Part shown: positions 1 through 40,037 of the stretch, one piece after another | Position numbering within the stretch: position 1 is the stretch's first letter | How the letters are laid out: each line of letters starts with the position of its first letter | DNA from: Candidatus Zixiibacteriota bacterium | GTDB lineage: Bacteria; Zixibacteria; MSB-5A5; GN15; JAAZOE01 | Direction of reading: 5' to 3' | Assembly (NCBI GenBank): GCA_030668485.1 | Contig: DAOUTW010000042.1 | Coordinates: 1-40,037 of the forward strand | DNA length: 40,037 nucleotides | Translations under genes and position numbers: made by a program | The notes under the pieces: generated by a model | The model's database searches: none | The model's input: only the letters and a program-made list of their open reading frames with translations | Told to the model about the DNA's origin: nothing

Positions 1-1671
1 ATGAGGATCAGGTATATAGCCCTTTAATTTCCCGTCGCCTTGATTGGCTGTAGCATCAAAGGCTTTCCTCACCGGAGAAGGAGGTTCCAGTCCTATCCCG
101 GTCATAACCAAATAATAATTCGGTTCGTCAAAATGCCAGAGGCCGATTAAACCGGCTTCGTCGCCGCGTAAAGGCCGATACATGTCAGCCAGAATCTCGG
201 GCTGAGTTCGGGGCACATTCCAGATTCGAACTTCGTCTATCATCCCTTTGAAGTGCTGTGATGTTGAAGAACCATCCCATTCCTGTCCGACACTGAATCT
301 TGAACCATGCGACGGTAATTTCGAGACGCTGAAGGATTCCCTTTCCGCGCCGTCCACCCATAGAATTCCGGCGCCAGATTCATCGATTGTCACCGCGACA
401 TGATACCAACTTTCGGCGGGAAATTCATCGAGGCCGCAGAGGTAACCGTTAACGTCATCATAATAACAGAATTGCTGGTTGGCACCGTCGTAAGTTAGAA
501 GAATAATATTACTGCCGGTTATGGTGTTAAGCGCCAATATAACCGACGTGTCGGCCTGAGTATCCGGACAGACCCAAGCCTCCATGGTCATGGAACCGTT
601 GTAACCGACACTGCCGACGAGGTCATTCGAGACATTGTTGGCCTTGACAAAATCGTCGACGCCGTCAAGGTACAGCGCCCGCCCGGGACCGTTGTTCGGT
701 ATGACGTGTTCTTTATTCGACCAGTCATACTGGTTATTATTAACGGTCAGCGGAATTATCTGATATTCATAGGCCTCGCCGTTGGTAACGTCAGTATCTT
801 CAAAAGATGTAATCCATTCCGGCGGGTTGGGAAAGTCCCAGACAAAAGCGTTAACAGTGGCAATATCGGCGCCATTTCTTCGAATCTTGTATCCGGTAAT
901 CGGATCGAAATGTTCTGTAAAATGAGGATCCTTTCCCGAATAATCGGGACGTTTCCACTCCAACTCGACTTTCCCATCCGATGCATAGGCAGTCAGTTGA
1001 GACACATGATACTTCCATTCTTCCAGCTTACTCAGGTCGTATGTTGCGGGGGCGCCTCCAAAACGGATTATTGAAACATCCATCTCGGCACCTTCAAGGC
1101 CGTCGAGGGGTTGACCATCTTCAACGGCTATGAAGTAGATCATCAAATCAGTCATAAACCGATTACAATCGCCCGTATCCGAATAGCTGTGCAGGTCGGG
1201 GCAGACATCTCCGTAGAAGGGAATATAAACGGGGGGAGAGTGATGATGATCCGCCTCCATATATTCCATTCGCATCAAATCGTACAGGGCATCATGGACC
1301 ATTGATGAACGGTAATTGAAGAAACTGTGCGGTCTGCTCGGGTATGATGGACCATCCCACCGGAATCCTCTTTTTACGGTTATGATTCCTCCCTCTTCGA
1401 GGCGAACAAAGTCCCAATCGCAGGTGGGGAGGGCGTTTGTCGCCCATTCATGAAAGAAAGATGCCAGGGCCTCGGCACTATCCGGTATCAGATTCTGGTC
1501 CAAGAAATACTCAGGCAGACTGATGGTGTAATCTTTTTGTAATTCGTAAAGCTCGGTAGCAATTGGTAAGAACTCAAATTCGGCCCAATCCGTATAGTGT
1601 TGCGCTACGGCCATGCTGTTGTTAAGCAGTAAGGCCGGAATGAATAATAAAGATAAGATAGACTTTTTCAT
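1..1671 (-). CDS. secreted DUF1353-Fn3-LamG protein (3' end outside window)
   Basis: The frame is open from an ATG at 1671 to the window edge (557 codons, no stop), so the C-terminus is missing. The start has GGAGG about 7 nt upstream and a signal peptide (residues 1-23, cut after AVA). Residues about 95-185 resemble DUF1353: a GFRWDGPSYPS segment followed by MVHDALYD (His126, Asp127) and a later NRFMTDLMI helix. Residues about 217-315 look like a fibronectin type III module. From about 331 a LamG/concanavalin-like domain starts (ALYLDGVDDFV, later MTMEAWV and GMIDEVRIWN). LamG domains usually bind carbohydrate or protein surfaces. The whole is inferred to be exported and perhaps surface attached. 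DUF1353 is better known from phage and small cytoplasmic proteins, so its place here is odd. The function is unknown; the domain reading is fairly sure for LamG and moderate for DUF1353. Confidence 0.85.
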   Translation of the reverse strand, partial: MKKSILSLLFIPALLLNNSMAVAQHYTDWAEFEFLPIATELYELQKDYTISLPEYFLDQNLIPDSAEALASFFHEWATNALPTCDWDFVRLEEGGIITVKRGFRWDGPSYPSRPHSFFNYRSSMVHDALYDLMRMEYMEADHHHSPPVYIPFYGDVCPDLHSYSDTGDCNRFMTDLMIYFIAVEDGQPLDGLEGAEMDVSIIRFGGAPATYDLSKLEEWKYHVSQLTAYASDGKVELEWKRPDYSGKDPHFTEHFDPITGYKIRRNGADIATVNAFVWDFPNPPEWITSFEDTDVTNGEAYEYQIIPLTVNNNQYDWSNKEHVIPNNGPGRALYLDGVDDFVKANNVSNDLVGSVGYNGSMTMEAWVCPDTQADTSVILALNTITGSNIILLTYDGANQQFCYYDDVNGYLCGLDEFPAESWYHVAVTIDESGAGILWVDGAERESFSVSKLPSHGSRFSVGQEWDGSSTSQHFKGMIDEVRIWNVPRTQPEILADMYRPLRGDEAGLIGLWHFDEPNYYLVMTGIGLEPPSPVRKAFDATANQGDGKLKGYIPDPH

Positions 1672-1710
1672 GAGCAACCTCCGATTATTGTTATAATCCT
1701 GCCACACATG

Positions 1711-1738
1711 AATATAGGAAAGTTTATCAATTAGTCAA
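1711..1738 (-). promoter_or_regulatory. putative sigma-70 promoter for the LamG gene
   Basis: On the minus strand TTGACT (1733-1738) and TATATT (1711-1716) are separated by 16 bases, about 40 bases ahead of the start codon at 1671. Both boxes are close to consensus. No other strong pair was seen in this gap. Confidence 0.5.
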
Positions 1739-1837
1739 TCCAGTTTTGTGGGTTGATTGATAGGTTGGATAAGTAACGGTATGATTAATAGACGGACCCA
1801 TTAAGAGGTTTTTGCATATTCGGGAGATATATCCCTC

Positions 1838-1864
1838 GGGCAGATGTGGACATCTGCCGCGCAC
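1838..1864 (-). repeat. GGCAGA-type hairpin repeat, copy 1
   Basis: An inverted repeat read on the minus strand as GTGCGCGGCAGATG, a short loop, then CATCTGCCC. It lies in the 276-base gap 1672-1947. The similarity to the copy at 3051-3077 extends to about 57 bases (1812-1868 against 3025-3081), so the two are dispersed copies of one element. Shorter relatives occur at 37648-37675 and 38224-38250. Confidence 0.7.
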
Positions 1865-1947
1865 AGAGTTTCCACTAAAATGATAAACCTAATCCTGCAA
1901 TCGCCGGATGAATTTGTTGTTCATATCTAATTTGACCGACTACCTGA

Positions 1948-2712
1948 TTAGTCTTCAACACATCCCAAACGTGTTACCAAATCAAACCCCAGTTTTTGAA
2001 CCAGGTGTAACGAAGAATCATTTTCTTCGGCCACCCAGTAGGTTGGCGTCCTCTTTCGGCTAATTAGATCTGCTGCGATGCTGTTAACTATTATACTTCC
2101 CAGTCCCTGACCCCGATGCGTCTCCACTGTATATACCTGTTGAATTGCGGCAGATTTCCCGTCATCGCACATCGCCTCCCCAATGGTGACGAGAGTATTA
2201 TCGATGACTATTCCATAGAATGGCAGGCCATTGTATACTTTGTGATCAGACCCTATCAGGCGCGTCATCTCATCGGGAATGGTGATCTGACCAAGCAGTT
2301 CCTCGGTTATCAATTTAACCGGATGTGATGCCTTGCGTTCATGGAATTTTGATGGAATCAGGATGTATAGTTGGTCCACCGTAATTTCCTTACCGGGAAA
2401 AATATCTTGAACCTCATCGTGAAACTCAAGCGGGAAGTTCAGGCAGACGTCTTCTCCTTCTCTGTCCCGTAAATGCTTGAGAAGTGACAGCATGGCCGAT
2501 TTGTCATTGGCCATCAACCATTGGGAATGAACCCAGCCGAGACCGCAGTCCCTTCCGGTAACCATACAGCCCTGAATTCCGGCATCCGTAATCACGCAGG
2601 GAGATACAACATCGGGCCTCCGCTTACAGACATAAAGAGGGAATAATGAACTTGCTCCACTGGCTGCCAGATATGGTATTATTTCCTGATTTTTGGTGTT
2701 CTTAATTTCCAT
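1948..2712 (-). CDS. GNAT-family N-acetyltransferase
   Basis: A 254-residue protein whose C-terminal third carries GNAT motif A: a beta strand IQQVYTV followed by ETHRGQGLGSII (residues about 195-208), the acetyl-CoA pyrophosphate loop of the Q/R-x-x-G-x-G/A form. The strand before it (GIVIDNTLVTIGEAMC) and the later YWVAEENDSSLHLVQKLGF match motifs usual for this fold. The N-terminal half (residues 1-130) has no motif I recognise and may be a second, degenerate GNAT half or the substrate domain. The ATG at 2712 has AGGAGG ten bases upstream. It stands alone between two repeat-bearing gaps, so the context does not reveal the substrate. The family call is secure. Confidence 0.85.
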   Translation of the reverse strand: MEIKNTKNQEIIPYLAASGASSLFPLYVCKRRPDVVSPCVITDAGIQGCMVTGRDCGLGWVHSQWLMANDKSAMLSLLKHLRDREGEDVCLNFPLEFHDEVQDIFPGKEITVDQLYILIPSKFHERKASHPVKLITEELLGQITIPDEMTRLIGSDHKVYNGLPFYGIVIDNTLVTIGEAMCDDGKSAAIQQVYTVETHRGQGLGSIIVNSIAADLISRKRTPTYWVAEENDSSLHLVQKLGFDLVTRLGCVED

Positions 2713-2757
2713 GGTGTCACATCCTCCTGCGGGAAAATTATCACAATAAAATATCCC

Positions 2758-2787
2758 ATAATATGGTTTGAAAATATGGTTTGTCCA
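2758..2787 (-). promoter_or_regulatory. possible promoter of the GNAT gene
   Basis: On the minus strand TGGACA (2782-2787) and TATTAT (2758-2763) are 18 bases apart, with five of six consensus bases in each box. The surrounding sequence is AT-rich, so chance matches are likely. Confidence 0.3.
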
Positions 2788-2996
2788 CCCACATTTAAAC
2801 CTATCTGGGAGTCAAAATCAAGAAGAATCAGGAGGGGTAAGCTATCTGATAGGCAGCCGGTTATTTGAGATAGTTATGGTTTTTGGCGGTCCTGATTATG
2901 ATAATTGTCAATTTCAAATGGCTGAGACGATCCCTAGAGGAATCGACTACAGTATAGGAGACTGTCTGACTGGAGGTGAGTGAAAGTAAACGGATT

Positions 2997-3014
2997 CGCA
3001 CCGCAAGCGGTGCG
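2997..3014. repeat. perfect GC-rich palindrome (GGCCGGGTG family)
   Basis: The arms CGCACCGC and GCGGTGCG are separated by AA. On the minus strand the hairpin is preceded by GGCCGGGTG and followed by AATCC. The same flanks (GGCCGGGTG before, ATTC after) surround a different hairpin at 38022-38058, so the two probably belong to one repeat family whose stem sequence has changed while pairing is kept. No T-tract follows, so it is not a standard terminator. Confidence 0.55.
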
Positions 3015-3050
3015 GCACCCGGCCTTTTGTATGTCCGGGAGATATCCTCC

Positions 3051-3077
3051 GGGAAGATTTGGACATCTGCCGTGCAC
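3051..3077 (-). repeat. GGCAGA-type hairpin repeat, copy 2
   Basis: A diverged copy of the 1838-1864 element. On the minus strand it reads GTGCACGGCAGATGTCC followed by a less perfect right arm. It sits just downstream of the isomerase stop codon (3128), in the same orientation as copy 1. Confidence 0.6.
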
Positions 3078-3127
3078 TGAGTAGCGGGAATATTCCAAGA
3101 ATGAATTATCAGCCAATTTTGTGGCAG

Positions 3128-3895
3128 TTAGAAAGTCCTTAGTTTGGCGATGCTTTGCTGGTTGTCGTTGAGGCGGTCGCTTTCGGCGACGAGGATCGCA
3201 TCCGGTGAATACTCCTGTACCGCCTCCAAAAATCCCGCCCAATCTTCCTTGCCTTCGCCAACCGGTTTATGCTCGTCGAGTTCCCCTGAATTGTCATGCA
3301 GATGACAATGAGCTAGCAACGGTCCCAGGGTTGCGGTCCATTGACTGGACGGAAGGTCTGAGAATACGAGAGCATGACCGTTGTCAAACGATGCGCGAAG
3401 ATGAGGATGGCTTCCGGAGACAATTAATTCAGCCTGAATATCGGGCACCGGATCCCAGAGATTTTCAAAACAGATGATGATATTACTTTTTCCGGCGTCG
3501 TCGGCAAACGGCAGCCAGAAATCGAGCATTCGCCCGGCCCAGTTTTTACGGTATGAGGATTCCCGGATGAGAGGCATGAAATTGGTGTGGGTAATGTAAT
3601 AAGACGCGCCGATTTCGATGGAGGCGGCGAAAGCGGCCTTGTGCCGCAACCGTGACACCTCGACAATCTTCGGATCGAGGCTGGAGGCGACCAGATCGAA
3701 AAACGGGCCGTGTGAAATAATAGGTGAAATTCCAGCCACAGCCTTCTTATGCCTCTCGATCCGTTCGGTCAAATCTTCATCGAGTATCGAGGGAAAGGCA
3801 AAATCGGTCACTTCGAGTCCAAGCCCCTCCGATTTGCAAAAATCGGCTGAGGCTTCGAGTTCCTCCCCAACGGTATTGATCGCGAGTTGATTCAT
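3128..3895 (-). CDS. sugar phosphate isomerase/epimerase-like TIM-barrel protein
   Basis: A 255-residue protein of the xylose-isomerase-like/AP-endonuclease-2 TIM-barrel superfamily. Visible metal-site candidates come in the usual order: SHGPF (His62), CFENL (Glu144), SFDNGHAL (Asp171, His174), CHLHDN (His198, His200) and HKPVGEGKEDW (His209, Glu214). The start chosen is the ATG at 3895, with GAGGT seven bases upstream; the frame stays open to a TTG at 3928 that lacks such a site. Relatives (IolE-, Hyi- or nuclease-like) act on sugar phosphates, keto-inositols or abasic DNA, and the sequence does not decide between these. It has no partner genes next to it. The fold is confident, the substrate unknown. 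Confidence 0.85.
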   Translation of the reverse strand: MNQLAINTVGEELEASADFCKSEGLGLEVTDFAFPSILDEDLTERIERHKKAVAGISPIISHGPFFDLVASSLDPKIVEVSRLRHKAAFAASIEIGASYYITHTNFMPLIRESSYRKNWAGRMLDFWLPFADDAGKSNIIICFENLWDPVPDIQAELIVSGSHPHLRASFDNGHALVFSDLPSSQWTATLGPLLAHCHLHDNSGELDEHKPVGEGKEDWAGFLEAVQEYSPDAILVAESDRLNDNQQSIAKLRTF

Positions 3896-4053
3896 TTTGT
3901 ATACCTCGGCTCCTGATGGCGAGATCAAAGTTTCACTGGATTATTGTAGTAGTCCATAATAAATATTTGATGGAGCATTTTCAAGAATTAATAAAGCGCT
4001 TTCCGGAGTCAGAGTCGGTTTTCCAGATGCAGGTCTTTTGCATACAAATAATG

Positions 4054-4069
4054 AACCGACACGTCGGTT
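4054..4069. promoter_or_regulatory. inverted repeat upstream of the lipoprotein gene
   Basis: Seven-base arms AACCGAC and GTCGGTT are separated by AC. It lies 145 bases before the lipoprotein start at 4215, in a gap between divergently oriented genes (3896-4214). The form suits a dimeric repressor site or a small hairpin, but nothing ties it to a regulator. Confidence 0.3.
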
Positions 4070-4214
4070 TCCTCCTTAGGCGGGACAAGGTGAGGCTTGC
4101 AAGTAGTTGTTATAGTGAGGCTTATGGAAATTGGGTGATTCTGACCCGGTCCGGCCCCGGTTTTGCATTGATAGGAGGCGGTACAAAAACGCCGACTTTG
4201 CAAAGGAGACTATT

Positions 4215-4874
4215 ATGAGAAGAATTTTCATCGTTGGAACCTTGCTTCTGGTAGTTGCGGTCTTCCTGACCGTAGCCGGCTGCGATAAAGAGAAAATAGT
4301 CGAGACTACTGAATATATCCACGACGTCGAGTACATTGAATCACCCCCCGATACCGTTTTTGTTAGTGATACCACAACCATCAATTCCTCCGATACCGTT
4401 TTTCTGACTGATACAGTGGTTCAAATTAACCACGAATATGATACCGTGTTTGTTTATGACACCGTTACCACAGTACAGAATCATTATGATACCGTTCTGG
4501 TCCCGCAATGTTCCCCTAATGAATTGCTGGCGACATCTGCCCTGGAATATCGCTGCGATCCCCTGGTTCTTGAGGCGATCAATGCCGAATTCGGTCTCAG
4601 CGAGGGATGGATTCTCTACCTCTCTGCCTTCCAGATCGAGATTACACGACAATCCGCAAGTGTTTATGATATCTACGGAATAATCGACTATTGGACACCC
4701 GACTGGACCGGATTCTACCCCTTTGAATTCTTCTGGCGCATGACCTTTAACGGCGGCGATCCGGCCGACCCGGATAATTGGACTATGTCCGAACCTCCGG
4801 GTGCAGTTTCCGGCCATAATCCCGGTATACAGATGATCGAAGACCCATCCTATTCGCGACAGGTTGGTCGTTAA
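4215..4874 (+). CDS. lipoprotein with DTV-type repeat stalk
   Basis: A 219-residue protein. The ATG at 4215 follows AAAGGAG by about 6 bases and opens a lipoprotein signal with lipobox VAGC (Cys23); the frame extends further upstream but without a start that fits. Residues about 45-97 form a low-complexity stalk of repeated DTVFV/DT motifs (DTVFVSDT, DTVFLTDT, DTVFVYDT, DTVLV), of a kind that links many envelope lipoproteins to their functional domain. The C-terminal part (about 98-219) is rich in aromatic residues (IIDYWTPDW, FYPFEFFWRMTF) and looks like a small beta domain I do not recognise. It is a single-gene transcript, closed by the terminator at 4904-4934. The role is unknown; envelope location is well supported. 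Confidence 0.85.
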   Translation: MRRIFIVGTLLLVVAVFLTVAGCDKEKIVETTEYIHDVEYIESPPDTVFVSDTTTINSSDTVFLTDTVVQINHEYDTVFVYDTVTTVQNHYDTVLVPQCSPNELLATSALEYRCDPLVLEAINAEFGLSEGWILYLSAFQIEITRQSASVYDIYGIIDYWTPDWTGFYPFEFFWRMTFNGGDPADPDNWTMSEPPGAVSGHNPGIQMIEDPSYSRQVGR

Positions 4875-4903
4875 AAGACCGATAATATTACTACTGCATA
4901 CAC

Positions 4904-4934
4904 GGCCGGGAAGTTTTCTTCCCGGCCTTTTTTT
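4904..4934 (+). terminator. rho-independent terminator after the DTV lipoprotein
   Basis: A perfect 10-bp stem GGCCGGGAAG/CTTCCCGGCC with a TTTT loop is followed directly by seven T residues. It starts 29 bases after the stop codon. Confidence 0.95.
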
Positions 4935-5038
4935 GTGCACTCACCATCGGACTCTTCGCAAAATATTTTTATGGCGTCTTAAACGCTTATCATGAATCTT
5001 GTGGCAGTTGAAAGTTTATTGAAAGAGGGAGTATCGTC

Positions 5039-5494
5039 ATGCCGAAAACATGGAAAGTTTACCTGTCAGGAGAGGTTCATTCCAATTGGAGGAGCAAAAT
5101 AACATCGGCGGCAAAGAAGGCGAAGCTGCCGATTGAATTTTATGGGCCGGTTACAGATCATGCCGCCAGCGATGATTGCGGCGTGAAAATTCTGGGACGG
5201 GAGGCAGACAAGTTCTGGCATGACCATAAGGGGGCAAAAGTCAATGCGATTCGGACACGGACTCTGATTGAAGATGCCGATATTGTCGTGGTTCGGTTCG
5301 GGGATAAATATAAACAATGGAATGCCGCCTTCGATGCCGGTTATGCCGCCGCCCTCAATATTCCGCTGATAGTCCAGCATCCGAAAGAATATACTCATGC
5401 CCTCAAGGAACTCGATGCTCCCGCCCTGGCTGTTTGCGAGACGGGTGCGCAGGTGGTGAAGATTCTGAAGTATGTGGTGAAGGGGAAGCTGTAA
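5039..5494 (+). CDS. ytoQ: YtoQ family protein
   Basis: A 151-residue protein matching the YtoQ family nearly end to end in length and motifs: VYLSGEVHSNWR at the N-terminus, FYGPVTDHAASDDCGV (about 34-49), FWHDHKGAKVNAIRTR (about 59-74), DADIVVVRFGDKYKQWNAAFDAGYA (about 80-104). The fold is thought to be related to nucleoside 2-deoxyribosyltransferase-like proteins, but no activity is established for the family. A GAGGGAG site sits about 7 bases ahead of the ATG. It appears to be a single gene between the DTV lipoprotein terminator and the sigma-factor operon, and the surroundings do not suggest a pathway. The family assignment is strong. Confidence 0.92.
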   Translation: MPKTWKVYLSGEVHSNWRSKITSAAKKAKLPIEFYGPVTDHAASDDCGVKILGREADKFWHDHKGAKVNAIRTRTLIEDADIVVVRFGDKYKQWNAAFDAGYAAALNIPLIVQHPKEYTHALKELDAPALAVCETGAQVVKILKYVVKGKL

Positions 5495-5790
5495 ATAGGA
5501 GGGATATTGAAGTGTGAACCGATCCTCGCCTGAAAGCGGGCGTTGGATGGGGCAGCGGTCGGGACGGAATGGCGAGAAATTAACCCAAACTTTATTAGTT
5601 GCCGTTCGGTATTTGTAACCTCTTGATATTATATAAATTACAAGATATTGGGGGCTCCCCGCAGGCCGAAAAATTTTAATACTAAAACTGGGGTTGTAAG
5701 CGTTTTTTGCGGAGAATTCGTATTATTAATCGTAAACAGGGGAAGAGCAGCGTCGATGAAATAGGTGGACAAAATCCTCAGGAGGCAGGC
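5495..5790 (+). other. leader region of the sigma-factor operon
   Basis: These 296 bases hold no gene I can support. Features seen are a small 6-bp hairpin without a T-tail near 5530, an AT-rich segment at 5622-5645 and an inverted repeat TTGTAA/TTACAA (5613-5618 and 5638-5643). I find no clear ECF-type promoter, although the promoter of the following operon should lie here. Confidence 0.4.
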
Positions 5791-6393
5791 TTGGAGGCAG
5801 CGAGGCGAGACAGAGCCGATCTGATCGAAAAAGCCCGTAACGGCGACGCCGGGGCCTTTCGGGAGTGTATCAAGCTGTATGGCTCGCGGGTCAATGCCAT
5901 AGCCTACCAAATGGTCGGTAACGGTGAAGACGCACGGGATATCTCTCAGGAGGTGTTTATCAGGCTTTACCGGTCGCTGGAGCGATTTAATTCCGATTAC
6001 TCTTTTACATCCTGGTTATACCGCCTGACCGCAAACCTCTCAATTGATTTCCTGCGTAAAAACGCGCGCCATCGACAAAGATCATTGGACGAGCCGGGGA
6101 ATACGGTTGACATAAAAGATAGAAGTCCGGGGCCGGATGACAATGCCGAAAGCAGTGAATTTTATGGAGCGATAAATCGACTGGCAGGGGAATTGTCGAT
6201 AAATCAGCGCCGGGTGTTTGTCCTGCGCGATTTGCAGGGATTTCCGACCGAAGAGGTGGCCGGGATATTGAAATGTCGTTCCAGTACCGTAAGGGTTCAT
6301 CTTGCACGAGCCCGGCGCCGAATAAAAGATGCCCTGATCAAACATTATCCCGATCTATTGGAGGTGATATCCGATGAGATGCCCGAAAGCTAA
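5791..6393 (+). CDS. ECF-type RNA polymerase sigma factor
   Basis: A 200-residue sigma-70 family protein of ECF type. Region 2 covers about residues 15-90 (AFRECIKLYG; DARDISQEVFIRLYRSL; FTSWLYRLTANLSIDFLRK) and region 4 about 127-185 (LSINQRRVFVLRDLQGFPTEEVAGIL, then STVRVHLARARRRIK); the two are joined by a polar linker. No ATG lies early in the frame. I chose the TTG at 5791 because AGGAGG (5780-5785) lies five bases before it and the length then fits the family; an open frame back to a TTG at 5707 has no such site. The 3' end overlaps the anti-sigma gene by 20 bases, so the two are translationally coupled. It should direct RNA polymerase to an envelope-responsive regulon under control of the next gene. 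Confidence 0.93.
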   Translation: MEAARRDRADLIEKARNGDAGAFRECIKLYGSRVNAIAYQMVGNGEDARDISQEVFIRLYRSLERFNSDYSFTSWLYRLTANLSIDFLRKNARHRQRSLDEPGNTVDIKDRSPGPDDNAESSEFYGAINRLAGELSINQRRVFVLRDLQGFPTEEVAGILKCRSSTVRVHLARARRRIKDALIKHYPDLLEVISDEMPES

Positions 6394-7159
6394 AATGATG
6401 CTGGCGTTATATGTGGGGGGAGACCTGCCCGAATTCAAAGCCTCGCGGCTGATGGCGCATCTCCAATCCTGCGATGAATGCGCCGCCGAACTGAAAACAT
6501 TACGGCAGTCACGAGTCGCTACGGAAAAAATCGGAGGGAGTGATATTCCGAAAGCTTTGCCTGCCGATTTTGCCGATCAGGTTATTGGCATTGTCAGCGC
6601 CGGTAAATCATCGTCATTGAGACAGGTGTGGTTCCGGTCAGGGTTTCAGAGAATGCGACCGGTCGCGATTCTCAGCGCGGTAGTAGTGATCGTACTAATT
6701 GCGGTCGGTGTGACTCAAATGGTTAAGGACAATAAAATAGAGTCCGTCGCTCGATGGCGGATGGAATTGATCCAAAGCGTCGGCGGCAATGGCACAGGAG
6801 TGGCGTGGGAGACGATACCTAATCTTAATGATGTTTTTGAAACACCGGTTCGGATGGATCAATTCGATCCGCCGCGCGAAGCGGGAGTGTATGCCGTCAT
6901 GCATCGTATCGAAGCCGAGGGCGAGCCGCCTCGTTATGTTATCGATTATTGCGGCGAAAGCCGCCGCCTGGGTCCCTTCCGGGGGCACCCCTGGATTAAC
7001 CAGAGCAAAGGTCGATTGTTATCTCGCGCCGGGTCGGAAGAAAATGTCTATATAGCGGTCATGCTCATGCCCGATTCAACCCCAAAAGATCGACGCGACA
7101 TCGAGGCGGTCCTGATCGAGGCGTTTAATCCCTATTTTAACAGGGTGAAAGGAGCGTAA
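6374..7159 (+). CDS. zinc-finger anti-sigma factor with GIY-YIG-like C-terminal domain
   Basis: A 261-residue protein in three parts. Residues 1-45 form an anti-sigma zinc-binding domain: Cys3, then HLQSCDEC with His29, Cys33 and Cys36 in the HxxxCxxC pattern. A single membrane helix spans about 95-117. The rest, predicted to face the periplasm, reads from about 167 as a GIY-YIG-type domain: AGVYAV (the GIY position, Tyr173), VIDYCGES (the YIG position, Tyr192-Gly194), RRLGPFRGH (Arg197-His205), then RRDIEAVLIEAFNPYFN (Glu244, Asn256), the usual final motif with Glu and P-x-x-N. A nuclease fold as the sensor part of an anti-sigma factor is not something I know. The start ATG has GAGGT about six bases upstream and overlaps the sigma gene. 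The anti-sigma role is firm; the GIY-YIG reading is by motif order only. Confidence 0.88.
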   Translation: MRCPKAKMMLALYVGGDLPEFKASRLMAHLQSCDECAAELKTLRQSRVATEKIGGSDIPKALPADFADQVIGIVSAGKSSSLRQVWFRSGFQRMRPVAILSAVVVIVLIAVGVTQMVKDNKIESVARWRMELIQSVGGNGTGVAWETIPNLNDVFETPVRMDQFDPPREAGVYAVMHRIEAEGEPPRYVIDYCGESRRLGPFRGHPWINQSKGRLLSRAGSEENVYIAVMLMPDSTPKDRRDIEAVLIEAFNPYFNRVKGA

Positions 7160-7163
7160 AATC

Positions 7164-7784
7164 ATGCGTAGGATGAAATATGCTATAACCGTTATGGTAG
7201 CTTTAATGCTCACGGGATGCTGGACACTGTCGATCCATCCCCTGTATACCGATAAGGATCTGGTTCAAGATCCGATGCTGGAAGGCAAATGGTATCCGGC
7301 CGATTCGCGCGACGTGATCTGGATATTCGAACATGATGAGGGGGGACGTTATCAACTCAGCATCATCGAGGAAGGAGTGAAGGAGCAGCTGGAGAATATG
7401 GAAAATGATGGTTCGCGACTGATGCTGACGGTCGATCCGATAAGAGATTGCCGACTCATTGTCCATTTGTTCAAACTGGGGGATGACCTCTTTCTGGATA
7501 TGTTTCCGGCTTACCCCGAAGAGGTCAATGAGATTTTCGCATTTCATCTCATCCCGGCCCACACCTTTGCTCGGGTGTCAATTCAGGGTAATGTTCTGAT
7601 GCTCTCGTTTTTTGATATGGCATGGCTGGAGAAAAGCCTAAGTGAAGGCAAAATCGAAATCAAGCATGAAAAAAGCGATGATATGATTGTTCTGACTGCC
7701 GGAACTGAGGAATTACAGGGATTTGTCTTGGATCATCTGGATGAGGCCTTCGAGGACGCCGAGGAGATGCATCGTCTGGAATAG
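7164..7784 (+). CDS. lipoprotein, third gene of the sigma-factor operon
   Basis: A 206-residue lipoprotein with lipobox LTGC (Cys19) after a short hydrophobic signal. It begins four bases after the anti-sigma stop, with AGGAG nine bases before the ATG, so it is co-transcribed. The mature part starts SIHPLYTDKDLVQDPMLEGKW, then strands that look like a compact beta domain (WIFEHDEGGRYQLSIIEE, RLIVHLFKLGDDLFLDMF) and an acidic C-terminal helix. I recognise no named family. A plausible role, from position only, is as an envelope partner or target of the sigma/anti-sigma pair. The operon ends at the hairpin at 7831-7859. Confidence 0.85.
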   Translation: MRRMKYAITVMVALMLTGCWTLSIHPLYTDKDLVQDPMLEGKWYPADSRDVIWIFEHDEGGRYQLSIIEEGVKEQLENMENDGSRLMLTVDPIRDCRLIVHLFKLGDDLFLDMFPAYPEEVNEIFAFHLIPAHTFARVSIQGNVLMLSFFDMAWLEKSLSEGKIEIKHEKSDDMIVLTAGTEELQGFVLDHLDEAFEDAEEMHRLE

Positions 7785-7830
7785 TGACTTTTATCCAGCC
7801 CATCTGCTGCCACTTGATTGAGCGGAAATG

Positions 7831-7859
7831 AAAAGGACCGGGAGTTCCCGGTCCTTTTT
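7831..7859. terminator. bidirectional rho-independent terminator
   Basis: The stem GGACCGGG/CCCGGTCC with loop AGTT has AAAA before it and TTTTT after it, so it can work on both strands. It lies between the convergent lipoprotein gene (stop at 7784) and the peptidase gene (stop at 7908). Confidence 0.93.
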
Positions 7860-7907
7860 GTTGTCAAGTTCGAAGCCATAAACGGTATTGTCGTTTACAC
7901 CCTCAAC

Positions 7908-10900
7908 TTATTTCAAGAGAATCATTTTCTTCGATTCATTGAAAACAGAAGATTCGAGCCGGTAGAAATATATGCCGCTTGCTACCTGGCGTCCTTCATT
8001 ATCCCTGCCGTCCCAGATGATATTGTGCCGGCCGGTTTCCATATCGCCGTCAATCAACGATCTGACATTCTGTCCCAGGATATTGAAAACCGACAATGAA
8101 ATCGGGCCCGTTGTTGGAACTGTGAACTGAATAGCCGTCGTTGGATTGAACGGATTGGGATAGTTCTGTCCCAAATCCCAGGTCAGGGGCAAAGCGACGG
8201 TCGTTTTGGGGCCGGGCTCGCCAAAAAGGGTAAACGGATAAGCGCCCATGTCATTGCGGGTACCGTCCGGATCGAGATATCTCAGGCCCGGATCGCCGGT
8301 GTTGATACACGGGGAACCAAACCTCAGAGTATAGTCGGGGTAATAAAGCGGATCTTCGGAGATGCTATAATGCCCCGGAATGGCGTTTGAGTAATCGGGA
8401 TGATTATGCCAGACATTATTGTAATCCAACTCGTCCCAGTTTCCATAAACACCATACTCATAAGAATCGGTGATGATGTTGTTCTTGGCCTTGCCCTGAA
8501 CACCGGTAAAGATGCCGCGGTAATTAGCGTCGAAGGTGTTGTTGACTACCTCCGTTCGGGCACCCAGATTCCAGATACAGGCGATTTCATTATTTCGTAA
8601 GAACAGGTTGCGCGTGATGATCGGGGAGGTATTATCCATGGTCCGGATAACGCCGCTGCTGCGAGAACCGAGATCGCCCCGGTTGTAAGTAAAGATATTG
8701 TCCTTAATCAGGGGAGCGGCGCCGTCGTCGATTCTAAATGAGAACACCGCCCGGCACTCGGTGACGGTAAATCCCGAGAACATTGAGGTTTCATCTTCGC
8801 CGTGCTCCATTTTGATAACAGCATCTTCCGGATTGGCCGGATAAAGTTTCGTACTGTCGGGGCCTCCCCGGGTCATAAGTTTGCTGCTGTACCCGTGAAA
8901 ATCGATATTCTCCTCGTATGATCCGGGATAGACGATAATATCGGAACCGTTACCATGGTCGATGGCGCCCTGGATATTATTGGCGCCATCGGAAATGACG
9001 TAAACTGCGTGGAAAGCGCCCATATCATTGCGGGTACCGTCCGGATCGAGGTAACTTTCATGAGGATGGCCCCGGTCGATGCAAGGCGAATTATGGGCCA
9101 GGTGGAACCAGCTCTCCCCAGGTTTGATGTACATGGGATTTTCTGAAATATTATTCGGTCCGTGCAAAATAAAGGTGTAGTCGGGGTGATTGTCCCAGGC
9201 GTCATTGTAGTCGATATCGGCAGGCGGCCAGTTGCCTGAGAATCCTTGACGTTCGGAGCTGGTTACGATATTGTTGAAGGCAATCGGATTGCCATCGCTG
9301 TGCAAACCGGCAAGGTTCTTTTGGAAAGTGTTGTTAATGATCTTGGCCGAGCCGGCAACGATATAGACGCAAGCAGGAAGCGTGTTGCCGATAAAGAGGT
9401 TCCGGTTGATATACGGATTGGTATTGTCGATTTTGATCACACTGCTGGTGCGGACGACGCCGAATGGATTCGGACGATTGTCGACAAAGATGTTGTTCTT
9501 AATTGCCGGATTTAACGCACGAGACAAATCGACAGTATGTTGCGCCTTGAAACCTCGCACGGTGAATCCTGAGAAACAAGCCCCGACTCCTTCGTCGCTG
9601 ACCATCTTAACCGCCGGCAAGAAGATATCATGTGGTTCCAGAATGGTCATGTCGGCGCCATAGAACCCGTTAATCACAATCGCCTTGCCCTCGTAGTCGA
9701 GATTCTCCTCGTATAATCCGGGGCGAACCTGAATGGTGTCGTAATCATATGCTACGGTTATCGCCCGTGAAATCGTCTCAAATGGATCGTCGATGGTCCC
9801 GTCACCGGTAAGGTCACTGCCATATGTCCCATCCACCCAGATTGTGGTCGGAGTCGGTATTACCGGATCCTTGACCAAGGTCGGATCACCGCAGACGGTC
9901 ATGCCGTAATGCCAGGCTATTTCGCTATTGCTGAAGCCGCCGCCAGCTATGGCTGTAAACCAATCGGCAAAAGCCTCGCCTATGTTTTCACCGAGTCCGA
10001 ACGGCTCATAGAAGTATTGAAATCTCAGCATGGCTCCGGTTTTGGTGCTGCCGACCGATCCCAAACCATAGGTGTCGCAGAAGATATACCAGCCGCCCAT
10101 ATAATTGGTGGAGGTAAAACGTGAATTGGAACAGGCGAAGAGATTATAGAAAAGAGCCGTCGGATCAATATCGGTTACCTCATAATACCAGGTCGAACCG
10201 CCCCCTCCGCCCGGCACTGCGAACGAATGATGGGATGGGCTGGAATGAGCGCAGACCTGGATGAACTCATAATTATGAGTCAGCCGATCTTCATAATCGT
10301 AGCTGGTGGTGACATACTGGTCTCTTTCAAGGACGACACTGTCATAGGCCAGACCCATATTGGAGGCCCAACTCGAACCTGAGCCGTACCAGTCATCGTC
10401 GACGTACATTAAGCCCCGGTCCTCCAAACCGATGTCTCCCATTCGATAGCGATGATTTTTGTCGAAATAGCCCTGCAGCAAAGCCACTTCATCGGCTCCG
10501 CCGTAAGTCAGGGTCGACGCCGTCAGCCGTCCCAGCCAGATTTCAGGCTCGACATCTCCGGAGTGCTGATCGTATTTGCCGTCGGTATCGATGTCCTCCC
10601 ATAACCCGTCCATATCCATATAATACAGGTCACAGGGGAATTCCTCATGGCCCCAGTAATCGAACTCAAACCAGGGCACCGGCAAATCACCGATAAGAAC
10701 CACGCCGGCCATTCCGGCGGCATACCTTGTCAGCAGGAAGGCCTTAAATTCTTCCGGAGTACCTCCTTCGATCAGGTACAGGGAAACGTTGTATCCGTCA
10801 CGACTGAGATCGATGATGTACTGATCGATTGACGACTCAATGTACGGATAAAGATCGGAATTGATAAGGACGCAGAAATAGATATCGTCCTTGCTTCCCG

Positions 10901-11147
10901 AGGTCGGATTGAAATCGCCCAGATGCAGATAGTCAAACGATTCCGGCTTGCCAATGATCAAATTCCATTCATCATAGGTCATCGGCTCATCATCGCCGAC
11001 CCAGTGAGTGACTACCAGGGTGTCGTAGTCATCCAGAGGCTGTTGCGCCATTGCCGTATTACTTGCAGAGATTACTGTTAGGGCAAGGAAGGATAGCAGC
11101 AGAAACACCCGGGATACCATACCGGGGTGAATTTTGCAGGCAAACAT
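7908..11147 (-). CDS. secreted C25-like peptidase with twin beta-helix domains
   Basis: A 1079-residue exported protein. A signal peptide ends near AMA|QQ (about 35); AAGGAGGT lies just before the ATG. Residues about 90-425 resemble the caspase-like C25 (gingipain) domain: strands LIGDLPVP and WLGRLTAS, a candidate catalytic His301 in CAHSS, and Cys339 in LFACSNSRF. Two right-handed beta-helix halves follow (about 435-715 and 716-975), each with a PG.YEEN segment, NN.F/NNI rungs and the closing phrase LDPDGTRNDMGA. The C-terminus (about 995-1079) is a FlgD-like/T9SS-type module beginning NYPNPFNPTT. Such proteins are exported and may be cell-surface processed. Catalysis is inferred from the His/Cys pair; activity and cleavage preference are unknown. 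Its stop is close to the shared terminator at 7831-7859. Confidence 0.88.
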   Translation of the reverse strand: MFACKIHPGMVSRVFLLLSFLALTVISASNTAMAQQPLDDYDTLVVTHWVGDDEPMTYDEWNLIIGKPESFDYLHLGDFNPTSGSKDDIYFCVLINSDLYPYIESSIDQYIIDLSRDGYNVSLYLIEGGTPEEFKAFLLTRYAAGMAGVVLIGDLPVPWFEFDYWGHEEFPCDLYYMDMDGLWEDIDTDGKYDQHSGDVEPEIWLGRLTASTLTYGGADEVALLQGYFDKNHRYRMGDIGLEDRGLMYVDDDWYGSGSSWASNMGLAYDSVVLERDQYVTTSYDYEDRLTHNYEFIQVCAHSSPSHHSFAVPGGGGGSTWYYEVTDIDPTALFYNLFACSNSRFTSTNYMGGWYIFCDTYGLGSVGSTKTGAMLRFQYFYEPFGLGENIGEAFADWFTAIAGGGFSNSEIAWHYGMTVCGDPTLVKDPVIPTPTTIWVDGTYGSDLTGDGTIDDPFETISRAITVAYDYDTIQVRPGLYEENLDYEGKAIVINGFYGADMTILEPHDIFLPAVKMVSDEGVGACFSGFTVRGFKAQHTVDLSRALNPAIKNNIFVDNRPNPFGVVRTSSVIKIDNTNPYINRNLFIGNTLPACVYIVAGSAKIINNTFQKNLAGLHSDGNPIAFNNIVTSSERQGFSGNWPPADIDYNDAWDNHPDYTFILHGPNNISENPMYIKPGESWFHLAHNSPCIDRGHPHESYLDPDGTRNDMGAFHAVYVISDGANNIQGAIDHGNGSDIIVYPGSYEENIDFHGYSSKLMTRGGPDSTKLYPANPEDAVIKMEHGEDETSMFSGFTVTECRAVFSFRIDDGAAPLIKDNIFTYNRGDLGSRSSGVIRTMDNTSPIITRNLFLRNNEIACIWNLGARTEVVNNTFDANYRGIFTGVQGKAKNNIITDSYEYGVYGNWDELDYNNVWHNHPDYSNAIPGHYSISEDPLYYPDYTLRFGSPCINTGDPGLRYLDPDGTRNDMGAYPFTLFGEPGPKTTVALPLTWDLGQNYPNPFNPTTAIQFTVPTTGPISLSVFNILGQNVRSLIDGDMETGRHNIIWDGRDNEGRQVASGIYFYRLESSVFNESKKMILLK
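8241..8276. repeat. internal 36-bp direct repeat, copy A
   Basis: Matches 9015-9050 with one mismatch in 36 bases. Both encode the LDPDGTRNDMGA phrase that ends each beta-helix half of the peptidase. The identity is much higher than in the rest of the two halves. Confidence 0.85.
9015..9050. repeat. internal 36-bp direct repeat, copy B
   Basis: Partner of 8241-8276. It marks the end of the first beta-helix half in the peptidase gene. Confidence 0.85.
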
Positions 11148-11680
11148 AGATACCTCCTTGAAACGCGTTAAAGAATTGTGATTGCGGCCGTGTAAAGATC
11201 AGCTTTGGCCGCCGCCGAATCGCCGGTCCGGGGTGACTGGACCCGGCTGGAGGGAATTCATTCGTTAGAGATGCTTTCAGTTTGTTGTGATGCCGGACTT
11301 GTCAGTATTCGTGTCACAGTAAATGACGGTTGATGAGGTGTTGTCTTGGATGGATTTACCACCTCCTTCTGGGAGAATCCCTCTCTTCACATCCGCCGGA
11401 ATCAAACGTCTGAAATTGTGCAGACGATTCCCGCAGAAGACAAGATGCCAATTAATGTTTTTCTTTCCAGTGTAGATTAGCCCTGATGCCAAACAAGTAT
11501 AAATATCGGACGGGGAGATGTCAAGAGATTGGAGTGAATTGTCTGAGAAAACAAGTAAGTTCCCAGATGCACGGATTAAAAACTCGATGAAAAAAAAGAT
11601 GCCGTCTGAACCGGGAATATGAGAGCGAAAACGAAGGCTGATATTATATTACGGGCTTTATAAAGGGCGATAGGGAGAGA
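11148..11680. other. intergenic region between peptidase and RdhA-like genes
   Basis: No supported gene in 533 bases; a 71-codon minus-strand frame at 11277-11492 has no recognisable features. The part nearest the peptidase gene contains an 8-bp imperfect hairpin (GCCGG/CCGGC based, about 11222-11247) and a weaker CGGCC/GGCCG pair near 11185-11212, which would lie in the 5' leader of the peptidase mRNA. No clear promoter pair was found. Confidence 0.5.
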
Positions 11681-13021
11681 TTAAAATTTAACTTTCTTGC
11701 CGTAGAAGAAGTCCTCGCCATAAGCCGATATCCAGCGGGCGAAGGAGGATCGTTTTATACCAACCCGCACCAGATTATGCACCAGGGATGGTGGGTGACT
11801 GAACGGGCAGACTTTCATGCATAATCCACAATCGGTTCCGATCAGGCGCCAGTATCTGAGGCATGACTCCACCTGCAGGGGCCATTTCCTTACTCCTTTG
11901 ACATCGGTCTTGCCGCCTCTGGGAATCGAAGCCGAGGGGCAGTTGTCGGCGCAACGCAGGCATCTATCACAAAAATCTTGAACGCCGAAAACGATCGGTT
12001 TATCGGTAATCAGGGGCAGATCGGTGGTGACGGCGCCGATCCGGATGCGTGCGCCAAAGCGAGGAGAAATCAAATACCCGTGACGACCTAACTCCCCCAG
12101 CCCGGCATCATGGGCCACCGGGGGAAGCATTAGTTGATAATTGCTTCCTGAAATATGAGCTCGGGCCGGATAACCAAGGTCACGGATATACTGAGCCAGC
12201 GCCAGAGAGATCATCGTCCCCCGCAGATATTGCGCTGCCGATTCCTCGGTGATCGGCAGGCTCGGGGCCGCCTCGACATGATCGTATTTCATCTCCAGGG
12301 TGAAAACGATGACATACTTATGGGAGTTGTCGATCGGCGCACCCCACGGTTCCGGCCCACGACCAACATGAGAATAAAGATACATCGGATTAAGCGGGGC
12401 AATACCAACTTCATCCGCACCCAGATGATGAGCGAATTGTTTGATCCTGGCTGTCATAGTCTCCGGCGAAGATTTCGATTTCACCGGCTCAATCTCGCCA
12501 TCAACTTCGGTGACCATACCGTGGATGACCTTGAAAATAGCATCGGTATATGGCGACCGGACCGGATCATAATACTTCCCGCCCGGAGCCATCAACTCCG
12601 GCAACTCACGAAGTTTGTCATCAACCTCTTTGTTCTCCGGCCGCATAGCATAGTATGAATTATATTTTTCCGATCCCGAATTGTATTCCTCGCGCGAGAA
12701 CATGACATCGCGTTCGTCGACCTGTTCGGTAATTTCACCGATCTCAATCGGTTTGGAGGCACCCAGCGGCATAAAAAATAGAATGACAGGAATCGCGATA
12801 ACAGCCAGGGTGATCACTACAATAGAATCGGATGGGGATAATATGGAAAACCCGCCAAACCAGACGGTGCTAAAACAGATCAGAAAACCCATGCCGATAA
12901 ATGCCGCTCTCGGTCGCGATTCAAGAATCGATGTCCAGGCAAAAGCTGCCAACAGCAGAGCCATCACGGCACCGGCGGCAATAAATATCAAATCAATAAT
13001 CGACATAATGTTTGTAAGCAC
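11681..13021 (-). CDS. membrane-anchored reductive dehalogenase-like iron-sulfur protein
   Basis: A 446-residue protein. The first about 85 residues form two or three membrane helices. The rest resembles the catalytic part of corrinoid reductive dehalogenases (RdhA) and the related QueG. At the C-terminus are two [4Fe-4S] ferredoxin-type motifs: C351-x2-C354-x2-C357-x3-C361-P and C387-x10-C398-x2-C401-x3-C405-P. The middle carries FAHHLGADEVGIAPL, and AGLGELGRHGYLISPRFGARIRIGAV, a stretch shared by this superfamily. There is no twin-arginine signal as in respiratory RdhA, and no RdhB-like small gene beside it; the built-in helices may replace that anchor. A role in dehalogenation is therefore uncertain; other reductive chemistry on a corrinoid is possible. 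The start is GTG at 13021 preceded by AGGTGAG; an ATG at 13006 is the alternative. Confidence 0.82.
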   Translation of the reverse strand: MLTNIMSIIDLIFIAAGAVMALLLAAFAWTSILESRPRAAFIGMGFLICFSTVWFGGFSILSPSDSIVVITLAVIAIPVILFFMPLGASKPIEIGEITEQVDERDVMFSREEYNSGSEKYNSYYAMRPENKEVDDKLRELPELMAPGGKYYDPVRSPYTDAIFKVIHGMVTEVDGEIEPVKSKSSPETMTARIKQFAHHLGADEVGIAPLNPMYLYSHVGRGPEPWGAPIDNSHKYVIVFTLEMKYDHVEAAPSLPITEESAAQYLRGTMISLALAQYIRDLGYPARAHISGSNYQLMLPPVAHDAGLGELGRHGYLISPRFGARIRIGAVTTDLPLITDKPIVFGVQDFCDRCLRCADNCPSASIPRGGKTDVKGVRKWPLQVESCLRYWRLIGTDCGLCMKVCPFSHPPSLVHNLVRVGIKRSSFARWISAYGEDFFYGKKVKF

Positions 13022-13090
13022 CTCACCTGTTGATAAAATATGTGTTTATGTATCGGGAGGCAAGGATAATGAAAGTTCTCACTCGATCAA

Positions 13091-13117
13091 AATAAAACCG
13101 CTCCCCGGAGGAAGCGG
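13091..13117 (-). terminator. probable terminator after oligopeptidase B gene
   Basis: On the minus strand a CCGCT/AGCGG stem with a GC-rich loop is followed by TTTTATT. It lies about 27 bases past the stop codon at 13144. The stem is short, so confidence is moderate. Confidence 0.6.
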
Positions 13118-13143
13118 CTTGGAATCTGTTTTAAGAGAATACC

Positions 13144-15273
13144 TTATTTTGCAATACCCATAACGTCGAGAATAAAGGCGTATTCTAAAGCGATTTCCTT
13201 GAGATAATCATACCGTCCGGAGGCTCCACCGTGTCCGGCGCCCATGTTGGTTTTCAACAGCAGGGGGTGATCATCGGTTTTCATAGCCCGGAGTTTGGCC
13301 GTCCATTTGGCCGGCTCCCAGTACTGTACCCGTGGGTCGTTCAGGCCGGCGGTTACAAGCATATTCGGATAGGCCTTGGCTTCCACATTATCGTAAGGTG
13401 AATACTGCATCATGTAGTCGTAGTATTCTTTCTCTTCAGGATTTCCCCACTCGGTATATTCGTTTACCGTTAATGGAATACTGGCGTCGAGCATGGTATT
13501 GACGGCATCGACAAAAGGTACATCGGCGATGACGATATTAAACAGATCGGGGCGCATGTTAACCACTGCGCCGACCAGAAGTCCGCCGGCGCTGGCGCCG
13601 CTGATCACCAGTTTTTCAGGGGAAGTATATTTTTCGGCGATCAGATGCTCGGCACAGGCAATGAAATCAGTAAAGGTATTCATTTTATGTTTCAGTTTGC
13701 CGTCCTCGTACCACCAACGCCCCATTTCGCTGCCGCCGCGGACATGCGCCATAGCATAAATAAATCCGCGATTGAGAAGGCTCAGGCGATTGGATGAAAA
13801 ATAAGGATCCATGCTGTAACCGTACGAGCCGTAGCCATAAAGATAGAACGGGTTGGAACCGTCTTTGATCAATCCTTTTTTATACACCAGCGAAATCGGC
13901 ACCTTGACGCCATCGGGAGCTTCAGCAAAGATTCTCTCCGAGGTATATTCCTCAGGATCATATCCGCCGAGTACCTCATATTGTTTCTTCAGTTCCCGTT
14001 CACGGGTCTGCATGTCATAATCGAAGATCGAACGGGGCGTTACCAGCGAATAATATGTGAAACGAAGCGTCTCGGTGACATATTCGGCATTGGAGGACGG
14101 GGAAACCATATAAATCGGTTCGGGGAAGTCGATATAATGAGACTTTTTGGTTTCGAAATTGGTAATTTTAACCTGACGCAATCCGTTCTCGCGTTCCAGC
14201 ACTACCATATAATCCTTAAACATCGACAGGCCTTCGATCATGACCGAATCGCGATGCTGGATAACTGTTTTCCAAACCCGGCGGGCGGGACCGCGTACCG
14301 CGGTTTTCATGATTTTAAAATTCTGCGCATTTTCGTTGGTCATAGCGTAGAAATCTTTGCCATGATGGTAGATATAGTATTCGACCTCGTCTTGACGAGG
14401 CTGGATCAATTTGAATTTTCCGAAGGGATCGTCGGCTCGGAGATAATGGATTTCAGACGAGTTGTTGCTGTACTGGCCGATAAACATATACTCCTCACTC
14501 AACGATTTACCGGGGTATACATTATACCGCTCGTCCTTTTCTTCGTATATCAGGGCGTCGGTTCCACTGCCGCCAAGAGTATGTCGCCACATCTTATATG
14601 GGCGTTTGATATCATCCTGAGTGGTGTAGAAAACGGTTTTGTTATCGGCCGCCCACATCGCGGGGCCGTCAACATCATGGACAATGTCGGGCAATAACTC
14701 GCCGGTTTGGAGATCTTTGAAATAAAGGGCATACAACTCGCCGCCGGAAGTATCGACGGCATACGCCAGAATGCTGTGATCGGGACTGGTGGCGAAAGCT
14801 CCAAGGGCGAAGTAATCGTGGCCTTCGGCGAGAATATTGGCATCGATCATAATCTCCTCAACGCCATCGAGGCTGCCTTTTTTGCGGCAATAAACGCGGT
14901 ATTGCTTCCCCTCTTCAGTACGGGAATAATAATAAAAGGAGTCATCCTTCATCGGCACCGACAAATCGGTTTCCTTGATTCGGGCCTTCATTTCCTCGAA
15001 AAGGGTTTCCTGAAATTTATCAGTATGTTTCATGATGGCATCAGTATAGGCGTTTTCAGCCTCCAGATAGGCTATCACGGTGCTGTCTTCCTTGTCTCTG
15101 AGCCAGTAATAATCGTCAACGCGAGCTTCACCATGAACCGTGTCGGTATGGGGTTCGATTTTGGCTACCGGCGGGTCCGGGGCCGGACCGGAGCAGGAAC
15201 TAACTGCGAATATTATGAGTAAAGCTGAAAATATTGTCAGCGCACTACCGCCGACCTGATTAAACCGAGACAT
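13144..15273 (-). CDS. ptrB: oligopeptidase B-like S9A peptidase, predicted lipoprotein
   Basis: A 709-residue serine peptidase of the prolyl oligopeptidase family, closest in motifs to oligopeptidase B, which cuts short peptides after basic residues. The N-terminal propeller begins with the family hallmark VDDYYWLRDKED. The C-terminal alpha/beta hydrolase holds the catalytic triad: Ser561 in GASAGG, Asp646 in LNDPRVQYWEP, His681 in GAGHGG. The ATG at 15273 has GGGAG eight bases upstream and gives a signal with lipobox VSSC (Cys27); an ATG at 15300 has no ribosome site. Most characterised OpdB enzymes are cytoplasmic, so a lipoprotein form facing the periplasm is notable. It appears to be a single-gene unit ended by the hairpin at 13091-13117. 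Confidence 0.93.
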   Translation of the reverse strand: MSRFNQVGGSALTIFSALLIIFAVSSCSGPAPDPPVAKIEPHTDTVHGEARVDDYYWLRDKEDSTVIAYLEAENAYTDAIMKHTDKFQETLFEEMKARIKETDLSVPMKDDSFYYYSRTEEGKQYRVYCRKKGSLDGVEEIMIDANILAEGHDYFALGAFATSPDHSILAYAVDTSGGELYALYFKDLQTGELLPDIVHDVDGPAMWAADNKTVFYTTQDDIKRPYKMWRHTLGGSGTDALIYEEKDERYNVYPGKSLSEEYMFIGQYSNNSSEIHYLRADDPFGKFKLIQPRQDEVEYYIYHHGKDFYAMTNENAQNFKIMKTAVRGPARRVWKTVIQHRDSVMIEGLSMFKDYMVVLERENGLRQVKITNFETKKSHYIDFPEPIYMVSPSSNAEYVTETLRFTYYSLVTPRSIFDYDMQTRERELKKQYEVLGGYDPEEYTSERIFAEAPDGVKVPISLVYKKGLIKDGSNPFYLYGYGSYGYSMDPYFSSNRLSLLNRGFIYAMAHVRGGSEMGRWWYEDGKLKHKMNTFTDFIACAEHLIAEKYTSPEKLVISGASAGGLLVGAVVNMRPDLFNIVIADVPFVDAVNTMLDASIPLTVNEYTEWGNPEEKEYYDYMMQYSPYDNVEAKAYPNMLVTAGLNDPRVQYWEPAKWTAKLRAMKTDDHPLLLKTNMGAGHGGASGRYDYLKEIALEYAFILDVMGIAK

Positions 15274-15365
15274 AATCCATTCTCCCTTCAAATATTCCAT
15301 TCACATCAATTTTCAGACAATGCGACTTTTGCCGGGTCAAATATTAACCGGAGCCGTAGTATAAT

Positions 15366-15391
15366 ACAAAAGCCCCGAAGGTTTCAAGGGG
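15366..15391 (-). terminator. possible terminator downstream of tRNA-Arg
   Basis: On the minus strand CCCC, a two-base bulge, GAA, a three-base loop, TTC and GGGG are followed by CTTTTGT. It lies about 80 bases after the tRNA 3' end. A run of eight T residues directly after the tRNA (15464-15471) may also end transcription. Confidence 0.45.
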
Positions 15392-15472
15392 AAATTCGAC
15401 TCTTTATTTACCCGGATACTTTGTCGGAATTGCCGTTTAACAGGGGAAAGGCCGCGACTGCCATAAAAAAAA

Positions 15473-15546
15473 TACGCCCAGGAGGATTTGAACCCCCAAC
15501 CTTCTGGTCCGTAGCCAGACGCTCTATCCAGTTGAGCTATGGGCGC
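15473..15546 (-). tRNA. tRNA-Arg (anticodon ACG)
   Basis: A 74-base cloverleaf on the minus strand. The acceptor stem is GCGCCCA/TGGGCGT with a G-T end pair and discriminator A. The D arm is AGCTCAACTGGATAGAGC. The anticodon stem TCTGG/CCAGA encloses the loop CTACGGA, anticodon ACG at 15510-15512. The T arm has GGTTCAAAT. CCA is not encoded. ACG is usually deaminated to ICG to read CGU, CGC and CGA. The promoter at 15577-15604 lies just upstream. Confidence 0.98.
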
Positions 15547-15576
15547 ATAATACTTAAGGCCGTATTTTGGCCCTAC

Positions 15577-15604
15577 AATATACAAATCGACATCGATTTG
15601 TCAA
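15577..15604 (-). promoter_or_regulatory. sigma-70 promoter of tRNA-Arg
   Basis: On the minus strand a perfect TTGACA (15599-15604) and TATATT (15577-15582) are separated by 16 bases, and the tRNA begins 30 bases after the -10 box. It sits directly downstream of the PP2C stop codon, so the tRNA is transcribed independently. Confidence 0.75.
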
Positions 15605-15643
15605 ATAAAAATAGGAAAACTCAGGTGATCGGATGGAGCCGTT

Positions 15644-16633
15644 TTATCCCTTGAAAATAAGGTAAAAAACGACGATTATGACGATTGTTATAAAGGCAAA
15701 TGCTAAAAGTCTGCCTTTTCCGCCGCCCGGATTGTCTTCTGGTTCCTCGACCGCTTCCTGGACCGGTTCAGCGGCCGATAAGGCCCATTGTTCCTCAGCC
15801 TCATAATATTCTGTCGGCTCTCCGTCAACGGTCACGGTGGCCAGTTCCTGCAAGTCGGACGAGTCTACCCCGCCGACTATTTTCAAAGTTATGATGCTGA
15901 CGTTATCCAGCCCGCCACGATCATTGGCCATTTTTACCAGATCGCCGGTTATTTTTTCGATATCACCCTTACTATCCTTGGCCACCTGTTTGATGTCGGG
16001 ATCGTCGACGAAACCGCACAGGCCGTCACTACAAAGAATATAGATGTCATCTTCGAAAATTTTTCGGGCCGCGACATCGATTTCCACACTGTCCTTGACT
16101 CCCAGGGCGCGGGTTATGACGTTGCGATTGACCAGATTCTTGGCTTCTTCAGGGGTGATCTGTTCCGATTGTTCCAGTTCGGCGGCCCAACTGTGATCGA
16201 TGGTGAGGGGGGTCAGTTTATTATTATGATAGCGATAAACACGACTGTCGCCGACATGCAGGACAGTCATAATGTTTTTTTCTATGGCAACGGCTACAAT
16301 GGTAGTGCCCATGCCTGATAATGACGGGTCGGAAGACGCACGCTTGTAAATGGTGTGGTTAGCAATTCGAACCGCCTTAGTCAATACATCGGTGGAAGGA
16401 GGGAAAACGCGGGGAAGATGAATACTTTCATCACTCAATAATCGATCGAAGAAATTGGCGTACAGGGAACCGATTGTATCACAGGCGGTGGCCGAGGCGA
16501 CCTCACCGGCATTATGTCCACCCATTCCATCGCAGACGATAAAGAGATTTTTGTCCGGTAATAACCTGATCGAATCTTCGTTTATTTCCCGAACCAGACC
16601 GATATCCGTTTTGCCAGAAGATTTAATAATCAT
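15644..16633 (-). CDS. PP2C-type Ser/Thr protein phosphatase, membrane anchored
   Basis: A 329-residue protein. Residues 1-255 form a metal-dependent PP2C phosphatase with all main motifs: TDIGLVREINEDS (Arg15, Glu19, Asp20), DGMGGHNAGEVAS (Asp35-Gly36), GMGTT, HVGDSR (126-131), CSDGLCGF (Asp203) and GGLDNVSI (Asp243, Asn244). Two Mn or Mg ions bound by these Asp residues would drive hydrolysis of phospho-Ser/Thr. After an acidic, proline-containing linker, a single membrane helix occupies about 309-328, which places the catalytic part in the cytoplasm at the membrane. Such enzymes reverse Hanks-type kinases, but no kinase is encoded in the window. It lies 87 bases after the thiamine pyrophosphokinase gene on the same strand and may share its transcript. 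No good ribosome site precedes the ATG. Confidence 0.95.
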   Translation of the reverse strand: MIIKSSGKTDIGLVREINEDSIRLLPDKNLFIVCDGMGGHNAGEVASATACDTIGSLYANFFDRLLSDESIHLPRVFPPSTDVLTKAVRIANHTIYKRASSDPSLSGMGTTIVAVAIEKNIMTVLHVGDSRVYRYHNNKLTPLTIDHSWAAELEQSEQITPEEAKNLVNRNVITRALGVKDSVEIDVAARKIFEDDIYILCSDGLCGFVDDPDIKQVAKDSKGDIEKITGDLVKMANDRGGLDNVSIITLKIVGGVDSSDLQELATVTVDGEPTEYYEAEEQWALSAAEPVQEAVEEPEDNPGGGKGRLLAFAFITIVIIVVFYLIFKG

Positions 16634-16720
16634 GAATGAGGTGTGCGCTCCTTTACTTCCTCCATGCTTCTTTTTGCCAAATTACAATAATCCTTAAAAC
16701 AGGACAAGTAATAATTTTAA

Positions 16721-17395
16721 CTATTCAGAACCCGGCTTGATTCTCTTAATAATGGCCAACCCGGACCCTTTTATTTTAATCGACGCCTTCTGCGCAGTAA
16801 TCTGGTTACGCAGCGAAACTGTTTCTCCCTCGCGGACGACCAAATCTGTAGCTGCAAATCGTGTACCCCGGAGGGTCAGCGATATCCTCGTGCTGACCGG
16901 AAGTATCGACAGCCGGCGCCCTTTATATCCACGTAATGTCCGTGTCTGATCTCGCAGGGCGATGATTTCCTGTCGGCTGTCCAGAAAACGGAGGCGGAGC
17001 GCCTGTTTTCCGGTTTTCATATTGCGAAAGAGAAAAAGGTTACCCAGAAGATGATCGGTTTCTCCCATGCGAGCGTCCCATCCGAATACCGTTATATCGG
17101 TAAATCCTCTGCGGATACATAAATCAATAGCCAGCTCAGAATCGGTCTTGTCCTTATCGGCGGGGTAGAAAAACAGTTCGATCTCCTTCAGGAAACCTCT
17201 TCGTATACGAGGGGCCGAATCAAGGTCGCTGATCCAATAATCGGGCTTTATGGAATATTTTTGGAGGAATGCGATACCGCCATCAACCGCAATCAGGGCC
17301 GGCCGGGGACTGGCCGCGTTTAATAGTTGTCGAACAAGTTGGTCGTCGCCTTTGGGGTAGAGCCCGTTGAGAAAAATAAACGCTTTGCCTTCCAT
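16721..17395 (-). CDS. thiN: thiamine pyrophosphokinase
   Basis: A 224-residue protein with the ordered motifs of thiamine pyrophosphokinase, which transfers pyrophosphate from ATP to thiamine: AVDGG (38-40), ISDLDS (55-60), PADKDKTDSELA (78-89) and MGETDHLLGN (110-119). The C-terminal half is the beta-rich thiamine-binding domain. Two positions differ from the usual pattern: the G of GDxDS is Ser, and the G-G-R-x-D-H motif reads M-G-E-T-D-H. The catalytic Asp residues remain, so it is probably active. No other thiamine genes are near. It is the first gene of a possible pair with the PP2C phosphatase downstream. Confidence 0.9.
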   Translation of the reverse strand: MEGKAFIFLNGLYPKGDDQLVRQLLNAASPRPALIAVDGGIAFLQKYSIKPDYWISDLDSAPRIRRGFLKEIELFFYPADKDKTDSELAIDLCIRRGFTDITVFGWDARMGETDHLLGNLFLFRNMKTGKQALRLRFLDSRQEIIALRDQTRTLRGYKGRRLSILPVSTRISLTLRGTRFAATDLVVREGETVSLRNQITAQKASIKIKGSGLAIIKRIKPGSE

Positions 17396-17422
17396 GGCTA
17401 CCTTTGAGGTGTGGCCTGTTAT

Positions 17423-17450
17423 AAAAAAGGGGAGCCTTGTGAGGCCCCCC
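17423..17450 (-). terminator. rho-independent terminator after the multi-module protein
   Basis: On the minus strand a 9-bp stem (GGGGGGCCT/AGGCTCCCC with one G-T pair) and loop CACA lead into six T residues. It begins 13 bases after the stop codon at 17464 and separates that gene from thiN. Confidence 0.9.
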
Positions 17451-17463
17451 CGGCAATATGCCT

Positions 17464-20400
17464 TTAACGAATCACTGCAAACTTAAATCGGTTGACCTTC
17501 TCTCCATCTTTGTAATAGCACAGATAAACGTCTGAGGCCAGGGATCGGCCATTGTCGTTGGTTACGTTCCAGGTAACCTGGCCGGTACCACTGCCGTTTA
17601 TAATCCTGACCACTTCATTCGTCAGGGTCGTGATCGTCAGTGTACCTTCCGGCGCCATATTAAATACCGTCACTTGATTATGTACGTTCGGTTTAAATGG
17701 ATTGGGAGCCATATAAACCTGAGCATCGACGACGAATGTCGAAACCCCGCTATACGGCGAATTGTTGGCCCGACTGCGCCAATAGTATACTTCTCCGGAA
17801 TTTAAAGGCACGGAGACCTGCCATGAAGTGGATCCCATCATATTTTCTTCCACCGGACCCGAATATATCCGGTTGATGAACATGGAATCTCTTGATACTT
17901 CGAAATAGTACAAATTTTCATCCAGGAGACTGATGACATTGGTCACATCAAGCATCGGTTGCGTCTTGTCGACCGTAATTCCGCCGGTGGGGTAGATGTT
18001 ATCGGGCGACGACTGATCAGCATTGACCGAAAAATCGAAAGCCCAAAATGAGCGGGTCGGCGCCCATTCCGAATAATTTACTCCATCGCTGGCCCGACAG
18101 GCCCAGTAGTAGCGGCTGCCGGAAGAAAGAATCGGCGAAATCGGCCAGACGATGTCGTTGCCCATACCGGCAGGTTCCAGTCCTGAAATCGAATCGATCA
18201 GGTTGGTTTGGCCTTCATCGGAATAAACCGCAAACTCATAGGTCAAAGGGTCCGACTCGGGATCGAATGCCTGCTGTGATATGAGCGATACCTGCAATGA
18301 TACCATCGTATCAAAATCATTGGGCGAAACCAGTTGCGGCGCCTGCGGCGGCTGGTTGACGCCGAACAAAGTATCGAGATAAAAACGAGCTAGGTTCATC
18401 CAGGATGAATAATCAATTCCGTCATACGCTCGCACCTGCCAACTGTACCAGAAAGCATTGGAAAGGCCGGCCTGGGGAGAATAGGATGAGGTGGCGCCGC
18501 CGCCCTGACTGATTCCTGACGCGGAATCGATCAGAGTGACTCCCGCCGAATCAAAAAGGTTTATCTGATAGGTCAGATTGTTACCGTCCGGGTCGGTTGA
18601 ATTGTACCAACTGAGCGACAACGGTAAGAAAGTTATCGTTGCCGCATCGGGAGGGGAATAAACAGCAGGCGTGGTCGGCGGCAGATTCGTGATCGAAGCA
18701 TCGACCGTGAAACTCATAACCGTCATCCAACCGCTATACTCCACCTGGTCGTAGGCACGTGCCCGCCAGAAATATGCCGAACCGTTTTCAAGCGGGGTGC
18801 TGACCAGCCAGGATGTAGTACCCGTGCCCTGAGTAACAGCGCCCGATTGTGCCGCCAGCGCGGAAAAGTTGGAAAACTTGGATACCTGAAAATAATAGAC
18901 CGAGGCTGTCCCATCCGGGTCTGTAACATTGTTTATCGTAAGGGTCGGCTGAAGCCTGTCAGCCGTTCCGCCATCCTCCGGCGCATTTCCGGTAGGGGAT
19001 GGGGGCGGAATATTAGGCGTCGTGAAATTAAACGTAGTTGACCAGCCTGATGAGGTCATCTCGTTATTGGCCTTGCATCGCCAGTAATAGCGATGACCGT
19101 TTTCAAGCGTAGAACTGGTGGTGAAACAGGTCGTCCCGGTTCCTTCCGTTAGCCATGCCGATTGGCGGACGATTGTCACGAAATTGGCATCCTCGGCTAT
19201 TTCGAACTGATATTTAACCGGATTCTCACAAGTACCATGACCTGAATTGTTGACACATAAAGTGGGGCTGTTACCAAGCGCTGATCCCGATGCCGGAGAT
19301 GTCGGAACCGGAACCGTCGGAGGAACACCGCAGGAATCGGCAGTGATTAGAATTTTCCCCATGTACGGTTTGAGATAGAAGATGGAGTCGGCGACCGCCG
19401 AGGTGTCGGCGTTGGCATCGACCTCGCGATATAACTGATGCAGATTAACGGCCACCTGATCGTTAACCCAGTCAGCCGTACCGTGTGATGTCCGGACCAA
19501 TGTCACCGCCGCGCCGTTGTTGTAATCGCGCCGCATCACCGCCAGCTTGGTGTAACTGCTACCGGTCGAACTTACCTCATAAGCCGGACCGTCAGGCTCG
19601 CCAAAGTCGACCTCATAAATATCGCGCCACCGATTGATATCGTTAAATCGCGCCGGGCCGCAATAAGCGTTGGTGTCACGAACCTGGAGAAAAAAGGCGT
19701 AGTGAGTCATGTAAATTCGGCTGGAGTCGTATTTCCAATCGGAGGGACTGGAAGAACATAAAAAGTCACCACTAAACAGCCAGTTAATATAACGATCGGG
19801 ATGGGCCGCCATAGTGTCGGCCATGGCGTACCATTGCTGCCACCCATTGGGCCACGCCTTGGCGTAATCAACCGGGTTCTCCAAATTGACATGAGTATAA
19901 CGAACCGCCACACCCAAATGCGCCGGTGAAAACTTCTCCACATTGGCGAATCCGTAGATCCGCTCCAGACCATGAGCATCACAGGCCGAATCGAGAACCA
20001 CCCGAATTGTCGAGTCGATCAGAAGCGTCGAATGATCGTAGTAATTGAGGTTGGAGTTGAGGTCGTTGCCGATTCCCGGCTGCTCCATCCAATCCAGTCC
20101 GGAGGTCGGGCCGCCGGTAGCGCTGTTGATCTCATAGTACGAATTCAGCCGAGGTCCGAAGCCGCCGCGATATTGATTGTCCATGAAAAAGGCGGTCCAG
20201 TGACGGTCGCCCGGACCATATGCCACCGAATCCTCGATCAGGTGACGACGATAAGCATAGGCGATCGCACGCCGGGCATCGGGATTGAAACCGTTGGCCA
20301 GCCAGCAATAACCGGCCGGATAAAACATGGTGTCCGAGGGCGTGTTGTTCCAGTATTGATAAGAAAACCGCTTCTTGTGATGCGGCAGACCGGTCAGGTT

Positions 20401-20856
20401 GTATTCGCGGACACCGTCACCTTGGTTGGTGATCCGAACGAAATCGTCGTCGATATGAACCACCAGCGATTCGGCCGACACCCCAATACTGTCGAGGTAA
20501 TGCTTGGCGTAGATATAAAGCCACAGATCGGTGACATTGTTGAGCCGCTCGTTGTACTGCTTGCCGGTATCGAAACGTTCGTACAGGTTGATTTCCTGTG
20601 ACGAGGCGTATGGCCCGGCCCGGAAAATCTTCCCCATCGCCTCAGCCGTATCACAGAGGCTGTCATGCATCCCCGGCCAATCACTTATGCCGTTGATGGC
20701 GCAGTCATACCTTTCGGCAAACCACGTGATTGAGGCGTTTCTGGGACCCGTATAAATGTTGGCCCCGAATGAAAATTTGTAAGGTGTCTTATCTTGCGCC
20801 GGGGCGATTGTGCATAGAACCAGAACAGTAATAAGTATATATATACTTCGTCTCAT
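17464..20856 (-). CDS. secreted glycoside-hydrolase-like protein with five Fn3-like modules
   Basis: A 1130-residue exported protein. The ATG at 20856 has GAGAGG ten bases upstream and opens a signal peptide ending near APAQ (about 20). Residues about 27-510 form one large domain with features of a TIM-barrel glycoside-hydrolase-like group (TAFFMDNQYRGGFG, VRYTHVNLENP, NWLFSGDF); I assign it only loosely. Then come five repeated Ig/Fn3-like modules of about 100 residues (about 514-1040), each starting with P.sP.., containing FEV/FQVS and ending YYWR.RA.D...YSGW. The last about 85 residues are a FlgD-like C-terminal module (MAPNPFKP, ending FKFAVIR). The architecture suits a cell-surface or secreted glycan-active protein. 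The enzyme activity is not proven by any visible catalytic pair. Confidence 0.85.
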   Translation of the reverse strand: MRRSIYILITVLVLCTIAPAQDKTPYKFSFGANIYTGPRNASITWFAERYDCAINGISDWPGMHDSLCDTAEAMGKIFRAGPYASSQEINLYERFDTGKQYNERLNNVTDLWLYIYAKHYLDSIGVSAESLVVHIDDDFVRITNQGDGVREYNLTGLPHHKKRFSYQYWNNTPSDTMFYPAGYCWLANGFNPDARRAIAYAYRRHLIEDSVAYGPGDRHWTAFFMDNQYRGGFGPRLNSYYEINSATGGPTSGLDWMEQPGIGNDLNSNLNYYDHSTLLIDSTIRVVLDSACDAHGLERIYGFANVEKFSPAHLGVAVRYTHVNLENPVDYAKAWPNGWQQWYAMADTMAAHPDRYINWLFSGDFLCSSSPSDWKYDSSRIYMTHYAFFLQVRDTNAYCGPARFNDINRWRDIYEVDFGEPDGPAYEVSSTGSSYTKLAVMRRDYNNGAAVTLVRTSHGTADWVNDQVAVNLHQLYREVDANADTSAVADSIFYLKPYMGKILITADSCGVPPTVPVPTSPASGSALGNSPTLCVNNSGHGTCENPVKYQFEIAEDANFVTIVRQSAWLTEGTGTTCFTTSSTLENGHRYYWRCKANNEMTSSGWSTTFNFTTPNIPPPSPTGNAPEDGGTADRLQPTLTINNVTDPDGTASVYYFQVSKFSNFSALAAQSGAVTQGTGTTSWLVSTPLENGSAYFWRARAYDQVEYSGWMTVMSFTVDASITNLPPTTPAVYSPPDAATITFLPLSLSWYNSTDPDGNNLTYQINLFDSAGVTLIDSASGISQGGGATSSYSPQAGLSNAFWYSWQVRAYDGIDYSSWMNLARFYLDTLFGVNQPPQAPQLVSPNDFDTMVSLQVSLISQQAFDPESDPLTYEFAVYSDEGQTNLIDSISGLEPAGMGNDIVWPISPILSSGSRYYWACRASDGVNYSEWAPTRSFWAFDFSVNADQSSPDNIYPTGGITVDKTQPMLDVTNVISLLDENLYYFEVSRDSMFINRIYSGPVEENMMGSTSWQVSVPLNSGEVYYWRSRANNSPYSGVSTFVVDAQVYMAPNPFKPNVHNQVTVFNMAPEGTLTITTLTNEVVRIINGSGTGQVTWNVTNDNGRSLASDVYLCYYKDGEKVNRFKFAVIR

Positions 20857-21108
20857 ACCAGTCAAACCTCTCTTTTGAATTCAGTCTGGTAATGCAAAAA
20901 TCCTGCCGTCGTGGGGCTTTTATATCTTACGCAGTACCAGTGAATTGGCCGAACTCCCGCCGATCTAAATTGTTCATTCAACAAATCTGCGCTTATTCTG
21001 CACAGGACCAACATACTGTATTTAAAACCGTTTTACATTAAAAATATCGACACAATTCCCGGTTTTCTGCATCAAATCGGGCTTTCCCGGGGTAGGGCAA
21101 TGAGGATA

Positions 21109-22635
21109 TTACTGTTTATATTGAGGAATATAAATGGCGAATTCCCCGGCGCTCTCAGTGTACTGTAATATCATATTGTCCAACAGAATAGGAGTCTCGA
21201 TCGGTCCCCAATTTTGTTCTATCCGGAGAGGCGCCAGCCGATGGCAAATGAAATAGGATGGTTTTTCAGAAATAATTTTATTTTTTACATCTTCGAAACT
21301 GCTTTCATTCACCGCAATGAACTGCTTTGAGGTCAATTCCGAGTACATAATTACAGCGTTCGAGGTAAAAAATGGGGAGTTAAAAATGACCGTCTGATCA
21401 TCCTCGAGGTTTGTTTTCAGCCAGTCGATAGCCGGCTGCACAAAGGATGGATATTGAGTGACTGGAGACACCGATGCCAGTTTGGACAGCATTCTGTTGT
21501 CCACTTCGCGGTAGTTGGGACAGAGGATTATAGTCCACAAGAGAGCGGAGAAGAGAACAATTTTGAGCTTCAACCCGGCATGGCCAAAAGGTCGAAATCT
21601 TTGGGCCAGATCGAAGCTGCCATGGGCAGCAAAAATGCAAAGGATAGTACCCGGCAGTATAGTGTACCGTGCCAGGGGTGATAATTCCCCGGTGATAATC
21701 GATTGGTAGAGATATATCGCGGATTGAATGGCCAAAAGTATAATCCATTCCATCCCGGTGCGGCGCATTATAGATCGGATCATACCCCAAAACCCGCCGA
21801 GAGCAATCAGCGGTGAAAGGCTGATGATGATAACTCCCGGCCAGAAGGCCGCCCTGTATATCATAGTTTTAAGATTACCCAGACTGTCAACCGTTTGTTG
21901 CGTGAGAGCGGAATGCTCCGATGAGGCGGCGTTCAGAGAATAGAGCATGTCACCGGTTTCCCGAAAGCTACCATACAACCAACTCAAGATGAACAGCGCC
22001 GGAAGAATTGAGACAGCAACGGCACCAAAAATGAAGCGGCTTCTGCCGGTCGGAGAAGCGTGCAATGATTGGATTAATAACGATACAAAAACAAACGGTG
22101 GCAACAGCCAGGCCTCGAAACGAATCATCACCGCTGCCAGCATCGCCACGCTCAGCAGAACCATCTCGCCTGTGGTTTGCTTGTCAAGGAAACGGTGATA
22201 GCCGTACATGGATGCGACCATGAACAATATAAACAGGCTTTCACTTCCGGCAATGTTCCCGAATTTGATATGTATGGAGTAGAGTGCAAAACAGGCGGTG
22301 GCAAAATACGCTTTCTCTCGATCAAAGATGCGCGCAACCAGTCCCCAAAACAGAGGCAGTGTCAACAGCGAAGCGACCAGGCTGACCAGCCGCGGGACCA
22401 GTTTGACATTGTCCCAGATCATGAGCACAATACCGTTGATATAAAATTGAAGTGGGAGCCAAACCGAGGATTCGCTGTTGGGGTGCCAGATGATAAAGGG
22501 ATGGTGCGACCAGTTCAATGAGATAAGACTCCGGATAATTGAATCGGCCCCAAAGTTGGAAGAGAAGGCAAAGGTTATTGCCCGAATCAGCAACGACGCA
22601 AAGATCACAATTAATGAAAAGCGCCTTATATCCAA
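21109..22635 (-). CDS. GT-C membrane glycosyltransferase (PMT/ArnT-like)
   Basis: A 508-residue integral membrane protein with about ten or more helices up to residue 385 and a soluble C-terminal domain of about 120 residues. The layout follows the GT-C fold of the PMT_2/GT39 group: an acidic residue soon after the first helix (FGADSIIRSL), a first periplasmic loop with HPFIIWHPNS, and later helices with a positively charged loop. Such enzymes use a lipid-phosphate sugar on the periplasmic face. The start is TTG at 22635, with GAGGGG seven bases upstream. It is the last gene of the glycan operon, 26 bases after the GNAT gene. No clear terminator follows. Substrate unknown. Confidence 0.85.
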   Translation of the reverse strand: MDIRRFSLIVIFASLLIRAITFAFSSNFGADSIIRSLISLNWSHHPFIIWHPNSESSVWLPLQFYINGIVLMIWDNVKLVPRLVSLVASLLTLPLFWGLVARIFDREKAYFATACFALYSIHIKFGNIAGSESLFILFMVASMYGYHRFLDKQTTGEMVLLSVAMLAAVMIRFEAWLLPPFVFVSLLIQSLHASPTGRSRFIFGAVAVSILPALFILSWLYGSFRETGDMLYSLNAASSEHSALTQQTVDSLGNLKTMIYRAAFWPGVIIISLSPLIALGGFWGMIRSIMRRTGMEWIILLAIQSAIYLYQSIITGELSPLARYTILPGTILCIFAAHGSFDLAQRFRPFGHAGLKLKIVLFSALLWTIILCPNYREVDNRMLSKLASVSPVTQYPSFVQPAIDWLKTNLEDDQTVIFNSPFFTSNAVIMYSELTSKQFIAVNESSFEDVKNKIISEKPSYFICHRLAPLRIEQNWGPIETPILLDNMILQYTESAGEFAIYIPQYKQ

Positions 22636-22661
22636 AAAACTACCCCTCGTTTTAATCGGAT

Positions 22662-23693
22662 TTAAAGCCAGTCGGTATCGGCAAAGGTAAGGAAAAAGTC
22701 GGAATAACGCAATTGTTTCGATTCTTCGGAATAGGGGAAGAGAATGATGGAATAGTTGCTTTTGCGCTTGATAAACCCGGCTTTACTCAGCGCTTTGACG
22801 CAATAGCACGCTTCTGAGAGTTGAAAATGAATCGATTTTACTCGCCGCTTCTGGCAATATTCGATCAGAAGTTTTAACGCTCGCACCTGATCGTCGTGGC
22901 CGCTGTCGATGCAGAAATCGGCAATGGCGACAACTTTGTGTTCAAACCGGATGGCGATATATCCCAAAGGGCTCCGCTCATTATTATAAAGCTGCAAAAA
23001 TATGTACTTATTGGTCGGTACTGAGAAAAATCGCCAGACCAGGAAATCCCGGTCGCGCACCGCCATAACCGGATGAGCTTTTTTTATCGTTCCGTACTCG
23101 GAATCCCGAACGATCTCCTTCTCCTCAATCGGCTCAAGTTTAAATCCATCGGTGTTGACGGAGCCGAGATAAAATTTCTTATGAAGCACGATGGCAGGCT
23201 TCAAAAACAGACTGAGAATAGTTCGGAATATCCCGCCGCTTTCCAGCCGCTTGGCAAAAAACTGTGAAGTGAGCGGAAAGGAATAGGTATCCAGAGGACC
23301 GAACGCGGTAGCCCCGGCATTGAGCAAGGGCGTCAGGGCCAGACGATTGGGAAAGCCGATCAGAAATTCATACTTATGCTTCAATTGATCGTGCAGTTTT
23401 TGCTGGATAGAATTGAATATACGGCGCCGCCTGAAGTCGGGATGGACCATACCGTCAATCGCCTGGCCGATTTTGACGACTCGGCCATGATACCAGAGGC
23501 GCATCGGCATGATTACATATGACGCGACAACTTTGTTCGATTCCGGATCGCGAACGAGAAAGATATCGGCAGGGCCGGAGGGGTTAGTGGTGTAAAGCCA
23601 TTCAAATTTACGCGCCCGTTTCCCCGGATAAACCAATTTGTACAGCTTTACAACCGGCCGGTAGTCATCAGTCTGTTCGATTCGAATATCCAT
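22662..23693 (-). CDS. GNAT-family acyltransferase of the glycan cluster
   Basis: A 343-residue protein with a GNAT domain in its first half: SYVIMPM strand, then GMVHPDFRRRRIFNSI (about 81-96), a motif A with the R-x-x-x-I form that replaces the usual G-x-G. The second half (about 200-343) looks like another GNAT-like half (FLVWRFFSVP, LGYIAIRF, VVAIADFCID). The ATG at 23693 overlaps the preceding gene's TGA by one base (TGATG), so the two are coupled. A likely role is acylation of an amino sugar of the polymer, inferred from the operon. Substrate unknown. Confidence 0.85.
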   Translation of the reverse strand: MDIRIEQTDDYRPVVKLYKLVYPGKRARKFEWLYTTNPSGPADIFLVRDPESNKVVASYVIMPMRLWYHGRVVKIGQAIDGMVHPDFRRRRIFNSIQQKLHDQLKHKYEFLIGFPNRLALTPLLNAGATAFGPLDTYSFPLTSQFFAKRLESGGIFRTILSLFLKPAIVLHKKFYLGSVNTDGFKLEPIEEKEIVRDSEYGTIKKAHPVMAVRDRDFLVWRFFSVPTNKYIFLQLYNNERSPLGYIAIRFEHKVVAIADFCIDSGHDDQVRALKLLIEYCQKRRVKSIHFQLSEACYCVKALSKAGFIKRKSNYSIILFPYSEESKQLRYSDFFLTFADTDWL

Positions 23694-24733
23694 CAATCGT
23701 TTTTCGCTTCCTCAAGCCGAACAATCGGCTTTTGGCCGATATAGTAAACCCCCGATAACATTGCCCGGTATTGCCTGAAATCAAGGTTACTTCCGATCCC
23801 TATCCGGCGCAACAAGTATTTATTGTGGCCGGTTAAATTGAGTCCCGTCTCGGTCAATACGGCGCACTCAAAATGCCGGGCGGTTATCTCTACCACCTCG
23901 CGGTTGATATCCCGCCAGCGGCCGTTGGGATAGGCAAACTCGGAAATCGAAACGCCGGTAATCTCCTCCAGGTCGCGCTTGCTGCCGACAATTTCCTCTT
24001 CCAATCGGGCCGGTTCCAGCCGGCTAAGGATCGGATGATTCTGCGAATGTGCTCCGATCGTTATTAAGTCGTCAGCCGCCAGTCGGCGGACATTTTCGGG
24101 AGTCATCGGACTGAAATCGCTGAATCGATTGTCGTCGATAGTATCACCGAATCTTTCATATAGAGCCGCAACGACGTTTTCGTTATCGGTCGAAGCAACT
24201 GATTTGAGACGTTCGCAGATTTCATTATGGGCGCTGTAAATATTACGCTCGGAAGAGAGATTGTATTGACCCAAACTTAAATCATCTAGGTCAATCGCCG
24301 TAGGAGCATGCGATTTCAGAATAACCGAAATTAAATCAGGCCAGAGATAGAGATAGCGGTTACTCTGCGGCATGACGAAACGGCTGGTTATGAATATCGT
24401 GGCCGGGATGCCCAGCTCTTTCAGGATCGGATAGGCCAGATCGTAATTGGATTTATATCCGTCGTCGAATGTTACCGTTACCGCATGCGGTTCAATTTTT
24501 CCCGATTCCAGCATCGCCACCATCTCACGAAGCGATACCGGATGGAAAAACTGTCGGAGGTATTGCATCTGCTCTTTAAAAGTATCGATTGCGACCTGAG
24601 TCCATTCCCGGGTGGTGGGATTTTCAGTCAGTCCGTGATACATAAGTATCCGCGGATTGAAACGGGTGACATATCGGATAATTTTACCCGGTCCGGAAAG
24701 ACCGGCCGTTTTTTTTATTAAAGCCCTAATCAT
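23693..24733 (-). CDS. polysaccharide deacetylase (NodB-type)
   Basis: A 346-residue protein with the carbohydrate esterase 4 motifs: VTFDDGY (Asp90, Asp91), AHSQNHPIL (His229, His233) and FAYPNGRW (about 266-273). The Asp and two His residues bind the metal and hydrolyse N-acetyl groups. The distance between the first two motifs (about 135 residues) is longer than usual and holds an alpha-rich insert (about 140-215). There is no clear signal peptide, so it may act in the cytoplasm or be loosely membrane bound by its basic N-terminus. It overlaps the gene before it by four bases (ATGA) and the one after by one base. Confidence 0.93.
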   Translation of the reverse strand: MIRALIKKTAGLSGPGKIIRYVTRFNPRILMYHGLTENPTTREWTQVAIDTFKEQMQYLRQFFHPVSLREMVAMLESGKIEPHAVTVTFDDGYKSNYDLAYPILKELGIPATIFITSRFVMPQSNRYLYLWPDLISVILKSHAPTAIDLDDLSLGQYNLSSERNIYSAHNEICERLKSVASTDNENVVAALYERFGDTIDDNRFSDFSPMTPENVRRLAADDLITIGAHSQNHPILSRLEPARLEEEIVGSKRDLEEITGVSISEFAYPNGRWRDINREVVEITARHFECAVLTETGLNLTGHNKYLLRRIGIGSNLDFRQYRAMLSGVYYIGQKPIVRLEEAKND

Positions 24734-25872
24734 TGACCCCCGCCTCCGGAGGATTCGGCATCAATGATCGACTTTGCTCGTTTCTTGAGTGAAACCGGTA
24801 TAAAACGCTTTACGGTCTGAACAGTTTTCATGAACCAATAATACAAGCGGCCGGACAGGGTGGGAGGGAAATAAAGTCTATCTTTCATCTCGTGTGAGAT
24901 CGTGGCCCAGGTTTGCTTGTATTGCATATCGCCTCGAAGCATATCAAAAACTTCGATCCCCGCCTCGCACAGGTCCCTGATGCAATAATCGATAATCATA
25001 TTCCCAGGGCTGATTCGATTATGAGTCATGTCGAAACCGGACAAGTAAGCGTAAAATCGTTCCCGATATAAAAATCCATACAGGATGGCGACGATTTTGT
25101 CCTGATGGCGAATAGTGTAGTATTTAATTTCGAATGGCCGGCCTCTGGCACCGCTCAGAGCGGCATGGAAGTCCTTGATCTGCTTCCGGGCCAGAACACC
25201 GCTTTCTCCTTTGTGCTCCCACCGTGAAGTATGCAGATCGATCAGGGTCGCCAGAAGTTCGCCGGACATATTCTCTTTGTGATAACTGTATCCGCCGGCA
25301 CGATCCATGTAGTTTCGATTATTACGCAGGGTCTTGCGAAATTTTTTCTTTCTGCTTTTCAGGAAGTTCTCATAACCCCCGGTCAGTTCGGCGACCAGGG
25401 CTGTTTTCGATTCATAGATAGTTGCCTTATAACGATTGTCGGCAAGAAAGCGACCCAGAACATAGAGAGGGCTGCCCGGCAAGACATTCTCGAGATCAAC
25501 AATATATCCATTTTGAGTTAGATACCGGGCGAAGGCCGAAATCGCATCCGGTAGGGACTTTTCCCTGAATAGAAGGGGATTATAATCTGTAATTGCTCCG
25601 CCCAGGCAACGAACCACCGAAGCCGAAAACAGGTGGCCGATTTTCTTTTTGCATTCGCGAAGCGGTAGTACTGCAATCAGCATATCATCCGAGTAGGCGG
25701 CCAGAATCGCCAATCCCCGGTCGGCGGTGAATGAGCGGGCGGCATGGTATTGCCATTCCCACGAGCCAAAGACGGTGGCGCCTGGGCTCGACTCGAGCAG
25801 TTCGTTCCAGGACTGTTGCAACTCCTCCAGGCGATCGAGAGAATCTATCTTTTCGATAGTGATCTGTTTCAT
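24730..25872 (-). CDS. CelD/BcsL-like GNAT acyltransferase
   Basis: A 380-residue protein with the two-GNAT fold of the Acetyltransf_6 (CelD/BcsL) group. Diagnostic parts are TVFGSWEWQYH (about 33-43), a basic helix LKSRKKKFRKTLRNNRNYMD in the middle, YAYLSGFD, and the C-terminal EVFDMLRGDMQYKQTW (about 308-322). Family members occur in exopolysaccharide clusters and are thought to acylate polymer sugars. It overlaps both neighbours by four bases (ATGA), which indicates translational coupling. The short glycine tail (SSGGGGQ) has no known meaning. Confidence 0.9.
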   Translation of the reverse strand: MKQITIEKIDSLDRLEELQQSWNELLESSPGATVFGSWEWQYHAARSFTADRGLAILAAYSDDMLIAVLPLRECKKKIGHLFSASVVRCLGGAITDYNPLLFREKSLPDAISAFARYLTQNGYIVDLENVLPGSPLYVLGRFLADNRYKATIYESKTALVAELTGGYENFLKSRKKKFRKTLRNNRNYMDRAGGYSYHKENMSGELLATLIDLHTSRWEHKGESGVLARKQIKDFHAALSGARGRPFEIKYYTIRHQDKIVAILYGFLYRERFYAYLSGFDMTHNRISPGNMIIDYCIRDLCEAGIEVFDMLRGDMQYKQTWATISHEMKDRLYFPPTLSGRLYYWFMKTVQTVKRFIPVSLKKRAKSIIDAESSGGGGQ

Positions 25873-27374
25873 GATTCCATGGCCGCCTGTTGTTGATTAA
25901 GCAGCTTTTTGGCTACCAAATAAATGGCCGAGGCCCAGACCGAAAATTGAAACAGATGAGGATAATAGGTGGCGGTGATAAACTGACCGGCCACAATATA
26001 CCCCAAGAGGATAACGTCGATACAGTGCGAGAAATATAGAAGCGGTTTGCCGTCTTCTATTTGAGCCAGCATTTTCCGACTTTGTTTATTGACCAAGAAG
26101 ATGGAAGCAATAAACAGGATGTATATCGTAAATCCGACCAGCCCCATCTCGGTGATGATCTGAATAAAAACATTATGCGGCGACCAGTAGAGATTGGCCG
26201 AATCTTTTTCCCGGTACGTCCCACCGTAGGCATTGGGAAAATTACCGGTGCCGACACCGAAGATCGGGTAATCGCCAATCATGCTGAGTCCGGCGCGCCA
26301 GAGCTGGAACCTGACGCCGACCGATTCGTCATTCTCATATTCTTTTATCGATTCAATGCGCTCTACGTATTGGTCGGAAACCAGGTAGATGGCAGGTACT
26401 GAAAGGACGGCCAGCGTTACCAGACCGACCACCAATTTCTTTTCTTTGTAGAGAAGGTAGATAATAGTCGCCACCATCCCGACAAAGGCGCCGCGCGACC
26501 CGGTGAATATGATGGAGACGATGAACATGGCCAGAAGTACCAGCGATGCAATTTTTAACAGGCGGCTACCGGTCGATTTGAACAGGTAATAGCAGAGAGG
26601 GAAAGCGATACAGAGACCGAGGCCGAACTCGGAAGCATTGGCCAGAAAATAGCTGGAATAGCCGCCGACACCATTAACTCCTTCGCCCGACATTTTAAGC
26701 GCACCGCCGCCTCCCAGGACCGTTGTCCCGCCGACGATTATACCATAACCGCCCCGCCCGGTAGATCGTGTCATGCCGATCGTTAAATAGGTATATATCT
26801 GGACTAGGCTGACAAAACCGATTGAAAAAAGATACAACGTGATATAGTTGAGTATTCGCTTGGTGTTGTTTAGAAGCATAATCGCCATAAAGTAGAAAAT
26901 CGACATCTTCAATAGCTCAATAGTCGTTTCCACCGACGAACTGAACCAGATGGAAGTTATATTTGACAGCACCGCCGCCACCAAAAAGGCTATAAACATT
27001 TTATCATTGCGCAGCAGAGTGATATGAGTCTTTCCTTGAAATTTGCGATGAATTACCAGGCTAATCACAGTCAGAGCCAGCAAAAATATATTCGGTCGCA
27101 GGATAGCCAGGGAACTGAAAAGATCCTGGGGACGGAGGTAAACAATCAGTAAATATAAATAAAGACCGGATACCGGATATTTAAGGATTACCGCGACCAG
27201 CATAATCAGCAGGATGGGACCGAATATGAATTCCGGGTCGACCACAAATAGTAAGGCGCCGCCTATTACCGAGAGAATGACAGCGGTAATAAGAATACTG
27301 CGGGATTCGGAAGAAGGCCCAAAAGACCTCCTTTTTCCGAAATCAGTTCCTTTATGCTTTGTTGCAGGCGACAT
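25869..27374 (-). CDS. O-antigen ligase/polymerase (Wzy/WaaL-like)
   Basis: A 501-residue protein with about eleven predicted membrane helices. The family signature lies in the large loop: GVGTGNFPNAYGG followed by SPHNVFIQIITEMGLVGF, with the conserved His-Asn at about 400-401. A conserved Arg region (FTGSRGAFVGM) precedes it. Proteins of this family either polymerise lipid-linked repeat units or transfer the finished glycan to an acceptor; sequence alone does not separate these. The gene starts three bases after the stop of the GT4 gene and overlaps the CelD-like gene by four bases. In this cluster it is the only polymerase/ligase candidate. Confidence 0.93.
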   Translation of the reverse strand: MSPATKHKGTDFGKRRSFGPSSESRSILITAVILSVIGGALLFVVDPEFIFGPILLIMLVAVILKYPVSGLYLYLLIVYLRPQDLFSSLAILRPNIFLLALTVISLVIHRKFQGKTHITLLRNDKMFIAFLVAAVLSNITSIWFSSSVETTIELLKMSIFYFMAIMLLNNTKRILNYITLYLFSIGFVSLVQIYTYLTIGMTRSTGRGGYGIIVGGTTVLGGGGALKMSGEGVNGVGGYSSYFLANASEFGLGLCIAFPLCYYLFKSTGSRLLKIASLVLLAMFIVSIIFTGSRGAFVGMVATIIYLLYKEKKLVVGLVTLAVLSVPAIYLVSDQYVERIESIKEYENDESVGVRFQLWRAGLSMIGDYPIFGVGTGNFPNAYGGTYREKDSANLYWSPHNVFIQIITEMGLVGFTIYILFIASIFLVNKQSRKMLAQIEDGKPLLYFSHCIDVILLGYIVAGQFITATYYPHLFQFSVWASAIYLVAKKLLNQQQAAMES

Positions 27375-27377
27375 TGC

Positions 27378-28733
27378 TTAATCCACCGCCGATAATATTC
27401 GGTCGACTTTTGCGGCCAGTTGACGCCATTCAAATGAGTCGGCGTATTCACGGTTAACTGTCATTGCCAAGGAAGAGTTTTTCTTGCGTTCCATCAAGTC
27501 AATAATGGCGTCGGCGATCCTTTCGGCATCATCGAGAGAAACAAATATCTCAAGGCCGGAATTGAGAAGCATCCGATGCGTCGTGCCGTCGATACCGGCA
27601 TGGAGTATCGGTCGACCGATGCGCATATACTCAAATATCTTTCCCGGTAAGGCGCCGAGATGATAATACGGAGTACCTCCGGTCACCAGATGCATGACAT
27701 CGTAGGCGGGATACATCTTCATTAATTCGTCATGGCTTTTGAATCCGAGGTTATGCACCAGGTTGCCGATTTCATATTTTTCAACCAGATGATCGAATGA
27801 TTCGTCCGAAAATCCGATGATGCTGAAGGTCAGGTCGTCTTCTGTGTACCCCTTGGCTGCTAGAAGGCGCAACGCCTCGGCGGTACTGTCGCCGCTGTGG
27901 GTATACATGCTGCCGACGTAAAGAAGCTTCAGCGGTCCCTTGCTTCCCAAAGATGATCCGCAATCAATACCGGAAAACTCTTTCTCATTGAATCCGTTGG
28001 TCACCACAGACAACTTATCGCGAGGGATATCCGGCATCCGGGCCAGGAGACGGTCGACATCTCCGGGACTCATATTGATTACTGCCTTTGACCGCACCAG
28101 CGCCTTCCGCTCCAGCCACTTTTCGTATTTCTCCCGGATTTTGTATCGGTAGGGCTGATTGTCGGTCCAACTGTTTCTAAAATCCGTTATATACCGAATA
28201 CCGGTCATTAGGCGCAGCATCAATCCCAGGATTTGAACCGAATGAGGCGGAGAGGTGACCAGCAGATAACCGATATTTTCTCTCTTGATCATCCGGTAGG
28301 CGCGGGGAATATTTTTCAGGCTCCAGAGGATATAATTATCCGGTATCAGAATGAAATTATCAACCAGCCGGAAAGCGGGGGAGAGGATGAACTTTTTGAT
28401 CAGCCCGAAAAATCGTGTTTTCAATGAGCGCCTTGCTTTTGCTTCGTTGCTATCACCGGCTGTTTTTTGATATTTGCTGTATATCTTCCCCGTAAGTTTA
28501 CGTGGCATCGGAGCCGATGTCCTGATAACCTTCAGGCGCGGGTCTATTTCCTCGAAAAGAGATTTATCCTCGACACTCGAAAGATGAGCCGTGGCGGTCA
28601 ACAGCGTAATATCCCATCCCGCCTCGATCAAATACTTGGTGAAAAATACTGGCCGGTAAATGCCGCTGGTACGTGCCGGAGGGAAGTCGATCGAGATAAA
28701 CAACAGCGATTTTTTGCTATTACCCTTCGTCAT
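27378..28733 (-). CDS. GT4-family glycosyltransferase
   Basis: A 451-residue GT-B fold glycosyltransferase. The N-terminal half has SIDFPPARTSGIYRPVFFTKYL and DFRNSWTDN; the C-terminal nucleotide-sugar half has LLYVGSMYTHSGDS, HNLGFKSHDEL and PGKIFEYMRIGRPIL, the last taking the place of the usual E-x7-E segment. It would add one sugar to the lipid-linked repeat in the cytoplasm. The start is the ATG at 28733, which overlaps the flippase TGA by four bases; a longer frame to 28778 would lie inside the flippase gene. Sugar specificity cannot be read from the sequence. Confidence 0.92.
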   Translation of the reverse strand: MTKGNSKKSLLFISIDFPPARTSGIYRPVFFTKYLIEAGWDITLLTATAHLSSVEDKSLFEEIDPRLKVIRTSAPMPRKLTGKIYSKYQKTAGDSNEAKARRSLKTRFFGLIKKFILSPAFRLVDNFILIPDNYILWSLKNIPRAYRMIKRENIGYLLVTSPPHSVQILGLMLRLMTGIRYITDFRNSWTDNQPYRYKIREKYEKWLERKALVRSKAVINMSPGDVDRLLARMPDIPRDKLSVVTNGFNEKEFSGIDCGSSLGSKGPLKLLYVGSMYTHSGDSTAEALRLLAAKGYTEDDLTFSIIGFSDESFDHLVEKYEIGNLVHNLGFKSHDELMKMYPAYDVMHLVTGGTPYYHLGALPGKIFEYMRIGRPILHAGIDGTTHRMLLNSGLEIFVSLDDAERIADAIIDLMERKKNSSLAMTVNREYADSFEWRQLAAKVDRILSAVD

Positions 28734-30229
28734 GACGAACGGATTCCTCTCAGCCGGATACTTTTTATCATTGACCAAAAGGCATCAATCTCATAACGGT
28801 TGAAGACTCGCAGGATCAGGCACATCCCCACGAAAATAACCAGGCCGCTCCCCCCTCTGATTATCAGGGAAAGGAAGTTGTTGTCGATTTCAATCTGCAT
28901 TCCGATTATATACGCAACCGCGGTCGCAATTATCATCCGAAGATACAATAAGGGATCATATTTCAGCGGGTAGAACTTCTGGGAATAAATGCTCAGCGCC
29001 ACATACCTGACAAAGAAGGCCAGCAAGGTGGTGATCACTGCGCCCCAGTATCCCAGCCATTGAATGAGGAAATAATATCCGACCAGAGCCACGATCGCGC
29101 CATAGATATTTGCTATCCCGCGATAAATGGTTTTCTTCACGAAAAATATTCCGGCCGATGAAATCGAGGCCAGACCTATAAACATAAAGGCCAGAAGTAG
29201 TACCGGTACGACCCGGTACGCCTCATGGAATTTCGGGTCAGCCATGATAAAAATGAGATTTTTAACGCATAACGAATAAGGGGTGATAAACATCAATGAA
29301 AAAACCAGCATATATTTGTTGTAATAATTTATCGTTCGGCGACCCTCCTCGCCTTTTTTGTACAGGTCGAACATCTGGGCGTTCCAGATCAATTCAAAGG
29401 GACCATAAAACAGCGCCGGGAGGATAAGGGCGAACTTATAGCTGAGGCTATAAACGCCCAGCACCGATAATCCCGCGAATCTCTCCAGAAAGAAGCGGTC
29501 GGAAAAATGGATGACAAACATCGACAGGGTCGATATAATCAATGGCGCCCCGTAGCGAATCATCTGGCGGGCATGTTCGCCGGAAAAATCAAACCTGATT
29601 TTTCTCCGCGCCAGCACTGTCATGGCGATCAGAAACAGCAAATTCGATATTATCTGAGTATACAGAACACCCAGGACGCCCAGTTTTAATCCGACCACGA
29701 AAAGGATATTGAGGCTGACGGCAATAACGAAACGCCCCAGCGACACGGAAGTATATATCGATGATTTTTTCTCGGCCTGCAGATAAGCTATTCCGGCCGC
29801 CGATAGCATATCGAAAATTCCCGATACCGCTACAATCTTCACAAAAAACGCCAGTTGCGCGGCCGACTGCGTCGACTCACCGCTGTGAAAGACCAGTCGA
29901 GATATCGGACCGGCAAAAACTACAACCAGGCCATTAGCAATCAGAGCCATCACCACTATCGAGAAAAAGGCGGTGCTGATAACCTTCGTTTTGTCGCGTT
30001 CATCGCGGCAATCGGTGTAGAAACGGATAATCGAATTGGATATACCCAGGCCGACAACCATCCCGACAACGTACATGGTCAGATCCAGAAGTTCCAGGAC
30101 ACCATAATCGGCCGGAGTCAGGTAGGTCGTATAGATTGGGATCATGAAAAAGCCGATCAGCTTGGTCAGGTAGATCCCCACCCCATAGGTGATGAAATGT
30201 TTGGTCAGTATTTTGATATCCTGTTTCAT
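28730..30229 (-). CDS. Wzx-type polysaccharide flippase
   Basis: A 499-residue membrane protein with about fourteen predicted helices and the N-terminal pattern of the PST/MOP exporter family: HFITYGVGIYLTKLIGFFMIPIYTTYLTPADYGVLELLDL. Such proteins flip lipid-linked repeat units across the inner membrane. Together with the Wzy-like protein it points to a Wzx/Wzy-dependent route, not ABC-2 export. It follows the small deacetylase gene after 34 bases, the longest gap inside the operon, and overlaps the following GT4 gene. Confidence 0.94.
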   Translation of the reverse strand: MKQDIKILTKHFITYGVGIYLTKLIGFFMIPIYTTYLTPADYGVLELLDLTMYVVGMVVGLGISNSIIRFYTDCRDERDKTKVISTAFFSIVVMALIANGLVVVFAGPISRLVFHSGESTQSAAQLAFFVKIVAVSGIFDMLSAAGIAYLQAEKKSSIYTSVSLGRFVIAVSLNILFVVGLKLGVLGVLYTQIISNLLFLIAMTVLARRKIRFDFSGEHARQMIRYGAPLIISTLSMFVIHFSDRFFLERFAGLSVLGVYSLSYKFALILPALFYGPFELIWNAQMFDLYKKGEEGRRTINYYNKYMLVFSLMFITPYSLCVKNLIFIMADPKFHEAYRVVPVLLLAFMFIGLASISSAGIFFVKKTIYRGIANIYGAIVALVGYYFLIQWLGYWGAVITTLLAFFVRYVALSIYSQKFYPLKYDPLLYLRMIIATAVAYIIGMQIEIDNNFLSLIIRGGSGLVIFVGMCLILRVFNRYEIDAFWSMIKSIRLRGIRSS

Positions 30230-30263
30230 TCAGAACTTATCCGTTTCGACCCTTCTTTGCCTG

Positions 30264-30998
30264 TTATATCACACGATCCCTGATTCTCTTGATCAGGTTT
30301 TTGGCGGCTCCGATTATCCTGACACCGGAGGTGGCACTAAAATAGTCATCCAATTTTAACTGCCGCCGGTTACTTTTGACCTGAAATCTTTTCAGATATT
30401 TCAGATCTCTCCCGGCCCGATTGATGCCGGTGTATGAGGTCATGATCACTTCATATCCCAATTCGAGCGCCGTTTTTGTTACACGGTCGTTAATCCTCCC
30501 CATAGGCGCCGCCAGTGTTGTCACCGGCAATCCGATATTGTCTTCGATGACCTTTTTGGAATTATCCAAATCCGATTTAAGATCGGCCTGATTTAAACGC
30601 GTTAAATTTCGATGTGTCATTGAATGAGATTGAATGGAAAAACCTTGCATAGCAAGATTCCGAAGTGCCGGCCAGTCCAAGTAATATTCCTTCCCGACCA
30701 GGTCGGGTACTATATTCAAAATCGGTTTCAATTTATACTTGGCGATAACTTCGACCGCATCCTCAACCGATTTATGGCCGTCATCGATAGTTATCAAAAT
30801 CTGTCGATGATTCTTTCCCTCGTATTGGTCACGGTCGGTGATATTGGCCGGATCGACCATCCCATAACCTGAGGCGGCAATCTCTGACGCTTGACCGGCA
30901 AAATCATCCAGCCTGATCGAAAACGGAAAATCCTCCGTCTTGATGCCCGCCGGTTTATCCCGGTGAAAATAATGATATGTCAGAACCAGTAAATTCAT
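30264..30998 (-). CDS. small polysaccharide deacetylase
   Basis: A 244-residue CE4-like protein. The motifs are shifted from the consensus but in order: ITIDDGH (69-75, Asp72-Asp73), SHSMTH (124-129) and AAPMGR (163-168). The metal-binding Asp and both His residues are kept. It lacks a signal peptide and starts three bases after the GT2 gene. It differs from the deacetylase at 23693-24733 in size and lacks the long insert, so the two probably act on different sugars or at different stages. Confidence 0.9.
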   Translation of the reverse strand: MNLLVLTYHYFHRDKPAGIKTEDFPFSIRLDDFAGQASEIAASGYGMVDPANITDRDQYEGKNHRQILITIDDGHKSVEDAVEVIAKYKLKPILNIVPDLVGKEYYLDWPALRNLAMQGFSIQSHSMTHRNLTRLNQADLKSDLDNSKKVIEDNIGLPVTTLAAPMGRINDRVTKTALELGYEVIMTSYTGINRAGRDLKYLKRFQVKSNRRQLKLDDYFSATSGVRIIGAAKNLIKRIRDRVI

Positions 30999-31001
30999 AA
31001 T

Positions 31002-32153
31002 CTACCTGTGGGTCGGTTCCCATGTTTTAGATCCGGCCCCGGTAATAACATTGAACCAGGCTTTCAGCACCGCGCCGATCGACAATAAAAAGAATCGAGC
31101 CATCTGCCCGATACGAGGAATTTTGCCGGCAATTGGCGGGATGGAAAGAAGTATCAGCCAAATGTATCCGCAAGCAATTGCGATATACACCCAGCCCTCA
31201 TTGGAAAGAAGCAGGGCCAGTATGAAATTTGCAATCACCATAAAGGGGAAAAGCCATTTGAGCATTTTATGCGACCATAACTGCCAGGCAAAAACAGGGT
31301 AACTCAGGGGATTGAGCAAGGCCATATTGGCCATGACCGTTCTAATTCCGGCTTCGATGATTCGGGACCGCCGTTTGAATTCCGCCTCAGATGATTTTAC
31401 CATCGGAACATAGCCGATCAAATCGTCGCGATGGATCACTTTGTATCCCTGGCGGTAAACCTGCAGGGGAAGCGCGAAATCGTCGGCTTGATCATTGCCA
31501 TATCCTTTGAATAATTCACGGCGTACGGCAAAAAACGATCCCGAAGCGGAGACGAGTGAATTCAGGCGGCTTTCCAATCTTCTGATTTTCATCTCATAGT
31601 CGATATATTGATGCTGCGAGACCGGGGAATTTTTATCATCGTCCACCCAGATATCACGGCTCGATACCAGTCCGACTCGCTTGTCCTCGAAGCTGGATAG
31701 TATGATCGGCATGATATCCGGCTTGGTTTTCACTGAGCAATCGGTGAAGACTATTAATGATCCCTGGGCCATTTTCACTGCCTTATGTAATACGGCAATT
31801 TTGCCGCCCCGTTCAGCCAGCCGGAACTGTTTTATACGGCTGTCTTTCTCTGCAGCCTTAGTCAATATTCTGTCGGTTTCATCGGTCGAGGCATCCGACC
31901 CGATGATAAATTCGATCTTATCGGCATCATAGGCAACTTGCCTAAGATTTTCCAGCTTGGCGGCGATATTTTTCTCTTCATTGTAGGCGGCGACGATAAA
32001 TGACACCATCGGAAATTCTTTCGGCTCGGAAAAAACCGGCTTTTTCCTCAACGATGCCATCAAAGACAGAAGGATCGGGTAGCCCTGAAGCGTATACAAC
32101 ATCAGGCAGATAATCAGCCAGAAGACGATTTCCATAATCGACAGATCAGGCAT
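31002..32153 (-). CDS. GT2-family glycosyltransferase with membrane helices
   Basis: A 383-residue protein. A membrane helix at about 8-30 precedes a GT-A domain (MVSFIVAAYNEEKNI at 49-63; IGSDASTDET; FTDCS at 136-140 in the DXD place, where the second acidic residue is missing; DDFALPLQVYRQG; KRRSRIIEAG in the place of QxxRW). Two or three helices follow at about 290-370. The pattern resembles processive, membrane-embedded GT2 synthases, but the odd DXD-like motif and single-sugar context leave the mode open. It overlaps the preceding GT4 gene by eight bases. Confidence 0.9.
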   Translation of the reverse strand: MPDLSIMEIVFWLIICLMLYTLQGYPILLSLMASLRKKPVFSEPKEFPMVSFIVAAYNEEKNIAAKLENLRQVAYDADKIEFIIGSDASTDETDRILTKAAEKDSRIKQFRLAERGGKIAVLHKAVKMAQGSLIVFTDCSVKTKPDIMPIILSSFEDKRVGLVSSRDIWVDDDKNSPVSQHQYIDYEMKIRRLESRLNSLVSASGSFFAVRRELFKGYGNDQADDFALPLQVYRQGYKVIHRDDLIGYVPMVKSSEAEFKRRSRIIEAGIRTVMANMALLNPLSYPVFAWQLWSHKMLKWLFPFMVIANFILALLLSNEGWVYIAIACGYIWLILLSIPPIAGKIPRIGQMARFFLLSIGAVLKAWFNVITGAGSKTWEPTHR

Positions 32154-33351
32154 TAGCTACCCTTCTCCACAATTCCGCTAACGGGCGGGCCGCTTTTTCC
32201 CAGCAATAACGTTCTTCGATCAAAATTTTCCCGGATTTGGTTAGTCTTTGATACAAATCGTCATCCTGCATGACTTGTACCAAAGCCGCGGCAAATCGTT
32301 TCGGATCATCTTCGATAATAATGTTTTCGCCGTTGGTCACTGCCAGCCCTTCGGCTCCTTTACTCGTCGATACCACCGGGATTTCCGCCGCCATCGCTTC
32401 CAGAATTTTGAGCCGTGAACCGCCGCCGATTCGTAGCGGAACCATCATTACCCTGGCCGCATTGAGATAAGGCTGGATTTCCGGAACGTCGGGATGCAGA
32501 TTGATCCCATCCTTTCCCGCGAGCGCATTTATTACGACTCGAGACGGTCGCCGCCCGACAACAGCAGTCATGCAGTCCGGCATGAGGCCGGATAACTCCG
32601 GATATATCTCATCGGCAAACCAGTCGAGGCCGTCAATATTGGGATGCCAGTCGAGCGATCCGGTAAATATGACTCCCGATCGCTTATCTATAGCGCTGTC
32701 ATTAGCATACGCCCCCGGATCGACACCGTTTTCAACGACGACGATTCTATTTTCAGGACAGGACCGGGCCAGAGTCGTTTTGTCCTCACCGGAAACGGTA
32801 ACGATATATTCATAAATATTTTCAAGCTGCTCTTCCAGCCGTTTCACTTTGCGGTGTTGATTGCGATAGAATGATCGCTGAATAGCGCCGGAGGCATGAT
32901 CTAAATACCCGGCCCAGATAATATGCTCGATATTGTGCTGGGTGAGAATTAGTCGCTTATGGTCGAGACCATGCAGATTACCGGTCATCGAAATCGAATC
33001 GCAATGGATGACGTCATACTCCTCGGATGACATCAAATCGTCTAGCTCATTTCTAAATTCACTTCCGGTATAGTGCCGGGTCAGGTACGGCTCGGAAAAG
33101 ATAAAAGACAACATGGCATCAGATACTTTGGAGAATTTGTTTTCACTCCGCCTGATATAATGGCATTTTATACCGGTCGCTTCGATAGCATCCAGGTGTT
33201 TTTTGTCATCATCCGAGGCGATCACGGTCAAGAGTTCAATATTAAATTCAGCCGCCAACGCTTTCATCAGGTTGAAAGTGCGGATTTTGGCTCCTGTCAC
33301 CAGCGGATAGGGGAGAGCGCCGGTTATGATCAAAACCTTAGGCTTGCTCAT
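32146..33351 (-). CDS. GT4-family glycosyltransferase
   Basis: A 401-residue GT-B glycosyltransferase. The N-terminus reads ITGALPYPLVTGAKIRTFNLMKAL, a form seen in sugar transferases of EpsH/exosortase-type polysaccharide loci. The donor-binding half has GVIFTGSLDWHPNIDGL, GGGSRLKILEAMA and VPVVST-like IPVVSTSKGAEGL. It overlaps the upstream GT4 gene by 14 bases and the GT2 gene by eight. The exact sugar is unknown. Confidence 0.92.
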   Translation of the reverse strand: MSKPKVLIITGALPYPLVTGAKIRTFNLMKALAAEFNIELLTVIASDDDKKHLDAIEATGIKCHYIRRSENKFSKVSDAMLSFIFSEPYLTRHYTGSEFRNELDDLMSSEEYDVIHCDSISMTGNLHGLDHKRLILTQHNIEHIIWAGYLDHASGAIQRSFYRNQHRKVKRLEEQLENIYEYIVTVSGEDKTTLARSCPENRIVVVENGVDPGAYANDSAIDKRSGVIFTGSLDWHPNIDGLDWFADEIYPELSGLMPDCMTAVVGRRPSRVVINALAGKDGINLHPDVPEIQPYLNAARVMMVPLRIGGGSRLKILEAMAAEIPVVSTSKGAEGLAVTNGENIIIEDDPKRFAAALVQVMQDDDLYQRLTKSGKILIEERYCWEKAARPLAELWRRVANA

Positions 33352-34474
33352 GACGCTCTCTTATTCTATTTATAAATTCAAGGAAGTGAGCGGCATTAGC
33401 CCGCGCCTCGAATTTATCCCCGGTTATCTTTCTCAATTCGTCACCAAGTTGTCGCTGCAACGCAGCATCCCGATAAATTTCCGAAATCGCCTCCGCCAGC
33501 GCATTGTTGTCATCGAACGATATCAGCCGTCCGGTTCGACCGTCCTCGACAATCTCGGTTGCGCCGCCGGCCGGTGTCGATACCACCGGCAGGGAATATT
33601 TACCCGCCTCCAGAAGGACATTGGGAAATCCTTCCATATGAGAGGTCAATACAAACATATCGAGATCGGCATAAAAGCTGTCGTTATCCTCAATCCATCC
33701 CGCGAGGATAATCATATCCTTATACCGCTCCGGAATCATCCCGTTCAATTCGTCACGGCGCGTACCCTCACCGGCCAGAATAAACCGGAAATGCCCCGCT
33801 TCGTCCCCATCCAAAACCTGAATCGCCGCCTTGATCAGCATTTCCTGATTCTTTTCGATCGAAAGCCGCCCTGCAGTACCGATTAAGAAAGCATCGTGCG
33901 GAATATTGAAGCGGTCGCGAATCGAATTATCTCGTGAGGCGACATTATCGATCGGGATACTGTTGGGGATGTATATCATCCGATCCTGTTTTATCCCTTT
34001 TTTGATCAACTCGTCATATTTATTACGCGACACCGCCACAACTCCGTCCATCCCCTTGAGGAAGGCGACATCGAGCCATTCATAGAACATCACCTTCAAA
34101 CTATTGCGGGTCCAGCCCCGCGAAAAACTTACTCGCGGCAATCGTAATTTTTTCGCCAGTTGAATCGAAAAGTAGTCGGCGCGGTAATCATGCGCTACCA
34201 GTACGTTGAATCCGTTATCCCGGATATATTCTTCAAGCGTGCCGATCGGTGAGAAATCAAAAGTGCCGGAGAGATTGATCAGATACGATGGTACTCCCAG
34301 TTCCTTCAGCTTCTCATAATACTGATTGCCGTCTGACTTTTTCGTGACCACAAAGGTCGCCACCATCGACTCAATTCCCAGGTTAGCCAGAGACCGGGTC
34401 AAATATGTTATCTGGCGCTCCGGTCCGCCATAGAAGTAGGATGATCGGATATGAAAAAGTTTCGGCTTATTCAT
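33338..34474 (-). CDS. GT4-family glycosyltransferase
   Basis: A 378-residue GT-B glycosyltransferase with a glycine-rich N-terminal loop (SSYFYGGPERQITYL), the donor-site segment GTAGRLSIEKNQEMLI and a full E-x7-E motif in SHMEGFPNVLLEAG, followed by PVVSTPAGGATEIVEDG. It starts within the aminotransferase stop codon (ATGA overlap). It is the most canonical of the three GT4 enzymes in the cluster. Confidence 0.94.
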   Translation of the reverse strand: MNKPKLFHIRSSYFYGGPERQITYLTRSLANLGIESMVATFVVTKKSDGNQYYEKLKELGVPSYLINLSGTFDFSPIGTLEEYIRDNGFNVLVAHDYRADYFSIQLAKKLRLPRVSFSRGWTRNSLKVMFYEWLDVAFLKGMDGVVAVSRNKYDELIKKGIKQDRMIYIPNSIPIDNVASRDNSIRDRFNIPHDAFLIGTAGRLSIEKNQEMLIKAAIQVLDGDEAGHFRFILAGEGTRRDELNGMIPERYKDMIILAGWIEDNDSFYADLDMFVLTSHMEGFPNVLLEAGKYSLPVVSTPAGGATEIVEDGRTGRLISFDDNNALAEAISEIYRDAALQRQLGDELRKITGDKFEARANAAHFLEFINRIRERHEQA

Positions 34475-35649
34475 TCGAATAACCCGGTAATCTTTTTGAT
34501 CAAATCATTACCGCCCGATTTTATATGAAAATGCGTCGGCAGAGTTACAATCGACCGAGCGATCGCTTCTGACCCTTCAAGATCATGCTCATCTCGCCCC
34601 GGTAGCTCTTCAATCTGATTCAATGCTGTCGGATACATGGCTGATAGACCAAATCCTTGCTTGGCGCCAATTCGCAGTATCTCTCGTCGTTTATTGACAT
34701 CTTCGACCAGCACCGGCAGCCGCAGGCTTCCCGGTCGATCATCTATCCGAGATTTAGGGACAGAAACCGATGAATTGTTTCCGAGAATAGAAAGATACTG
34801 TCGTGATACATCAAGGCGGTCGGCATTCATCTTTTCTGCGGTCATGTAAATCCGATGCAATAACCTGATCTTAAAAGCGGACAATCGGATCATCTCGAAA
34901 TCCGGATTGAAAACGCTTCGTCCCAGTTTCATTCCCGGCATACGAGATAAAATGTTGAAGATCGATGGTCGTATGATCAGATTGTAAGATCGGGCCTTGA
35001 TATATTCGCCGCCGGAACCTGTCGCCTCCTTGAATTCCGATTTTATAGTTGTTGCAATTGCACCGGCAAGAGCATCATCATCGGTTACCAGCAAACCGCC
35101 GCCGACAATCGACAGGTTTTTGCCTCGTCCGAACGAATAAAAACCGACATCGCCGCAGGTCCCAAGGAATCTACCGTTGACCTGTATCCCAAAACCCTGC
35201 GCCGCATCGTCGATAATCAGAACATCGGCCCCGACGACATTTCTAATTTCATCTATATCAAGAGCAATCCCGAATAAATGACAAACAACAATTGCTTTAA
35301 TATCGGGATGCGTTTTTATTGTCTCATGCAGCTTATCCGGATCATACCCGAAATCGATCTTACGGCTGTCGGACAGGATGGGAACCATCCCGGCACCGAT
35401 CACCGCCGCCGCTACGGTATAGCAGGTGTATCCCGGCAATATCACTTTCGATCCCGGCGGCAAAGCCGCCTTGAGGACGGCATACAATGCCGCCCGCCCG
35501 GTCGAAACTGCGAAAAGATGTTTGACCTTCAGATACGATCCGATCTCCGCCAGACATTCTTTGATTGGTGTCGATGATTTCCTTGCGGCCGAGACCTCAG
35601 CGGCGGGAAGATCGGAGGCGACCGGCGTATATTTGCTCAGCATACCCAT
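34471..35649 (-). CDS. DegT/DnrJ/EryC1 sugar aminotransferase
   Basis: A 392-residue PLP enzyme of the DegT/DnrJ/EryC1 family, which makes amino sugars from nucleotide-linked keto sugars. Motifs: STGRAALYAVL at the cofactor phosphate site, IIDDAAQGFG (about 145-154), and SFGRGKNLSIVGGG with the Schiff-base Lys177. The ATG at 35649 overlaps the TAA of the previous gene (TAATG), and the frame can be read further upstream only by using TTG inside that gene. The product would give an amino sugar that the nearby GNAT-type proteins could acylate. This link is inference from the cluster. Confidence 0.93.
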   Translation of the reverse strand: MGMLSKYTPVASDLPAAEVSAARKSSTPIKECLAEIGSYLKVKHLFAVSTGRAALYAVLKAALPPGSKVILPGYTCYTVAAAVIGAGMVPILSDSRKIDFGYDPDKLHETIKTHPDIKAIVVCHLFGIALDIDEIRNVVGADVLIIDDAAQGFGIQVNGRFLGTCGDVGFYSFGRGKNLSIVGGGLLVTDDDALAGAIATTIKSEFKEATGSGGEYIKARSYNLIIRPSIFNILSRMPGMKLGRSVFNPDFEMIRLSAFKIRLLHRIYMTAEKMNADRLDVSRQYLSILGNNSSVSVPKSRIDDRPGSLRLPVLVEDVNKRREILRIGAKQGFGLSAMYPTALNQIEELPGRDEHDLEGSEAIARSIVTLPTHFHIKSGGNDLIKKITGLFE

Positions 35650-36725
35650 TACGGGAAATACCTCGCCAGACGCGGTCCGGCAATTTTGGTAATACAAACC
35701 GGCAGTTTTTTCCAGAGAGATATCGCCATCCGATATTTGGCATTTTCCGGTTTCAACAAAGGAATCCGGTCTTTATCCGAGGCGATATAATCGACATAAA
35801 TCGGAATAACCTCGGTCCCCCAGTTGGTCTTATATATATATCCGCCCGAATCAATCGCCGACCGCCCGAAATCGACCAGTTCAATCTCGCTCCCGGCCAA
35901 CTGTTGAATCAATTCCCATGTCAGATGATAATTGGCCAGAAGGTTTTTATACCGGTTGGGATAACAGCCCCAGGTCATTGTCGCCCGGTTTTTGAATTTC
36001 AATACCAGCTTGCCGCCGACCGGTTTGTTATCTTTGTAAGCAATCATCATCTGCGCATATTCGGACAGATACTTGAGGATCGATGCGAAAAACTTCTTCG
36101 GCATCACCGGGGTGCCATGTTCCGTCATCGCCATTGCGAACAGGTCGTAGAAATGGTCCAGGCGATCCTGCCCCTGGTAATAATCAAGTCCCTGCTTCTC
36201 CGCCCTGCGAATCCTTGTTCGCAATTGCTTTTTGAAATTCTTGAATATCTCCTCGGTCGAGCGATTGATATCCAGCCTGAAGGTCGAACGATTCTGAATC
36301 GTATGGTCGGCGAGAGTCCCGATCCCCTGGGCGGTATGACGCATCTCCAGATAATCGGCTGATATCTTCTCCAATACCTGCCGTCCGGTGTCAACCAGCG
36401 TCTTTTTTATATCATCATTAACACCCAACACACCGCCATAATTCAAAAACGGCATCGAAACCATCGCTCGTCCGGTGATTTTCTGATCGAAAAGAATAAG
36501 AGGCAATCCTCCTGCGATTTTGCCGTTCTCCCGATAAACGATCAGGATCGTATCCAGCCCGAAAGTGTCCCCAAAAATATCACCCCAGGCGAAATGCTGA
36601 CAAATATCGGCCGCCGGATCGGACATCAGATAATCAACCCATTCCTGTCCGCCCACGGCCAGCGGCATAATTTCAACCCGGTTATCTGAGGTTTTGGTCA
36701 ATATATTCCGCAGATCAATTGCCAT
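35649..36725 (-). CDS. FemAB-like GNAT protein, XrtA/PEP-CTERM-associated type
   Basis: A 358-residue double-GNAT protein. Diagnostic segments are CQHFAWGDIFGDTFG (about 42-56), FLNYGGVLG, a basic helix LRTRIRRAEKQGL, and VDFGRSAIDSGGYIYKTNWG (284-303), the signature of the FemAB-like proteins found in exosortase-linked EPS loci. Family members are thought to transfer an acyl or aminoacyl group to a glycan or lipid precursor. No exosortase is encoded in this window. The start and stop codons overlap those of both neighbours (TAATG). Confidence 0.9.
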   Translation of the reverse strand: MAIDLRNILTKTSDNRVEIMPLAVGGQEWVDYLMSDPAADICQHFAWGDIFGDTFGLDTILIVYRENGKIAGGLPLILFDQKITGRAMVSMPFLNYGGVLGVNDDIKKTLVDTGRQVLEKISADYLEMRHTAQGIGTLADHTIQNRSTFRLDINRSTEEIFKNFKKQLRTRIRRAEKQGLDYYQGQDRLDHFYDLFAMAMTEHGTPVMPKKFFASILKYLSEYAQMMIAYKDNKPVGGKLVLKFKNRATMTWGCYPNRYKNLLANYHLTWELIQQLAGSEIELVDFGRSAIDSGGYIYKTNWGTEVIPIYVDYIASDKDRIPLLKPENAKYRMAISLWKKLPVCITKIAGPRLARYFP

Positions 36726-37483
36726 TACCTGGTATTCCGTCGGTATAAACGACTAAATATCGCCTCTATTACACGCTTCCTGATTCCCCTTCGCGTCAAC
36801 TTCGTCCCTTCGTCCAGCAGGGAAGAAGCGGTGATAAATTCGCTGTCGCCCTCCCGGAAAAACAGCTCCAGAAACTCCAGATCGTCGTCAGTTATCAATT
36901 GCGGATGAAGGCAAATCGTATATACCGATCCCATCTGATCCAGAATCCGCAGTCGACTCGGTGCCGACCAGAATATCTGCGGCAATTGCATCAACTTCCC
37001 GATTCGACGGGGATATAGAAACATCCCGTCCGATAAAACCTTGAATTCATTCTGTTCCAGGGCCGTCACAGTCACCTTATCATACGAATGCCAGGGCGAG
37101 ATAAATGTCACCGGGTCAAAACCATACTCATTGAGGATTTCCTTGCCGTTTTTAATATCAGCCATCTGGCTGTTGAAGTCCCTGCCGGCAAATTCGGAGG
37201 CATTATTCAATTTTAAAATTCCTCCGTCCTCGGTCTGCTGCAGGTGCCGGTACCCATGCTGCGCAATCTCCCAGCCGGCCTGTTCCAACTGTTTTAATTC
37301 CTCGACAAATTCATATTCGGGACGGTCGTCGAATTTGATAGACTCGTCGCGATTATCCGGTATGACACCTAATACGGCAGGGATATTATACTTCATGAAC
37401 AGATCGATCAGGAGCCGGCATTTTTCGCCGTCCTGATAGGGGGATATATCATCCCAGCGTATGATAAATCTTGCCTTTGACAT
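36725..37483 (-). CDS. DUF2334 polysaccharide-deacetylase-like protein
   Basis: A 252-residue protein of the deacetylase fold. It begins FIIRWDDISPY (Asp11, Asp12 in the place of the TFDDG motif), has AQHGYRH (His76, His80) and FISPWHSYD in the third motif position. The motifs fit DUF2334 more than true CE4. The ATG at 37483 was chosen; AAGGAA lies about eleven bases upstream, and a TTG at 37492 or GTG at 37522 are alternatives. It is the first gene of the glycan operon, and the palindrome at 37511-37523 lies just ahead of it. Confidence 0.85.
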   Translation of the reverse strand: MSKARFIIRWDDISPYQDGEKCRLLIDLFMKYNIPAVLGVIPDNRDESIKFDDRPEYEFVEELKQLEQAGWEIAQHGYRHLQQTEDGGILKLNNASEFAGRDFNSQMADIKNGKEILNEYGFDPVTFISPWHSYDKVTVTALEQNEFKVLSDGMFLYPRRIGKLMQLPQIFWSAPSRLRILDQMGSVYTICLHPQLITDDDLEFLELFFREGDSEFITASSLLDEGTKLTRRGIRKRVIEAIFSRLYRRNTR

Positions 37484-37510
37484 TCCTGCCAATATTTCCT
37501 TTGTATGTTT

Positions 37511-37523
37511 TGTGCCGGGCACA
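37511..37523. promoter_or_regulatory. operator-like palindrome ahead of the glycan operon
   Basis: TGTGCC-G-GGCACA is a perfect inverted repeat of two six-base arms. It lies 28 bases before the first start codon of the operon, and on the minus strand a TATAGA hexamer precedes it directly, so a regulator bound here could block transcription. No good -35 box was found at the right distance. Confidence 0.35.
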
Positions 37524-37647
37524 TCTATACCCGCACAAAATCAGCCTCTGCCCATACTCGCAAACTAATTAAGTTGTTATACCTCATGCACCTTTTTCTG
37601 ACCATCCACGCGACAGCCAAAAACAGGCTTTTGCCTGCCTGATTCTT

Positions 37648-37675
37648 GTGGGCGGCAGACGCCCTCGTCTGCCCC
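37648..37675 (+). repeat. GGCAGACG-type hairpin repeat, copy 3
   Basis: GTGGGCGGCAGACG, a CCCT loop, then CGTCTGCCCC. It is the plus-strand relative of the elements at 1838-1864 and 3051-3077, with C-G in place of T-A next to the loop. Confidence 0.8.
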
Positions 37676-37774
37676 GGCATCGGATCATGCGCAATAGCTA
37701 AAATGTGGCTCTTGCCACCGCGACAGCCTCTAACAGGCTCCGGCCTGCATTTTTGATCCGATTAAGCCTCGTAG

Positions 37775-37797
37775 GTCAAGACCCTCGCGGTCTTGAC
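37775..37797. repeat. GTCAAGACC hairpin
   Basis: Perfect 9-bp arms GTCAAGACC and GGTCTTGAC with loop CTCGC. No T-tract follows. It lies among the GACAGCC units and probably belongs to a further dispersed family. Confidence 0.75.
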
Positions 37798-38021
37798 AAT
37801 AAACTGGTTCCGGCGTTCGGTCATCCACGCGACAGCCAAGAAGTGGCCTTGCCACCGACAGCCTCTAACAGGCTCCGCCTGCCTGATTATAACCTATTAT
37901 CAATATTTCGGTCAAGTTTGATATTTTGTTGAGCCGGTGAGTTATTTAAGCCAAAGTCTCCAAAAGATTTGCCAGTTTCATCCGGGATTGAATGAATACT
38001 CCGCCCGGAGTCCGCCCAGCC

Positions 38022-38058
38022 GGCCGGGTGGCACCCCAAACTTGTTTGGGGGTGATTC
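38022..38058 (+). repeat. GGCCGGGTG-leader hairpin
   Basis: The leader GGCCGGGTG is followed by a 10-bp stem CACCCCAAAC/GTTTGGGGGTG (one bulged G, loop TT) and then ATTC. The leader and tail match those around the hairpin at 2997-3014 on the opposite strand. Confidence 0.7.
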
Positions 38059-38171
38059 ATTCGCGGGCGATCTGCCTGAGCCTGATTTGCCCTGACCTTT
38101 GATTGCACTTGCGACAGCCAAAAACAGGCCCCTGCCTGCGCGATAGCCAAAAACCGGCCCCTGCCGGCCTG

Positions 38172-38219
38172 CTTGGTGCCCCACCTGAAACGCTTCTTAA
38201 CGTTTCGGGTGGGATAATT
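38172..38219 (+). repeat. long 13-bp hairpin with GGTG leader
   Basis: Arms 38180-38192 and 38201-38213 (CCCACCTGAAACG against CGTTTCGGGTGGG, one T-G pair) enclose an 8-base loop. It is preceded by TTGGTG and followed by ATAATTC, so it may be a third form of the GGCCGGGTG family. Confidence 0.65.
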
Positions 38220-38223
38220 CTAT

Positions 38224-38250
38224 GTGGGCGGCAGACGTCCCGTCTGCCCC
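38224..38250 (+). repeat. GGCAGACG-type hairpin repeat, copy 4
   Basis: GTGGGCGGCAGACG followed by TCC and CGTCTGCCCC. It is nearly identical to copy 3 apart from the loop. Confidence 0.8.
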
Positions 38251-38353
38251 AGCTTTTACAATTGCAATTAATTCAGATCATCCACGCGACAGCCTAAAAC
38301 CGGCCCCTGCCGGCGCGGCAGCCAAAAACCGGCCCTTGCCGGCCACTTTTATA

Positions 38354-38382
38354 TTGAATAAATCACCCTAAAATGATATAAT
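38354..38382 (+). promoter_or_regulatory. near-consensus sigma-70 promoter for the ATPase-TPR gene
   Basis: TTGAAT (38354-38359), a 17-base spacer and a perfect TATAAT (38377-38382) lie 47 bases before the start codon at 38430. GGAAGGT at 38414-38420 serves as the ribosome binding site. Confidence 0.65.
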
Positions 38383-38429
38383 CAATAAAGGCATTCCAAA
38401 CAGGGGTATTTCGGGAAGGTGTCATCCTT

Positions 38430-40037
38430 ATGGATTCAACTGTAATTTGGGGGCTTGGCGGCATCGTCGTGACAATTTCGGTTTGGCTCCTTGACCGCAA
38501 GTTCAGGCAGGGTAAACCGCTCATACCGGGTGTCCACAAACGAGGCCAAAAGGCCCCACTCGATGACCCCAAATACATCCTCGGTATCCGCGCCGATGAA
38601 AAATTCGGCTTTCATCCCTACTATCTTGAGCGTGATTTTGACCCTGTTATCAAAAAGAAGATCGATAAATACGAAAGCCTGATCATCACCGGCCCCGCCC
38701 TGGCCGGAAAGACACGGGCCGTGTACGAGGCCCTCAAGGAATTCGATCCCCAGCCGGTGGTTATTATACCGGCCATTGAGGAGATTAGAAAAGAAAAATA
38801 CCCCGACGACACCCATATTAACAAGAACTCTCGCACCATTCTTCTCTTTGATGATATCCATAAATACAACGTCCGGACGAGCTTCGGGCATTATCTGAAG
38901 CAATATAAAGACAAAGGCGCAATCGTCATCGCCACCTGCCGAAGCGGTGATGAATATAAACGGTTTTGCGACGAATTCGAATCGGCCGAAGATATCTTCG
39001 GCAAGCCGATAAAAATCGAGAAGGTTAAGAAAAAACAGGCCGCCAAAGTCGCCGATAAGACAGGCCGTAAAGTCCCGAAATCATTCGATGGTATTATCGG
39101 AACTATGTTTGTGCCGTTGGAGGCGATGGAGAAGATCTATCTGGAAGCCGCGCCCGATGAGATCGCCCTGCTCCAATCACTCAAATGCCTCTATGATGCC
39201 GGTGTTTACAAAGGCGGGGAGGAGTTTTCCATCGAGCGGCTGCGAACGGTTCTGGCCGGGATGGAGGAGATCGAGAAAAACGATGACGCCTGGCATGACC
39301 TGTATCGTGGTCTTGAGCAAAAAGGTTTTTATAAAATCATCGATTCCAATCTGAAAATCGAAGAAACCTATTTGCAAAATATTATCAGAGGTACCTTCAA
39401 TTCACCGGAAATCCTTCGTGACTTGGCCGAGCTTTTCCGGAATGATTTCGTTGCCCTGTTCAGTATTGCCTACCGGTCTGGTGATCTTGGAAATATCTCC
39501 CTGCAAAAAGCCGATTATGAAAAATTATCGATTGAATTGTACAAACAATGCCTGTTACTCAAATCCGGAAAAAAATTTGCGGAAGACCATGCCATGACGC
39601 AGAACAATCTGGGGCTTGCTTATGGTACTCTGGCGGACGTGGATGATAAAGCGTCTAATTGCCGGGCGGCGATCTCGGCCTATGAAAACGCCTTGAAAGT
39701 TTACACCTTTGAGAGCTTCCCGATGCAATACGGGGCGACGCAGAACAATCTGGGGAATGCCTATAGCACTCTGGCGGCGGTCGAGGATAAAGCCTCTAAT
39801 TGCCGGGCGGCGATCTCGGCCTTTGGCGAAGCCTTGAAAGTTTGCACCCTTGAGCGCTTCCCGATGGACTATGCCATGACGCAGAACAATCTGGGGAATG
39901 CCTATCAAACTCAGGCGGAGGTCGAGGATAAAGTCGCTAATTGCCGTTTTGCGATCTCGGCCTATGAGAACGCCTTGAAAGTTTACACCCTTGAGAGCTT
40001 CCCGATGGACTATGCCATGACGCAGAACAATCTGGGG
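38430..40037 (+). CDS. membrane-tethered STAND-like ATPase with TPR array (3' end outside window)
   Basis: The frame is open from ATG 38430 to the window end (536 codons, no stop). One membrane helix (about 4-21) is followed by a P-loop NTPase: a lead-in YYLERDFDPVI, Walker A GPALAGKT (88-95), Walker B TILLFDD (136-142) and a sensor-like strand IVIATCRSG. A helical region (about 220-385) leads to TPR repeats from residue 390: AMTQNNLGNAY, DKASNCRAAISAYENALKVYTLE and FPMDYA, period 47 residues. This order (P-loop switch, helical arm, superhelical repeat sensor) is that of STAND ATPases, used in signalling and some phage-defence proteins. No effector domain is visible so far, apart from the membrane anchor. 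The role is inferred from architecture only. Confidence 0.88.
   Translation, partial: MDSTVIWGLGGIVVTISVWLLDRKFRQGKPLIPGVHKRGQKAPLDDPKYILGIRADEKFGFHPYYLERDFDPVIKKKIDKYESLIITGPALAGKTRAVYEALKEFDPQPVVIIPAIEEIRKEKYPDDTHINKNSRTILLFDDIHKYNVRTSFGHYLKQYKDKGAIVIATCRSGDEYKRFCDEFESAEDIFGKPIKIEKVKKKQAAKVADKTGRKVPKSFDGIIGTMFVPLEAMEKIYLEAAPDEIALLQSLKCLYDAGVYKGGEEFSIERLRTVLAGMEEIEKNDDAWHDLYRGLEQKGFYKIIDSNLKIEETYLQNIIRGTFNSPEILRDLAELFRNDFVALFSIAYRSGDLGNISLQKADYEKLSIELYKQCLLLKSGKKFAEDHAMTQNNLGLAYGTLADVDDKASNCRAAISAYENALKVYTFESFPMQYGATQNNLGNAYSTLAAVEDKASNCRAAISAFGEALKVCTLERFPMDYAMTQNNLGNAYQTQAEVEDKVANCRFAISAYENALKVYTLESFPMDYAMTQNNLG
39597..40037 (+). repeat. 141-bp tandem repeat encoding TPR units
   Basis: The phrase ACGCAGAACAATCTGGGG begins at 39597, 39738, 39879 and 40020, exactly 141 bases (47 codons) apart, and the array is cut by the window end. 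Most of each unit is identical at DNA level, including third codon positions. Confidence 0.95.

Follow-up and report, generated by a model that had tools for sequence, protein, structure and literature searches.

GIY-YIG domains are known as nucleases that act in DNA repair, homing, restriction and defence, and the signals of anti-sigma factors are mostly obscure. In the 40-kb contig analyzed here (40,037 nucleotides of a 4.5-Mb genome, hereafter the window), a first-pass annotation made from the letters alone had read the product of one gene as an anti-sigma factor whose outer part has a GIY-YIG fold. The locus raises the question of what a nuclease fold might do on a protein that controls a sigma factor.

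A sigma factor, an anti-sigma factor and a predicted lipoprotein encoded side by side

The gene lies between those of an ECF sigma factor and a predicted lipoprotein, with the following features:

5707..6393, + strand, ECF sigma factor with Sigma70_r2 and Sigma70_r4_2 (PF04542, E 1.7e-18; PF08281, E 9.5e-14; TIGR02937, E 1.6e-34)
6374..7159, + strand, membrane anti-sigma factor with a C-terminal GIY-YIG-fold domain (261 aa)
6374..6490, + strand, zinc anti-sigma domain (residues 1-39, C3...H29-x3-C33-x2-C36)
6659..6727, + strand, one membrane-spanning helix (about residues 96-118; N-terminus predicted inside)
6839..7156, + strand, GIY-YIG-fold domain, predicted to be extracytoplasmic (residues about 156-261; from a model, structure matches and profile comparison)
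7164..7784, + strand, predicted lipoprotein with lipobox L-T-G-C, separated from the anti-sigma gene by four bases

The start codon of the sigma gene (TTG) is uncertain. The sigma and anti-sigma genes share 20 bases, and their translation is likely to be coupled. The lipoprotein has no match in Pfam or NCBIfam, and the residue following the lipobox Cys is W or L, not Asp. By the sorting rule of E. coli, such a residue would direct the lipoprotein to the outer membrane.

An HxxxCxxC zinc anti-sigma domain had been annotated at the N-terminus, and this is confirmed by a Pfam scan in which residues 5-37 match PF13490 zf-HC2 above the cut-off (E 9.8e-5, 22.8 bits versus 22.2). Weaker NCBIfam matches to the anti-sigma families RseA and RsrA agree with this call, and C3, H29, C33 and C36 are invariant in an alignment of four orthologs. 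The annotated membrane helix corresponds to the only strongly hydrophobic segment of the protein, at about residues 96-118 with a hydropathy peak of 2.76 at residue 96. Because the zinc domain must face the sigma factor in the cytoplasm and one helix lies between the two domains, we infer from the sequence that the GIY-YIG domain is on the outer side of the membrane. A weak positive-inside difference across the helix (five K/R before it and three after) points to the same sidedness.

Two other features of the window were read by eye. A large secreted protein encoded at 7908-11147 on the minus strand has an N-terminal part that resembles gingipain-type C25 peptidases, followed by two regions of beta-helix-like repeats and, at its C-terminal end, a FlgD-like sorting domain. 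A one-strand cluster at 21109-37522 (minus strand) with glycosyltransferase, flippase, O-antigen-ligase-like, polysaccharide deacetylase and GNAT/FemAB-like genes is apparently a surface polysaccharide locus. A lipoprotein-like ORF at 4131-4874 (plus strand) carries D-T-V-x-V/L repeats after its signal (DTVFVSDT, DTVFLTDT, DTVFVYDT). Rfam matched the window at one place only, a tRNA gene at 15473-15546 on the minus strand.

Fold of the C-terminal domain

The motif on which the annotation was based, GVY, Y-C-G-E-S, an Arg and I-E-x-x-L-I-x-x-x-x-P-x-x-N, is located as claimed, at G171-V-Y173, Y192-C-G194-E-S, R203 and I243-E244-x2-L247-I248-x4-P253-x2-N256. The window copy retains every signature residue (Y173, Y192/G194, R203, E244 and N256). 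The pattern E-x2-LI-x4-P-x2-N is found in UvrC proteins too, with a spacing equal to that between E244 and N256. In 300,000 shuffles of the domain, a strict composite pattern never arose and a loose one arose three times, and among 3,022 ORF segments from all fetched loci the loose pattern matched only the window protein and ten UvrC-type domains. The composite motif is no product of chance.

AlphaFold2 run on the whole protein from a single sequence was useless (pLDDT 34), but a C-terminal alignment of just four sequences (the window protein, L014, L015 and L016) sufficed for a model of residues 140-261 with pLDDT 80.7 and pTM 0.76. In this model, in which protein residue equals model residue plus 139, the core is strand-strand-helix-strand-helix (b-b-a-b-a), with b1 at 171-179, b2 at 187-196, a1 at 206-219, b3 at 225-231 and a2 at 237-251. 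The domain was originally placed from about residue 167. Its existence is upheld but its start is not, as a conserved E-x-P marks the beginning at about residue 156, and ordered structure leads into it from about residue 143.

When the model was compared with the PDB using Foldseek, the first five matches were all GIY-YIG nucleases, although with weak E-values of 0.1-0.5. With a second structure aligner the top 15 entries by Z were all GIY-YIG (Z 8.2 to 5.3), and the first unrelated entry followed at 3.1. These 15 include the GRXS16 N-domain (2lwf), UvrC (1ycz) and its mutants, T4 EndoII, I-TevI, R.Eco29kI, Hpy188I and a 5hmC-specific restriction enzyme (9u75), whose membership in GIY-YIG we infer from its rank among the matches. 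A Z of 7-8 would be no proof alone; it is the consistency of the matches and the gap to unrelated entries that decide. The best structural match, the N-terminal GIY-YIG domain of plant GRXS16 (Z 8.2 over 93 residues, rmsd 2.8), belongs to a plastid protein and is attached to a glutaredoxin, whereas the window domain is attached to a membrane anti-sigma factor. As judged from the model, its structure matches and the homology chain described below, the C-terminal domain truly has the GIY-YIG fold.

A family of stand-alone relatives

The structure check and the profile check both favored the annotation, the latter by way of relatives. The window protein itself has no GIY-YIG match in Pfam, NCBIfam, PHROGs or PDB sequence searches, and its matches to VHL, ribosomal L10 and immunoglobulin were rejected as chance-level. 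Relatives of the domain that occur as small separate proteins do lead to GIY-YIG. For a 104-residue relative in genome G006 the best Pfam family is PF01541 GIY-YIG, just below the cut-off (E 6.7e-4). Others are found in G002, G047, G059 (in tandem), G068, G044 and G088, and on one Sulfitobacter plasmid and one haloarchaeal plasmid. A profile of the fused domains aligns to a profile of the stand-alone proteins with P 4e-18, and the latter aligns to 32 GIY-YIG domains of the phylum with P 2.4e-7 and a score of 40.9, whereas none of 200 column shuffles scored above 18.0. The fused-only profile is weak against GIY-YIG (P 0.017; 8e-4 against UvrC), so the sequence link from the fused domain to GIY-YIG runs through the stand-alone family. 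Against all PDB sequences, the stand-alone profile matched only GRXS16 (E 0.31) and UvrC (1.4), both weakly, and for a mixed profile UvrC was the top match (E 0.078), the motifs lining up. The stand-alone relatives form a small GIY-YIG family that is largely unannotated and falls under the Pfam cut-off.

No relatives were detected in a viral contig collection, and a phage collection gave chance-level matches or none. In a plasmid collection the window domain as query had no match, and the stand-alone protein L010 as query retrieved the Sulfitobacter relative. This gene (L017:2495-2800), annotated as a hypothetical protein on a conjugative plasmid of Sulfitobacter dubius, sits between genes for the specificity and modification subunits of a type I restriction-modification system. 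Two further loci (L038:9-648 and L037:523-2286) include two tandem stand-alone copies in one genome, and in both loci a MarR-like regulator gene adjoins the stand-alone gene, as read by eye; in L037 a GNAT-like acetyltransferase gene comes next. This may be a conserved neighborhood for the stand-alone family.

Recurrence of the fusion in the phylum

Among 132 genomes of the Zixibacteria phylum, other proteins that join a zinc domain, one helix and a GIY-YIG domain were found in three (L011/L014, L012/L015 and L013/L016), which together with the window genome represent three families. Matches in named records come from Candidatus Zixiibacteriota metagenome genomes. These four are the only fused sequences in the searched sets, and two of them are from one genus. 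In each of the three loci the order is ECF sigma factor, anti-sigma factor and lipoprotein as in the window, and the sigma factors are 43-44% identical to that of the window. A pattern search upstream of the four sigma genes revealed no shared ECF promoter motif. As this gene order recurs in independent assemblies, we reject an artefact of mis-assembly.

With the N-terminal part of the anti-sigma factor as query, the four fused proteins scored E below 1e-53 and the next anti-sigma factors 3e-13 or worse. The GIY-YIG domain and an adjacent lipoprotein gene are both absent from all 26 of the next-best anti-sigma loci of the phylum that were examined. At all four fusion loci, by contrast, the lipoprotein ortholog lies directly downstream of the anti-sigma gene, so where the GIY-YIG domain occurs the three genes stay together. 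The lipoprotein family as such is present in 29 of the 132 genomes, elsewhere away from the sigma pair. At two loci (L092:1492-3177 and L095:488-2227) it is fused to a C-terminal domain of roughly 370 residues common to both, which might show the binding target of the lipoprotein.

An enzyme or a binding domain

The first-pass annotation had offered two roles for the domain, a nuclease fold reused as a sensor or a protein that acts on extracellular DNA. The signature residues of the sister proteins bear on this choice. They are all retained in the window protein and in its nearest stand-alone relative (L010). In L011, the first Tyr is replaced by V and the Glu by T, and in L012 and L013 the first Tyr is F, the Gly is D, the Arg is T or M, and one or both Asn positions hold K. 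Signature residues are thus lost in all three sister proteins encoded in the same operon. R.Eco29kI variants Y49F and E142Q are inactive according to PDB titles, and we read these Tyr and Glu positions as strictly equivalent to those of the fused domains. The C-terminal parts of L012 and L013 are 84% identical, with a dN of 0.10 and a dS of 0.99 (dN/dS about 0.1), compared with 68% identity in the zinc domain; the GIY-YIG domain is the best-conserved part of the protein in this pair. Residue loss together with purifying selection is best read as the mark of a binding domain. Because all three sisters have lost signature residues, the sensor role is favored over action on DNA. This argument rests on the sisters, and the window copy, being intact, may be nearer to the ancestral state and could on its own still be active.

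We read the three genes as one operon for envelope signaling. Taken together, we consider it probable that the GIY-YIG domain derives from a nuclease but serves outside the cytoplasm as a sensor or docking domain, not as an enzyme, and that with the lipoprotein it controls the sigma factor. The zinc domain would hold the sigma factor on the cytoplasmic side. The outer domain would have been taken from the small stand-alone family and kept as a binding domain, that is, a pseudo-nuclease, which would recognize a ligand or a protein partner, with the co-encoded lipoprotein as the first candidate. Binding, or its loss, would expose the anti-sigma factor to inactivation or proteolysis, as happens with other membrane anti-sigma factors, and thereby free the sigma factor.

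The window copy could instead still work as a nuclease in the periplasm, or bind DNA as a sensor through the old catalytic groove, and so couple contact with DNA that is incoming or extracellular to the sigma factor. Its full signature with the UvrC spacing of E244 and N256, the equally intact L010 and the example of SNIPE, a membrane-bound GIY-YIG nuclease that hits incoming phage DNA from the cytoplasmic side (PMC13190303), are all consistent with such activity. We nevertheless consider it unlikely, as the signature is gone in all three operon orthologs while the domain is still constrained, the His position after the Arg is not retained, and no DNA-processing gene is linked. A second alternative is that the domain is a structural spacer, a stability element or a protease-cleavage module with no specific ligand. 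The occurrence of the lipoprotein family elsewhere in the phylum without sigma genes fits this view, but the domain is the most conserved part of the protein in the sister pair (84% versus 68% for the zinc domain), and a mere spacer has no need of a third operon gene kept in four of four loci. We judge this account improbable too. That the C-terminal part is not GIY-YIG at all, with a coincidental motif or an artefactual fusion, could be argued from the missing direct database matches and the weak fused-only profile but is very improbable given the model, the structure matches, the homology chain, the motif statistics and the independently assembled genomes that carry the fusion.

Discussion

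The protein shares Hx3Cx2C, an ECF sigma gene directly upstream and one membrane helix with RsiW and other factors that have a class I anti-sigma domain (ASDI) of the zinc type. Some 65% of ASDIs are bound to the membrane, and 48% of these carry the zinc motif (PMC7406223). What differs is the predicted extracytoplasmic part, a GIY-YIG fold that is missing at all 26 of the further anti-sigma loci examined in the phylum. We rate the circuit as an ordinary ECF/anti-sigma circuit in which the nuclease-derived outside domain is the unusual part. There is precedent for an anti-sigma factor as a receptor in RsiV of Bacillus, which is reported to bind lysozyme (PMC4183432); there the sensor domain is different and the ligand is known.

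Members of the GIY-YIG superfamily (PF01541), such as the UvrC N-terminal domain, I-TevI and R.Eco29kI, have the b-b-a-b-a core, GVY...YxG and an Arg after strand 2 in common with the window domain. They differ from it in that the latter is joined to an anti-sigma factor, is predicted to lie outside, has degenerate sisters and falls below Pfam detection. SNIPE is, as here, a single-pass membrane protein with a GIY-YIG domain, but that domain is cytoplasmic and catalytically required, and SNIPE is no anti-sigma factor (PMC13190303). The DUF4041 of SNIPE was absent from the window protein in a Pfam scan, and the order here is anti-sigma domain, helix and GIY-YIG. Excerpts of a phylogenomic survey of the superfamily describe GIY-YIG domains joined to domains of repair, homing and restriction and to ankyrin/LEM domains, and none joined to an anti-sigma factor (PMC1564403). 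A full-text literature search likewise returned no title or abstract opening on such a fusion.

A more speculative extension, which we hold to be unlikely, is that a living or only recently dead nuclease domain serves as an outside nucleic-acid receptor, through which DNA of phage or environmental origin, or nucleotides, would switch on the ECF regulon from the periplasm. If true, the circuit would be a transcriptional alarm that responds to DNA at the envelope. On the preferred reading of a binding domain, the fusion would add a new kind of sensor domain to the anti-sigma factors. Here a nuclease domain is joined to a signaling protein and appears to be strongly constrained after sister lineages lost the signature residues, which would make this a system for asking what a nuclease fold does without cutting.
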